Below, piece by piece: positions 1 to 44,708 of a stretch of DNA of 44,708 nt. Under the pieces are notes generated by a model. It did not search any database and had not been told where the DNA came from. It was given only the letters and a program-made list of their open reading frames with translations. Both the position numbers and the translations under genes were made by a program. Position 1 is the first letter of the stretch; every line of letters begins with the position of its first letter. This DNA comes from a virus. The DNA is taken from positions 1 through 44,708 of the IMG/VR virus record IMGVR_UViG_3300035698_016251. One strand, given 5' to 3'.

Positions 1-1
1 A

Positions 2-181
2 AGCTGGGGTTTAAATTTTAGTGCTGTGAGCTGTCCTGATTGCAACAAAAAAATGAAGGAATTTGGTTTGAATGTTATGAACACACCAGTCTTTTATTTT
101 GCGCCACTATACCTGTATGACAGATTATTAAAAGCGGAAGGTAAAAAAGGCATAATAGATGTGGAGGTCAAATCTAAATGA
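2..181 (+). CDS. Hypothetical protein, 3' part only (truncated by window edge)
   Basis: Open frame with no start inside the window; the last 59 codons end in TGA that overlaps the next gene's start as ATGA. The visible part has one CxxC pair (CPDC) near its beginning and a basic tail, so it may be the end of a small zinc-binding protein. I do not recognise a family. The tight ATGA coupling places it in the same transcription unit as the downstream small genes. Confidence 0.55.
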   Translation, partial: SWGLNFSAVSCPDCNKKMKEFGLNVMNTPVFYFAPLYLYDRLLKAEGKKGIIDVEVKSK

Positions 182-987
182 AATTACCGAGTGAACGACT
201 TAAAGAAATGATAATGGGTAAACTATACTTTGTCAGTGAAAATTTAATATGCCCGATTCATAGTTGTCTGATTAACACATGTGAATCATTATCTATTTCA
301 TGGTGCCCGGAATGTATCAAAGCCTGTGATGAAAATGAGAGGCATTATCAGGAGGTAATACATAACCCAGCTAGTACTCCCCTCGAAATTGAAGCAACAA
401 TGGCTAGACGGAAATGGAGATTGGAACAAGGGGAGAAAGATAAACGAAAAAAAATTAAGATCCAAGATGAAGAGATAATTAAATCTTTGGCTGGACCAAA
501 AGGAGCACCTTGTATTAGGGATGAAAGAGCAATTGAAGCTCTTGAATCTGCAGGAATTAACATTAAGGAAATGGAAATAGGGCTGCAAAAATTAAAAGAT
601 TTTGATGAGAAATATGGAAGATGCCCCTTGCCATATAAGAACTGCAGATGTATCCCCGGCAATACGCCGGAAGTCAATCCTGAATTTATTGAATATTGGG
701 AGAGGGTTGAAATGGATCATAAACTGGAAGAATTAAAAAGGGCTGCTAAAGAGTATGCAAATATTCCCGGACAACTAATTACGCCAGAAACCTCTTTAGC
801 ACTGGAAAAAGAAATTGAGATTAATGAACACTGTCACAACTGTGGCTTTAATGATCCAAAGCGTGATAAGAAATATTGCGCATTAGAACTTGAAACAGAT
901 TCTAAATGTCCCGGTGCTGGTAAATACAAAATGACACTGGAGAGAATCAATGAAGAAAAATCTAATATGGCAGTGAAAGATGATTAA
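178..987 (+). CDS. Cysteine-rich hypothetical protein
   Basis: 269 residues, family not recognised. Cysteines come in groups: CPIHSC and CPEC in the first 50 residues, C-x5-C-x-C around residue 150 (CPLPYKNCRC), and a C-terminal set (HCHNCGF, KYC, KCPG) around 218-245. These look like two or three metal-binding knuckles joined by charged helices (a run of K/R/E near residues 80-100). The start overlaps the upstream stop by four bases, and the end overlaps the next gene by eight, consistent with an operon of small early genes. A nucleic-acid or protein-binding role is only inference. Confidence 0.7.
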   Translation: MKLPSERLKEMIMGKLYFVSENLICPIHSCLINTCESLSISWCPECIKACDENERHYQEVIHNPASTPLEIEATMARRKWRLEQGEKDKRKKIKIQDEEIIKSLAGPKGAPCIRDERAIEALESAGINIKEMEIGLQKLKDFDEKYGRCPLPYKNCRCIPGNTPEVNPEFIEYWERVEMDHKLEELKRAAKEYANIPGQLITPETSLALEKEIEINEHCHNCGFNDPKRDKKYCALELETDSKCPGAGKYKMTLERINEEKSNMAVKDD

Positions 988-1162
988 CCGGAAACGATTA
1001 CGTAAATTTAAGAATAAAGTCAAGCGATTACAACGTTTGATTGGGCATCATTTAAGACATCCAGATCAGGCAAGATGCTCATGCTTCATGTGCCGTTCAA
1101 GGAAGTATAGACAGGATAGAAAAAAAGTAAAAGCACAATGGAAAAAGGAGAATGAATTATAA
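980..1162 (+). CDS. Small highly basic protein with CxCxxC motif
   Basis: 60 residues, more than a third Lys or Arg, with CSCFMC at about residues 33-38. The charge suggests nucleic-acid binding; the cysteines could bind a metal. It overlaps the upstream gene by eight bases and its stop shares a base with the next ATG (TAATG), so the three genes are translationally coupled. No family recognised. Confidence 0.6.
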   Translation: MINRKRLRKFKNKVKRLQRLIGHHLRHPDQARCSCFMCRSRKYRQDRKKVKAQWKKENEL

Positions 1163-1962
1163 TGAATAAGCCAATACAGAGACACTTGGATCAAAAAAAC
1201 TCTATGGAATATTGGTGGGAAAAAGTAAAAGAAATAGTCCTTAACACACCTGCCTCAACTCCATATACTCTGGCACTTGAAATGACTGATGAAGAGTATA
1301 CTGACTACTGCTATCATAAATTTAATAGTGGCTTCCTTCAAGCATTGTCAACTAAGATTAGTGAACTGATACTAAATGATTCTGTGCTGGATTATCCAGT
1401 ATTTATGCGGACTTCCCTGTCCTCCTGTAAACATGAATGGAAAGATACCTGCTTCGTAAAGGACAAAGAAACGTTGCAACATAATTTATTTCATTTATTA
1501 GAAGGGGATCTTCTAAAAATGATGCCAGTTCCAAGTGTGATATTCATCAGAGAAATATTCGATTTGGAGCATACTTTCAAAGCGTTTAATGATATGCCCA
1601 TCGCTAAAGAATTTAGAGTCTTTAGTGAAGACGGTCACATGAGACATTTCCAACCTTACTGGATACCTGATTCAATTAAGGATCCAAGCATTGATAATTG
1701 GAAAGATGAATTAAAAAAGATGCATCATATTGATGATCTGGATAAAGATTTAATTGTCAGTGTGGCAAATCAAATTACAAAAGAAATTGGTGGACATTGG
1801 AGTATAGACTTTTGCTTGACAACTAAAGGTGAATGGTACGTTACTGATATGGCATTAGGGGGCTGTAGTTTTAAGTGGGAACCCCTAAGGTACGATTGGA
1901 GTTTTGAAACAAGTTATAAACAAGGAGTGACTGAGTTTGATAATTTTATTAACAAAATATAA
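1162..1962 (+). CDS. ATP-grasp-like protein (R2K/D123 type)
   Basis: 266 residues. The C-terminal two thirds resemble phage ATP-grasp proteins: VFMRTSLSS near residue 86, the IREIFDL...AFNDMPIAKEFRVF stretch around 129-154 with the Glu-Phe-Arg typical of the ATP site, and WSIDFCLTTKGEWYVTDMALG around 213-233 with the acidic metal ligands. Enzymes of this fold join a carboxylate to an amine or thiol using ATP; the substrate here is unknown. Start has GGAG eleven bases upstream and overlaps the previous stop (TAATG). Family call rests on recalled motif pattern and could be wrong; a remote kinase-like fold is the alternative. Confidence 0.55.
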   Translation: MNKPIQRHLDQKNSMEYWWEKVKEIVLNTPASTPYTLALEMTDEEYTDYCYHKFNSGFLQALSTKISELILNDSVLDYPVFMRTSLSSCKHEWKDTCFVKDKETLQHNLFHLLEGDLLKMMPVPSVIFIREIFDLEHTFKAFNDMPIAKEFRVFSEDGHMRHFQPYWIPDSIKDPSIDNWKDELKKMHHIDDLDKDLIVSVANQITKEIGGHWSIDFCLTTKGEWYVTDMALGGCSFKWEPLRYDWSFETSYKQGVTEFDNFINKI

Positions 1963-1973
1963 GGGAGTAAATG

Positions 1974-2240
1974 ATGCCAAAAGAAATTAAAGCATGGCAG
2001 TGTAGTTTTTGTAGCAGCTTTGCAATGAATCATGAGGAAATTGTAAAGCATGAAACCGCATGTGTTATGAATCCAGCAAATCATGCTTGTCATACGTGCG
2101 AAAATTATATTAAAGTTGACAATTCCCAACGTTCAGATAAGTGTGCTGTTGGGATTTACCTTGATGATGGGATGCACACCAAGACACGAATATTCTGTTC
2201 TAAGCATGAATTAAAAATCAAGAATGAAGGACGTGAATAA
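1974..2240 (+). CDS. Small zinc-finger protein
   Basis: 88 residues. The N-terminus has a C2HC-like finger (CSFC, then H and C spaced as HEEIVKHETAC), followed by CHTCENY and two further cysteines. The start at 1974 is preferred over the ATG three bases earlier because GGGAG ends seven bases before it. Likely nucleic-acid or protein binding; partner unknown. It is embedded in the run of cysteine-rich small genes. Confidence 0.65.
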   Translation: MPKEIKAWQCSFCSSFAMNHEEIVKHETACVMNPANHACHTCENYIKVDNSQRSDKCAVGIYLDDGMHTKTRIFCSKHELKIKNEGRE

Positions 2241-2241
2241 T

Positions 2242-2451
2242 ATGGCATATGAAGTTGATGTTAAATGCCCAAAGTGTAAACATGAATGGGAATGTGATCT
2301 TCATTATTTATTTGAGGATGGATATGAGGACTATGATAAATTCGAGGGAGAATTTACCTGCCCTAAATGCAGTGATATTTTTTATGCTGATGTTAGAATA
2401 ACAATTGGCACTCATCAAGAGATAGTGGAATACAAGGAGAATGAAAAATGA
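2242..2451 (+). CDS. Small zinc-ribbon protein
   Basis: 69 residues with two CxxC knuckles, CPKC near residue 8 and CPKC near residue 40, the standard zinc-ribbon pattern. A longer frame begins at 2224 inside the previous gene, but AAGG ends eleven bases before the ATG at 2242, so the shorter start is used. Its end overlaps the next ATG by four bases. Function unknown. Confidence 0.65.
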   Translation: MAYEVDVKCPKCKHEWECDLHYLFEDGYEDYDKFEGEFTCPKCSDIFYADVRITIGTHQEIVEYKENEK

Positions 2452-2828
2452 TAAAAGCAATACGCGAAGTGAATGAAACCCTTATGGAAATCAGGGACAT
2501 CCTCGACAAAGGCCAAGACGAGGACATCGAACGATCTAAACGACACTTGGCAATTGCTGAAAAGCATTTGGCAATACGTGAAAAACAGGACGCTACCGAA
2601 AAGGCTTATCGGGGCATAGAGGAAAGATGGTTAATGGAGCAAATTAAGAATCTCGGTGAATGTCTCTATGATGCTGAACTATCGATGAATGATGCTGATG
2701 TTGAGATAGTCGGTATCTTAGAGGGGATGTATAAGGATTTCACAGGCATAGCAGAAAAGTATAACATCGACTGGAAATCAGAGGTCGAAAAACTTAATCA
2801 AGGAGAACGAAATGACAGACAAGAATAA
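2448..2828 (+). CDS. Coiled-coil hypothetical protein
   Basis: 126 residues, almost entirely charged helix (E/K/R-rich heptads through residues 1-75), no cysteine cluster and no membrane segment. It overlaps both neighbours (4 bases upstream, 17 downstream). No family recognised. Confidence 0.6.
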   Translation: MIKAIREVNETLMEIRDILDKGQDEDIERSKRHLAIAEKHLAIREKQDATEKAYRGIEERWLMEQIKNLGECLYDAELSMNDADVEIVGILEGMYKDFTGIAEKYNIDWKSEVEKLNQGERNDRQE

Positions 2829-3363
2829 TGAAGAACTGGTGTATGATTTGACGGATATGTTGAAGCCTAATTTTACTATTATCGGAGACAATCGAATCAT
2901 TATAAAAATTGGCGATTATTACCATTGCTTTGATGAGTCTGGACATAGAACCATGCCCGATGATAGTCAGAAGATTTTGAGCATAAACCCTTTCGTGCCA
3001 CTCCCCGATGCCAAACCCCGCAAGTGGGTAACGCTTAAGACGCAGAACGGCGTGGATGTGATGTGTGAGTTTGTGGCGACGCATAAGGGTATAAGTTCAG
3101 GTAAGAACGTTATGCTTGTCCACTCAAAAAGATTACAACATGCGGTTTATGAAGATGGGACTATCGAAGAAGTTACTGATTCTGGCATCGCCCAATTCTA
3201 CACGCCCATCCTAGACCCACAACCAACGCCACTGGAAATGGTGAATGAGATGATAAAAAATAATCCAGAAGGCTTACCCCTTGATGGAAAATTACTAGTG
3301 AGCATCGACAAGATCAAAGAACTCCTAATAATGTTGGTGGAATTGGAGGCGCAGGATGAATGA
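2812..3363 (+). CDS. Hypothetical protein
   Basis: 183 residues, unrecognised. The middle is beta-rich with PRKWVTLKTQNGVDV around residue 69-84, and the C-terminal 40 residues are helical. AAGGAG lies just upstream of the ATG. Codon use in 3000-3220 is noticeably richer in G and C than the flanking genes, which may mark a recently acquired or shuffled gene. Confidence 0.6.
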   Translation: MTDKNNEELVYDLTDMLKPNFTIIGDNRIIIKIGDYYHCFDESGHRTMPDDSQKILSINPFVPLPDAKPRKWVTLKTQNGVDVMCEFVATHKGISSGKNVMLVHSKRLQHAVYEDGTIEEVTDSGIAQFYTPILDPQPTPLEMVNEMIKNNPEGLPLDGKLLVSIDKIKELLIMLVELEAQDE

Positions 3364-3553
3364 TAGATACGAAAAGATGCTGGCGATTATAATCGCACTT
3401 TTAGTCCTGTTTGTAGTCATTATGTGTGTCAGCACGGCTAACATCGACCGTCTCGGAAAGCGGGTGCGTGACATTGAAAAGTACAACCTTGAATCGTTCA
3501 ATCAGATGTCGGAGGATAGGGCTGATAATTTGGAGGCTACTGATGGATTATAA
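3356..3553 (+). CDS. Small membrane protein with coiled-coil tail
   Basis: 65 residues. One hydrophobic segment at about residues 9-26 (LAIIIALLVLFVVIMCV), then a charged helix. Topology resembles a spanin or Rz-like anchor or a generic phage inner-membrane protein, but nothing specific supports a lysis role. Overlaps both neighbours. Confidence 0.55.
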   Translation: MNDRYEKMLAIIIALLVLFVVIMCVSTANIDRLGKRVRDIEKYNLESFNQMSEDRADNLEATDGL

Positions 3554-3767
3554 CTGTCCAGCAACAATGAAGTTAGTCAAGGATAAAGTCAAGGTAGGTC
3601 AATACTGGCGATCAATTGAGGATGGTCAAGATTTGAAAGTCCTTGAAATGGGAAACACTGAAATATGGTTTCATCATTATTCACAGGCTATGCAGCCAAC
3701 AAAAGGCGCGATGAAATATGAGGAACTATTAAGGGAATATGAGTTGGTGATTAAAGATGGAAATTAA
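3543..3767 (+). CDS. Small hypothetical protein
   Basis: 74 residues when started at 3543, where GGAGG ends six bases upstream. The frame is open back to 3426, but that part lies inside the previous gene and lacks a ribosome site. The protein has the pattern VKVGQYWRSIEDGQDLKVLEM, a small beta-barrel-like layout seen in short phage proteins. Function unknown. Confidence 0.55.
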   Translation: MDYNCPATMKLVKDKVKVGQYWRSIEDGQDLKVLEMGNTEIWFHHYSQAMQPTKGAMKYEELLREYELVIKDGN

Positions 3768-3948
3768 GATTATTTGCCGGGTGATACTTTGCATTATTGC
3801 TATCACCACTGTTGTGTATGGATGTATAAGCAGGTCAATTTGGCATGATAAAAAGTGGTATTATCATCTTAGATTGCTGGTAATGGAAATACTTGGTTAC
3901 GGTGCAATACTAATATTAATTTATTATGCATGTGAAGGTGCAAAATGA
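3757..3948 (+). CDS. Small two-helix membrane protein
   Basis: 63 residues with two hydrophobic stretches, about residues 4-22 and 40-58, joined by a basic loop (WHDKKWYYH). Size and topology would also fit a small holin, but no endolysin gene was recognised near it. Overlaps the previous gene by 11 bases and the next by 4. Confidence 0.5.
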   Translation: MEIKIICRVILCIIAITTVVYGCISRSIWHDKKWYYHLRLLVMEILGYGAILILIYYACEGAK

Positions 3949-4145
3949 CAAAACATAGAAAAAAGAAACGTAAATCTAATCATAAAATGAAACTCTTTAA
4001 GCACAGAGTGGAGCGTTTCTTGCAGGCAGTGGTACCAATCAAATTTGCATCCTACAGGGTCTGTGTGGATCTGAATGGGCATATAAAAGCAGGGGAAATG
4101 ATTCTTGAAAATGACTTATTTAAAAGAGAAATTCAGGGAGATTGA
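3945..4145 (+). CDS. Small basic protein
   Basis: 66 residues. The first 27 are extremely Lys/Arg-rich (KHRKKKRKSNHK), the rest beta-like. Probably binds nucleic acid, by charge only. Starts with ATG overlapping the upstream stop. Confidence 0.5.
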   Translation: MTKHRKKKRKSNHKMKLFKHRVERFLQAVVPIKFASYRVCVDLNGHIKAGEMILENDLFKREIQGD

Positions 4146-4147
4146 AA

Positions 4148-4582
4148 TTGATTAATATCATTACCGATAAAAATTACCCTGCTTTACGTAAACAGCAAAG
4201 AAAAGAATACTTTCATTATATGAGGTATGACTGTAGGTGGTGGAGAGTTAAAAATAAAGTCAAAGCACGGGATAATTTCACATGCATATTATGTGGCAGT
4301 AAAAGTGGTATTACGGTCCATCACTTGACTTACCCAAAGCATATATCAGATACAAAGGAAAACCATTTAATAACAGTATGCCATACTTGCCATAACAAAA
4401 TGCATAAACGAATTAAACTGCCTCTATGGATTAAGAAACATTTAGGGTGGAAACTTCACGTTTTAATTCTCAGTATGCTTGTAAAACCCTGCCGTGGGTT
4501 TTGGTATATTTACTGTATTTACAAATATCAATTATTTAAAAGAAAAAGACAACCAATCAAAAAAGGAAGTGAAGAATGTTAG
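4148..4582 (+). CDS. HNH endonuclease
   Basis: 144 residues. A classic HNH nuclease core: CILCG at about residue 45, HHLTY with the catalytic His near 63, and CHTCHNKMH near 85-93, the zinc pairs being CxxC and CxxC. Free-standing HNH enzymes in phages are homing nucleases or packaging-associated nickases; with a C-terminal extension of about 50 residues containing a hydrophobic patch, the role is unclear. The start is a TTG: AGGGAG ends seven bases before 4148, favouring it over the TTG at 4142. Confidence 0.75.
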   Translation: MINIITDKNYPALRKQQRKEYFHYMRYDCRWWRVKNKVKARDNFTCILCGSKSGITVHHLTYPKHISDTKENHLITVCHTCHNKMHKRIKLPLWIKKHLGWKLHVLILSMLVKPCRGFWYIYCIYKYQLFKRKRQPIKKGSEEC

Positions 4583-4785
4583 TTACAGAAAAAGAAATTA
4601 AAGACTCAGAGACATGTGTTAAGGCATGGGCTAATGATGTGTACTACCCACATAAATGTACTTTGCCAGAGGCAATGCTTAAATGTGCTGAATTAAACAG
4701 GAACTTTGATACTTCTGAGTATCAATATGAAGTTGAACAATGCTCCAAGTGTAGCAAATTTCATGTTTATAAAGTGAAGAAATAA
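4576..4785 (+). CDS. Small hypothetical protein with C-terminal CxxC
   Basis: 69 residues. N-terminal helix-rich part with two cysteines and a C-terminal CSKCSKFHVYKV knuckle, a pattern seen in small phage proteins of unknown role. Overlaps the HNH gene's end by seven bases. Confidence 0.55.
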   Translation: MLVTEKEIKDSETCVKAWANDVYYPHKCTLPEAMLKCAELNRNFDTSEYQYEVEQCSKCSKFHVYKVKK

Positions 4786-4796
4786 AGGAGAATAAA

Positions 4797-5156
4797 GTGA
4801 CCGTAATTATGAATGAGTTGATATGGATTGGAGCCCTTACTATTATATTAGGTACTGTTTTGATATGGGGGGCTATACATCTAAGGAACAGTTTTTTTAA
4901 GGCAATAGAAGATAATGCAGATTTAGAGAAAAGAGCTATTGATAGAATGATGGAAAGCGCAAAGCTAAAACGTAAAGTCACTCCTAATACAAGGGAAGTT
5001 GCTGGGTGGGATATTAAATGGTGCTGGGACTGTACTCATTTTGATGAAGAAAATAAACATTGTGAGCATCCCATGAGGAACCTTGGTAGGGGAGGATGCT
5101 CCAATCTATGGGTTTATGAAACTAAATGCACGAACTATGAATCAGTGAAGAAATAA
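4797..5156 (+). CDS. Membrane-anchored cysteine-rich protein
   Basis: 119 residues. Starts at GTG with AAAGGAG ending six bases upstream. A hydrophobic segment at about residues 9-28 is followed by a charged helix and a C-terminal domain with six cysteines (WCWDCTHF, HCEHP, GCS, KCTNYE). The C-terminal pattern CxxCxHFD...C is found in short phage zinc-binding proteins. The fusion to a membrane anchor is unusual. Function unknown. Confidence 0.6.
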   Translation: MTVIMNELIWIGALTIILGTVLIWGAIHLRNSFFKAIEDNADLEKRAIDRMMESAKLKRKVTPNTREVAGWDIKWCWDCTHFDEENKHCEHPMRNLGRGGCSNLWVYETKCTNYESVKK

Positions 5157-5167
5157 ATTTAAATCTT

Positions 5168-5557
5168 ATGTTCCGTAAATGTGAAATATGTAACAGGATT
5201 TTCCAACAGGAAGGATCAAACTGCAAGGTTTGTGAAACTTGCCAATCATCAAAATATAAAAAAGTCAAACGGAAACAGAAAACCAGAACTAAAAAAAGGA
5301 ATAAGGGAGCGAGGTCAATCAACTCCAAAGGGTATATTCTGGTTTACTTTCCTCAACATCCTATGGCAGCTAAATCAGGATATGTTTTAGAACATCGACT
5401 AGTCATGGCGCATCATTTAAAAAGAGTATTGAAACGGAATGAAGTGGTGCATCATATTGATGGTAACAAAAGGAATAATAAAATTGGGAATTTGGAAATT
5501 ATTAATTATCGGGAACATAATAAGTTGCATGGGAGGAAGGAAAGAGAAAAGATTTAA
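5168..5557 (+). CDS. HNH homing-type endonuclease with zinc-finger N-terminus
   Basis: 129 residues. Two CxxC pairs at residues 5-26 form a zinc finger, then a very basic linker (about 28-48), then an HNH core: EHRLVMAHHL near 75-84, VVHHIDGNKRNNKIGNLEII near 93-112 and EHNKLH near 116. This matches the HNH_3 class found in phage homing nucleases. It ends one base before the convergent glycosyltransferase gene, with no terminator between them. Confidence 0.8.
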   Translation: MFRKCEICNRIFQQEGSNCKVCETCQSSKYKKVKRKQKTRTKKRNKGARSINSKGYILVYFPQHPMAAKSGYVLEHRLVMAHHLKRVLKRNEVVHHIDGNKRNNKIGNLEIINYREHNKLHGRKEREKI

Positions 5558-5558
5558 A

Positions 5559-6467
5559 TTAATCAGTGCCTCTGGTTTTGGTTTTGGTTTTGAGGATCAT
5601 CTTATAACCTCCAGACTCCTCTATTTGTTGTGCTACAATTGCATCATAATTCTTTTTGCGTTTCAATTTGTTTGCTCGGAATGGTTTGTAATTTACATAG
5701 TGATGAATACGCCCATATCTCATTACCAGTTTGGATACATCAGGGTGCACCCTGACTTGCATTTCCGATTTAGGATAAGTGCCCTCCCTTGCATAAAACT
5801 CCCCTGTATTGCCACCTTTAACTGTTTGTGTAGCCATTTTGCCCTGTAAAAAAGTATTAAATTGAATTGTGCAATATCCTCCTTTCAAAATATCCAGACT
5901 CAGTATTGTATCCTCATTATATCGACCACGCCAACAATAAGGAATATCATTACGAATAAGATTACATGAGTATATTCGTGTGTTAAATACTATTGCTGGG
6001 TACTTCTGTTTAGATGCCACAAATCCACGATAATTTGGTCCTGCCATATAAACATTTGTATATCTCAAACAGAAGTCCTCCATTACCCTGAATGGCATAC
6101 CTCCATTTATTCTAATTCTTTTATTATGATGATACCTGAAAAACTGGTTTATATTATCATCCATTGTCCAGTGCCAATCATAACCCTCTCTGATTGAATG
6201 CTCCCACAGGAAGTTTCTAGCAGGTCCGGGTCCAGTGCTTTTTGTGCGCCCTAGATCATCGCACAACTCATATTTATCTTTGTATGATTCATCAAGAATT
6301 AGTAATGTAACAAATGGATTATCTTTAGTTGCTTGTTTATACTGCTTGTATTCCTGCTCTTCAATGACCAGTGTATGTGGTAATTTGGAAAGACTCAATG
6401 CATTACTGGTTAGCCTCACATCATAACGACCTTTGCTTGGAATATATATGGGAAATCTGTTTAGCAC
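5559..6467 (-). CDS. TET-associated glycosyltransferase (TAGT family)
   Basis: 302 residues. Members of this family, related to the C-terminal domain of GREB1, transfer a sugar to hydroxymethylated bases in phage DNA. Landmarks: IPSKGR at residues 9-14, GPGPARN around 79-85, WTMDDN with the metal-binding acids at 100-105, a TNVYMAGPNY strand around 137-146, WRGRYNEDT at 179-187, and KGGNT at 217-221, followed by HPDVSKL and GRIHHYVNYKPFR. The length is complete. Start is GTG overlapping the upstream radical SAM stop by one base (TAGTG), so it is the last gene of a coupled three-gene operon. Sugar donor and target base cannot be told from the sequence. Confidence 0.85.
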   Translation of the reverse strand: MLNRFPIYIPSKGRYDVRLTSNALSLSKLPHTLVIEEQEYKQYKQATKDNPFVTLLILDESYKDKYELCDDLGRTKSTGPGPARNFLWEHSIREGYDWHWTMDDNINQFFRYHHNKRIRINGGMPFRVMEDFCLRYTNVYMAGPNYRGFVASKQKYPAIVFNTRIYSCNLIRNDIPYCWRGRYNEDTILSLDILKGGYCTIQFNTFLQGKMATQTVKGGNTGEFYAREGTYPKSEMQVRVHPDVSKLVMRYGRIHHYVNYKPFRANKLKRKKNYDAIVAQQIEESGGYKMILKTKTKTRGTD

Positions 6468-7486
6468 TATTCATCCTCTGTGAAATCTTTCCATCCATCA
6501 TCATAGTAACAACTTACTTGCTCATCTTTCCAGTGCCTGAAATCGCATCTTGAAAATGTAATATTGCATTTAGCATAGGCAAATAAAGTTCCTGCTCTGT
6601 CCTTTTCTCGTAAACGCCTTCTGATTATCTGCATATTTTTTCCGAACCAGAAATTATAAAATCCATCTATGCCAGTATTCACGTTTCCAAACATCCCTGC
6701 ACTTAACTGCATTCCATCTTGACAACACAGTAAATATGAACCGTCTGAAGCTACAGTTACATAAAGGAAAGGCTGATTACAACGTCTGGTTAATGGTTTT
6801 AAAAGGGGCTTCATGCCAAATCGCTTTCCACGCTCCCAATCTAAATTCCCATACCAGTTGCCTAGCAAGCCAGCACGGAACCGTGATTGAGGCCACTTCT
6901 CCGGTGGATCCATCAATACAATCATTTTCACATGTGGGCCATAATATTTCCATGGCGTAGGCATTCCGGGTTTAGGATCATAATACTGAAAGAAAGGATA
7001 ACCGGATTTCTGTGCAAGTGCCTCAAATTCTTCATGCGTTCCATACTGGTCAACATAAATAATATTTGCGCCAGCGTTTAGTAAATCCTTAAAGGTGTAT
7101 TTTCCTTTACGTAATAATACTCCATTTGTTGTTATTTGAATTTGTACTAAGGGTGCTAATTTTCTAGCTATCGAAAGAAACTCTGGCAAATGATCATTTA
7201 ATGTTGGCTCCCCAACATAGCCACATATATCAACTCTAACCGATGGTGATACCTTGTTCATGATTGTGAATGCAGAAATCCATGTTTTCTTATTCATTGC
7301 AAGATGCTTTTTGGTATCAATCAACCCGGCGCAACAATGTCCACACTTTAAATTACAACCAAAATATGGCTCTATTGACCAGACCCAAGGTGACATATTC
7401 CCCAATGTTTTTATCTTTTTGATAGATTTAAGATTAGGGAAACCCTCATTCTGTGGATAAAACTTTATTCTGGTTGATTGGGTCAT
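6467..7486 (-). CDS. Radical SAM protein with SPASM-like C-terminus
   Basis: 339 residues. The radical SAM cluster motif is C-x3-C-x2-C at residues 44, 48 and 51 (GCNLKCGHCC). A further glycine motif (GYVGEP) falls where GGEP normally sits, a variant. The C-terminal region carries extra cysteines (RRCNQP, LLCCQDG, KCNI, SRCDFRHW) likely to bind an auxiliary cluster. Radical SAM proteins abstract a hydrogen from a substrate carbon; sandwiched between ParB-domain and TAGT genes, the likely substrate is a modified base or its sugar, by inference. Start overlaps the ParB stop by four bases (ATGA). Confidence 0.85.
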   Translation of the reverse strand: MTQSTRIKFYPQNEGFPNLKSIKKIKTLGNMSPWVWSIEPYFGCNLKCGHCCAGLIDTKKHLAMNKKTWISAFTIMNKVSPSVRVDICGYVGEPTLNDHLPEFLSIARKLAPLVQIQITTNGVLLRKGKYTFKDLLNAGANIIYVDQYGTHEEFEALAQKSGYPFFQYYDPKPGMPTPWKYYGPHVKMIVLMDPPEKWPQSRFRAGLLGNWYGNLDWERGKRFGMKPLLKPLTRRCNQPFLYVTVASDGSYLLCCQDGMQLSAGMFGNVNTGIDGFYNFWFGKNMQIIRRRLREKDRAGTLFAYAKCNITFSRCDFRHWKDEQVSCYYDDGWKDFTEDE

Positions 7487-8109
7487 GATTCATCATCTTC
7501 ATAGCTGCTATTTTTTAACACATGATCCGCAACAAATGGATACCAGACTGATTTTGTCTTAGGAGTAATTTTCTGCTCTATTAATTTAGCAAATTCTTGA
7601 ACATCAGTATCATTCTTAAATGAAACTATTACCTGCCTTTGCGGAGATTTATCCTCTGATTCAAAATCAGGCATACTCTCCCACTCGTCATTGGCTAATG
7701 TAATTCCAGAAGTCAATTCATCCAGCATCAACTCTTCAAAATCCTCTTCTAACATTTCCTCTTGAATTTCCTCTAACAAGGGATCTAACTTTTCCATGTC
7801 AAATGTGCCTTGAATATTTGGGTTGTTCAAGGTGATATTGAGAATGCGCTCTTCTGATTCAGGGAGATCAACTAGTAAGACATCTACTTCTTCTATGCCC
7901 TCTGCTATCATCGCAGCTAATCGCTGGTGTCCTGATATGACAGTGTCAGTAGATTCATTGATGACAATGAGATCAACTATACCAAAACGGCGGATGCTGG
8001 CTCTGAGACCTGCTATAGCCTCTGGAGTTATGTTTCTGGGGTTGTATGGTGCTGGTTTTAGGGTTGATATTTTTCTTTTTACTATTTTGTGTGATTTTTG
8101 TTCTGGCAT
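7483..8109 (-). CDS. ParB/Srx-domain protein (nuclease-like, no HTH seen)
   Basis: 208 residues. N-terminal ParB/sulfiredoxin fold: STLKPAPYNPRNI at 15-27, LRASIRRFGIVDLIVIN at 35-51 and SGHQRLAA at 59-66, in place of the GERR box of segregation ParB proteins. After NITLNNPNIQG (91-101) comes an acidic helical tail and a conserved-looking KSVWYPF near 190. No helix-turn-helix is apparent, so it is not a plasmid-type centromere-binding ParB. Such domains recur beside phage DNA-modification and methylase genes. First gene of the minus-strand operon; AAAGGA precedes the ATG, and a 19-bp dyad lies between it and its promoter. Confidence 0.85.
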   Translation of the reverse strand: MPEQKSHKIVKRKISTLKPAPYNPRNITPEAIAGLRASIRRFGIVDLIVINESTDTVISGHQRLAAMIAEGIEEVDVLLVDLPESEERILNITLNNPNIQGTFDMEKLDPLLEEIQEEMLEEDFEELMLDELTSGITLANDEWESMPDFESEDKSPQRQVIVSFKNDTDVQEFAKLIEQKITPKTKSVWYPFVADHVLKNSSYEDDES

Positions 8110-8128
8110 TTTTAGGTTCCTTTATGGA

Positions 8129-8147
8129 TTACAGGAAGTTCCTGTAA
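8129..8147. promoter_or_regulatory. 19-bp operator-like perfect dyad
   Basis: TTACAGGAAGTTCCTGTAA: nine-base perfect arms around a single central base. It lies in the leader of the ParB-radical SAM-TAGT operon, between the promoter at 8173-8202 and the start codon at 8109, a position where a bound dimeric repressor would block elongation. The protein that binds it is unknown. Confidence 0.55.
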
Positions 8148-8172
8148 CGCCGGGATGATATGTACTGTGTTC

Positions 8173-8202
8173 ATTGTAGCATAAAAAGATGATATTTGTA
8201 AA
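8173..8202 (-). promoter_or_regulatory. Sigma-70 promoter of the ParB-rSAM-TAGT operon
   Basis: Read on the minus strand: TTTACA (8202-8197), an 18-base spacer, TACAAT (8178-8173). Transcription would begin near 8166, giving a leader of about 55 bases that contains the 19-bp dyad. Confidence 0.6.
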
Positions 8203-8256
8203 CTTTTAAATACTGAGGGTTTTTAAAGGCATGAAATAGGACAGGATGATCTTGGG

Positions 8257-8735
8257 AGTAGTGGTCCCATGTTATACTCGTATTTATGCTGATTACAGTG
8301 TTTTGGGACCGGCTGGAAAAGTAGTGGTCTGTGTGGTGGTCTCACTCAAATGTTGATAAAAGCAAGGAGAAACAAGGTTTTGGACCGGCTTTTCTTATAC
8401 ACGTGAGGAGGATCAAATTTTTTATTTTTTTTTTTTTGAAAAACGTCAATATAGTGGTCTTGCCGGTCTCAAAATCTGAAAAGATACTAGAAATGCGAGT
8501 CACAAAGGCATATTCCCAGACCGGTACTCTTATATCATCGTGGTCATCATATTCTGCTATACAGGGAATCATCATGCTCCAAGCATTGGTTAGTAAGTGT
8601 AAATGAGAATAAAAATATACAGAACCTCATCCTGTATATACTCCATATAAGAAAAAATAAATCCTGTATATAAAATTTGTTGAAAGATTTAAATTTTTCG
8701 GAGTTACAATACCCTGTTATTACGGGACCACTACT
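8257..8735. repeat. Dispersed repeat family (AGTAGTGGTCYC and GGACCGGC types)
   Basis: AGTAGTGGTCCC at 8257-8268 is repeated as its exact reverse complement at 8724-8735. Related copies: AGTAGTGGTCT at 8320-8330, GTGGTGGTCTC near 8333-8343, ATAGTGGTCTTG at 8451-8462 and CGTGGTCATC at 8539-8548. A second sub-family carries ACCGGC or its complement: 8305-8313 (GGGACCGGC), 8381-8390, 8462-8470 (GCCGGTCTC) and 8518-8525 (AGACCGGT). All share a GGTC/GACC core and look like multiple binding sites for one protein. Confidence 0.6.
8629..8672. repeat. 12-bp direct repeat ATCCTGTATATA, two copies
   Basis: Exact copies at 8629-8640 and 8661-8672, with a start-to-start distance of 32 bases, about three helical turns. 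Weaker relatives CCCTGTATCATCC (8775-8787) and ATCTGTATATAAT (8895-8907) continue toward the terminase promoter. The spacing would place bound proteins on one face of the DNA. Confidence 0.5.
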
Positions 8736-8845
8736 TTAAAAACGTGCTGGTCGCAAATGCTGTAATACAATATACCCTGTATCATCCTTGTATAAACAAC
8801 AGGGCAAGAGAGGTGGATCGTTCATGTGGGGTTATGAAGTAGAAG

Positions 8846-8861
8846 TGTTTCACGTGAAACA
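8846..8861. promoter_or_regulatory. parS-type centromere site (perfect 16-bp palindrome)
   Basis: TGTTTCACGTGAAACA, a perfect palindrome identical to the consensus site bound by chromosomal ParB (Spo0J) in most bacteria. A chance match of 16 fixed bases in 45 kb is very unlikely. It lies in non-coding DNA some 70 bases upstream of the terminase promoter. The phage's own ParB-domain protein lacks a visible HTH and the GERR box, so host ParB is the more likely binder. Confidence 0.8.
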
Positions 8862-8930
8862 AATTTTGTAGGGAGTTTAAACAAACCTTGAATAATCTGT
8901 ATATAATTCCTCTTTTAATTCTAGTAAACC

Positions 8931-8959
8931 TTTACAAAATCTCGCATATAATATATACT
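8931..8959 (+). promoter_or_regulatory. Sigma-70 promoter upstream of terminase small subunit
   Basis: TTTACA (8931-8936), 17-base spacer, TATACT (8954-8959). Transcription would begin near 8966, which leaves a 27-base leader before the GTG at 8993 and is one reason for choosing that start. A second TATAAT at 8947-8952 overlaps. Confidence 0.55.
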
Positions 8960-8992
8960 TACTCTGTAGTTAGTTAAGTGGAGTGGGTCTCT

Positions 8993-9628
8993 GTGAAATC
9001 AAAAAGAGCATCAAAATATGACTGGGCAGCTATTAAAAATGACTACCTGCAAGGTTTCAGTTGGAAAGAAATAGAAACTAAATATGGGATATCAGCTGCT
9101 GGATTGAATCAGAAAGTTAAAAAAGAAGACTGGAAAACTCAAAAGGCTGATTTCCAAATGAAGTTAGCTAAGAAAACTTTAGCCAAGAGAACCGGCGTAA
9201 CTGTCAAAACTTTAAAAGAATTTAATTTGAAAGCAGAGCAATCATGCGATGTCAGTATAGCCTTAGTCCGTAATCAAATCATTCGATTGTCTAACGAGGA
9301 ACGAAAAGCAAAGGAGGATAAAAAGGTATATGAATTGGATCCAGATTATCTAGGTAAATTATCCAAGATTGCTGAAATGGTAATGAATCTAAAATATAGG
9401 ATACTTGGATACAATCCTCCACCGGGTTTTGGTATGGGTGCTCATGGTGATGGGCATCAATTACCAGATGATATTGAAGGGGAATATATGGAGTTGGATG
9501 TTGATGCTTCTAAAGGTAATGAAACAATTGAACTCTATAATGAGTTGCAAAGAAAGAGCGAGGCATTGGAAGAGGAAAAGATAAAACTTTTACAAGTGGA
9601 GAATAGTAGTGAGCCGAAGAAAACGTAG
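8993..9628 (+). CDS. terS: Terminase small subunit
   Basis: 211 residues when started at GTG 8993, which has GGAG nine bases upstream; an in-frame GTG at 8978 has no ribosome site and would lie almost at the transcription start. Binds phage DNA and loads the packaging motor. The N-terminus is a helix-turn-helix (YDWAAIKNDYLQGFSWKEIETKYGIS layout with GISAAGLNQKV as recognition helix), followed by a helical oligomerisation region and a charged C-terminal tail, the usual small-terminase order. Its partner, the large subunit, lies 6.5 kb downstream past a block of tailoring genes, an unusual separation. Confidence 0.75.
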   Translation: MKSKRASKYDWAAIKNDYLQGFSWKEIETKYGISAAGLNQKVKKEDWKTQKADFQMKLAKKTLAKRTGVTVKTLKEFNLKAEQSCDVSIALVRNQIIRLSNEERKAKEDKKVYELDPDYLGKLSKIAEMVMNLKYRILGYNPPPGFGMGAHGDGHQLPDDIEGEYMELDVDASKGNETIELYNELQRKSEALEEEKIKLLQVENSSEPKKT

Positions 9629-10328
9629 AAAGTCTGCTATCATTCATAGAAGAAAACTTCTGACAGTCAGAATAGGTAATTTATTTAAGCCTATTCCAGA
9701 TGTCAGTTGCTCCTCTCTTAAATTCCCTGAAGATGTTTATTTGTTAGGATCGGGACCAAATGGTATTGAGCATTATTCCAGTATTCCTAAAGGTTCTTAT
9801 GTTGTGGCAGTCAATAAGGCTGTGTTAATTCCTTCTGTCTTGCCAGTGTTATTTGATATTAACGCATGGATAATTGCAGACTACAATGTAATCCAGACCC
9901 CATATTATTTAGATGTTAGAAATAAATTCACTGGCACTAAGATATACAGTATGGAAGCAGCTCTTAGAGATAAAGTATTTGGCAAGGATGATTTGCCAAG
10001 TTATACTTTTTTTCAACATCCAAGATCAACCCGGTGTTTCATATATAGAGTTGGCATGGATGATTACCAGATGGAGGGTACAGTTGGCTCTATTGCTATT
10101 CAAGTTTTAGCAAGGAAAGGAGTCAAGAGAATTAAGGTGTGTGGTTTCGATGTTTCAGGTGATATAGATTTTCAAGGGGAGTTGCCAAAGGATCATAGGC
10201 ACGGCTCCGTTTGGAAAGCATCTAAATTTTTTGACAGTACAATCAGTTACTTTCAATCGCAGGGAATTGAGATTAGTTCTTTAAGTGAAACTAAGTTACA
10301 ATTATTACAGAGTGCTGAGATTAGATAG
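9609..10328 (+). CDS. DUF115/MptE-like or sialyltransferase-like Rossmannoid protein
   Basis: 239 residues from a GTG with GGAG seven bases upstream. VYLLGSGPN at 43-51 is a nucleotide-binding loop, and GTVGSIAIQVLARKGVKRIKV at 157-177 followed by CGFDVSGD resembles the second half of DUF115/MptE and GT42 (CstI/CstII) proteins, which bind CMP- or other nucleotide-linked donors. The N-terminal 20 residues are strongly basic, as in the neighbouring genes starting at 14038 and 14775. It overlaps terS by 20 bases. Likely a sugar-nucleotide-dependent transferase, substrate unknown. Confidence 0.55.
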   Translation: MSRRKRRKSAIIHRRKLLTVRIGNLFKPIPDVSCSSLKFPEDVYLLGSGPNGIEHYSSIPKGSYVVAVNKAVLIPSVLPVLFDINAWIIADYNVIQTPYYLDVRNKFTGTKIYSMEAALRDKVFGKDDLPSYTFFQHPRSTRCFIYRVGMDDYQMEGTVGSIAIQVLARKGVKRIKVCGFDVSGDIDFQGELPKDHRHGSVWKASKFFDSTISYFQSQGIEISSLSETKLQLLQSAEIR

Positions 10329-10333
10329 ATTGG

Positions 10334-10361
10334 TAGGGGGATCATTAATTTGGTCCCTCTA
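10334..10361 (+). promoter_or_regulatory. Intergenic stem-loop before glycosyltransferase gene
   Basis: A ten-pair stem including two G-U pairs (left arm from 10334, right arm ending 10361) around an eight-base loop. No T-run follows, so it is not an ordinary terminator. It sits 16 bases before the next start codon in one of the few gaps of the tailoring cassette and could mark an RNA processing or attenuation site. Confidence 0.35.
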
Positions 10362-10377
10362 TTAGCAGGAGAACATT

Positions 10378-11040
10378 ATGTTACCCACAATTGCATATCT
10401 TTCCTTAGTCAATAACTCTCTGTATGCCAGACAGGCAGTTGTTAATGCCTATTTCCAAAAGTATCCTAATGAGAAGAAAACTATCTATTTGATTCATGAT
10501 TATCAAATGGCACCTGTGTTTTCAGATATTATAATTGTACAAAATTTATTTTTAAATAAGCAACTATTAGATAACAGTTGGTGGGCAAGAAAGATTGAGT
10601 TGGCACTACAAAGTATTCAAGAGGAGTACATAGTTTGGTGGGATTCAGATGATTTATATGAGCCTGAATACACAAGAAAGATTTCAGATTTCTTTAAATT
10701 GAATTCTCAATTTTCAATGGCATGGAATCATAACATGATTGACGTTAATCAAAAGGGAGTTTTATTTAAATCTTTTTCCAGTGGTATTGGTACTTTAGCT
10801 ATTAGGACTGATGTATTAAAAAGTATTTTTCCCATATTTCTTAAAAAATATCCAGAGCGAGTTTCTTTTAGTAATAAGAAAAAACTTTTTATCCCATTGG
10901 ATTTCTCCTTTAGAAAATTTATTGAGAATAAATACAAGAGAGTTTTAGGTGAAGGTGATTGGATAAGGGCGTATGTGAATCATCCTAAATCTTTTAGTGC
11001 AATGACAAATTCAGATGTAAAAAAGGAAACTATATTATGA
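10378..11040 (+). CDS. GT-A-type glycosyltransferase-like protein
   Basis: 220 residues. IAYLSLVNN...ARQAVVNAYFQKYP near the start, and YIVWWDSDDLYEPEYTRKI at 84-102 with the acidic DSDD that would bind metal and nucleotide-sugar in GT-A enzymes. It is a paralogue of the gene at 15525: both share the NHxx and GTL patterns, a VLK-x7-LKK-x-YP block, an LD-x-FRK-x-IE-x-KY block and a similar tail. AGGAG lies upstream of the ATG; the end overlaps the next gene by four bases. Acceptor unknown. Confidence 0.65.
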   Translation: MLPTIAYLSLVNNSLYARQAVVNAYFQKYPNEKKTIYLIHDYQMAPVFSDIIIVQNLFLNKQLLDNSWWARKIELALQSIQEEYIVWWDSDDLYEPEYTRKISDFFKLNSQFSMAWNHNMIDVNQKGVLFKSFSSGIGTLAIRTDVLKSIFPIFLKKYPERVSFSNKKKLFIPLDFSFRKFIENKYKRVLGEGDWIRAYVNHPKSFSAMTNSDVKKETIL

Positions 11041-12026
11041 GAAATAGGAAGCATCGTTTACATTTGAAGAATAATCCTAGAAAAATTGGTAAGGGCACTG
11101 TGTTCTTAAAGCAATGCAGAGAGTTCAATTGGATAGCTGAGGTTTTTAAAAAAGCAGGGTGGACTGTATATACTGGAGCGCACAATAGCCATGCACCTTT
11201 AGGCTTGGAACTTTATTTTATGTGGGCTGGCTCTAAATACTCACATGTTGACACAGTGAAAAAACTTAAAAAAGGTGGGGGCAGAGTAATTTATGGGGAG
11301 CATGGATGGCTGCCACAGCAAGAGTCATTCTATTTAGATGCTAAAGGAACCGGAGTGTCTTCCAGTTTGATGGATATGAAGTTAGAGGGGGATCTTACAG
11401 ATAAGCAGAAAACCTTACTGCGTGGTTTGATTGTCAGATATAAGTCTTTGATGGTTTCTAGTGATATTAAAATTCGATATGATGATAAATTTGATAGAGA
11501 TTTGATAGTACTCGTGCCTCTGCAGAAAGAAGGTGATGATCGAATCATAAGAACCAGTCCATTTAAAACCATGAAGGCTTTTCTTATGAGGTTGACTCTT
11601 ATTAAAGGAGTTCATTTCATAGTTAAGATGCATCCAAGAGAGCAAAGACATTTGAAATTAGTGAGAGAATTTGGGAGTGGATTAAATTTTACCTTTCTCC
11701 CATTTAATTGTGATTTAGGTTCCTTGTTGGATACTGTTGATCATGTTATGACTATTAATTCAACAACTGGCATTGAAGGATTAGCATGGGGCAAGAGCGT
11801 AAGTACATTTGGAGAATCTATCTATACTCGTGTTGGATTAGTTAATCAACTTGAGCATGGACAGGCTATCATGAAAGAAGATTTAATGAGTTGTGAAAAA
11901 GATCCAGACATGATAGATGTTTTCCTGTATAATTTATTTAAAAGGCAATTACTGAAATCAGATGTTAATCATCCTGATTTTATTGAACGATTATTAGATA
12001 ACAATTTTACTAAGGTAGGTATGTAA
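11037..12026 (+). CDS. Capsule-synthesis (KpsC/KpsS-like) GT-B glycosyltransferase
   Basis: 329 residues. EHGWLPQ at 88-94, VLVPLQKEGDDRI at 158-170, the VKMHPRE loop at 196-202 and INSTTGIEGLAWGKSVSTFG at 240-259 are the marks of the capsule-synthesis family that builds Kdo linkers on bacterial capsule. In phages such proteins could add sugars to DNA bases or to virion or host glycans. Overlaps the next ATG by one base (TAATG). Confidence 0.65.
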   Translation: MRNRKHRLHLKNNPRKIGKGTVFLKQCREFNWIAEVFKKAGWTVYTGAHNSHAPLGLELYFMWAGSKYSHVDTVKKLKKGGGRVIYGEHGWLPQQESFYLDAKGTGVSSSLMDMKLEGDLTDKQKTLLRGLIVRYKSLMVSSDIKIRYDDKFDRDLIVLVPLQKEGDDRIIRTSPFKTMKAFLMRLTLIKGVHFIVKMHPREQRHLKLVREFGSGLNFTFLPFNCDLGSLLDTVDHVMTINSTTGIEGLAWGKSVSTFGESIYTRVGLVNQLEHGQAIMKEDLMSCEKDPDMIDVFLYNLFKRQLLKSDVNHPDFIERLLDNNFTKVGM

Positions 12027-12667
12027 TGGCAGATCATTTAAGAAATCCTTGGGTAGTGGAGGATTCAGACATAGGTTTATTTAAAAAAGTTTTGGAAGAG
12101 TTAGTCCAGAGACATCCAAAAGAAACTTTAAATATTTTAGAATGGGGCGCAGGTGGGAGCACTTATTACTATACTAAGTTTCTGAAGGAAAAGGGAATTG
12201 ATTTTAAGTGGTTAGCAGTTGAGCATGACAAAGGATGGAGCAAAAGAGTAAATGATATTTTGGAATTCCCAATTAAAGTGGGGGCAGTGTTTCCTGAGCA
12301 ATGGGCTTTTGTGCAATGGATCCAGCAGGTAGCACCTTATCTTAAGGTCCCATTTCCAAATGTTCCAGAGTATAATCCGAAATATAATTATTATAAATAT
12401 CCAAGACATTTTTTAGATGTATGTAATGTTCCCGGATTTCATTTAATTTATATTGATGGCAGATTTCGTTCCAGATGTTTGAAGGAGACACTGACACTTC
12501 TTTTAGATTCAGGGATCATAGTTATGGATAATGCAGAAAGAGCATGGTATCAGAAAGCAATCAGTGAGTGCTCTTTAAAGAATAAATTTATTAAGCCCCA
12601 TTGGTGGATTGCAGATTCCATAGGGAGTCATTTCATTAATTCAGTTGGAAAGAAGAATATCCTTTAG
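12026..12667 (+). CDS. Class I SAM-dependent methyltransferase-like protein
   Basis: 213 residues. Motif I is ILEWGAGGST at 37-46; VEHDKGW at 65-71 supplies the acidic end of strand 2; IDGRFRSRC at 143-151 and GIIVMDNAER at 163-172 are later strands as in small-molecule and sugar methyltransferases. Not a DNA-methylase motif set (no NPPY or PCQ). Placed among glycosyltransferases, it probably methylates a sugar or modified nucleotide. Confidence 0.6.
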   Translation: MADHLRNPWVVEDSDIGLFKKVLEELVQRHPKETLNILEWGAGGSTYYYTKFLKEKGIDFKWLAVEHDKGWSKRVNDILEFPIKVGAVFPEQWAFVQWIQQVAPYLKVPFPNVPEYNPKYNYYKYPRHFLDVCNVPGFHLIYIDGRFRSRCLKETLTLLLDSGIIVMDNAERAWYQKAISECSLKNKFIKPHWWIADSIGSHFINSVGKKNIL

Positions 12668-12690
12668 TGAGGCATGAATAAGGAGAAAAG

Positions 12691-13452
12691 ATGGATTATC
12701 CATTTAGGAATATAGGATTTATAATTACTCAGAAGTGTAATAAATTATGCAAAGGTTGTGGGCTTCTTATCTCCTCTGTAAAAGACCGTAAAGATACAAC
12801 TTATGCAGAGTTCCAAAAAGCAATTGAATGTACTTCTAATGAGTTTAAGGAGAGTGGAAAAACAGTTGTAATAACCGGGGGAGAGCCACTAATCCATCCT
12901 GACATTGAGCAAATAGTTATTGATTGTTTGGATAATTTCTCTAATTCCAAAGTTCAAGTCTTAACAAATGGGAAAAAATTTCCTGAATTTGTACATCTTT
13001 TAGATATTGATGATAGGGTTCATATTAGAATATCAGAATATCCCGGATGGAATGATGATATTATTAATAAATATGTTGATTTCCACAAGAATATATTGAT
13101 ATTTAGGTATGGTGGATTCTGGAAACCTGATTTAGATTTTCTAATTCCAGATATGGATGTGGCATTGGATAGGGCTATCAAATGTGGTTCTGGTGGATGT
13201 ATTAGATTTTTTAAAGATAAAGTTTATTATTGTTGTGCTGGTGAAATGTTAGAACGATTACATCCTTCAATGGACTTAGGAGTATCAGTTAAATCTGGAT
13301 GGGAAGAGGATATGAAAGATATTACCTTTTGGGAAGGATGTAGTAAATGTTTTGTAGCCAGTGCTAGAAGTTTATATCTACAATATTCAAGTGATCAAGA
13401 AAAAATAGTTCAATCAACTACACATTGTAGTATGGAAGAAGGAGATGAATAA
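12691..13452 (+). CDS. Radical SAM protein
   Basis: 253 residues. C-x3-C-x2-C at 16, 20 and 23 (CNKLCKGC), TGGEPLIHPDI at 62-72, and later cysteines (KCGSGGC, YYCCAGE, GCSKC) that could bind a second cluster. It begins after a 23-base gap with AAGGAG upstream, and ends in a one-base overlap with the next gene. A second radical SAM enzyme beside that of the TAGT operon; the two share only the cluster motif. Substrate unknown. Confidence 0.8.
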   Translation: MDYPFRNIGFIITQKCNKLCKGCGLLISSVKDRKDTTYAEFQKAIECTSNEFKESGKTVVITGGEPLIHPDIEQIVIDCLDNFSNSKVQVLTNGKKFPEFVHLLDIDDRVHIRISEYPGWNDDIINKYVDFHKNILIFRYGGFWKPDLDFLIPDMDVALDRAIKCGSGGCIRFFKDKVYYCCAGEMLERLHPSMDLGVSVKSGWEEDMKDITFWEGCSKCFVASARSLYLQYSSDQEKIVQSTTHCSMEEGDE

Positions 13453-14045
13453 TGCCAAGTTCAAGACCAGACACAATAATTCCAGTCTTAGATTTTGTCC
13501 GTGCCACTCAACCTAAAAGTATTCTTGATATAGGAATGGGGGATGGTTTCTATGGAATTCTTTTTCGCAGGGAGTTAGATGGCAATGTTATTATTGATAA
13601 GGGATTTCATAAACCGGAGTCATGGGATGTCCATATAAAGGGGATTGAAATTTTTTCTTCTTATATAACAAAAGCTCATGAATATGCCTACAATGAGATT
13701 AAGATTGGTAATATCTTAGATGATTTTGATGATTTAATTGAGCAAAATGAGAAGTATGATTTGATTTTTATGGGTGATGTAATTGAGCATATGGAGAAGT
13801 CAGATGGCATTAAGATTTTACTTAAACTCAAAAAACATTTAAATAGCAACAAACATATTCTTGTTGTTACTCCTAATTATAAAACTCAATGGCATCAAGA
13901 GATTGCAGGAAACAAACATGAGGCGCATTTATCTTTATGGAACATTAAAGATTTTGAATACGGATTTTGGCATGAGCGTGGTTTGAATTGCCGAGCCAGT
14001 ATTGTAGGGAAAAAACTCTTAGGCAGGTTCCAGAGGAATGGATAG
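13452..14045 (+). CDS. Class I SAM-dependent methyltransferase-like protein
   Basis: 197 residues. Motif I ILDIGMGDG at 24-32, and DLIFMGDVIEHMEK at 103-116, the typical motif II-III region of UbiE/COQ5-like or sugar methyltransferases, then HILVVTPN for strand 5. The region between is short. Together with its neighbours it fits a sugar- or nucleotide-tailoring set. Overlaps the next gene by eight bases. Confidence 0.75.
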   Translation: MPSSRPDTIIPVLDFVRATQPKSILDIGMGDGFYGILFRRELDGNVIIDKGFHKPESWDVHIKGIEIFSSYITKAHEYAYNEIKIGNILDDFDDLIEQNEKYDLIFMGDVIEHMEKSDGIKILLKLKKHLNSNKHILVVTPNYKTQWHQEIAGNKHEAHLSLWNIKDFEYGFWHERGLNCRASIVGKKLLGRFQRNG

Positions 14046-14778
14046 ACTACCAATTGACAGAGCTCCATATTCTTTGAAGGTCGGTTTTGTTAGTAATATG
14101 AAAGTAAGACAGCGAAATAGAAGGAAGAGAGCACAGATATTTCCAGAAGCAAATGAGATAGCTGCAATGGTAGTGAACTATAAAACAAGGGATCTGATTG
14201 CAAGGTCAGTATTGGCTTTCAGGACATACTATCCTAATATTCATTTGTTGATTGTGGATGGTTCCAGTTATGATGACAGCACTGATTGGGTATATGAGTT
14301 TTGTCAAAGAGATCAAAATTCCACTATGATTGCCTGTAATTTCAATATTCATCATGGACCCGGAATGGATCTGGGCTTGAGTGTTTTAAATTACAAATAC
14401 GTTTATATTTTTGATAGTGACACTTTTTTAAATAAAGATTCCATATTAGAAACGATGTTCAAATCAGTGAAGAGGGAATCCGCATGGTATGGTGTAGGGA
14501 ATATAGTAGGTGTGCAAGGTAATGGCATGGATGATGAAATTGATGGGTTTGCTTATCTTCATCCAAGATGCATGTTAATACAGAGGAGCTTCTATTTCAA
14601 ATTCAAACCTTTTTTAAAGCATGGGGCACCTTGCATTCATACAATGACTCAATTAAGAGATAGGGAGTTGGCATACCTTTTAAAAGATTTTGATGTTGAT
14701 GCTTTTTTAGATGTGGATCACGGCTTATTAAAAACCTGTCAAAGATATGGATACGATTTAAGAAGGGAAAGAAAATGA
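14038..14778 (+). CDS. Family 2-like glycosyltransferase
   Basis: 246 residues. After a basic leader (residues 21-33), AAMVVNYKTRDLIARSVLAF at 42-61 and IHLLIVDGSSYDDSTDW at 68-84 form the GT2 donor-binding half, and YIFDSDTF at 123-130 the DSD metal site. The C-terminal half is short and lacks the QxxRW motif of processive enzymes, so it would add single sugars. Tightly overlapped on both sides. Confidence 0.75.
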   Translation: MDRLPIDRAPYSLKVGFVSNMKVRQRNRRKRAQIFPEANEIAAMVVNYKTRDLIARSVLAFRTYYPNIHLLIVDGSSYDDSTDWVYEFCQRDQNSTMIACNFNIHHGPGMDLGLSVLNYKYVYIFDSDTFLNKDSILETMFKSVKRESAWYGVGNIVGVQGNGMDDEIDGFAYLHPRCMLIQRSFYFKFKPFLKHGAPCIHTMTQLRDRELAYLLKDFDVDAFLDVDHGLLKTCQRYGYDLRRERK

Positions 14779-15524
14779 GTCTAAGAAGGAAACGAAAAAA
14801 GATTAAGACTAAAATTGAGAACAAAGTTGTATCTGATGCTCCTTTGATTCAAGAAACTTTAAATTTACCAACAGTAAAGGAACCTAAAATTTTATTAAAA
14901 GACCAAAAGATATTATCTGTAGTGACAAGGCACATGCCACTTAAAAGGAAAGATTCTTTTAAACGTATGATGGATACTCTTTCACCTATGCAGGATCAAA
15001 TTCAACATATTGTAATAGAGGATAGAGTCTGTTCCGGCTGGAGGCAGTCAGCACAATTAGTTGTTGACAAAAGAAAAGAAGTTACTGGATATTATGTTTG
15101 GTTGCTAGATGATGACGATGAATGTACCGCTTCTCACTTGCCACTTATTTTAGAGCGGGTAAGAAATCTTTATGATGTGGATATAATTATTGTCAAGGCG
15201 TGGATGCAGAGGCATGGAATAGTTCCAGTTGCAGAATATTGGAATTCCCATGATATATTTAAATTTGTTGCTTGCACTATTGGGATGCCATGTTTCATTT
15301 TAAAGAATGAATTATTCCAAAGGCATGTATTAGATATGCCAACTGCGGATAGATGGGTTGACTGGCAATTTTTTTCATCAGTTCAAAAAGGAATTAAGAA
15401 GTATAACTATAAATGGATGTTCTTGGATCTTTTAGTAATGAGACAAGCGACTAAATTATTTGGGACAGAGGAAAAGTTTAATAGAGAGGATCCTGAATTT
15501 AAAATTTTATATGGTGGTGGATAA
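14775..15524 (+). CDS. GT-A-like glycosyltransferase
   Basis: 249 residues. A very basic N-terminus (RRKRKKIKTK), then ILSVVTRHMPLKRKDSFKRMM at 46-66 and YVWLLDDDDE at 107-116, the acidic metal/nucleotide site. The C-terminal domain is unlike the other three. Starts four bases inside the previous gene and abuts the next. Confidence 0.6.
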   Translation: MSLRRKRKKIKTKIENKVVSDAPLIQETLNLPTVKEPKILLKDQKILSVVTRHMPLKRKDSFKRMMDTLSPMQDQIQHIVIEDRVCSGWRQSAQLVVDKRKEVTGYYVWLLDDDDECTASHLPLILERVRNLYDVDIIIVKAWMQRHGIVPVAEYWNSHDIFKFVACTIGMPCFILKNELFQRHVLDMPTADRWVDWQFFSSVQKGIKKYNYKWMFLDLLVMRQATKLFGTEEKFNREDPEFKILYGGG

Positions 15525-16184
15525 ATGACAGAGGGATTGACAGTAGCCTATTTAACTTTAACATGGAACCCTATCAATATGAGACATGCTATTATCAGTG
15601 TGTTGAACCAAGATTATCCTGATAAGTTGAAAAAACTTTATTTGATGTGCCAAGAACCTTACCCTGATAAAATCATTCATTCAATGCCTTTTGAAATTGA
15701 ACAAATAAATGTTGCTGGTAAATGGGGGGCTTTGTGGTTCCTGAAATTACAGGAATTCAGCAAAGTAGTGAAAGAGGATATTGTGATTACATGGGATGAA
15801 GATGATAGATTCAAATTTGATTATACTCAGAAAGCCCTCTTACCATTTACAGAATTCTTTTCCTGTGATGCTACTTACAATCATCATTCTCATTGGGTAA
15901 AGAAATCAGGATTTTTTTATCAGGATTTAAAAGAGCCTTCCGGGACCCTGTGTTATAGACCAGAAGTTTTAAAAAAGTGTTTACCTCTTTTGAAAGAGGC
16001 GTATCCTAATTTAGAATCACGCCCAAATCATCCGTTGGATACTCCTTTTAGAAGAATGATAGAAGCCAAATATACAGTGAGAACTCATGAGGGTGAACGG
16101 TTCTGGATGTTTCATAGCAACCAGACAAGTAATCTAGTCCATGCACCAAACAGGTTAGTACAAGAGCATTTAGATCATGACTAA
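15525..16184 (+). CDS. GT-A-type glycosyltransferase-like protein (paralogue of 10378 gene)
   Basis: 219 residues. VAYLTLTWNPINMRHAIISVLNQDYP opening, ITWDEDD at 88-94 as acidic site, SGTLCYRPEVLKKC and PLDTPFRRMIEAKY blocks in the same order as the gene at 10378. The two flank the cassette, suggesting an old duplication. It overlaps the large terminase gene by eight bases. Acceptor unknown. Confidence 0.65.
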   Translation: MTEGLTVAYLTLTWNPINMRHAIISVLNQDYPDKLKKLYLMCQEPYPDKIIHSMPFEIEQINVAGKWGALWFLKLQEFSKVVKEDIVITWDEDDRFKFDYTQKALLPFTEFFSCDATYNHHSHWVKKSGFFYQDLKEPSGTLCYRPEVLKKCLPLLKEAYPNLESRPNHPLDTPFRRMIEAKYTVRTHEGERFWMFHSNQTSNLVHAPNRLVQEHLDHD

Positions 16185-17688
16185 ATTTTCTAAATTTCAA
16201 GTCAAAAAAAAGATTGCACATCTTTTAAGGCACCCAAACGCTAAGTTTAAGGATTTGGCGGAGTTCTGCTTTCGAGATACCAAAACTCAATTAAAAATTT
16301 TATTGGCAGAGCATCATTTGAGGATGCATAACTTTATTGACCGGGCACACTCGCGGGGTTATGCAAATGTGGCAATTGAAGCTCATATTGAATCAGGTAA
16401 AACGCAAACAATAGCGGTACAAAGAGCATCAAGAGAAGTAGGAAATGACAAGAATATTCGTATCAGAATTTGTTCAGCAAATGATGGAATTGCAGTTTTA
16501 AGAGTAGGGGCTATTGGTAATATAATCAGGTACAATGAAAATTATAAATTAGTATATCCAAAAATAAAACCTTCAAGTAAATGGGGGGAATCAGCATTTA
16601 GAGTAGAAGGTACTCCAATTGAATCAACCGATTATACAGTGCAAGGTGCAGGAGTAAATAGCTCTGTTCTAGGTGGTGGTACTGACTTATTAATTTTTGA
16701 TGATCCTTGTGATTTAAAGAATAGTTTAAATGTCCATGTGCAAAAGAAAACTATCCTGATGATCCGGCAAATGTGGCTGTCCAGAGTGAGGAGAGGGGGA
16801 CGTGTCTGGTGGATAGGGACCCCAATGCATAGAAAAGATGCCATGAAAGTTATCACTAAACGATGGCAAAGATTATCCATGCCAGTTAAAGAGGATCTCA
16901 CTTGCATGGAAGTTTATGAGAATGATTTAAAGGTGGATGAAATTCCCTTATGGTCATTGAAGAATGCACAAATGATGAAGGATTATAAAAGAGAGTTTGG
17001 TAGTACTAACTTCAATGCAAACTTTAGATTGATTCCATTCAGTGAGGAGCTAAGTCTGTTCCAGCATTTTGATCAATGTGTTAGATATAATATTGATCCA
17101 AGAACCTTAAAATTTAAAGCGATGTATGGGGGAGTTGACATGTCCTCAAAAACCAGAGCTGGAACTGTTTTAATACTTGTAGGAATTACTATGGATGATG
17201 TGAAAGTTCCAGTTGAGGTAGTGTATATTGATGATCCAATTAAAATTGAAAGAGTGCTTGTTGGGTGGAAAGCAAAGTATGGTAAAGCAAAACAAGGCAC
17301 TGATTTAATTCGATTTCTTCATGTGGAAAATAACTCAATGCAGGATGTTTTAGTTGACATCTTGAAAGGCAAACGAATACTGCCAATTAAAGAATTTTTA
17401 ACTGGCAGAAATAAAGCGGATCCTTATGTAGGATTGCAATCGATGGATGTTGAGTTTGAAAATGGATACTGGCAAATCTGTGTGCCACATCCAAAAGACA
17501 GCGAATGCAATTGTGCCTTTTGCAAGTTGGTAGATTCAATGTCCATTTATCCAAATGGAATGCAGACAGATGATGTGATGGCATTCTGGTTTGCAAGGGA
17601 AGCATGTAGATGGGACTACAAGAAGCCAGCCCCTCCTTATGTTGAGACTGAGAAATTAGAGAGTGCAGGGATACTTCAGGGGTACTAA
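16177..17688 (+). CDS. terL: Terminase large subunit (ATPase/nuclease)
   Basis: 503 residues, normal for the family. The ATP-driven packaging motor that also cuts DNA. The Walker A position reads EAHIESGKTQT (68-78), a deviant loop with the Gly-Lys-Thr kept; Walker B with catalytic acid is LLIFDDP (171-177); the coupling motif is WWIGTPMHR (211-219). The RNase H-like nuclease has D321 in YGGVDMSS and a terminal acid in QTDDVMAFW near residue 465. The frame overlaps the preceding glycosyltransferase, so terL is transcribed with the tailoring cassette. Confidence 0.88.
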   Translation: MTKFSKFQVKKKIAHLLRHPNAKFKDLAEFCFRDTKTQLKILLAEHHLRMHNFIDRAHSRGYANVAIEAHIESGKTQTIAVQRASREVGNDKNIRIRICSANDGIAVLRVGAIGNIIRYNENYKLVYPKIKPSSKWGESAFRVEGTPIESTDYTVQGAGVNSSVLGGGTDLLIFDDPCDLKNSLNVHVQKKTILMIRQMWLSRVRRGGRVWWIGTPMHRKDAMKVITKRWQRLSMPVKEDLTCMEVYENDLKVDEIPLWSLKNAQMMKDYKREFGSTNFNANFRLIPFSEELSLFQHFDQCVRYNIDPRTLKFKAMYGGVDMSSKTRAGTVLILVGITMDDVKVPVEVVYIDDPIKIERVLVGWKAKYGKAKQGTDLIRFLHVENNSMQDVLVDILKGKRILPIKEFLTGRNKADPYVGLQSMDVEFENGYWQICVPHPKDSECNCAFCKLVDSMSIYPNGMQTDDVMAFWFAREACRWDYKKPAPPYVETEKLESAGILQGY

Positions 17689-17689
17689 A

Positions 17690-17714
17690 AGCAAAAAAGA
17701 CCCGGAGTTCCGGG
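17690..17714 (-). terminator. Intrinsic terminator of the minus-strand gene 17746-18090
   Basis: CCCGGAGTTCCGGG hairpin at 17701-17714. Read on the minus strand it is followed by TCTTTTTTGCTTTT, a good T-run. On the plus strand no T-run follows, so terL transcription would not stop here. Confidence 0.7.
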
Positions 17715-17745
17715 ACTAATAGGGGTAAAATATTTGAGGAGTTTT

Positions 17746-18090
17746 TTAGTTTGTCATTCCATTATCCCATTTGCCTTTTGCTGTTTCTTTTGCTATGTAT
17801 CTTTCAAGATATACTGGTTCTCGTTCATCGTGTGCATGATGCCAGTGATTTTGTGTATCGTTATCCCTCACATAATTATTTGCTTGATTGGGAGGCATCC
17901 CAGTTGCAATGATTTTGCTATTGATGATTCTAACCGGATCATCAATAAAATAATATCTGACTATTGTATAAGTCACTTCTGCCATCCGTTTGGGAGTGCT
18001 TTGATTTTCTAATTCAAATTCTGCTAAATAATCATCAGTAACTTCAAATTCAATACCTTCTGATTCTTTGATGTTGTCTGTCTTTGTCAT
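17746..18090 (-). CDS. Hypothetical acidic protein
   Basis: 114 residues, unrecognised. Acidic N-terminal half, then VTYTIVRYYFIDDPVRII and a His-rich segment (NHWHHAHDE) near residue 81-89. It stands alone in opposite orientation between terL and portal, with a consensus promoter, a good ribosome site (AAAGGAAAA) and its own terminator. Such solitary, strongly promoted genes are often carried accessory (moron-like) genes. Its 5' control region is nearly identical to that of the gene at 43892-44071. Confidence 0.65.
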   Translation of the reverse strand: MTKTDNIKESEGIEFEVTDDYLAEFELENQSTPKRMAEVTYTIVRYYFIDDPVRIINSKIIATGMPPNQANNYVRDNDTQNHWHHAHDEREPVYLERYIAKETAKGKWDNGMTN

Positions 18091-18222
18091 TTTCTTTTCC
18101 TTTGTTTCTTTGTTCTTTAAACTTACAAAAGTAATTGTAAACCTTTTTTCTAGCTATGTCAACCTTTTTTCTGAAATAATTTAAATCTTTTTTGATGCTC
18201 TGAAAGCACATTGTTTATCATA
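18088..18222 (-). repeat. Duplicated promoter/leader module, copy A
   Basis: From the start codon to about 130 bases upstream this region matches 44069-44203 closely: shared TTTCCTTTGTTTCTTTGTT leader, TTACAAAAGTAATTGTAAAC across the -10, TGTCAACCTTTTT across the -35, CTGAAATAATTTAAAT upstream of it and TTTATCA at the far end. Identity breaks down in the spacer and around the far upstream part. Confidence 0.75.
18134..18162 (-). promoter_or_regulatory. Consensus sigma-70 promoter (copy A)
   Basis: Minus strand: TTGACA (18162-18157), 17-base spacer, TACAAT (18139-18134). Start near 18127 and a leader of about 37 bases. The -10 box lies inside TTACAATTACTTTTGTAA, with six-base inverted arms, a plausible operator. 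Confidence 0.75.
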
Positions 18223-18269
18223 CTTACAAAGATTTCATATTCAAAATTTTAAAATTCTCTTGATACCGG

Positions 18270-18299
18270 TTGGCTTTATCTATTCCTTTATGGTATAAA
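18270..18299 (+). promoter_or_regulatory. Extended -10 promoter directly before the portal gene
   Basis: TTGGCT (18270-18275), 18-base spacer ending in TGG, TATAAA (18294-18299). The expected start point, seven bases on, is the A of the portal ATG at 18306. No ribosome site is seen before that ATG, so the transcript may be leaderless. Confidence 0.4.
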
Positions 18300-18305
18300 T
18301 GAAAC

Positions 18306-19598
18306 ATGGCAGGTGATCTTCTAAAGAGAATCAAAAGTTTGGAAAGCGCAGAGGCTTTTTATCTAAATGCATTCACTGACACTTTAGCGGATACTGATAA
18401 GATCATTTCCACTAAAGGCAGTGGGTACTTCACTTATTATGATGAAATGATTGATGCTGATGCAGTACTTGCTGGTCTGCTTGATAATCGTGTGGATGCG
18501 GTCACAGCATTATCTTGGATAGTTGAACCTGCTTCAGATAGTACATATGATATAGACCAAGCAGAATGGATCACTCAATTATTGAATGATTTATCTTTTT
18601 TTAATATTTACCAAGATGCGATTTTAGGTGGAGCCTTAAGAAATGGCTTCAGTGTTCAACTTGTGAATTGGGATTTAGCAGATGGAAAGTATGTGCCTTT
18701 AGAATTAATCTCATGTAATCCTAATTATTTTAAATTCAATCCTCTCACCTATGAGTTGGAATTTAAATCCAACAAATTAGTCAATACTTGGGGACCTGTT
18801 GATCCCTATCGTTTCCTTGTCCTTTCTAATCGACCAAGATATTCAAATCCTTATGGCGTATCTCTTTTGAGATCACTTTTTTGGCTCTGGTGGTTCAAGC
18901 ATTACGGTTTCATGTGGTGGATGCAAGCAGCTGAAAGAGGAGCCGTTGTTACTCCAGTAGGCAGTTATGATGAAGATGCTACTCCAGAAGATGTTGAAAC
19001 ATTAAAATTAGCCTGTAAACATTTCCTTGGCAATAAGTATATTGTCAAGATGGAAAAACACACTATAGATTTTCCTGATATTAAGACTGATCCAACTTTA
19101 ACTGAAAAACTTATCTCCATGATAAATGAAGACATGCGTTTCAGGGTAGAAGGATCTGTATTAGCGAGTGGTACGTCTAATTCAGGGAGCAGAGCATTAG
19201 GGCAGGTGCATGAAAAACGTTCGCAAGCTAGAAAGGAATCAGATGCTAAAGCGGTAATGACCGTTGTAAATGAACTGATTTCTTGGATCATGGATTTAAA
19301 TTTTGGGCAGACAAGAGAATTACCTAAATTTGTGTTGCAGTATGAATTGCAAAAAGAAGGGGCAGAGGTAAGAGCTAATTTAGAAACCGCAGCTAAATTA
19401 AATCTTCCAATCTCCATTGAAACCGCAGCTAAAGAATTACAACTACCTTTAGCAAAAGAAGGGGAAGAGATTATTAAACTTTCTCCAGATACATCTTCTA
19501 TGTTTGATGTAAAAGATTCTGATGTTAATGATGAAGTGGATGAAATTGAAGAGCTCTTAAAAAAAAACTTTTCTTTCAATTTAGACGAAACCTCTTAG
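18306..19598 (+). CDS. Portal protein, Mu gp29-like (DUF935)
   Basis: 430 residues. Forms the dodecameric ring through which DNA enters the capsid. DUF935 features: VLAGLLDNRVDAVTALSWIVEP around 53-74, NPYGVSLLRSLFWLWWFKHYGFMWW around 182-206 and the AERGAVV helix start, plus SRALGQVH around 297-304. The last part is acidic. The 3' end holds the slippery heptamer A AAA AAC at 19562-19568; the MuF reading frame lies in -1 from there and overlaps the portal stop. No ribosome site is visible upstream of the start codon. Confidence 0.82.
   Translation: MAGDLLKRIKSLESAEAFYLNAFTDTLADTDKIISTKGSGYFTYYDEMIDADAVLAGLLDNRVDAVTALSWIVEPASDSTYDIDQAEWITQLLNDLSFFNIYQDAILGGALRNGFSVQLVNWDLADGKYVPLELISCNPNYFKFNPLTYELEFKSNKLVNTWGPVDPYRFLVLSNRPRYSNPYGVSLLRSLFWLWWFKHYGFMWWMQAAERGAVVTPVGSYDEDATPEDVETLKLACKHFLGNKYIVKMEKHTIDFPDIKTDPTLTEKLISMINEDMRFRVEGSVLASGTSNSGSRALGQVHEKRSQARKESDAKAVMTVVNELISWIMDLNFGQTRELPKFVLQYELQKEGAEVRANLETAAKLNLPISIETAAKELQLPLAKEGEEIIKLSPDTSSMFDVKDSDVNDEVDEIEELLKKNFSFNLDETS
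19562..19568 (+). promoter_or_regulatory. Candidate -1 frameshift site A AAA AAC (portal to MuF)
   Basis: Within a run of nine A (19559-19567) the portal codons are TTA AAA AAA AAC, so the heptamer is in the correct phase. A -1 slip continues at CTT (19568) in the MuF frame, which is open from 19550 to 21115. Fusion product: 421 portal residues plus 515 MuF residues. An assembly indel in the A-run, which would make this one continuous gene, is the main alternative. Confidence 0.5.
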
Positions 19599-21115
19599 GC
19601 AAACAACAAATTGAAATAATTAAATTTTACGAGAAGAAAGCAGTAGCAGAGGGTGTTAATTTATATGATAACTGGCGTTGGCAAATTCAATTGTGGTTAT
19701 CTGCGCAGGGTGATTTAACAAACGCCTTTACTTATGCTGATTTCTTCACATTACAGGATCATTCATTAGCCTATCATTTATATAGTAGAATGCTGTATGT
19801 GCTCCTTTCCTCGTTTCATGGTGTGTATGAACTTCCTACAATTAAAAAAGAATTTGATTTAAAGAATTTTTTAGCAGCTGGAGTTTGGGTGAAATTGCCT
19901 CCTGAAGAGGCATACAATTTCTTTAAAGATAAACATGTTTTAACCAGACCTGAGTTTGATAAGCTGGATGATTTTACAAGGCAATCTGCTTTCACAGCTG
20001 CAAATATTTCCAAGCGTACACTTGAAAAGAATTTGAAACCAGCAATTGAACAGGCAATACTAGAGGGATGGTCACTTCCTACATTAAAAAAGAATCTGGA
20101 TCAAGTTCTAACAACTAATGCTCATATAGAAAATATATATCGTACAAACATTCAGAGTGCTTATAATCATGGTCACATGGAGGGAATTTATTCTCTAAAG
20201 GATCCAATACCGGGGTACCAATTTTACGCTGTAGTTGATGATAGAACTACAGATATTTGTTCTTCAAGGGATGGAATGATTTTTAAAACTGCAGAGGTTG
20301 GTGAATCAGGAGAAATTCCACCACTTCATTATAGGTGCAGGTCTACTATAATTCCAATTTTTGCAGATCAAATCAAAGGCATGGGAGGATACACAACAGA
20401 CCCCTCTTCTATTCCACCTTTAACTGGCTTTGGTGGATTCACTCCTCAATTGAAGCATAAAGCCCCTGTTCCGGTGATTCCAACTCCTACAATTCCAACT
20501 CCTACAGGTATTGCACCTAAAGGCGTTACACAAAGGGCTTTTAAAGAAATACCAGAACTGAATGCAGATATGATGCATGACATAGGTCGATTTGAGAACT
20601 ATAGAACAGGGACTTATGGAACATTTGGACCTTCCCCCCCTGTAGAATCTGGAGCTGTGTATTTACAACCAAAAGTTACCGCCGGTAAATTAACAAGACA
20701 CTTTAGAAAATTAAAAGGCAATGCTCATTCTGTTTCTTTGCATTATCCAAGAGAAGAAAAAAAAGTTTTTATGATTCATACACATCCAATACACAATACT
20801 CCATCCGCACAAGATGCCCATCTTATGCTTACAGGGGATATAGATGTAAGTGATATTGTTTCAGATGATTATGTAATTACTATGAGAAAAATTACTTCGG
20901 GTAAAGTCTATACACAAGATGGTGTTGTAGGTACATTTAAAGAATTTGATGACACTATATATGAGAGTGTCAGTGCTAAATGGAATGCATTGAGTGATAT
21001 TAAGCAGGCATCTACTTTATTAGATGATGTCCAGTTTAAGGCTATCAAGGAATATGGCATAGAACATAATTTATATACATTGACTAAACTTAAACGTGAG
21101 GAATTTGGAATATGA
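19568..21115 (+). CDS. MuF/gp7-like minor head protein with C-terminal JAB-like domain
   Basis: The frame has no ATG or GTG near its beginning; the first usable codon is TTG at 19691, without ribosome site. The 41 codons before it (QQIEIIKFYEKKAVAEG and so on) look like real protein, so the start shown follows the -1 slip. Counting from 19691: the MuF core spans roughly 100-222, with VVDDRTTDICSSRDG at 181-195 and PPLHYRCRSTI at 210-220; a Pro-rich linker with IPTPT repeats at 259-275; then a domain with HTHP at 363-366, Ser372 and Asp375, resembling a JAB/MPN metallopeptidase (HxHP...SxxD). MuF proteins join the portal inside the capsid and often carry C-terminal effector domains that are injected. 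Confidence 0.75.
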   Translation, partial: LFFQFRRNLLGKQQIEIIKFYEKKAVAEGVNLYDNWRWQIQLWLSAQGDLTNAFTYADFFTLQDHSLAYHLYSRMLYVLLSSFHGVYELPTIKKEFDLKNFLAAGVWVKLPPEEAYNFFKDKHVLTRPEFDKLDDFTRQSAFTAANISKRTLEKNLKPAIEQAILEGWSLPTLKKNLDQVLTTNAHIENIYRTNIQSAYNHGHMEGIYSLKDPIPGYQFYAVVDDRTTDICSSRDGMIFKTAEVGESGEIPPLHYRCRSTIIPIFADQIKGMGGYTTDPSSIPPLTGFGGFTPQLKHKAPVPVIPTPTIPTPTGIAPKGVTQRAFKEIPELNADMMHDIGRFENYRTGTYGTFGPSPPVESGAVYLQPKVTAGKLTRHFRKLKGNAHSVSLHYPREEKKVFMIHTHPIHNTPSAQDAHLMLTGDIDVSDIVSDDYVITMRKITSGKVYTQDGVVGTFKEFDDTIYESVSAKWNALSDIKQASTLLDDVQFKAIKEYGIEHNLYTLTKLKREEFGI

Positions 21116-21273
21116 TAAATAGTAAATTAAAAAATGATGATATTATTTCAAATGTAGATGATTCTGTTTCAGATGCTATATTTAAATTCTTTGAAGAAAA
21201 TGGACGTTACCCTGAAGGTGAAGAACTAGATAAAATCATTGAAACAGAACAACCTCCCCAAAAAGATGAATAA
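21112..21273 (+). CDS. Small acidic hypothetical protein
   Basis: 53 residues, starting at ATG overlapping the MuF stop by four bases (ATGA), with GAGG and TTGGAA upstream. Strongly acidic; middle part FKFFEENGRYPEGEELDKII resembles the small helix-turn found in many short phage proteins. It lies between MuF and the protease; role unknown. Confidence 0.55.
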   Translation: MINSKLKNDDIISNVDDSVSDAIFKFFEENGRYPEGEELDKIIETEQPPQKDE

Positions 21274-21290
21274 ATCCATTTTGTAAACCG

Positions 21291-21318
21291 TTGTGTATTT
21301 TTATTTCAATGGCATAAT
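21291..21318 (+). promoter_or_regulatory. Possible promoter before protease/capsid genes
   Basis: TTGTGT (21291-21296), 16-base spacer, CATAAT (21313-21318), with TATAAT overlapping just after. In the 72-base gap before the protease gene, giving a short leader with AAGGAG. Moderate match only. Confidence 0.35.
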
Positions 21319-21345
21319 ATAATTAGGCTATAAGGAGAAATAAAA

Positions 21346-22854
21346 ATGAAATTGGATAAAGATCCTTATCAGGTTGAGTATGAAGCAATTCAAGAAGTTG
21401 AAGTGTTGCGTGAAGGCACTTGGAATGGACGTGAGTATGATGCTTCATTTATAGAAGATATTTCAGCAACTTATGATCCCAATGTTCTTAGAGCTCCATT
21501 ACAAAGAACTCATTGGGGGGATGGTGCATCCGGTGCAATAGGGCACATATTGGATTTAAAAGTAAAAGATGATTTATCACCTGATGGTGAAATTTCTTTA
21601 GTAGCGGATGTAGGATTTTTAAAAGAGGGAGTAGACTTAATTGAATCTGGACAAATCAATGAACGATCTATTTCTTGGTCAGATTGGTATCCTATGAATG
21701 GACTTCCTTATATGCTCCATTTGATGATAATTGGTGATTCTAATCCTGCATCAGTGGGCATGGAACCAATTAAATTTGTACCGGATAAAAAGGAAAAAGC
21801 AACAATTGAAAAATTAGCGAATACTTCTTTAGAAGGGGAGTTAGGACTTTCATGGACTGCTAATGAAGAAGAGTTTAATTTCCGTGTAAGAGTAAATAGT
21901 AGATTTAAAGATGGAACGATGCGTGATGTATGGTTGGATAAAAAAGCCGGAATTAAATCTGTTGTTGGTAAATTAAACCCTGCGTATTTAGCAGAAGATC
22001 AAAATCCTGAATCTTTATTTAAGAAAAGTATTACATTTTTAAAAAGTAAAGATTGGACTTTCAAACGAGCGAAGGAATGGGTATCAGCCCAAAAAGAAAA
22101 TGGAAATTTAACAATGGAATTTATTATGCAAAAAGATCAAGATGAAATAAATAGTAAACATTTAAATAAAATTACTACTCCAGATATATCTGGAACAAAT
22201 CCTATTGAAACAAGGAGCAAAGACATGAACGATGAGGTTGAGAAAGTTCAAGATGATTCAGGCAATCCGCCCATTATACCAGAATCAGATCCCACACCAG
22301 CACCTATACTTACGAGTGGCACAGTGAATTACACTGTGGAACCTGATAGTGCAACTGATCTTGAACGAAAGAACACCATACTTTCAGAAGAATTAAAGGA
22401 ACAAACTGAAAAGAATCTTCAGTTAAAACTGCAATTAGCAGATAAGCTTCAGCAAAATGTAATTAAGCTAAAAGCCCAAACCATAGAAACTGAAGTAGAT
22501 CAACTCTTAGTAGATGAGTATATTACCCCAGCTTATAAAGAGCAGGGTCTTGTACAAATTTTAGCTGCACTTCCTGAAGACACTTTTGAACTTAAGGGTA
22601 AGACAATAACTTATAGGGATGCTCTCTATAGGTTATTTGAGTTTAATGGCAAGCTTAAAATTAAGCATGAATTTAAATCCAAAATGACTCCATTAGGCAA
22701 ATCAGGTGAAGATGAATTTTCAGCTTTAGAAGCTGAGGGAAAATCAAACAACACTGATCTTGCTAGATTGGCAACTAAGATTTCGGATGATGAAAGTATT
22801 AGTTATGAGGATGCACTTCCAAAAGCACTTAAACAAAGTGGAGGTCAAATATAA
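21346..22854 (+). CDS. Head maturation protease with C-terminal scaffold
   Basis: 502 residues. The N-terminal part has the phage head-protease layout: VLREGTWNGREYDASFIEDI at 20-39, RTHWGDGASGAIGHILDL with a candidate catalytic His at 54-71, and LIESGQINERSISW with a candidate Ser at 98-111. Residues 175-275 form a linker, and from about 294 a coiled-coil scaffold follows (LERKNTILSEELKEQTEKN). This matches Mu gpI/gpZ, where a protease and its in-frame internal scaffold share a gene. AAGGAG precedes the ATG. Its end overlaps the next gene by one base. Confidence 0.75.
   Translation: MKLDKDPYQVEYEAIQEVEVLREGTWNGREYDASFIEDISATYDPNVLRAPLQRTHWGDGASGAIGHILDLKVKDDLSPDGEISLVADVGFLKEGVDLIESGQINERSISWSDWYPMNGLPYMLHLMIIGDSNPASVGMEPIKFVPDKKEKATIEKLANTSLEGELGLSWTANEEEFNFRVRVNSRFKDGTMRDVWLDKKAGIKSVVGKLNPAYLAEDQNPESLFKKSITFLKSKDWTFKRAKEWVSAQKENGNLTMEFIMQKDQDEINSKHLNKITTPDISGTNPIETRSKDMNDEVEKVQDDSGNPPIIPESDPTPAPILTSGTVNYTVEPDSATDLERKNTILSEELKEQTEKNLQLKLQLADKLQQNVIKLKAQTIETEVDQLLVDEYITPAYKEQGLVQILAALPEDTFELKGKTITYRDALYRLFEFNGKLKIKHEFKSKMTPLGKSGEDEFSALEAEGKSNNTDLARLATKISDDESISYEDALPKALKQSGGQI
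22225..22854 (+). CDS. Internal in-frame scaffold protein
   Basis: An ATG at codon 294 of the protease gene (MNDEVEKV) is preceded by AAGGAG at 22212-22217, spacing seven bases, an unusually good ribosome site inside a gene. It would yield a 209-residue protein starting where the coiled coil begins, as in lambda Nu3 and Mu Z. Inferred from sequence only. Confidence 0.6.
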   Translation: MNDEVEKVQDDSGNPPIIPESDPTPAPILTSGTVNYTVEPDSATDLERKNTILSEELKEQTEKNLQLKLQLADKLQQNVIKLKAQTIETEVDQLLVDEYITPAYKEQGLVQILAALPEDTFELKGKTITYRDALYRLFEFNGKLKIKHEFKSKMTPLGKSGEDEFSALEAEGKSNNTDLARLATKISDDESISYEDALPKALKQSGGQI

Positions 22855-23303
22855 TGACACAATTACATCGTGAAACAGTTGAAAAGCATTATAAGAAAGT
22901 TTGGGGGCAGGTGCGTAGAATAGCAGAGACATTGATTGATGAAGGGGACATTCTTCAATTTGGATCGGCAGAGCATTTAGTTATAGCTGGTACTGCTCGT
23001 ACTACTGTCCCTATGGGAGTGGCACTCAACACAGTTACTACTCTACAAATTGCAGCTTACGCAGCTGATTCCAGTATTATTGCCCCTGTAGAAGTAGATG
23101 TTCAAGTCGCAGGATTTGCTGTATTACTCGCAGGAGCTGCGGTTACAATAGGTCAATTTATTGTATCAGATGCAAACGCTCGTGGTGTTCCTGCTACTGG
23201 TGATGGCGGAGATGAAATTGTAGGTAAAGCCTATAAAACCGCAGCTGCAAATGGTGATGAATTCCATATACTTATTAACTTAATTCCTTCCCATGCACAC
23301 TAA
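22854..23303 (+). CDS. DUF2190-like capsid cement/decoration protein
   Basis: 149 residues. After a helical leader, a Gly/Ala/Val-rich beta structure (RTTVPMGVALNTVTT, VQVAGFAVLLAGAAVTIGQFIVSD, GKAYKTAAANGDEFHILI) matches the small DUF2190 proteins that decorate phage capsids. It lies directly before the major capsid gene, the usual place, and its start overlaps the scaffold stop (TAATG). Confidence 0.65.
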   Translation: MTQLHRETVEKHYKKVWGQVRRIAETLIDEGDILQFGSAEHLVIAGTARTTVPMGVALNTVTTLQIAAYAADSSIIAPVEVDVQVAGFAVLLAGAAVTIGQFIVSDANARGVPATGDGGDEIVGKAYKTAAANGDEFHILINLIPSHAH

Positions 23304-23327
23304 CCATGGGTAGATAGGAGGCATTAA

Positions 23328-24350
23328 ATGCCCGGAGAACCAACTATAGATCAAGTACACATTGATGCAGCTTTGACAAAACTTGCGATTCAAAAATTCT
23401 TTATGGATCCATCAAGATTTGTTGCATCAGCAATTGCCCCTGCTATTACAGTGGAGAGTGCAGGTGGTAAATATTTTGTAGAGGATCCACGCCCTGTAGC
23501 AGGGGACGAGCATGAAACTGAAATTATGTATGGGGATGTTTCTCCAGAACTCAATTTCAAATTTGAAAAGAAGTCTTATGGTACTAATTTGGAAGCACTG
23601 AAGGTAGTTCTTCCTGATGGTACTGCTAAGAATGCTGATCAAGTTCTTCGAAAGAAACTTCAAGGAATTGACAAGTTAGTCAATAGATTTGCAGTTAAAC
23701 GAGAGCGAGAATTAGCTGGTTTAGTAACCGAATCTGATTCTTATGAAGGTGGGGATACTGGTGCTCATTGGATTACTGCAGCTGGATTTTGGACAGGAGC
23801 AGTTGATCCTAAAGTTGATATTGATGCAGCAATTGACGCTGTGGAAATAGCATCAGGTGTTACACCTAACACAATGCTCTGTTCCCCTAATGCGTACAAT
23901 ATTTTAACCCGCAATGAGGAAATCAAAGAGCTTATTAGATATACTTCCCCAAGTGCCGAGCAGTATTTAAGAAAGGGCATTATTGGTGGGGAGTTGTTCA
24001 ATTTGAATTTAATCAAAGCTGGTGCAGTGTATAATGAGAATGCACCACTTGAAGCAATTTCTATGGGCAGAATCTGGGGCAATGAAACCACTGATGCAGG
24101 ATCAACATGGGCACTGATTTGTTATGTAGACCCTAGTCCTGTTGGTGGAGCAGAGCCGTGGACATCAACGTTTGCAGCTCAGTTCGTCTGGAATATGAAC
24201 AATGTATCCCCTGAGCTTATGGGTAGATTGTTGACTTATAGATTGCCTGAAAGAGAGGCTACAGCCTATGATTTCAGAACTGATTTTGAAATTCAGCTTA
24301 CAAATAATTTGGCAGGAGCTATGATAGTTGGATTAGCTGATGTCACATAG
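23328..24350 (+). CDS. Major capsid protein
   Basis: 340 residues. Forms the capsid shell (HK97-type or lambda E-like fold expected). The layout FMDPSRFVASAIAPAITVESAGGKYFVEDPR at 25-55, SYGTNLEALKVVLPD and DFEIQLTNNLAGAMI near the end are typical. Preceded by a strong AGGAGG. Position after decoration protein and before connectors supports the call. Confidence 0.82.
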   Translation: MPGEPTIDQVHIDAALTKLAIQKFFMDPSRFVASAIAPAITVESAGGKYFVEDPRPVAGDEHETEIMYGDVSPELNFKFEKKSYGTNLEALKVVLPDGTAKNADQVLRKKLQGIDKLVNRFAVKRERELAGLVTESDSYEGGDTGAHWITAAGFWTGAVDPKVDIDAAIDAVEIASGVTPNTMLCSPNAYNILTRNEEIKELIRYTSPSAEQYLRKGIIGGELFNLNLIKAGAVYNENAPLEAISMGRIWGNETTDAGSTWALICYVDPSPVGGAEPWTSTFAAQFVWNMNNVSPELMGRLLTYRLPEREATAYDFRTDFEIQLTNNLAGAMIVGLADVT

Positions 24351-24361
24351 GAGTAGTTATT

Positions 24362-24856
24362 ATGATGGAATACCGAGCAAAGAGGACATTGAATTCAATC
24401 AGGGGGATTATCAGGACTGGTAGCAAAGTCCCACTTGATTATGAAAGATTTGAAGAGGCATTAATGAAAGGATGGATCGAATTGATTACGGAACCAGTTG
24501 AAACGACCCATCCTTTATTGCCTGAAGAAGTTGAAACCGAAATCAAGGAAGAAGTTGAAACCGAAATCAAGGAAGAAGTTGAAACCGAAATCAAGGAAGA
24601 AATAGAACCGGACATGCAAGAATTTCCTGTTGAAAAATCAGAAAATTCTCATGAACTTTTTGATGTGAGTATTAGTACTCATTGCCTTTTTTTAAATGAG
24701 GATTCAATAGAAGAGTTAGCATTAAATAATATTAAAATCATGGATGATCTAAAAGATATTGATGTTGATTCCCTTGTTAAAGTGAAGTATATCGGAGTTT
24801 ATAGAGCAGAGAAAATTTTACAATGTTATAAGGACTATCAAAGTAATGGCACGTAA
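24362..24856 (+). CDS. Head-region protein with acidic octapeptide repeats and HhH-like end
   Basis: 164 residues. N-terminus resembles the small head-completion proteins that follow capsid genes. Residues 54-80 contain three identical copies of EEVETEIK plus a partial fourth, encoded by a perfect 24-base repeat. The C-terminus (DVDSLVKVKYIGVYRAEKIL) looks like a helix-hairpin-helix motif. AGGAG eight bases upstream. Function not known. Confidence 0.6.
   Translation: MMEYRAKRTLNSIRGIIRTGSKVPLDYERFEEALMKGWIELITEPVETTHPLLPEEVETEIKEEVETEIKEEVETEIKEEIEPDMQEFPVEKSENSHELFDVSISTHCLFLNEDSIEELALNNIKIMDDLKDIDVDSLVKVKYIGVYRAEKILQCYKDYQSNGT
24524..24595 (+). repeat. Three perfect tandem copies of a 24-bp unit, in frame
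   Basis: Copies at 24524-24547, 24548-24571 and 24572-24595, with a fourth starting and then diverging. The unit encodes EEVETEIK. Exact identity indicates recent expansion by slippage; copy number may vary between isolates. Confidence 0.9.
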
Positions 24857-25061
24857 AAAATTTTTAATTCTTAAAGCATGTAAAACTGGATGTCCTAAAC
24901 GAGGCAAACAGACTATTCATTATCGTAAGGGGGAAGTTGCAGAATTAGATACAGACAATCCTATAATTACGAAATGGGTTAGAGCAGGTAATCTTAAGGA
25001 ACTAAAAAATGAGAACGTTTTACACGACAATACAACAGCTGAGGGACACAACCTTAAATGA
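24846..25061 (+). CDS. Small basic hypothetical protein
   Basis: 71 residues, with a short charged start and a CKTGCPKRG pattern. It overlaps the previous gene by 11 bases and the next by 53, so its frame is only modestly supported. Could be a head-completion protein. Confidence 0.45.
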   Translation: MARKKFLILKACKTGCPKRGKQTIHYRKGEVAELDTDNPIITKWVRAGNLKELKNENVLHDNTTAEGHNLK

Positions 25062-25704
25062 TAATCATTTAGTGGAATGTATTGTGGACAGATCAGGAGC
25101 CTTAATCACAGATTCAGATGTGGTAAGACTTCTGGATAAGCTCATTTATACTGAATCACGTATGTTTGATGGATATTTAAGAGGCTTTTTAGAAGTTCCT
25201 ATTCAACCAACTGTAACTTCATTGACTGGATCTATTACAATGATAAATGGATCCAGAGTTATTTTGGGAGCAGGAACTTTATTTTTGACTGAATTAGAAG
25301 TAGGAATGGAAATAAGACTTGACGATGAAGATAACTGTAGAATGATAATCTCTTCTATTTCTACTGATTTAGAAGCCATTTGTGAGGATTCATATTACGG
25401 TACACTTTTAACAGGGGTCTTCAGTAAATATATATCTAACATTCCCGAAGAAATTTCAGGTTTGATTTCAGGACATTTAGGATGGAAACTTTGGCAAAAG
25501 GATGGCAGGTATGAAGAGAATAATCCATTTGCCAGTGAAGAAGCAGAATACAGACGATTAGCAAAAGACATTAGAAAAGGTGATTATAGATTTGATACAG
25601 CTGCAGGTGAAGAAATAACTACAAAACCAGCGTATTATAATACAGATGTGAATATAGATGACGCTGTAATGAGTGAGTCTGAATTGAGGGGATATATTCC
25701 ATAA
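25009..25704 (+). CDS. DUF1320-like head-tail connector with inserted beta module
   Basis: 231 residues. The first 65 (IVDRSGALITDSDVVRLLDKLIYTESRMFDGYLRGFLEVP) and last 95 (GHLGWKLWQKDGRYEE...YRRLAKDIRKG) residues match Mu gp36/DUF1320-type connectors. Residues about 70-140 are an extra module, GAGTLFLTELEVGMEIRL with repeating strands, seen also in the genes at 26207 and 32807. AAGGA precedes the start. Confidence 0.65.
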   Translation: MRTFYTTIQQLRDTTLNDNHLVECIVDRSGALITDSDVVRLLDKLIYTESRMFDGYLRGFLEVPIQPTVTSLTGSITMINGSRVILGAGTLFLTELEVGMEIRLDDEDNCRMIISSISTDLEAICEDSYYGTLLTGVFSKYISNIPEEISGLISGHLGWKLWQKDGRYEENNPFASEEAEYRRLAKDIRKGDYRFDTAAGEEITTKPAYYNTDVNIDDAVMSESELRGYIP

Positions 25705-26207
25705 TGGCATCTACCCCTAGAATACCAACTGGTTCACCTGCTTTCTCTGTTAAGATGAAAGGCAATGAAAAGTTTGATGGTGCTATTAAAAATTTAGTCC
25801 AGAGAGGGAGTAATACAGGTAGAATAATGCGTTTGATTTCTATCAGAATGAAAAGTTTTCAGCGTGATCATTTTGATAAGGAAGAAGATTCTTTAGGGAA
25901 TAAGTGGGAACCTTTATCAGGGGATACAGTTGCATCTAGAAAGGGAGCAAAACAGGGTAAAAGGCAAAGGGCACATAATATATTGCGAGATACAGGCATA
26001 ATGTTTAATTCAATTACAAATGTTTCTGACTTATACAGTGCTCTTGTAGGAACTAATATAGAATATGGAGCTACACATCAATACGGTGATTCTGACAGGG
26101 GTATTCCACAGCGAGAATTTTTATATTTAAATTTAAAAGAGACACAAGTTTTATTGAGGATGTTAAAAGATGATTTGATATTAAGAGCATTAGGAGCAAG
26201 GTACTAA
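25704..26207 (+). CDS. Phage virion morphogenesis protein (Mu gpG-like)
   Basis: 167 residues. Key pattern: GNKWEPLSGDTVASRKG near 71-87, HNILRDTGIMFNSI near 94-107, ALVGTNIEYGATHQYG near 114-129 and IPQREFLYL near 133. This is the family involved in joining the head to the tail. TAATG overlaps on both sides. Confidence 0.8.
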   Translation: MASTPRIPTGSPAFSVKMKGNEKFDGAIKNLVQRGSNTGRIMRLISIRMKSFQRDHFDKEEDSLGNKWEPLSGDTVASRKGAKQGKRQRAHNILRDTGIMFNSITNVSDLYSALVGTNIEYGATHQYGDSDRGIPQREFLYLNLKETQVLLRMLKDDLILRALGARY

Positions 26208-27043
26208 TGGCAGTAGTTGAAACAGCATTTAAAGATAATCTTATAATTGAAGCAGCTGGCGATTTAATAAACACAGTTGTTCAATCTATCTGCAATGCCA
26301 CAGTTTTATCTTCAAGTGGGTACACCTATAATGCTGATTGGCTAGAAAGATTTGAATCAATTAAAGATTTAAATGTTATTAGTGCACACACCGGGAGAGA
26401 TTTTAAAAAAGCAACACATGAAAAACCTGACAGGTATCCTTATGTTGGTTTCTTTTTAGATAATGTAGTAAGAGATTATGAAAGCGGGGATGAAAATTTT
26501 CAAGGCAGTTTGGGATTACAAATTGGAGTTGAACAACCAACATTTGCATTAGCCCAAAAAGAATTAATTGATATTCATAGCGTTTGCAGAAGTCTTTTAC
26601 ATTTGGATAAATCATTAGGCGAAATTGCAAGGGGAGTATTGGCAATAGAAGATTCCCTTGTAGGTACTGCGATATTTAAAGGGCTTGATGTAGTTGGAAC
26701 AGAAACTGCTTTTACTACTTTAAATGTTGGTGAATGGATTGCATTAGAAAAAGATATAGATAGTTTCGGTGTAATTGATTCAATTACAAATGACACTGAA
26801 TTGAGATTGGTTGATGCTTATGCAGGTGAAGAAGGAATGACAGGGGAGATTGCATCAGTAAAATATTTTAAAAGGGGCGGTTTACTATCTCGTTTAGAAT
26901 GGACAAATTTTATTGTTCCAATTGAACCTTTGAATCAGAAACGAATGGGGGATGCTTTTATGGATTTGATTTCTTATTTTACCGTGTATTATACTGATGA
27001 TGTTTATAAATGTTGTGGTATAGGAGAACGTAATGACAGCTAG
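26207..27043 (+). CDS. Head-tail joining protein with inserted beta module
   Basis: 278 residues, not closely recognised. Gene order suggests a tail-terminator or head-completion protein. Residues about 155-220 (GTAIFKGLDVVGTETAFTTLNVGEWIAL and following strands) are a relative of the inserted module in the gene at 25009. Ends with CCGIGERNDS overlapping the next gene by 11 bases. Confidence 0.55.
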   Translation: MAVVETAFKDNLIIEAAGDLINTVVQSICNATVLSSSGYTYNADWLERFESIKDLNVISAHTGRDFKKATHEKPDRYPYVGFFLDNVVRDYESGDENFQGSLGLQIGVEQPTFALAQKELIDIHSVCRSLLHLDKSLGEIARGVLAIEDSLVGTAIFKGLDVVGTETAFTTLNVGEWIALEKDIDSFGVIDSITNDTELRLVDAYAGEEGMTGEIASVKYFKRGGLLSRLEWTNFIVPIEPLNQKRMGDAFMDLISYFTVYYTDDVYKCCGIGERNDS

Positions 27044-27599
27044 AATTAATCCAGAATCTTTAAAATATACTCCATATAGAGTGATAGTGCCATTTGAGGT
27101 TGTGACTCAAACAATGGAAGATATGAAAATTAATTATCCCAATGCTAAAATTAAACTTATAACTTCACCAAATTCTATTACTGGTGTTTATGCTGGCGGT
27201 CAGATAGTTGATGCCCCTACTATGATTGAAAAAGCATTTTTTAATAATCCTGTATGCAGAAGATTTTGTAAATTGATTCCACAAACAGGTGGCTATGATG
27301 AGCCTAATTCAGGATTAGCAAGGTCTCGTAAAGGATCACATCTGGGACAGGCAAAATTTAGAAAGGCACTAAATACCAGACCAATTGAATATGAAGAAGT
27401 TAATGAAGAGGAGGAAGCAAAAATTAAAAAGGAGGCGGAGCTGAAACTAAAAAAAGAAGCAGAGATTAAACTAAAAAGTGATAAAGAAAAATTGGATAAA
27501 GAAAATAAACAGAAGAGAAGGATTAGAGATCAAGGACCTAAGAAAAAATCTGACGCCGATACAGATAAATCAAATAAGCAACTGAGAGGTGATTTTTAA
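27033..27599 (+). CDS. Hypothetical tail-region protein with charged C-terminus
   Basis: 188 residues. N-terminal 110 residues are compact (TSPNSITGVYAGGQIVDAP), then a very charged helix from about 127 (EEEEAKIKKEAELKLKKEAE) to the end. No family recognised. It sits just before the tail tube gene and overlaps it by one base (TAATG). Confidence 0.55.
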   Translation: MTARINPESLKYTPYRVIVPFEVVTQTMEDMKINYPNAKIKLITSPNSITGVYAGGQIVDAPTMIEKAFFNNPVCRRFCKLIPQTGGYDEPNSGLARSRKGSHLGQAKFRKALNTRPIEYEEVNEEEEAKIKKEAELKLKKEAEIKLKSDKEKLDKENKQKRRIRDQGPKKKSDADTDKSNKQLRGDF

Positions 27600-28819
27600 T
27601 GAGTGATTCAAATTTATTAGGACATTTGGACAACAATCATATTGGTCCGGCTGTTCTTAAGTTGTATGATGAAACGAATGATTGGCTGGTTGATGTGGGG
27701 AAAGTCGACGATTTAGTTTTAACTAAAACAGTAGAAAAAGCATTTGTAACAGAGGTAGTTTCAGGTGTCACAGTACAGAGCAAAGGGCATTCTATAAATG
27801 AGGAATGGATGTTAAAAGGGAAATTTCGTGAACTTTTGGATCCCAATACTCAATATTTAATGTTTAAAAATTGTGGCACTCCATCAGTAACAGCGGATTG
27901 TAGCATCCAAACTATTACAGAAGTAATTCAAGTTTTTTCCGGCAGATGTAGATTAGTTGTGCATAATAATGGGTTCTACGGTACAGGGATACTCCCTGCC
28001 CCCTCTGGAATTGTGATTGCAGCTGTGGCAGCTCCAATTGGAAATATGCCTGATACTTATGCTGTACATGTTGAGGCTGTGTATACAGGTGGAGGAACAT
28101 CTAATCCAGTTCTAGCAGCTCCAGCAACCATTGCTGTTGGTGCTGGTGAATCTTTAGCAGTCCAAATTACAGCCCCGGCAGATGGCTCTGTTCCTGAATC
28201 ATACAATATTTATGTTCGTGGTATAGGTGATGTAGATGCAACACTTTGGTTGAATACAACCAGTTTAAATGTATTTTTTACAGCTGTTGTTACTGGTGGT
28301 GCAACAATACCAGCTGATGGAACTTCAAGTATCACAGTAACAAGTAAAGATGGGCTGACTATCTATGATGTTGATGTTGATTATTCTGTAGAGCCATCCT
28401 GTGCTGGAATTTGTATCATTGCTGATGGGGCTATTGAAGATGGTCAATGGATAAAAGTAACCTACAGTTATTTTGCCAACCCATTTACTACAATCTCATT
28501 AGGACCAAGTAATAGGTACCCTAAATACGGACATCCGGTAATTATAGCAATGAAAGATGATGATAGGGAAACACCTGCCGGAAGAGGAATTGAAATCCAT
28601 TTATGGAAAGTAGATATGGAATCAGGTTTTGATATGGAACTTGGAAAAATGGATTTTGACACGGGTTATGATTTTGAATGGAATGTATTTTTTAGTGAAA
28701 ATGATTTAAATCACGGTGTGGTTTACACATACCATAGACAATTTTCAAGTTACGGTTTAGAAGATTTAAGAGCACTCACTGAATACAGCACTGCTGATTC
28801 ATGTGCAGATGCATCATAG
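27599..28819 (+). CDS. Major tail tube protein with Ig-like insertion
   Basis: 406 residues. The two ends (MSDSNLLGHLDNNHIGPAVLKLYDE start, and FSSYGLEDLRALTEYS end) bracket an insertion at about 138-235 made of beta strands (VIAAVAAPIGNMPDTYAVHVEAVYTGG, ESYNIYVRG). Position before the chaperone and tape measure identifies it as tail tube; the insertion looks like an Ig/fibronectin domain projecting from the tube. Stops nine bases before the next start. Confidence 0.65.
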   Translation: MSDSNLLGHLDNNHIGPAVLKLYDETNDWLVDVGKVDDLVLTKTVEKAFVTEVVSGVTVQSKGHSINEEWMLKGKFRELLDPNTQYLMFKNCGTPSVTADCSIQTITEVIQVFSGRCRLVVHNNGFYGTGILPAPSGIVIAAVAAPIGNMPDTYAVHVEAVYTGGGTSNPVLAAPATIAVGAGESLAVQITAPADGSVPESYNIYVRGIGDVDATLWLNTTSLNVFFTAVVTGGATIPADGTSSITVTSKDGLTIYDVDVDYSVEPSCAGICIIADGAIEDGQWIKVTYSYFANPFTTISLGPSNRYPKYGHPVIIAMKDDDRETPAGRGIEIHLWKVDMESGFDMELGKMDFDTGYDFEWNVFFSENDLNHGVVYTYHRQFSSYGLEDLRALTEYSTADSCADAS

Positions 28820-28828
28820 GAGAGCAAT

Positions 28829-29329
28829 ATGACCGGTGAAAAGGACAGAATTGATGTAGAAACACCAAGGGAGAAATTGGAATTTGATGTATTAAAAATT
28901 TCAGATCCTAAAGGTAGAGATGTTGAGATTGATACAGATAAAGGAGTAATAAACTTTAAAATTATTCCTTTGTCTGTTGAGGATTTGCAAAATTCAGAAG
29001 GCAGAATTCGTAAAGTTATTGAATCTTTTACAGAGTTAAATACTCTTGTTACAGATGTAGTAGCATCTATTAAAGATTCAAGAAAAGATTCGGAAAAAGA
29101 AATGGAAGTAATTGATTTAATTGATATTTTGATTACTGAATTATCTGATGCTTCAAAGTTAATAGGCTTAGGGGATAAGGGGATAGAGGTAGTTCAAAAT
29201 ATTATTGAGATTGGATCAACAGCAAAATGGGAAGATTTAAAAAACCTTTCAATCTGGACAGTTGCAAAAATTGTTAAAGAAATTATTGGGCACAATTACA
29301 CGGATAGACTGACAGGTTTTTTAGAGTAA
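28829..29329 (+). CDS. Tail assembly chaperone (short form)
   Basis: 166 residues, helix-rich, directly upstream of the tape measure. Binds the tape measure and guides tube polymerisation. Residues FKIIPLSVEDLQNSEGRIRKVIE and the DLIDILITEL helices fit the role but not a named family. Its end carries T TTT TTA at 29317-29323, the standard site for making a longer form. Confidence 0.7.
   Translation: MTGEKDRIDVETPREKLEFDVLKISDPKGRDVEIDTDKGVINFKIIPLSVEDLQNSEGRIRKVIESFTELNTLVTDVVASIKDSRKDSEKEMEVIDLIDILITELSDASKLIGLGDKGIEVVQNIIEIGSTAKWEDLKNLSIWTVAKIVKEIIGHNYTDRLTGFLE
29317..29323 (+). promoter_or_regulatory. Programmed -1 frameshift site T TTT TTA (tail chaperone)
   Basis: Zero-frame codons are GGT TTT TTA, so the heptamer is in phase. 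After the slip, reading continues AGA GTA AGA and is open to 29622. This is the well-known G/GT arrangement of tailed phages. Confidence 0.78.
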
Positions 29330-29622
29330 GAGCCGATTATGGAAAGAAGAACAGAAATCGGCGACTAACTTATTTTGAGATTGAACAATTGTTTTTAAAA
29401 CATAGCTTTTCTTTAAATGAGATTCATAAATTCACATTTGGTGAAACTATATGCCGGTTGGATGTAATTGTTTTGAGAGAAGGTATAAGTCAATGTGAAG
29501 CCCAATATAGTCAAATAGCAGGTTCACTTGCTGAAGCCAAAGATAAAAAGGATGCGTTAAAAAATATTGAATTACAAATAAAAACTTTAATGCATAATTT
29601 TGATGAATTGCAGGTAATTTAA
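29323..29622 (+). CDS. Tail assembly chaperone -1 frameshift extension
   Basis: 99 codons joined to the upstream gene by -1 slippage at 29317-29323, giving a product of about 264 residues. The frame has no ATG or GTG before its coding part; a TTG at 29389 lacks a ribosome site. The extension (RLTYFEIEQLFLKHSFSLNEIHKFT...) is helical and ends one base before the tape-measure start, exactly as in lambda-type chaperone pairs. Confidence 0.75.
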   Translation, partial: RVRADYGKKNRNRRLTYFEIEQLFLKHSFSLNEIHKFTFGETICRLDVIVLREGISQCEAQYSQIAGSLAEAKDKKDALKNIELQIKTLMHNFDELQVI

Positions 29623-32285
29623 TGTTAGGCATAGGAAGCCAAAATTATTTAATTAAGGTTATTTTTGGACTGGAAAATAAACAATTCCTGTCCAAACTGC
29701 AAGCTACAGGAACCAAGATGAAGAGCATTGGTACTTCAATGACTCGTAATCTTACACTCCCTATTGTTGGTGCTGGAGTGGCTATTGTAAAATTCTCTGC
29801 GGATTTTGAAAAGCAGATGAATTTTGTTCAAGCGGTTACAAATGCTACCACAGAAGATTTTGAAAAATTAAGAAAACAGGCATTACTTTTAGGTCGTGAT
29901 ACAGCATTTAGCGCAGCTCAGTCTGCCGAGGCGCAAAAGTTTTTGGGTATGGCAGGATTTGAAACAACTGAAATTTTGACTGCTATGCCAGCAGTTTTGG
30001 ATTTGGCAGCTGCGGGTCAAATGGATTTGGCAAAGGCAGCTGATATTGTCACTAATATAATGACTGGAATGGGAGTAGAAGTAGATCAAGTTAGGGGTGC
30101 TGTAGATGTATTAACAAATACCTTTGTTCAATCCAATACTAATCTAAGTCAATTAGGCGAAGCCTTTTCCTATGTTGCCACAACAGCTAGTGAATTAGGG
30201 ATGAGTATTGAAGAAACCGCAGCTGGTATTGGTTTACTAGGTAATGCAGGTATTCAAGGGTCAAGAGCTGGAACTGTATTGCGTAATGTCATGGTTAGAT
30301 TAGCCAAGATCAATACACAAGTTGCCAGAGGCATTGATACTAATGTTACAAAAGCCTTTAAAAATTTAAATATAGAAATAGAAACGAGTGAAGGGACAAT
30401 GCGTTCGTTCACAGATTTAATGACTGATTTCAGAGCGTCAACAAAAGACATGACAGCCGTGAGACGCAAGGGACTGTTTAGTGAAATTTTTGGTATTCGT
30501 GGAGGAGAGGCTACTGCATTATTAAAATCTACTGATGAGGAGTTTAAAGCATTTGTAAAAAGTTTAGAGGACTCTGCAGGTACAGCTGAAAGAATTGCAC
30601 TAAAACAAATGGAGGGTTTTCATGGTCGAATGACTATGTTAAAAGCGTCACTTGAATTGCTGGCAATTTCATTTGGTGATTCAGGGATATTGGAGATGTT
30701 GACGGAGTTAGTCCAAGATAAAATAATCCCTTTTATAAATAGAATGGGTGAATTGAATCCTTTAATATTAAAAAATACTTTAAGAGTTGCTGGCTTTGTA
30801 GCTGCTCTAGGTCCCTTGATCTTTATTCTTGGAGGATTGATAACGCATCTAAGTACTATTGGTCCACTTATTTTTACAATTGGAACTTACCTTACCGGAG
30901 TGCACCTTGAATTAGTAGGGGTAGTAGCAATTCTTAAAGGATATGCGTGGGCTGGATTAGGTGCCTCCATTGCTAATTTTGCTATTGCACTTGGGTTTGT
31001 AGTAATTCCATTAGCTGCTGTTGCTCTATCAATTAAAAGTATAGTTGATGATGTAAATGATAGAATGTTTAATGCAAATCTTGCTGATATACTTGAAAGT
31101 TTGGAGGATCCAAATTTTATTAATTCTTTAGAGAACATTGAGGAAGTAACAAAAAAGATTCATGAGAATATTAAAGGCATTTATGGTTTTGCAGGGGGAG
31201 GATTTCCAAAAGGGCTTCGTGCTCCAGAAGTGCCCCTTCAGATAGAGTTGCCTGAATCAGCCTTTGTGAATTACAAAGATGTATCTGGAGAGGAAGCGAA
31301 AGCTGCGGAAGAGCGTGAGGCTTATTTAACAAGAATAGAAGATAAAATTAAAGCTATTAATAAAGAATTAAAATTTAAATCTGATCCTGAAATTAAAAAG
31401 GCTTTAGATGCATTACAAAAATTAGAGGAAAAATTAAATGATGTTAAAAAGCCAGTTGAAGAAGTAAAAGAAGAATTTGTAAGTTGGTTTTCAGTAATAA
31501 ATAAAATGTTTAGTGATGAAAATGCTGATAGGATACTTGGTTTTTTTGATAAAGTCAGTACTGTTTTAAATGATATTAAGCAAGCAGCTAAAGAGTCACA
31601 AGAAGCCTTTGAGAAATGGCAACAAGTATTTGCAGGTCCAGCTTTCCCACAAATGACTCCAGCAATTGAACAAATGCGTGAGTATGCAATTGAACTTTTT
31701 AAAGAAACTGGAAAAATATTTACAGGCGATATTCTAGGTAAGCATGGTGTACCTATTGGTGAGGGCTCTGATTTTGGTACTAAAAAATCAAAGAAGGATG
31801 ATCCCGACGCTGTTAAAAATATGTCCCAAAAACTTAATGATGTATTCCTTGAATCCATTCATGCTTTGACTAAATCAATTCAAAGTGGGGATATTGCAGG
31901 TGCCCTGCAAGGTATGTTCAATACTCTGGGCGATCTTTTTGGCGAAAGAATGAATGAAATAATCCAGAAACAAATGCAAAATGCAGAAGGGGTTACTGGA
32001 TTTGGTGGTCAATTATTAGGAGCATTAGGTGGTGGACTTGTAGGAGTGGGCATTGGATTATTAGGTGGATTATTAGGTGGTGGAAAAAAAGGCAGAGGGG
32101 ATAATCCTGATACACCTATTTTCGCACATGTCACAAATTGGAAAGATTTTTATCAAGCCGGAGCGTCATTAACCAGTTCATTTATTTTTAGTGGCAGAGC
32201 GCAAGGTGGGTATACTGATGCTCATGGAAGGAGTTTAGCTTATGATGTTCGTGATCAACAAACGGGAGTTCACTACTCAACATAA
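29622..32285 (+). CDS. Tail tape measure protein (TP901 type)
   Basis: 887 residues. Determines tail length. The TP901 core at about 60-340 is plain: FSADFEKQMNFVQAVTNAT, FLGMAGFETTEILTAMP, AADIVTNIMTGMGVE and SRAGTVLRNVMVRLA. Hydrophobic helices at about 390-425 and 445-470, coiled coil around 545-625, and a glycine-rich hydrophobic stretch around 793-822. At roughly 0.15 nm per residue, it predicts a tail near 130 nm. One-base overlaps on both sides. Confidence 0.9.
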   Translation: MLGIGSQNYLIKVIFGLENKQFLSKLQATGTKMKSIGTSMTRNLTLPIVGAGVAIVKFSADFEKQMNFVQAVTNATTEDFEKLRKQALLLGRDTAFSAAQSAEAQKFLGMAGFETTEILTAMPAVLDLAAAGQMDLAKAADIVTNIMTGMGVEVDQVRGAVDVLTNTFVQSNTNLSQLGEAFSYVATTASELGMSIEETAAGIGLLGNAGIQGSRAGTVLRNVMVRLAKINTQVARGIDTNVTKAFKNLNIEIETSEGTMRSFTDLMTDFRASTKDMTAVRRKGLFSEIFGIRGGEATALLKSTDEEFKAFVKSLEDSAGTAERIALKQMEGFHGRMTMLKASLELLAISFGDSGILEMLTELVQDKIIPFINRMGELNPLILKNTLRVAGFVAALGPLIFILGGLITHLSTIGPLIFTIGTYLTGVHLELVGVVAILKGYAWAGLGASIANFAIALGFVVIPLAAVALSIKSIVDDVNDRMFNANLADILESLEDPNFINSLENIEEVTKKIHENIKGIYGFAGGGFPKGLRAPEVPLQIELPESAFVNYKDVSGEEAKAAEEREAYLTRIEDKIKAINKELKFKSDPEIKKALDALQKLEEKLNDVKKPVEEVKEEFVSWFSVINKMFSDENADRILGFFDKVSTVLNDIKQAAKESQEAFEKWQQVFAGPAFPQMTPAIEQMREYAIELFKETGKIFTGDILGKHGVPIGEGSDFGTKKSKKDDPDAVKNMSQKLNDVFLESIHALTKSIQSGDIAGALQGMFNTLGDLFGERMNEIIQKQMQNAEGVTGFGGQLLGALGGGLVGVGIGLLGGLLGGGKKGRGDNPDTPIFAHVTNWKDFYQAGASLTSSFIFSGRAQGGYTDAHGRSLAYDVRDQQTGVHYST

Positions 32286-32806
32286 TGAATAGAATCTGGG
32301 CATATGTAACTATAGATGTGGACAAGGAACCTGTTTCCTCATTCGTTTATTTTGATCCAAGACTCTCTGATGTTAGAATTGAGATGGGTCATAATATGAC
32401 AGAGTATCCTTTGCGTGATGGCAGAATTTTATTAACACATGATTCTAAATATCAATTCCCTGTTAGAGGTCGATTAGTATTTGCAGGGCAGGATGCAAAT
32501 TTATTAGATATTTTAAATAACATAAGGTACTTTGCCCCTGTTCTATATAGATCATTTGTTTTACATCTTCCTCTCTGTATTTTTCAAGAGGGCAGACTAG
32601 GAGAAGGTGCAAAAGCATTTATGGTATATGTATTAAATATGGATCCTATTTTAAGTTCACTTGCAACCACTGAAGTTCTTCAAAGAATGAACACACAGGG
32701 CATAGTAAGTGGCACACAATTTCAATTGGATTTACATGTTTACTTAGATGGGGTATATTCAGATATTGATGATGTGACTTCTGTAGTATGGAATGATAGA
32801 ACATAA
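32285..32806 (+). CDS. Distal-tail-like protein
   Basis: 173 residues, between the tape measure and the tail-tip protein, where the distal tail hub is encoded. Beta-rich (YVTIDVDKEPVSSFVYFDPR, ILLTHDSKYQFPVRGRLVF). No family recognised; called from position. ATG overlaps the upstream stop. Confidence 0.5.
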   Translation: MNRIWAYVTIDVDKEPVSSFVYFDPRLSDVRIEMGHNMTEYPLRDGRILLTHDSKYQFPVRGRLVFAGQDANLLDILNNIRYFAPVLYRSFVLHLPLCIFQEGRLGEGAKAFMVYVLNMDPILSSLATTEVLQRMNTQGIVSGTQFQLDLHVYLDGVYSDIDDVTSVVWNDRT

Positions 32807-35644
32807 ATGGCATGGTCAAATGACATAACAGATTTGGTTTTAAGTGGCGTTCCTATGACTGTCTCTTATAAACTCTATGCTAGGAATGGGTACAGAGCCA
32901 GTAGAGGAGGAGCATGGACTGAAATCCCTGTTAAAGAAAATGGATGGAGTTTGGTAACTACTGATAGTGACCCTGTTGTGAGCAGTGCCACATTTGAATT
33001 AGGAATGATGGATTTTTCTTATTTTGATGAATTTGATCATGATAATGATATTCAATTATGGGCAGGATTAAAATTTGAATGCACTGTAACTTATTTTGAT
33101 TTAAGTACAGAGACAGGGATAATTTACAGGGGCCTGTTACATACGAAGCAAATAGTAGATTCTAATTTAATAGTTTCATCTTATGATTTAATTGGAAAAA
33201 TTAAAACTTCTTTAGTGGCACTGGATCTTGAAGCTGATTTAGTAGAGGATCCATTGAATCCCGGTGTCTATATTTTCAATGATGTTGAGTTGGCACATGC
33301 TTCTAATTGGGATGAAGCTGGCACTGAATATTCATTTGAAATTGATAGAATTGTCGGTTACTCATGGGCGTTCGACCATAATATTAGAACTAGAACTCGC
33401 AGAGTATGGCGACCGGGAACCTATATTATTGAAAGAGATACCGGTGCTGGATATGTAGAGGTGACAGCAACTGAATATTACATAGACACAGTATTAGGAC
33501 TGGTGAGATTTTATGATGATCAATTTGGTGGATATGTAGGAATCAGAGTACAAGAGATTAGTGTATATGAAGAAGGCACACTTGAATTGGTAGATATTTT
33601 AGAGTCTCTTTTATTGGAGGCTCATTCATGTTGTGAAGATTTAATAGTTCCGGGTGAAATTGATTCAGATTGTTTAGGCATGGGCGCAATAACTTCCATG
33701 CTTAGAAATAATTTATCAGGCACTATGAATTTTGTAGCAGACTCCTCTCAAATAATTGGTGCTGGAGGAACAGACTTTCATAATGAGTTGTCAGTGGATG
33801 ATAGGGTTAGCCCTGATGGTGTGAAATATGGAGTAGTTGCCTCTATTGAACCGGGAATGGAAATTATAAATTTAAAGTATCCCTACAGGGGAGCAAATGA
33901 TCCCGGTGCTGTTGGATTTAAATCAACATTGAAAGCATCGGATTTATCCTTAACTAATTATAAATGGAACAGATGTAGAGGAAACGCAGCTGAATGTTAT
34001 AGAGACCTTCAAACAAGATATGCTGATAGTAAAGGATATAAAGTCTGGTTTGATCATTACAATAATCAAATCAAAGGACAACGAGTAGTAATAAAAGAGG
34101 ATGATAATGCTGATTTTATTTTAGGACCAATTGGCAGTTTGACAACTACACTCACTACCGAAGATTTTGCCAGTGCTGTTCAAACCACTGGAGTGAGTGG
34201 CAGATCAAAAAATTTAATAACACAAGCCGGGGCAGTATTGGACATTGTAGCAGCTGCCCCAGCTTTAGGGTATGGATTGCAACCGGGATACACTTCATGG
34301 GGAGTTATTTCATGGTCACTTTTAAAAGCAGGAAATGAAGCTGCTCTTGCTGATCTGGATATGAATTTTGTAGGAGCAGTTTATTATTTATCTGCCACTG
34401 GAGATTTAGAAGACATTACTTATCGTGATTTTGTAAAGATTGATCTTGGATCAGAACATCAATTGGAAAAGATAGTTCTGTATAACTTACCTTATAAGAA
34501 TAGTGGAAATCATAAACAAGGTTTCACTCTTACAGGGTCTTTGGATGACGTGACTTATACCCAACTAACACCTGAAACTACTCATCTGGAGTTAGGAAGT
34601 AATGAGGACATGGAAGTTGATGTAGAAGATTCTTCTCCAGTCAGATATATTATGATTGCCTGTAGAGGAGTTAAATGGTCAATTCAGAATGATAATAATA
34701 AAGTAATGGGTTTAAGAGAAGTTTTAATTTATGGCACCTCAACTATTTGTGTAACCGCTTGCAATCAATCATGTGTGCCTTATGGGTACAGAGCAAATGC
34801 CACAGGGACAATAACATTTAATGCTGGTGGACCTCCTTACACAGCAACAGGAATTGGTACAAATTTTGGAGGAGCAGGAGAGCCAATTGTAGGAAGTGCA
34901 ATTGCATTGACCGCAGATTTAGATTCATGGGCTATTATTGAAACTATAAATGCTCCCACTGGTGCTAATTGTGTGGAATTGGTATATCCTTATAGTGATT
35001 GCGCAGCTGTCCCTGTTGGTCCCGGTGCTTTTAAATTTACAAATAATGATCCTCCATATATCGAAAATGAAGGTGGACATTTCTTAGGTGGTGAAAAGCA
35101 TGATGATTCAGGGCTCGCCACTGCTTCAGCAGCTAATCAAATAACAGATATTGGAAAAGCATGGATAGTGGATGAATGGAGTAATTCAACTTTAAGAATT
35201 CTAGATGGTGCACAAGCAGGGGATTATTTAGTCATTGGAAACACTGCTACTCAATTAAATGTTACTGGAATGCTGGATCCGGGGCTGGCTGTTTATGTTG
35301 TTTTCGAAGATAATTTCATAATTGATTGGGTTCCAGATTTAGTTCATAAGATGTTCAATGTTACACATCAAACTCAGTCAGATGAATCAGGTTTAGTTCT
35401 AACTGACACACAAGCAAAAGACAGAGCATTTTTATTATTGGATGAAATGAGAAGATTATATAGATTGGTTGTTTGGAGTGGATTATTTGATCCAAGAATA
35501 AGTATTTTTGATACTGTGAAAGTAATTGATAATAGAAGAAATGCAGGGAGTGAATCTTTGTATTATTTAGCTCAATCTTTAACAAGACAGGAATCTCAAA
35601 TAAGAATTGAGGGCACTGAATTTAGTGCAGGAATAGCGGAATGA
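32807..35644 (+). CDS. Large tail-tip protein with discoidin-like and inserted beta modules
   Basis: 945 residues. Beginning resembles tail-associated hub proteins. Residues about 500-640 (YYLSATGDLEDITYRDFVKIDLGSEHQLEKIVLYN and following) look like a galactose-binding F5/8-type domain, often used to bind sugars. Modules like that of the gene at 25009 occur at about 303-366 (GTDFHNELSVDDRV) and 663-745. The C-terminal 150 residues resemble the end of hub proteins. Overlaps the next gene by four bases. Confidence 0.65.
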   Translation: MAWSNDITDLVLSGVPMTVSYKLYARNGYRASRGGAWTEIPVKENGWSLVTTDSDPVVSSATFELGMMDFSYFDEFDHDNDIQLWAGLKFECTVTYFDLSTETGIIYRGLLHTKQIVDSNLIVSSYDLIGKIKTSLVALDLEADLVEDPLNPGVYIFNDVELAHASNWDEAGTEYSFEIDRIVGYSWAFDHNIRTRTRRVWRPGTYIIERDTGAGYVEVTATEYYIDTVLGLVRFYDDQFGGYVGIRVQEISVYEEGTLELVDILESLLLEAHSCCEDLIVPGEIDSDCLGMGAITSMLRNNLSGTMNFVADSSQIIGAGGTDFHNELSVDDRVSPDGVKYGVVASIEPGMEIINLKYPYRGANDPGAVGFKSTLKASDLSLTNYKWNRCRGNAAECYRDLQTRYADSKGYKVWFDHYNNQIKGQRVVIKEDDNADFILGPIGSLTTTLTTEDFASAVQTTGVSGRSKNLITQAGAVLDIVAAAPALGYGLQPGYTSWGVISWSLLKAGNEAALADLDMNFVGAVYYLSATGDLEDITYRDFVKIDLGSEHQLEKIVLYNLPYKNSGNHKQGFTLTGSLDDVTYTQLTPETTHLELGSNEDMEVDVEDSSPVRYIMIACRGVKWSIQNDNNKVMGLREVLIYGTSTICVTACNQSCVPYGYRANATGTITFNAGGPPYTATGIGTNFGGAGEPIVGSAIALTADLDSWAIIETINAPTGANCVELVYPYSDCAAVPVGPGAFKFTNNDPPYIENEGGHFLGGEKHDDSGLATASAANQITDIGKAWIVDEWSNSTLRILDGAQAGDYLVIGNTATQLNVTGMLDPGLAVYVVFEDNFIIDWVPDLVHKMFNVTHQTQSDESGLVLTDTQAKDRAFLLLDEMRRLYRLVVWSGLFDPRISIFDTVKVIDNRRNAGSESLYYLAQSLTRQESQIRIEGTEFSAGIAE

Positions 35645-37431
35645 CTACTGGTTTTTCTCCATATACTAATAGGACTGAATCTCGTATTCGTATTACCGGG
35701 CGTGTATTTGAGGATAAATTTCGTCAAGCTAATAAATTTAAAAAGCCAGTTGATAGCAATACCAGTATCACTGTGGCTTCTCCACCTACTCCACCTGCAT
35801 CTTCTTTAATACATATTGACGTGGTTGATCCAACTATAAATGATGATATAAGTGCAGGGTATGAGGTTGGAACTTTATGGATTAACACTGTTTTAGACAC
35901 TATTTTCATTTGTGTTGATGATACAATAGGAGCTGCGGTTTGGGTTGGTTCAGGTGCGGATGTTAAGGTAGCAATTGATGCCCTTGCTACTGCTGGGTAT
36001 CTTGGTGCAGCTTATAATGATGGAGTATTTCGAGTTGATGATAGTGATGTTTATAGTGATGGCGGAGATTTTATAACATTATTAATTGAAGAATTTTACA
36101 CTCGCAGAGATGAGTGGCTTCAGAATGGTTTTGTGAATAGAGCGCTCTCAACACTTTTATTCACGGATGGTACAAGAACTTTAAGCTGTCAACCAACAGG
36201 TGTTAATTTTGATTATTATGTTGAGGGAGTTAAATATACGACAACTGGTGATACAGTTATAATCACCAATGTTGAAGGTGTCCATGCTGTTTATTATGAC
36301 GGTGCTGTTTTAACATCATTGGCAAATCCAACTGATGCTCAAATGAGGACTCTGATTGTAGCAAGATGCCTTGTCTCATTTGTATATTGGGATGTATCAG
36401 CGGTTAAAGGAATATATGTAGGTGAGGAAAGACATGGGATGTCAATATCCCCGGTAACACACGCTTATTTGCATTTCATTGAAGGCTGTAGATGGCTCTC
36501 CGGTCTTGGCTTAAATACAATGGTTGTGGATGGAACTGGAAACAATGCAACTGATTGTCAATTTGGTGTTGATGCTGGAGCTATTGCGGATGAAGATATA
36601 TATTGGGCGATTAGTGCAGTAGCATTAGCGACTGGATTGCCCTTGTATTATATGCTAAATGCTGGTGCTGAATGGCAACGATATGTGGATGCTGGCTATT
36701 CTATTAGAACGCAAGATGATACTGTTAATACAAGACTTGCATACAATGAATGGACTGGAGCTGCATGGCAATTAACAGAAGTTGCTAATGCTAATTATGT
36801 TCTTTACCATGTATTCGCTACGACTGAAAAAGATAAACCTATGATCTGTATCATGGGGCAAAATGAATATCTGAATAAATCAGCCGCAAGGGAAGGGGCT
36901 AAAAGTGAAATTCATTCTTTAGTTTTAGATGATATTTTGTTTCCTGAAATTCGACCGATTGCAACATTTATAAATCAGTCAAAATTAACTTACACAAATT
37001 TAAAAAATGCAAGGGTAGTTTCAACAGAGGATGGAGAGGATTATATTGATTGGAGAAATGAGGTTATTTCGAGAGTGGCGGTTTCAACAGATCTCCATAA
37101 TAATCTTTCAGGAAAGCAGGGCGGTACTGCCAGTGAATATTATCATTTAACGAATGCTGAATATCTTAAACTGTTGAAGAAAACATCGACAGATACAGTG
37201 GCGGTGAATGGATACACTGATTTCGACTGTGGGGCAATATCAGACGATGCTATTGACCATGTATGCTTTGCTGTCGTTGAATCAATTGACGGCGTTCACC
37301 ATGCAGAGAATAGACCACGATCCCCACAATTAGGCGGGGTTTCGTTTAAATGGTACAAGGATACAAACTTGTACGTTAGAGTTTACAATGACGGTGCAAC
37401 CGATGTGACCGTGAAAGTATTTTACACTTAG
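35641..37431 (+). CDS. Tail fibre/baseplate-type protein
   Basis: 596 residues. A C-terminal TDLHNNLSGKQGGTASEYYHLTNAEYLKL segment near 485-515 is a fibre-type repeat common in phage tail proteins. Before it lie long beta-rich segments. Likely the host-binding fibre or its attachment, by position. Confidence 0.7.
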   Translation: MTTGFSPYTNRTESRIRITGRVFEDKFRQANKFKKPVDSNTSITVASPPTPPASSLIHIDVVDPTINDDISAGYEVGTLWINTVLDTIFICVDDTIGAAVWVGSGADVKVAIDALATAGYLGAAYNDGVFRVDDSDVYSDGGDFITLLIEEFYTRRDEWLQNGFVNRALSTLLFTDGTRTLSCQPTGVNFDYYVEGVKYTTTGDTVIITNVEGVHAVYYDGAVLTSLANPTDAQMRTLIVARCLVSFVYWDVSAVKGIYVGEERHGMSISPVTHAYLHFIEGCRWLSGLGLNTMVVDGTGNNATDCQFGVDAGAIADEDIYWAISAVALATGLPLYYMLNAGAEWQRYVDAGYSIRTQDDTVNTRLAYNEWTGAAWQLTEVANANYVLYHVFATTEKDKPMICIMGQNEYLNKSAAREGAKSEIHSLVLDDILFPEIRPIATFINQSKLTYTNLKNARVVSTEDGEDYIDWRNEVISRVAVSTDLHNNLSGKQGGTASEYYHLTNAEYLKLLKKTSTDTVAVNGYTDFDCGAISDDAIDHVCFAVVESIDGVHHAENRPRSPQLGGVSFKWYKDTNLYVRVYNDGATDVTVKVFYT

Positions 37432-37446
37432 AACGAGGTATAACAA

Positions 37447-38988
37447 ATGAGAAAACTATGGTTAATATTTATAATGCTTCTATTCATCGGGTGTTCACAG
37501 GCAGCTCCTGATAGGTTTGGAGTATCACCGCCAACGATGTCCCCTGCAAGTGCAGCCGAGATGGTCTATCCGGTTCTTATCGGGATTAATGCTAATGCTG
37601 ATGGAACTGATGAATACTATATATACGCTGAAACGTATTCAACATCAACCTATTCCGGCGTTCAAATTGGTACTGATGATTTCAAACAAGACGTACAAAA
37701 AGCGCAAAGAAACGCTATTGTTCACATGACAGATGGTCAATGGATGATTGTGGCTATTGAGGACAGTGGCGATCTTGAATTGTGGGCATCAGATGTAACT
37801 GGCTGGGATATAGGCGTTACGTGGACGCTAATTGATGATGACGCAACAAGTGACTGGATAAGCATAGATTGTTTGAGTTATCAAAACGGTATTCATGCGA
37901 TTAATGCGAATAATTCACCAGTTGGATTTGCAGCTAGTATATTCCCTGATGGTGCAGGGGCTTGGTTTGAATACCCTTATCTACTTGAATCTTATTCAGG
38001 TATCACTTTGGACAAAGAATTAACCGGTTGGTTTGTTGCCTACGGTGATGGTTTTTTTGGTATTGGGCATGATTACAAAGCAGATATTTCTACAGGGGGG
38101 TATGGAATTGCAGATGCAAACGACCAAATAATAACAGACGATGCTGGTAGTATCTGGCTATTCAAGCCTGACTTTACTGATAACGATTTAGACGTTGCGA
38201 TATTCACTGACATTTACGGAATCATGCTTGAGGATGATCCAACGCTTAACGCAATCACAGAGGAAATATTAAACCTATCAGGCGATAACACCCTCATTGA
38301 TTACAACACTGTCACGAACTTTAAGGATAATACAATCCACGTTGTTACTGTTGAGAGAGCAGAAACAGAGGGCGAATTACTTGGGACTTCATACCCTATC
38401 AATAGCGGAATTCAAGTCAATAAAGTTTTTTTTGTAACGGGTGATTCAACAGGTGAAATAGCCATTGGCGATACAATCAGAGTTTCCAGTTCAACATGTA
38501 ATGATGGCGATTACACGGTAGCCGGGACGGGTGTTGTAGGGGCTAGTACTCTCATTCAGACGAATGAGGCTATTCCTTGCGCTACTTGGGACGGCAATAT
38601 CCAAGAAGTAACCGTTGTCACAATCATGACATACGACCTCAACTATTATCGCAGAGACCAGAATGGCTGGAGCGATGCGACGACAGTTGATACTTGGGTT
38701 TTCAATTACGGAACTGCAAATAATGAGGCTGCAAACACGGTTCAGGAATTAGGAACGTTCCCGCAAATAAGCATTAGGAATTCAGGTAGCGATTCAAACA
38801 TCGTTCTATATTTCTTAGAGGCGATCCCGGCAGCTACATCATATAGAGATTTAAGGCGTGAAATTCTAATCGCAGATGATTATTATCTTTATGCAACGCC
38901 AGCGGAATGGACACAAACGACTGATATTGATTCAAGTACTGAGGACGTTAGATTCTGCTTAACGATAGGCAATCACCCAGAACTTTAG
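37447..38988 (+). CDS. Predicted lipoprotein (phage-encoded, tail region)
   Basis: 513 residues. The start is a lipoprotein signal: MRKLWLIFIMLLFIGCSQ, with lipobox-like FIGC and the lipidated Cys at 16. The remainder is a beta-rich secreted-type protein with repeated Asp/Gly strands. A lipidated, secreted protein is not expected in a virion, so it may be exported by the infected cell, for example for superinfection exclusion. Base composition is more GC-rich than the genes before it. GAGG upstream. Confidence 0.6.
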   Translation: MRKLWLIFIMLLFIGCSQAAPDRFGVSPPTMSPASAAEMVYPVLIGINANADGTDEYYIYAETYSTSTYSGVQIGTDDFKQDVQKAQRNAIVHMTDGQWMIVAIEDSGDLELWASDVTGWDIGVTWTLIDDDATSDWISIDCLSYQNGIHAINANNSPVGFAASIFPDGAGAWFEYPYLLESYSGITLDKELTGWFVAYGDGFFGIGHDYKADISTGGYGIADANDQIITDDAGSIWLFKPDFTDNDLDVAIFTDIYGIMLEDDPTLNAITEEILNLSGDNTLIDYNTVTNFKDNTIHVVTVERAETEGELLGTSYPINSGIQVNKVFFVTGDSTGEIAIGDTIRVSSSTCNDGDYTVAGTGVVGASTLIQTNEAIPCATWDGNIQEVTVVTIMTYDLNYYRRDQNGWSDATTVDTWVFNYGTANNEAANTVQELGTFPQISIRNSGSDSNIVLYFLEAIPAATSYRDLRREILIADDYYLYATPAEWTQTTDIDSSTEDVRFCLTIGNHPEL

Positions 38989-39055
38989 CAAATTATCCAG
39001 AATTATGATAAACTTTAAATATATGAATTTCACATACAGCACGGAGGCTTGATAG

Positions 39056-39328
39056 ATGAAAGCATTCAAACAAAAGCTTAATGGAAATGCAGGACTCGTA
39101 ATCACATCAGGAATGATTCTATTAGTGATAGTAGTTATCACGTTTGGATTTATGATAATAGAAAAAGTAGAGGCTGTGACTGAAATTAAAGTTGATAATA
39201 AAATCATGACATCCAACAAAGAGATCAATGGAATACTCTCTGAAATGGAAAGTAAGATGGATAATTCATTTCATAATATTGATTTGAGATTGGCAAGAAT
39301 TGAGGATAAAATAGAAGAGCAAAAATAA
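39056..39328 (+). CDS. Small membrane protein with coiled-coil tail
   Basis: 90 residues. One hydrophobic helix at about 14-35 (LVITSGMILLVIVVITFGFMII), then a long coiled coil (EINGILSEMESKMDNSF). Preceded by GGAGG. Resembles holin-like or hemolysin XhlA-like phage proteins, without proof. Confidence 0.5.
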   Translation: MKAFKQKLNGNAGLVITSGMILLVIVVITFGFMIIEKVEAVTEIKVDNKIMTSNKEINGILSEMESKMDNSFHNIDLRLARIEDKIEEQK

Positions 39329-39354
39329 CGATTGGTGAATTTATTTTATAAAAG

Positions 39355-39382
39355 GCTGGACAGTATCCTCCCCCTGTCCAGC
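39355..39382. terminator. Bidirectional terminator between convergent genes
   Basis: GCTGGACAG (39355-39363) pairs with CTGTCCAGC (39374-39382) around a ten-base loop. TAAATTTT follows on the plus strand and CTTTTAT on the minus strand. It separates the plus-strand gene ending at 39328 from the minus-strand HNH gene ending at 39454. Confidence 0.6.
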
Positions 39383-39453
39383 TAAATTTTAAGTGGTATA
39401 ATGAAAGTAAGGTGATAAAAAATAATATGATATTTTCAAAATCAGAAAAATGG

Positions 39454-39951
39454 TTATCCTTTTTTGGATTTCCTCCATTTATTTTTTTTAGTACATTTGT
39501 CACAGAATCGGGTACTTGCTTGTGCATCAAATTTAGAACCACAGCGTTGGCAGACTTTAGAATAGTAGTTCTTGAAAGAACACTTTTTGCATTTATATTG
39601 ACTAATGTCTTGTATGCGTTTAAACATGCTAGGGCTACACCACTTTTCCTTGCCACAAATAACGCATTTAACAATTTGCCCTTTGGCAAGATGAAGTCGT
39701 GTATGAACACCCCTTTCGAGAACTTCAAGATTATCTGGGGAGTTGTCTGCTCTATCACCGTTTCTGTGATGAACCACTTCGGTTTTTGTAAGTTTTCGTC
39801 CAAGAATAGTTTCCATTATTTTATGGTGTTCTCTTTTGCCATCATAAGCACCATGTTCTTGAGAACAAAGTATAACGTAGCCATCCCTATCGATGGTCTT
39901 TCCACATTTGTAACCTGGATGATTTTTTCCTATTTGTTGACACTTTTTCAT
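39454..39951 (-). CDS. HNH endonuclease with C-terminal zinc ribbons
   Basis: 165 residues. HNH core at about 41-85: REHHKIMETILGRKL, VVHHRNGDRADNSPDNLEVLERGVHTRLH. It follows an N-terminal segment with CGK...GYVILC and is followed by CVICG, CKKC, CQRCG and CDKC pairs. Homing-type HNH nucleases have this mix. It is transcribed against the surrounding plus-strand genes, has its own control region, and is flanked by a bidirectional terminator, which fits a mobile gene inserted between operons. Confidence 0.8.
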   Translation of the reverse strand: MKKCQQIGKNHPGYKCGKTIDRDGYVILCSQEHGAYDGKREHHKIMETILGRKLTKTEVVHHRNGDRADNSPDNLEVLERGVHTRLHLAKGQIVKCVICGKEKWCSPSMFKRIQDISQYKCKKCSFKNYYSKVCQRCGSKFDAQASTRFCDKCTKKNKWRKSKKG

Positions 39952-39957
39952 ACCATA

Positions 39958-39986
39958 ATAATAACACCTAGACTAGGTGTAGTCAA
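39958..39986 (-). promoter_or_regulatory. Promoter of the minus-strand HNH gene
   Basis: Minus strand: TTGACT (39986-39981), 17-base spacer, TATTAT (39963-39958). The spacer is a perfect palindrome. The expected start is the A of the ATG at 39951 and no ribosome site is seen, so the message may be leaderless. Confidence 0.45.
39964..39980. promoter_or_regulatory. 17-bp operator-like palindrome
   Basis: ACACCTAGACTAGGTGT: eight-base perfect arms around one base. It fills the spacer of the HNH promoter and lies about 30 bases before the divergent gene's -10 box, the right place for a repressor that controls both. Confidence 0.55.
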
Positions 39987-40009
39987 TGTATATCCAGTCA
40001 AATTTTTTA

Positions 40010-40018
40010 TGATATAAT
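40010..40018 (+). promoter_or_regulatory. Extended -10 promoter of the holin-like/secreted gene pair
   Basis: TGATATAAT (extended -10, TATAAT at 40013-40018), with no clear -35. Start would fall near 40025, just before the GAGG of the gene at 40034. Confidence 0.4.
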
Positions 40019-40033
40019 CTAGTGAGGTGCATG

Positions 40034-40237
40034 ATGATTACATCGACAAAATTTATTACAAACATAGTAGCGATGATATGCGTTACATTCGTGATGTGCT
40101 GGCTGATTCAAATTGAAAACTTAGAATATATCGCTTATTATTTCGGCGCAATGACGGTGTTCGCAGGTGGATACACAGGCACAAAGACATTGCAGAATTT
40201 ATTAATAAAACCAATCAACAAGAACGGAGGTTCATAA
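40034..40237 (+). CDS. Small membrane protein, two hydrophobic helices
   Basis: 67 residues from the ATG at 40034, which has GAGG six bases upstream; ATG at 40031 or GTG at 40022 are alternatives. Hydrophobic stretches at about 9-24 (VAMICVTFVMCWLI) and 33-47. Topology fits a class II or III holin; no endolysin was identified. Overlaps the next gene by one base. Confidence 0.5.
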   Translation: MITSTKFITNIVAMICVTFVMCWLIQIENLEYIAYYFGAMTVFAGGYTGTKTLQNLLIKPINKNGGS

Positions 40238-40929
40238 TGAAATTAAACAGATTTTACACAGTGATTTTTATTGTAATGGTGATTTTCCTTTTTCAGCCTT
40301 TGACAATGGTGAACGCTGATCCTGATGTCAAACTTGGAATACAGGCAGGGCAAGGACTGAGTACCAGCGATGGAATGTTTACAGTATCAAAGTCAATTCT
40401 TAAAATATCAACCGTAGATTCGGGGATATTTGGGTTAATTCCTTATTTGACTGAGGACTATCTCCTGCTTGATGCTGATGGAAGCACGGTGTTTCATTCA
40501 CTTGAAACATTTATGAATATAGGAATGGACACAGACAGTTATCAGGTAAGCGTTATATTCATTGAGGATAATGTTATTGAATATGATTTTGATGGCATTG
40601 GTATCAACTGGATACTGCCTATTACATGGACAGAAGAAATCATTTCCTTAACAAAAGAAGAGAACATATACATCAAACACAAGAGCGTTCGATTAGGAGT
40701 TTATAATGATGGTGATTCAAACTGGCTAATGAAACTTGATGGTGAATATCCGATATATAACGGTGAAAATTACATGGCTGAATTCAACATTAATTATGGT
40801 GGTGGTCATGTGAATGTAGTTCAAGCTTTGATAGATCATCCATTAAGTCCGGGTGGAGATTTGCATATTCAGGCTGGATACTGGCGTGGCGTGTATGGAG
40901 TTATGATGACAAAAAGATTTATAAATTAG
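40237..40929 (+). CDS. Secreted/periplasmic hypothetical protein
   Basis: 230 residues with a clear signal peptide: KLNRF, a hydrophobic core at 8-19 and a cleavage-like site near VNA-DPD (about 27-28). The mature part is beta-rich (VKLGIQAGQGLSTSD, INYGGGHVNVV, LHIQAGYWRGVYGVMM), perhaps a small barrel or outer-surface protein. GGAGG precedes the ATG. A stem-loop terminator follows. May act on the host envelope; not recognised. Confidence 0.6.
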   Translation: MKLNRFYTVIFIVMVIFLFQPLTMVNADPDVKLGIQAGQGLSTSDGMFTVSKSILKISTVDSGIFGLIPYLTEDYLLLDADGSTVFHSLETFMNIGMDTDSYQVSVIFIEDNVIEYDFDGIGINWILPITWTEEIISLTKEENIYIKHKSVRLGVYNDGDSNWLMKLDGEYPIYNGENYMAEFNINYGGGHVNVVQALIDHPLSPGGDLHIQAGYWRGVYGVMMTKRFIN

Positions 40930-40973
40930 ATAGTTCCTTAGAGAGCCCTTTTGTCGGTCTTCTATTTATTTGG

Positions 40974-41003
40974 CAGTGAGCAGTTTCTTGCTCACTGTTT
41001 TTT
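40974..41003 (+). terminator. Intrinsic terminator after the secreted protein gene
   Basis: CAGTGAGCA (40974-40982) pairs with TGCTCACTG (40989-40997); six-base loop; then six T. The downstream ATTGTTCA is repeated after the next terminator. Confidence 0.8.
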
Positions 41004-41054
41004 ATTGTTCAAAACCATTAAAGTAGAAACAGAGACAGACTTTGAATATGAGTC

Positions 41055-41084
41055 TTGACATGATGTAAGATTTGTATGTATAAT
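41055..41084 (+). promoter_or_regulatory. Perfect-box sigma-70 promoter of candidate small RNA
   Basis: TTGACA (41055-41060), 18-base spacer, TATAAT (41079-41084). Both boxes match the consensus exactly. No plus-strand gene begins within the following 90 bases. Confidence 0.7.
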
Positions 41085-41090
41085 GTGCTG

Positions 41091-41168
41091 GAATGGGAAG
41101 TTTAGTACTCCATTATACTATCCAAAATTCCAGAGTTTATTACCTTAAATTTTAAACTCTGGTTTTTT
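41091..41168 (+). ncRNA. Candidate small RNA, about 78 nt
   Basis: Bounded by the promoter at 41055-41084 and the terminator at 41130-41168. The 5' half can fold AATGGG with CTCCATT (six pairs with one G-U), the 3' half is the terminator stem. The only open frame is a 20-codon ORF without ribosome site that runs into the terminator. The terminator could alternatively serve the minus-strand operon, but that does not explain the plus-strand promoter. Confidence 0.5.
41130..41168. terminator. Terminator of small RNA, possibly bidirectional
   Basis: CCAGAGTTTA (41130-41139) pairs with TAAACTCTGG (41153-41162), then six T. On the minus strand AATTTTGG follows the stem, so it may also end the operon that finishes at 41180. 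Confidence 0.8.
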
Positions 41169-41179
41169 ATTGTTCAGAG

Positions 41180-41572
41180 TTATTTATTAAAGCAAAGTGG
41201 AAGATGAATTCTATCAGGATAATTCTTTTGTTCAATGATAAATTGTGACTCTGGTATCCCTGTATTTGGTTCCTTCTTATGCTGAATTGCAAATTTCCAA
41301 GGACAATGTTTTGCCCATATTATTAATAAATTTTCATTCATATTTATGAGTATGTTAAAAGGTTTACTGTCTAATTCTTTGAGGGATAAAGGAGCCAAAT
41401 CATATCTATGATAAAAACCTTTTGTGATTCTCCCCTGTGCTAGGACTAATTCATCATTTAAAAGATACTCACATATTGATCCATTTTCATTAAGGATTAA
41501 CTCAATTTCAAATGAACTATTCGTATTTCTAATGATCCAAGTCTTTTGTATTATATATGGAGGCTTAAACAT
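41180..41572 (-). CDS. Hypothetical protein
   Basis: 130 residues, beta-rich N-terminal half (YIIQKTWIIRNTNSSFEIELILN), no family recognised. Last gene of the minus-strand operon, overlapping the upstream gene by eight bases. Confidence 0.6.
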   Translation of the reverse strand: MFKPPYIIQKTWIIRNTNSSFEIELILNENGSICEYLLNDELVLAQGRITKGFYHRYDLAPLSLKELDSKPFNILINMNENLLIIWAKHCPWKFAIQHKKEPNTGIPESQFIIEQKNYPDRIHLPLCFNK

Positions 41573-42086
41573 TTTCTTTGTCCCAATCCTCCCCTTCCAT
41601 TGATAAATTTTCTTTATATGCCTGTCCTAGAATTAGAGCATAGACTGAAGCGTCATCACAGGAATCTTCAAATGATTCATTATGCAAAGTTTTATTTTTC
41701 AGACTGTTTTGGATCCTTCCAATTTTATCTTTGAACCTGTTAAAAATTCCTCTTAATCCTCCTCCTCTGAAATTAGACAACCAATCTGAATTCCCGGAGT
41801 AGTCTGAATTCTTTTGTGCAATCACAATACATAGATCAAATACTTTATGAGCAAACCAAAGCATATTTTCTGGCATTGGAATTTCATAAATACCTTCACC
41901 TTGTTTTTGTGCACCTAATATATTGCAATGAGTTGAAAATCCTTTCTCCCCTTGAATTGTGAATTCTGTTTTTTGAGTTACACCTATACGTTCCAATTTT
42001 TCTTCATCGAATTCTAATTTAGGATGTATGCCCTTTTTAAAATTTGAAGGACTATCGTTAATGACAGTAATATGAATTTTAAACAT
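41565..42086 (-). CDS. DUF1599/Nmad1-like protein
   Basis: 173 residues from the ATG at 42086, which has CTGGAGAG upstream; the frame is open further upstream but within the methyltransferase gene. The C-terminal half at 78-157 has the pattern HKVFDLCIVIAQKNSDYSGNSDWLSNF, RFKDKIGRIQN, NESFEDSCDDASVYALI, which matches the nucleotide-modification-associated domain (DUF1599). The N-terminal 70 residues are not recognised. Its neighbours and the TAGT operon suggest a role in making or sanitising a modified nucleotide. Confidence 0.55.
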   Translation of the reverse strand: MFKIHITVINDSPSNFKKGIHPKLEFDEEKLERIGVTQKTEFTIQGEKGFSTHCNILGAQKQGEGIYEIPMPENMLWFAHKVFDLCIVIAQKNSDYSGNSDWLSNFRGGGLRGIFNRFKDKIGRIQNSLKNKTLHNESFEDSCDDASVYALILGQAYKENLSMEGEDWDKENV

Positions 42087-42774
42087 TTTTCTCTCCAGAT
42101 TCTTTTTTAAATTTTTCAGCATGGATAATTCTAGTTTTTGCAATATCCATATATTCTTCATCCATTTCAATTCCGATAAATTTTCTATTCGTATTGGTGC
42201 AAGCAACCCCTGTTGTGCCTGATCCCATGCATGGATCAAGGATAGTATCACTTTCATTTGAACTGGCAATAATGAATTCAGACATTAAGCCTAGAGGTTT
42301 CTCAGTGGGATGATTTTTATTTCTCCCTGATGGATATTTAAACACTGTATTTCTGCAATGCTCATTAAATGTTGCTTTTGGTTTTTTACCATAAACACAT
42401 GTTTCAACCCCACTTAACCATATATGCTTACCGTTCATTGGTGATGGGTTGTTTTTTTACCAAATTATTAAACGCCTTGAAATACTGTTCTCTCTGAAGT
42501 ATCTGTCAATTTGTGAAATTTGCATTGGATCACAAAATACATAAAATGACCCCTTACAAATTCTGGTAATTTCTTGTAGCCATAAATCTAAATCAAAAGT
42601 TTCAATATCAGCAACACCTTTATCAAGACTTCTTAATCCATTTGATTTTCGGTTAACAGCATTATATGGTATGTCAGTAATTACACAATTCACACTATTA
42701 TCAGGCATATCCTTCATAACTTCTAAACAATCACCAAGATATAATTTACAGTCATTAATTTGAACAGGATCCAT
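42079..42774 (-). pseudogene. Beta-class DNA methyltransferase interrupted by an in-frame ochre codon
   Basis: Motif IV, VITDIPY at residues 31-37, comes first, then FYVFCDP, and after the stop come NHPTEKPLGLM and DPCMGSGTTG (motif I), the order of beta-class N6-adenine or N4-cytosine methyltransferases. The break is one TAA (42459-42457) after RRLIIW; the frame continues unchanged as KNNPSPMNG. Relatives read WYKxNPSP there, so TAA replaces a Tyr codon (TAT or TAC). The start is the ATG at 42774, with CTGGAGAG upstream. Readthrough, sequencing error or true inactivation cannot be separated here. Confidence 0.75.
42084..42119 (-). repeat. 36-bp direct repeat, copy 2 (after methyltransferase)
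   Basis: Identical to 42772-42807. On the minus strand it encodes part of the upstream protein's tail (KFKKESGEK) and then the ribosome site and start codon of the next gene. The two copies bracket the methyltransferase gene, with a start-to-start distance of 688 bases. Confidence 0.9.
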
Positions 42775-42958
42775 TTTTCTCTCCAGATTCTTTTTTAAAT
42801 TTTTCAGGCTTAACTCGTGCCCATTTGAAGTCCTCACAAGCCCCTGTGTTGCCCCATGTCAATTTGCCATCCATAAAAGGGCATCTAATTAGAGTTGATT
42901 TTGCTCCAGCGAGCTCTGAGTGGGCACAATTAAGGCATATTTTAGGCAAAAATTTCAT
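42755..42958 (-). CDS. Small cysteine-rich protein
   Basis: 67 residues with CLNCAHSE near 8, CPF near 26 and CEDF near 41, a four-cysteine layout of a small metal-binding phage protein, and a basic tail (KFKKESGEKN) that comes from the 36-bp repeat. It overlaps the methyltransferase start by 20 bases. Confidence 0.6.
   Translation of the reverse strand: MKFLPKICLNCAHSELAGAKSTLIRCPFMDGKLTWGNTGACEDFKWARVKPEKFKKESGEKNGSCSN
42772..42807 (-). repeat. 36-bp direct repeat, copy 1 (before methyltransferase)
   Basis: Identical to 42084-42119. It carries the tail codons of the cysteine-rich protein and the ribosome site plus ATG of the methyltransferase. Confidence 0.9.
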
Positions 42959-43200
42959 TCTACTTCTTCCATTTCAGTAGTCTGTAATTCTAGTCTAATG
43001 GTGTGCTTTCTCCCACAAGCAGGGCAATACCGAGAGAACGCTCTGCAAGAATCAATCTTCCCTGTAAATAAATGTTTGATTTTTGTAGCAGGTGGATCAT
43101 CCTTAAGATCCAAGAATTCAACTATGGTTTTACAAACACACTTCACTAAGGGGGCTTGGAGCGTCTTAATTAAAAGTTCTGATTTGTTTGTATCAGTCAT
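42955..43200 (-). CDS. Small zinc-binding-like protein
   Basis: 81 residues with KCVCK near residue 20, a Cys near 52 and CPACGRKH near 59-66, a zinc-ribbon-like set. GAGGTG precedes the start. Overlaps neighbours on both sides. Function unknown. Confidence 0.6.
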   Translation of the reverse strand: MTDTNKSELLIKTLQAPLVKCVCKTIVEFLDLKDDPPATKIKHLFTGKIDSCRAFSRYCPACGRKHTIRLELQTTEMEEVE

Positions 43201-43519
43201 TTGACACCTCTGTCAATTTTGATTCTGGAATATTTTTTAGTTCAAAATCTGCTAACATTTCCTCATAATATAAACGCTGTATGTCAGTGTAGAAACCTTT
43301 TTCCTCTAATTCCTTTTCCTGAATCTTGATCTCTATTTTTTGCAGATCAATCTCTGTTTGCTGGAGCATTAATCTTTTGTCTAAAGTTTCCCATCTGTAA
43401 ATTGTGAAGTTCGTAAATCCCACAACACACAGGAGCCAGATGAGAAGGACTAATGAACATACTCCCATTTTAAATAATCTTTTTTCATTACCTTTAAATT
43501 GGTCCCATTGTATTTTCAT
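43193..43519 (-). CDS. Membrane-anchored coiled-coil protein
   Basis: 108 residues: one hydrophobic helix at about 18-38 (GVCSLVLLIWLLCVVGF), then a long coiled coil (QQTEIDLQKIEIKIQEKELEEKG). GGAG lies eight bases upstream. Type II topology of unknown role. Confidence 0.6.
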   Translation of the reverse strand: MKIQWDQFKGNEKRLFKMGVCSLVLLIWLLCVVGFTNFTIYRWETLDKRLMLQQTEIDLQKIEIKIQEKELEEKGFYTDIQRLYYEEMLADFELKNIPESKLTEVSND

Positions 43520-43553
43520 TTTTATTTCTCCAGTACTATTTTGATTAGATAAA

Positions 43554-43850
43554 TTAATCTATAGTCCCATCTACTCTTGATATGCCATAAGTAAATCGTG
43601 GATCTGTTTTTCCTCTTTTACTTTTGACTCCACATGAGTGTGCCCATCTACCTCTTTTTGATACCCATCTGAATCCGGCATTCTTGATTTCATCCCTGAT
43701 TTCCTTTGAGGGTTTGCCTCCAAAGTCCAGCCAGATCCATTGCCCTACAATTTCAGCATGGGATTTTAAATGTTCTCTGTCAGTTACAAATTGTAATACT
43801 GAATCAAAATCCTGTAATTTCTCAATCATCATTTGGTTTGTCATTTTCAT
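43554..43850 (-). CDS. Hypothetical protein with compact C-terminal domain
   Basis: 98 residues. The pattern IVGQWIWLDFGGKPSKEIRDEIKNAGFRW around 34-62 is a small fold seen on many plasmids and phages, of unknown biochemical role. Good ribosome site (AAGGAAA). Second gene of the promoter-B unit. Confidence 0.6.
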   Translation of the reverse strand: MKMTNQMMIEKLQDFDSVLQFVTDREHLKSHAEIVGQWIWLDFGGKPSKEIRDEIKNAGFRWVSKRGRWAHSCGVKSKRGKTDPRFTYGISRVDGTID

Positions 43851-43891
43851 TTTCCTTAAGCAGTTTCGAGACTTGCTCAGATCAGGATTGT

Positions 43892-44071
43892 TTATGCGCT
43901 TTCGTCTAACGTATTCTGCAACTTCTCAAAGCATCGAAGCACTCCCTGCGAAAGGCTAAGATCAATCTTTGAACTATTGATTGCATATCTTAAATCGTTT
44001 AAATCTTTTTGGATTAACTCGCGCAATCCTTTTTCTTTTTTTTCACTTTTGGTTTCGTTCGTGTTTTTCAT
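43892..44071 (-). CDS. Small hypothetical protein under promoter B
   Basis: 59 residues: a very charged start (MKNTNETKSEKKEKG) and a helical body (LRELIQKDLNDLRYAINSS, LRCFEKLQNTLDE). AAAGGAAACGAAA precedes the ATG. It is the first gene after a consensus promoter whose sequence duplicates that of the gene at 17746-18090, although the two proteins are not obviously related. Confidence 0.7.
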   Translation of the reverse strand: MKNTNETKSEKKEKGLRELIQKDLNDLRYAINSSKIDLSLSQGVLRCFEKLQNTLDESA

Positions 44072-44203
44072 TTTCGTTTCCTTTGTTTCTTTGTTTTTAA
44101 ATCTTACAAAAGTAATTGTAAACCTTTTTTATATCATTGTCAACCTTTTTCCTGAAATAATTTAAATTATTCTTTACCCTCTCAAAGTCTTGTGTTTATC
44201 AGG
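44069..44203 (-). repeat. Duplicated promoter/leader module, copy B
   Basis: Matches 18088-18222 closely over the leader, -10, -35 and about 60 bases beyond; differences cluster in the promoter spacer. Confidence 0.75.
44115..44143 (-). promoter_or_regulatory. Consensus sigma-70 promoter (copy B)
   Basis: Minus strand: TTGACA (44143-44138), 17-base spacer, TACAAT (44120-44115), as in copy A, including the TTACAA/TTGTAA arms across the -10. Drives the small-gene operon running down to 41180. Confidence 0.75.
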
Positions 44204-44237
44204 GTTTGAGGAAGATGATTTTAAAAAAAGACATTTA

Positions 44238-44666
44238 TCACTGCATACCTCCATCTAAAATTCTTAAGAATTCTTTTCTATCAATGGATTTGATCCAATG
44301 ACCAGTTGCGCCTTTCCTGAATTGATTAGCTGTGAATTTATGACGCTTGATATATTCCATCCCAAGAATTGAAAATAAAAAATATTCATTATCTATCTGA
44401 ATTAACAACCAACAGTTTCCACCCTTTGCATTTCTTCTAATTAACCAACTACATTGCGCCCCTGTCAAATGTGGAATTCTAATTTTTGTAGTTTCTCTGA
44501 CAGGAAACTTCTTTAAATATTTCAGTTCTATCCAGCCATTATTCCCCCTGTATCCAAATGAGACATCAGGCACCCCCATTCCAATTGAATCTTCATGCCT
44601 TGTTGCATCCCATTCCCCACCAATTTTTTTCTTTAAATATCGCCATAGATTTTTTTCGCTTGACAT
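44238..44666 (-). CDS. VRR-NUC-like nuclease
   Basis: 142 residues from the ATG at 44666, with GTGAGG upstream; TTG at 44681 is a weaker alternative. GVPDVSFG at 31-38 and GWIELKYLK at 44-52 give the PD-(D/E)xK acids (Asp34, Glu47, Lys49), in the short VRR-NUC layout common in phages. Such enzymes cut branched DNA during replication or recombination. Overlaps no other gene but sits upstream of promoter B. Confidence 0.7.
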   Translation of the reverse strand: MSSEKNLWRYLKKKIGGEWDATRHEDSIGMGVPDVSFGYRGNNGWIELKYLKKFPVRETTKIRIPHLTGAQCSWLIRRNAKGGNCWLLIQIDNEYFLFSILGMEYIKRHKFTANQFRKGATGHWIKSIDRKEFLRILDGGMQ

Positions 44667-44674
44667 ATTTAACC

Positions 44675-44707
44675 TCACCAATCATATTCTGAAATATCAT
44701 CTTCTAC
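44675..44707 (-). CDS. C-terminal end of an upstream gene (cut by window)
   Basis: Open frame ending in TGA at 44677-44675; ten acidic/aromatic codons are visible (VEDDISEYDW). Too short to identify. Its stop lies just before the nuclease start, as in the other tight operons here. Confidence 0.35.
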   Translation of the reverse strand, partial: VEDDISEYDW

Positions 44708-44708
44708 T

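Follow-up and report, generated by a model that had tools for sequence, protein, structure and literature searches.

Chromosomal parS sites in bacteria are located with the 16-bp consensus TGTTTCACGTGAAACA (PMC10197239), and loading of ParB marks DNA as a bacterial centromere. Extrachromosomal mycobacterial prophages encode their own ParA and ParB (PMC7157519). Entrapment of phi29 DNA in the spore requires the host ParB protein Spo0J (Meijer et al. 2005, as cited in PMC9437464), a link that had also been drawn in the initial annotation of the DNA studied here and is borne out by that citation. On the integrative island SGI1, parS mimics bind the ParB of the IncC helper plasmid and stabilize SGI1 (PMC10954446). 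A literature search for phages that carry host parS sites returned only phi29 and SGI1-type cases, and no phage other than phi29 is said to exploit host ParB in the papers covered, which were mainly open access and included no preprints; prior reports may exist.

We analyzed a single IMG/VR virus record of 44,708 bases that is classed without end repeats, and we refer to this whole stretch as the window. Scanning all of it for TGTTTCACGTGAAACA revealed one exact copy at 8846–8861, which is a perfect palindrome and the sole match with fewer than three mismatches (the runners-up have three). The site is identical to that of chromosomal ParABS systems such as B. subtilis Spo0J and C. crescentus ParB, but it lies off the chromosome and has no adjoining parA or parB. 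Like phi29, the window phage, in the part of it that is seen, has a host-type parS and no ParB of its own; phi29, however, a small protein-primed podovirus, carries multiple sites of the B. subtilis form, whereas the window encodes a Mu-type portal and has one fully palindromic site. As with SGI1, the reading developed below is of a mobile element bearing a parS for the ParB of another replicon, although SGI1 is an integrative island that uses a plasmid-encoded ParB and the ParB used by the phage would be chromosomal. Plasmid-prophage ParABS systems likewise have the partition site on the phage, but they encode their own ParA and ParB, which were not found in the window. The same exact 16-mer is present in Listeria Pecentumvirus, Lactobacillus Harbinvirus, Gordonia Orchidvirus, Vibrio phi 3, Roseobacter DSS3P8, and the bajarodino inoviruses. 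The features considered are as follows.

5559–6467, minus strand: TET-associated glycosyltransferase (TAGT) of a putative DNA-modification cassette (PF20691, 1.4e-36)
6467–7486, minus strand: radical SAM/SPASM protein of the putative DNA-modification cassette (PF04055, 2.9e-9)
7483–8109, minus strand: ParB_N-domain protein without HTH, not a canonical ParB (PF02195, 5.2e-7; phrog_620; below the TIGR00180 cut-off)
8110–8977, no strand: AT-rich intergenic control region with short direct and inverted repeats, between divergent gene blocks
8846–8861, no strand: parS, perfect palindrome TGTTTCACGTGAAACA, candidate loading site for the ParB CTPase clamp (exact single-copy match; enriched in phages relative to two control palindromes)
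8878–8907, plus strand: sigma-70-like promoter candidate directed toward the terminase operon, 16 bp downstream of parS (consensus scan 10/12, weak)
8931–8959, plus strand: second sigma-70-like promoter candidate, TTTACA-17-TATACT (consensus scan 10/12, weak)
8978–9628, plus strand: terminase small subunit-like protein, encoded by the gene that opens the glycosyltransferase/terminase/structural block (PHROG 1206, E 3.5e-7)

The 868-bp gap at 8110–8977 that holds parS is one of the few real gaps in this coding-dense contig; it is flanked by the divergent ParB_N gene on one side and the terminase small subunit gene on the other and lies upstream of the terminase/structural operon. The description of the site as a perfect 16-bp consensus in a control region is thus upheld, the match being exact, single, and intergenic. 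The rightward block encodes the terminase small subunit, glycosyltransferases, the terminase large subunit, a Mu-type portal and Mu-F-like head protein, a capsid, a tape measure, and tail proteins; the carrier is a tailed phage. The terminase small subunit gene may instead start with a GTG at 8993, judging from the GGAG that precedes this codon, and the first gene of the operon begins approximately 117–132 bp past parS. The control region also contains repeats, for example AGTAGTGGTCCC at 8257–8268, GGGACCACTACT at 8724–8735, and ATCCTGTATATA at both 8629 and 8661; within 8257–8737, AGTAGTGGTCCC and its inverse, GGACCGGC motifs, and the two copies of ATCCTGTATATA are possible operators.

The leftward block consists of the genes for the ParB_N protein, the radical SAM/SPASM protein, and the TAGT, and together these form a putative DNA-hypermodification cassette (5559–8109), in which the TAGT is ∼50–55% identical to annotated beta-glucosyl-HMC-alpha-glucosyltransferase proteins of Aeromonas and Vibrio phages. 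Five contigs (L144–L148) share only the cassette with the window, with identities of 60–63% for the radical SAM protein and 40–51% for the TAGT, and ParB_N is present in two of the five. None of the five contains a parS, even with three mismatches allowed, so the site does not belong to the modification cassette. Base modification by the cassette at the central CpG of parS could, speculatively, alter ParB binding. A further block of glycosyltransferase-like, methyltransferase, and radical SAM genes separates the terminase small subunit gene from that of the large subunit (9609–16184). An N6/N4 DNA methylase at 41565–42837 seems to be split, with pieces on the minus strand at 42079–42438 and 42457–42837, and the peptide LKNLKKNLERKM is present in two reading frames, 41565–42269 and 42457–42837. 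No tRNA genes were found in the window.

Searches for phage relatives through the terminase, the portal (singly and by alignment), the tape measure, and a scan of genome contigs identified none closer than ∼28% identity: the collections searched held no terminase or tape-measure relative, and portal relatives did not exceed ∼28% identity. The window phage is, therefore, an orphan lineage among these collections. The window proteins that were scanned revealed no DNA polymerase, primase, or integrase, and because the record also has no end repeats, the contig is probably incomplete, so further parS sites or a ParB may exist elsewhere in the same phage.

A 16-mer could match the parS consensus and bind nothing relevant, and three features of the case speak for such a coincidence: the window contains a single site, the searches yielded no relative in which its conservation could be followed, and many motifs could have drawn a reader's remark. 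For the last reason, we used the IMG/VR and INPHARED collections as the chance control for the 16-mer instead of relying on expectations for the window itself. Base composition (36% GC) gives by arithmetic approximately 2e-5 exact matches expected per window, and with as many as three mismatches allowed, shuffles of the window give 0.13. The window is poor in CpG (observed/expected 0.48), which makes the CACGTG core even less likely by chance. At least 120 IMG/VR stretches contain the exact palindrome, compared with one for the reversed pattern, which is also a palindrome, and five for a shuffled palindrome that retains the CACGTG core; both control palindromes share the composition of the parS 16-mer. 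In INPHARED, queried with a padded 30-mer containing the exact palindrome, 286 of 50,697 phage records match, and the two controls match 0 and 0. Both sets are redundant, as the 120 IMG/VR stretches listed fall into 72 sequence clusters (the largest with 35 members) and the 286 INPHARED records include 87 Listeria phages, many of them from one genus. No parS at up to two mismatches was found in 85 contigs chosen without regard to parS (1.24 Mb). Given control counts of one and five against at least 120, the chance share of exact matches would be only a few percent, and exact parS matches on viral contigs are mostly non-chance. On the two composition-matched control palindromes, and with the site placed in a true gap of a contig that has few, we rejected a chance match, which we regard as very improbable. 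The same counts overturn the rarity of phage-borne host parS sites that the initial annotation had implied.

Besides the Listeria phages, the INPHARED carriers include Microbacterium, Arthrobacter, Gordonia, Lactobacillus, Bacillus, Enterococcus, and Butyrivibrio phages, and further carriers are Clavibacter, Glutamicibacter, Vibrio, and Ruegeria phages, Spiroplasma phage 4, microviruses, and inoviruses. Chromosomal contamination does not explain the matches because INPHARED consists of phage records, many of them isolates; most IMG/VR matches are unannotated metagenomic contigs, some of which may be plasmids. One such case is a 116.7-kb IMG/VR contig (L087/G086) that has 24 parS sites in two clusters at 91700–112396 (L241, L242), nearly all of the form TGTTTCACGTGGAACA, and a Soj-like ParA gene adjoining the clusters. 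This contig is perhaps a partition plasmid or a plasmid-prophage with its own partition system, and its ParA sets it apart from the other carriers.

L087/G086 illustrates a further explanation, in which a canonical ParA and ParB encoded in the missing part of the phage genome would use the window parS, as in plasmid-like prophages. The window contig, which lacks a replication module, is probably incomplete and leaves room for such genes. Against this explanation, neither component of a phage-encoded ParABS, that is, a canonical ParB with an HTH or a ParA ATPase, was found in the window: HTH_ParB is absent by profile search from the part of the genome that the window covers, ParA-type AAA_31 has no match in the window in a search whose control was positive in 14 of 14 genomes, and no integrase was found. 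Moreover, a ParB above the TIGR00180 cut-off was detected in 0 of 50 and 0 of 48 site-bearing records, the latter including 17 whole INPHARED phage genomes, in a search whose control exceeded the cut-off in eight of 14 genomes; ParB-like matches below the cut-off are present in six of these 98 records. We consider a partition system of the phage's own to be quite improbable.

The ParB_N protein encoded beside the site also does not appear to be its ligand. As had been noted from the letters, this protein lacks the HTH and the GERR box: PF02195 alone matches (residues 9–88), HTH_ParB does not, GHQRLAA replaces the canonical GERR, and the TIGR00180 match reaches 28.5 bits over positions 3–92 of 186 against a cut-off of 58.45. 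The ParB fold has spread to phage proteins with nonpartition functions, and a ParB_N protein lacking the HTH fits this known spread (PMC12704722). Judged by its domain content, the protein is not expected to bind parS. The palindrome does precede the divergent ParB_N gene within a control region, as an operator for a phage regulator such as this protein, independent of host ParB, might. Such an operator is a far-fetched alternative given the lack of a recognizable HTH, the recurrence of the 16-mer in phage groups with no regulator in common (inoviruses, microviruses, Herelleviridae, and phi29-like phages), and its identity with the host ParB consensus for finding bacterial parS (PMC10197239). 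We, therefore, rejected an operator for the ParB_N protein on the missing HTH and the presence of the same site in unrelated phages.

With the ParB_N protein lacking an HTH and no ParA found, the protein recruited, if any, would be host ParB, and from the sequence comparisons the natural ligand of 8846–8861 is very likely the chromosomal ParB of the host. The earlier proposal that the site would recruit host ParB gains from the lack of a canonical ParB in the window, the enrichment of the 16-mer, its intergenic bias, and the host-matched variants described below. The site matches the conserved palindrome at all 16 bp and recurs among carriers beyond chance in both collections, and we hold with considerable confidence that it represents a genuine host-type parS capable of loading host ParB. 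It is very likely a further member of a known but barely described class, host-ParB sites on phages.

Variants of the palindrome also bear on host use. The form TGTTCCACGTGGAACA, which we take to be the Pseudomonas form of parS, was found in 58 records, among which Pseudomonas phages are the largest group (17). Ten Klebsiella phage records also contain TGTTCCACGTGGAACA; those listed are intragenic, mostly in the baseplate wedge gene of RaK2-like phages, and these matches look incidental and are a partial counter-example to host matching. The form TGTTCCACGTGAAACA, presumably a B. subtilis form, was found in 147 records led by phages of Pseudomonas (36), Arthrobacter (28), and Bacillus (24). 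In phi29, the form TGTTTCACGTGGAACA, also presumably a B. subtilis form, is present at four sites, each one mismatch from the palindrome. To our knowledge, enterobacteria have no chromosomal ParB, and in a host without chromosomal ParB the site could not work as a loader of host ParB. Escherichia and Salmonella phages, which account for much of the phage genome data in public databases and whose hosts, as far as we know, have no chromosomal ParB, are not represented among the INPHARED matches listed; this fits the use of host ParB and is suggestive only.

The placement of sites in other carriers is biased toward intergenic regions. In the 120 listed IMG/VR stretches, 67 of 146 sites (46%) are intergenic according to a simple gene call, compared with 10% of random positions (p 5e-28), and with one site counted per cluster the proportion is 28 of 72 (p 2e-10); of the 37 sites with at most one mismatch that 17 annotated phage genomes contain, 28 fall entirely between genes. 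Six of 11 sites in two inoviruses of 5.8–5.9 kb are located 1–2 nt past a stop codon, as is the site of Clavibacter CMP1, and one phi29 site lies 1 nt past the terminase stop codon. These inoviruses, bajarodino virus 6 (L123, PQ006149.1) and bajarodino virus 69 (L135, PQ006099.1), have six (635–5643) and five perfect parS sites, respectively. In five Lactobacillus harbinviruses, two to three perfect or one-mismatch sites occur in one gene block at positions that differ between relatives, as expected if the presence of a site counts more than its place. Vibrio phage phi 3 (L126, KP280063.1) has parS in both copies of its terminal repeat (821 and 2934), and in phiPsa374-like Pseudomonas phages the direct terminal repeat contains the TGTTCCACGTGAAACA form at about 370–400; parS in a terminal repeat is possibly among the first DNA to enter the cell. 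Gordonia phages, DSS3P8, and Mimi also have sites near the genome ends. Overall, the sites of the named parS-bearing phages are mostly intergenic, none of these phages has a ParB over the cut-off, and most have two to six sites, some in terminal repeats; for several of them the host is known.

We consider it likely that the host-type parS recruits host ParB to handle phage DNA. At entry or during replication, host ParB:CTP would load at 8846–8861, and the loaded ParB would slide over the flanking phage DNA and couple it to host ParA and/or SMC, so that the phage genome would be treated like the host origin region and be positioned, segregated, or retained when lysis is slow or deferred. We infer binding by the host protein, ParB loading in infected cells, and a partition or anchoring benefit from these comparisons; anchoring or partition of the DNA of the window phage is plausible by analogy with phi29/Spo0J and SGI1. 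Taking the site as a genuine host-ParB site, we tentatively put partition or anchoring first, at somewhat below an even chance; titration is then possible but doubtful, regulation is unlikely, and any other role is improbable.

In the titration alternative, replicated phage parS would act as a decoy that soaks up host ParB and thereby disrupts either chromosome segregation or the loading of SMC in the host, or else releases the phage from some effect tied to ParB. Several carriers have three to six sites in tiny genomes, IMG/VR contigs carry arrays of five (two related contigs, L017 at 2657–3444 and L044 at 10535–11462, have five perfect parS sites each in ∼0.8–0.9 kb), and SGI1 destabilizes its helper plasmid in a dose-dependent manner partly via its parS-like copies (PMC10954446). 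Many other carriers thus have several sites, but the window, like P100, CMP1, and Nubia, has only one, and a lone site in each genome would take up little ParB unless phage copies are very numerous. As an account of the window site in its own right, we find titration rather unlikely.

The proximity of parS to the structural operon raises regulation as another alternative, in which host ParB spreading from parS would silence the terminase/structural operon at low copy number and replication would dilute ParB, creating a timer. P. aeruginosa ParB at intergenic parS3/parS4 represses adjacent promoters (PMC5521831), and the two promoter candidates start 16 and 69 bp past parS. However, the total count of sigma-70-like candidates in the consensus scan is no higher than in shuffles, and the sites of other carriers follow stop codons and occur in mixed gene contexts, unlike promoter control. 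The moving harbinvirus sites and the inovirus sites that follow stop codons favor position-independent use (partition, anchoring, or titration) over promoter control. Because the window parS lies just upstream of two weak promoter candidates, copy-number-dependent silencing keeps a small probability, slightly below that of titration.

The breadth of parS carriage, 27 carrier names in INPHARED and 72 clusters among the IMG/VR matches listed, did not appear in the literature searched, and this general pattern across phages is a more interesting result than the single site in the window. It suggests that many phages borrow the chromosome-segregation machinery of their hosts. On balance, we favor the view that carriage of host parS without ParB is a widespread convergent strategy by which phages are handled by the host segregation/SMC machinery, with the window representing one orphan lineage; this view covers tailed dsDNA phages, phi29-like phages, microviruses, and inoviruses that would have acquired perfect or host-matched sites independently. 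If phages routinely carry a ParB loading site, then host ParB, ParA, or SMC would be infection factors in many bacteria. The positioning and persistence of phage DNA in nondividing or sporulating cells would then be testable by simple 16-bp mutations, and the parS content of a phage could hint at its hosts.

Follow-up and report, generated by a model that had tools for sequence, protein, structure and literature searches.

A few known phages glycosylate the proteins of their own particles, by other enzymes than the ones described here; to our knowledge, virion glycosylation has been addressed experimentally in few systems, mostly mycobacteriophages. TAGT proteins form a family of glycosyltransferases (GTs) acting on DNA bases. 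For modification of virion proteins, the cluster O mycobacteriophages (Corndog, Firecracker) offer the closest precedent: their late structural/head operon holds closely spaced genes for GTs and methyltransferase; in Firecracker, gp33-36 sit between portal gp32 and protease gp37. Methylation and glycosylation of the capsid have been proposed as the role of these enzymes (PMC4351075), and a 2024 article reports modification of both capsid and tail tube (PMC11600133, citing Freeman 2023). Jumbo phages and cyanophages carry polysaccharide cassettes, in which GT clusters are joined by tailoring enzymes; the cyanophage cassettes have been read as changing the outer polysaccharide (PMC7824862).

Here, we studied IMG/VR record IMGVR_UViG_3300035698_016251 (positions 1 to 44,708; a virus of bacteria), hereafter the window. 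As the original prediction held, nine genes lie between those for the small and large terminase subunits (terS and terL) at 9609-16184—confirmed at the same coordinates by the ORF list together with PHROG 1206 and PHROG 38. These consecutive, tightly packed plus-strand ORFs (p1 to p9) encode one Maf/GT42-like GT, four GT-A enzymes, one KpsC-like GT, two methyltransferase-like proteins and one radical SAM protein. Cluster O phages, in contrast, have four genes (an O-methyltransferase plus GTs) between portal and protease; none of them is annotated as Maf/GT42-like, KpsC-like or radical SAM, whereas the window cassette has all three. Moreover, the cluster O GTs are without detectable homology to p9: hhalign of the p9 profile against Firecracker gp34-36 returned a probability of <1% each. 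The cassette resembles those of jumbo phages and cyanophages in composition, but the latter do not lie between terminase genes. Its placement had been called unusual, which is apt for the terS-terL site but not for a GT and O-methyltransferase set in a head operon as such, given cluster O. Searches of open-licence literature returned no paper directly describing GT genes placed between terS and terL, or DUF115 in phages.

Gene content and predicted folds of the cassette

Table 1. Coordinates of the cassette, its terminase borders and the neighbouring TAGT module in the window.
Feature	Coordinates	Strand	Evidence
TAGT-family glycosyltransferase, separate neighbouring module	5559..6467	-	PF20691 1.4e-36; PHROG 842 1.2e-45
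Radical SAM/SPASM-like protein of TAGT module	6467..7486	-	PF04055 2.9e-9; SPASM 0.0008 (sub-threshold)
ParB-like protein of TAGT module	7483..8109	-	PHROG 620 5e-33
Terminase small subunit (terS), upstream border	8978..9628	+	PHROG 1206, 3.5e-7
p1: Maf / MptE (DUF115) / GT42-like transferase, basic N-terminal tail	9609..10328	+	AF2 fold, PF01973 in relatives
p2: GT-A glycosyltransferase, p9 paralogue	10378..11040	+	31% identity to p9; GT2 0.014; WDSDD
p3: KpsC-like (Capsule_synth, GT-B) putative ulosonic-acid (Kdo-type) transferase, basic N-terminal tail	11037..12026	+	PF05159 1.1e-12
p4: putative SAM methyltransferase (Methyltransf_24-like), tentative	12026..12667	+	PF13578 0.15; EWGAG motif
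p5: radical SAM protein	12691..13452	+	PF04055 5.1e-8; CNKLCKGC cluster motif
p6: SAM methyltransferase	13452..14045	+	Methyltransf_23 1.3e-10
p7: GT2-family GT-A glycosyltransferase, basic N-terminal tail	14038..14778	+	PF00535 5.5e-12
p8: GT-A-like glycosyltransferase, basic N-terminal tail	14775..15524	+	PF00535 0.0011; DDDD motif
p9: GT-A glycosyltransferase, p2 paralogue	15525..16184	+	AF2 fold; WDEDD motif
Terminase large subunit (terL), downstream border	16177..17688	+	PHROG 38, 2.6e-35

From terS to terL, the junctions measure -20, 49, -4, -1, 23, -1, -8, -4, 0 and -8 nt, a spacing from which we infer that cassette and terminase genes would share one transcript. Scans for consensus promoters and for terminators gave 55 promoter-like sites (44.0, sd 5.8, in shuffles) and six terminator-like sites (5.4, sd 1.9). 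A mobile insertion between flanking repeats was considered and rejected: direct repeats within 8600-17000 look like chance matches, and none of the 20 repeat families listed out of 49 flanks the cassette. All nine ORFs are intact, and the catalytic-type motifs, checked in eight of them, are present (WDSDD, WDEDD, DSD, DDDD, CxxxCxxC and SAM loops).

Four proteins exceeded their Pfam cut-offs: p3 (Capsule_synth, 48.6 bits versus 20; also matching KpsC 6mgd at 0.0012), p5 (Radical_SAM, 33.7 versus 29.5, its CxxxCxxC cluster present), p6 (41.7 versus 27) and p7 (Glycos_transf_2, 46.4 versus 23.3, with a weak likeness to PgaC). The matches of p8 and p2 to GT2 and of p4 to Methyltransf_24 fall below the cut-offs; the tentative call of p4 as a methyltransferase draws on this weak profile match and its EWGAG motif. 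Kinship of p4 with the methyltransferases of two records with p1-like genes (L091 and L092) was unconvincing at 18-24% identity. While p3 shares its family with the capsule Kdo transferase KpsC, it differs in being a single 329-aa domain, phage-borne and without lipid-acceptor partner enzymes.

The Pfam search returned no domain match for p9 and, for p1, no PF01973 match but solely a sub-threshold ThiF hit (0.16). The AF2 model of p1 (pLDDT 78) nevertheless matched Maf best (VIA Z 14.3, 5mu5), followed by MptE/HPPK (12.4, 8sd5) and CstII (12.2, 1ro8), and two p1 relatives in record L093 surpassed the MptE-like PF01973 cut-off (37.7 and 36.9 versus 34.6 bits). We thus model p1 as a Maf/MptE/GT42 fold, in line with the unobvious DUF115/GT42 call—and the other gene roles—made originally. 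The protein, a 239-aa core domain, is nonetheless only 12-15% identical to Maf, CstII and MptE in the alignments. Maf is a flagellin-glycosylation enzyme. The fold is about equally close to MptE, a pterin kinase, and to GT42. p9 models as a GT-A fold (pLDDT 80; best VIA Z 18.0 and 17.9, both to GT-A enzymes).

Related cassettes at shifting late positions

Single-protein scans of viral contigs with TerL and p3 found nothing, and relatives were therefore sought with p1 and p9 profiles. Genes resembling p1 emerged in six other records, in or beside late genes or heading a glycan cassette. In L092 the p1-like cassette lies upstream of terL and portal; in L095, p1-like genes flank terL, the second overlapping its stop by 29 nt and preceding the portal gene. 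The p1-like gene of L093 falls in the head-gene region, those of L091 and L040 lie behind tail and head genes, respectively (the latter a weak match, 1.9e-12), and a 261-kb record, L094, has a p1-headed glycan cassette with a radical SAM gene. The p9 profile matched four of the 24 records searched, all four of which also contained p1. L093 even encodes both in a single ORF, 41% identical to p1 and 31% to p9, so that fusion and co-occurrence alike indicate that p1 and p9 are linked.

One record, G045, is a true relative of the window phage, with synteny from portal (E = 5e-96) through protease (1e-73), major head protein (7e-48), tail tube (1e-72) and tape measure (6e-43) to a 945-aa tail protein (9e-166). 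It carries p1 and two p9 copies. Since its cassette follows the tail genes, and its presumed terS and terL overlap each other, the terS-terL position in the window is, judging from gene order, an accident of this lineage and not part of the function. The gene-order comparison proposed at the outset thus revealed cassettes recurring in late regions, but no conserved terS-terL site.

Searches of 50,697 phage records by tblastn gave no match for TerL, p1, p7, the second radical SAM protein, the L095 p1-like protein, p9 or the 945-aa tail protein; p3 had one, at 25%, in an unannotated 462-kb phage. Genome contigs scanned with the p1 and TerL profiles yielded none.

Might the nine genes instead be morons that arrived one by one, each with a minor function unconnected to the others, so that they form no common pathway and some may have decayed? 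The weak p4, the divergence of several families and a make-up that differs from phage to phage would fit, but the intact ORFs and motifs, the near-zero spacing, and the fusion and co-occurrence of p1 and p9 render this highly unlikely.

Virion protein, DNA or host surface as acceptor

In the reading we prefer, and give about an even chance, the cassette enzymes assemble a glycan in the cytoplasm, are expressed late with packaging and head genes, and decorate the tail or capsid proteins of the phage itself. Enzyme activities, sugar identity, step order and protein acceptor are all inferred: one transferase would attach the first sugar to a side chain of the protein; p2, p7, p8 and p9, the GT-A enzymes, would extend it; p1 and p3 could contribute ulosonic-type sugars, acidic and CMP-activated, that the host provides; and p4 and p6 (methylation) and p5 (radical SAM chemistry) may tailor the sugars. 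Supporting this are the late-region p1-like genes, the p1-p9 linkage, G045, the Maf match and the cluster O precedent, as well as the lack of any convincing transmembrane stretch in the cassette proteins (KD19 peaks at 1.92, within the domain of p1).

The last observation bears also on a host-surface role, in which the cassette would alter host polysaccharide or LPS, for instance against superinfection or re-adsorption to debris. The capsule-type p3, the weak likeness of p7 to PgaC and the interpretation of cyanophage cassettes cited above all suit such a role. Yet not only membrane segments are missing: the cassette has no Pfam family of a priming GT, flippase, polymerase or lipid-carrier enzyme, and its position implies late expression with packaging and head genes, leaving a host-surface target distinctly unlikely. 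A defence system was likewise rejected, because the PADLOC matches—viperin-like for both radical SAM proteins, mad2-like for p6—are weak and cover generic domain stretches only.

Upstream of terS, on the minus strand, lies a separate ParB/radical SAM/TAGT module (5559-8109; TAGT, PF20691 126.8 bits versus a cut-off of 27.5), which the original prediction overlooked. The window thereby resembles TAGT/5-hydroxymethylpyrimidine DNA glycosylation systems, and this module is a better candidate for DNA-base modification than the cassette. By tblastn, TAGT matched 23 of the 50,697 phage records. Conceivably, the cassette extends a first sugar that TAGT places on a modified base, so that the genome would acquire a complex glycan shortly before it is packaged. 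Pyle's 2024 work reportedly concerns virus GTs placing diverse glycans on DNA, and TAGT adjoining terminase is widespread. Against this, all five records retrieved with the p1/p9 profiles (possibly fragments), syntenic G045 included, lack TAGT, while L001 (TAGT 72% and TerL 36% identical to the window's) has no cassette. The 44.7-kb record, which may itself be a fragment, contains no match to thymidylate synthase/hydroxymethylase (PF00303), C5 methylase (PF00145, Dcm family) or TET (PF12851, for which the search control was silent). Co-occurrence in relatives thus does not appear to tie the cassette to TAGT, and we consider a DNA target unlikely.

As TAGT is missing from those five records, and no enzyme that would make a hydroxymethyl base was matched in the window record, we favour virion proteins as the target. 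Where DNA, virion and host polysaccharide had been proposed side by side, the comparative evidence, including the late location of p1/p9 cassettes, tilts towards the virion. The TAGT-free records carry limited weight, however, since the window itself has TAGT, L040 combines it with its weak p1-like gene, and those five records were profile-found and may be incomplete. Also counting against virion proteins are the absence of a strongly Ser/Thr-rich C-terminus, as an acceptor tail, among the window's structural proteins, the lack of detectable homology between cluster O GTs and p9, and the equal nearness of MptE and GT42 to p1.

A new oddity weighs on both sides. Four cassette GTs spanning three unrelated folds have Lys/Arg-rich N-terminal tails, whose scores (p1, 9; p3, 7; p7, 7; p8, 8) are the four highest among the 36 proteins of at least 150 aa that the window encodes (P = 0.0021, post hoc; per-protein shuffles 0.0004, 0.017, 0.0064 and 0.0038, respectively). 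Such tails would suit DNA binding, holding the GTs on the genome, and to that extent speak against a protein acceptor. Alternatively, they may have been gained to dock the enzymes on a shared polyanion—genomic DNA or an acidic procapsid—where an acidic, methylated, radical-SAM-tailored oligosaccharide is assembled; assembly would coincide with packaging because the GTs are translated between terS and terL. We regard this packaging-coupled glycan factory as improbable. The tails do open a direct test of the acceptor, virion versus DNA. With its Maf-like, KpsC-like and radical SAM members, a nine-enzyme set that recurs at shifting late positions in uncultured phages, once with p1 and p9 fused, suggests that elaborate acidic glycans may occur more widely among phages.

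Gene order and content around the terminase genes

The record, classified in IMG/VR as linear with 44,708 bases, bears out the original prediction that nine genes separate the two terminase subunits: nine plus-strand ORFs (p1–p9) fill 9609-16184, with junction spacings from terS to terL of -20, 49, -4, -1, 23, -1, -8, -4, 0 and -8 nt. The least secure assignment is that of p4, drawn from a Pfam match of 0.15 plus one motif only. No report of a nine-enzyme terS–terL insert with such a family mix emerged among the open-licence papers searched, and tblastn of p1, p7 and p9 against 50,697 phage records gave no match. In phages of Microbacterium and Arthrobacter, PMC7302621 and PMC5513430 describe genes inserted between those for terminase and portal.

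Features of the terminase region and cassette (TAGT, DNA-base glycosyltransferase family; GT, glycosyltransferase)
Feature	Position	Strand	Assignment or location
ParB, radical SAM, TAGT	5559-8109	-	TAGT module
terS	8978-9628	+	PHROG 1206
p1	cassette ORF 1	+	Maf/MptE/GT42-like
p2	cassette ORF 2	+	GT-A
p3	cassette ORF 3	+	KpsC-like
p4	cassette ORF 4	+	probable methyltransferase
p5	cassette ORF 5	+	radical SAM
p6	cassette ORF 6	+	methyltransferase
p7	cassette ORF 7	+	GT2
p8	cassette ORF 8	+	GT-A-like
p9	cassette ORF 9	+	GT-A, paralogue of p2
terL	16177-17688	+	PHROG 38
Mu-type portal	18306	+	downstream of terL
MuF-like protein	19691	+	after portal
protease	21346	+	after MuF-like protein
major head protein	23328	+	after protease

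The 868-bp gap from the ParB gene to the terS gene (8110-8977) carries AGTAGTGGTCCC in perfect 12-nt inverted copies (8257-8268 / 8724-8735), plus related repeats, and is a possible regulatory or packaging site. At 1162-1962 (+) lies an R2K-clade ATP-grasp protein (PF14243, 26.3 bits, right at the family cut-off), of a family presented in excerpts of PMC7824862 as predicted protein modifiers. A 126-aa ORF at 42457-42837 (-), grouped with 41565-42269 (-), covers part of the 743-position DNA methyltransferase family phrog_67; this methyltransferase gene may be broken or split.

Recurrence of the cassette and its relation to TAGT

A p2+p9 profile retrieved two loci from other phage records, L091 and L092, and a p1 profile three further ones (L093–L095). 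The genes ahead of terL and portal in L092 comprise one p9-like and three p1-like genes, together with genes for a GT-like protein, a Methyltransf_24 protein and, by eye, two acetyltransferase-like proteins. In L095, a p1-like fragment and a presumed terS precede terL (PHROG 38, 5.4e-63); another p1-like gene, which shares 29 nt with terL, lies between terL and the portal gene. The 261-kb record of L094 has a cassette made up of GTs and a radical SAM, with p1 as its first gene. In L093, one ORF (8247-9815) joins a p1 domain (41% identity) and a p9 domain (31%) directly downstream of a presumed major head protein (itself without PHROG match), and the ORF after it combines a methyltransferase with two p1 domains. 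Across 8247-11578 of that locus, these adjacent multidomain ORFs amount to a cassette collapsed into two polypeptides.

Among records picked up non-randomly by p1, p9, TerL or TAGT profiles, p1 matched in 7 of the 27 searched and p9 in 4/24, all four also with p1; G054, G055 and G022 have p1 and lack p9. That the cassette genes are unrelated morons is quite improbable, as it would leave the p1–p9 fusion and this co-occurrence unexplained. TAGT was present in 2/7 records (the window and L001) and in none of the five found by p1/p9 profiles, the p1 and p9 profiles having been run against only part of the TAGT loci. G022, found via TAGT, holds a weak p1-like gene (1.9e-12) inside a GT cassette behind head genes, which counts against independence of cassette and TAGT. 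At its locus L040 (16999-20801), genes of p1-like, GT2 and fused GT-D–methyltransferase type follow the head genes, and the same phage also has TAGT.

Judged by sequence, the 53.7-kb record G045, which contains L091, is a true relative of the window: portal+MuF (5e-96), protease (1e-73), major head protein (7e-48), tail tube (1e-72), tape measure (6e-43) and a 945-aa tail protein (9e-166) match, and gene order from portal to tail is identical. Its ParB–DNA methyltransferase protein is followed by presumed terS and terL, overlapping with no gene in between; its terL gave no match to the window's at 1e-4, and a search of the record found no TAGT. L001, a 12-kb fragment with TAGT 72% and TerL 36% identical to the window's, reads ParB-TAGT-terS-terL with no insert, and profiles found neither p1 nor p9 in it. 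The gene-order comparison proposed in the original prediction places the p1/p9 cassette of G045 behind the tail genes. Together, G045 and L001 argue that cassette and TAGT are separable, and that placement between terS and terL is a trait of the window's lineage, not of cassette function.

The ParB adjoining terS in G045 (L099 12209-13552, -) forms a single protein with a DNA methyltransferase (phrog_498, 6e-118) and stands where the window has separate ParB, radical SAM and TAGT genes. In L091, a homologue of window 37447-38988 (+) is directly followed by p1, methyltransferases, two p9 copies and an amidase-like ORF (by eye). The window gene encodes a 513-aa protein, lipoprotein-like at its N-terminus by eye, that ends the tail genes; its homologues lie in G045 and G046, both records with p1/p9 cassettes, and it is a possible glycan acceptor.

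TAGT itself matched in 84 of 90 loci, with a ParB-like gene immediately upstream in 59 of the 81 placeable ones; a downstream ORF of at least 350 aa was found in 62/84, and the first such ORF matches a terminase large-subunit family in at least 41 of these 62. ParB–TAGT pairs adjoin terminase genes in many IMG/VR contigs (window; L001-L004, L011-L090). TET matched 0/44 TAGT records, the control for this profile also staying silent. With the window added, the TS family appeared in 1/45 records and C5 methylase in 4/45, the window matching neither.

Predicted enzymes and candidate targets

The p9 model (five natural homologues, pLDDT 80) had 6p61 as top Foldseek match (7.5e-10), and its first two VIA rows gave Z 18.0 and 17.9 over 191 and 181 aligned residues; by modelled fold, p9 is a GT-A enzyme. 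For the p1 model (nine sequences, pLDDT 78), the closest VIA match was Maf 5mu5 (Z 14.3, rmsd 3.7, 188 aligned), followed by MptE/HPPK 8sd5 (Z 12.4) and CstII 1ro8 (Z 12.2). A Pfam search of p1 itself returned no match to PF01973, the former DUF115; two L093 proteins carrying p1 domains pass its cut-off. Maf, GT42 and KpsC enzymes are known to use CMP-activated ulosonic sugars as donors, so the cassette glycan would be acidic.

Basic N-termini mark p1 (MSRRKRRK...), p8 (MSLRRKRKK...), p3 (MRNRKHRLHLK...) and p7 (RQRNRRKR, from residue 22). They are the four most basic among the 36 window proteins of at least 150 aa (hypergeometric 0.0021, post hoc), and in the full list of 59 three small ORFs score equal or higher. 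The p3 and p8 starts have a purine-rich stretch upstream and a 4-nt overlap with the preceding gene. L094 p1 also bears a long basic tail; the p1-like proteins of L092 and L095 have none. From these tails we infer that the GTs bearing them may share a polyanion as target. Tails and the neighbouring TAGT both speak for extension of a DNA glycan, which we nevertheless consider unlikely, and modification of the host surface is more doubtful still, the cassette being without membrane steps.

Glycosylation of virion proteins is the reading we hold with moderate confidence, on account of the late-region position, the separability from TAGT in profile-found records, the soluble enzymes, the Maf-like p1 fold and a precedent: cluster O mycobacteriophages carry GT and O-methyltransferase genes among their head genes. 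The Firecracker order is terminase gp31, portal gp32, O-methyltransferase gp33, gp34, GalNAc-transferase-like gp35, GT gp36, protease gp37 and capsid gp39. Excerpts of PMC4351075 place the cluster O genes between portal and protease and report their products as detected in infected cells, not assigned to virions, and able in principle to modify capsid; according to PMC11600133, which cites Freeman 2023, these enzymes modify capsid and tail tube.
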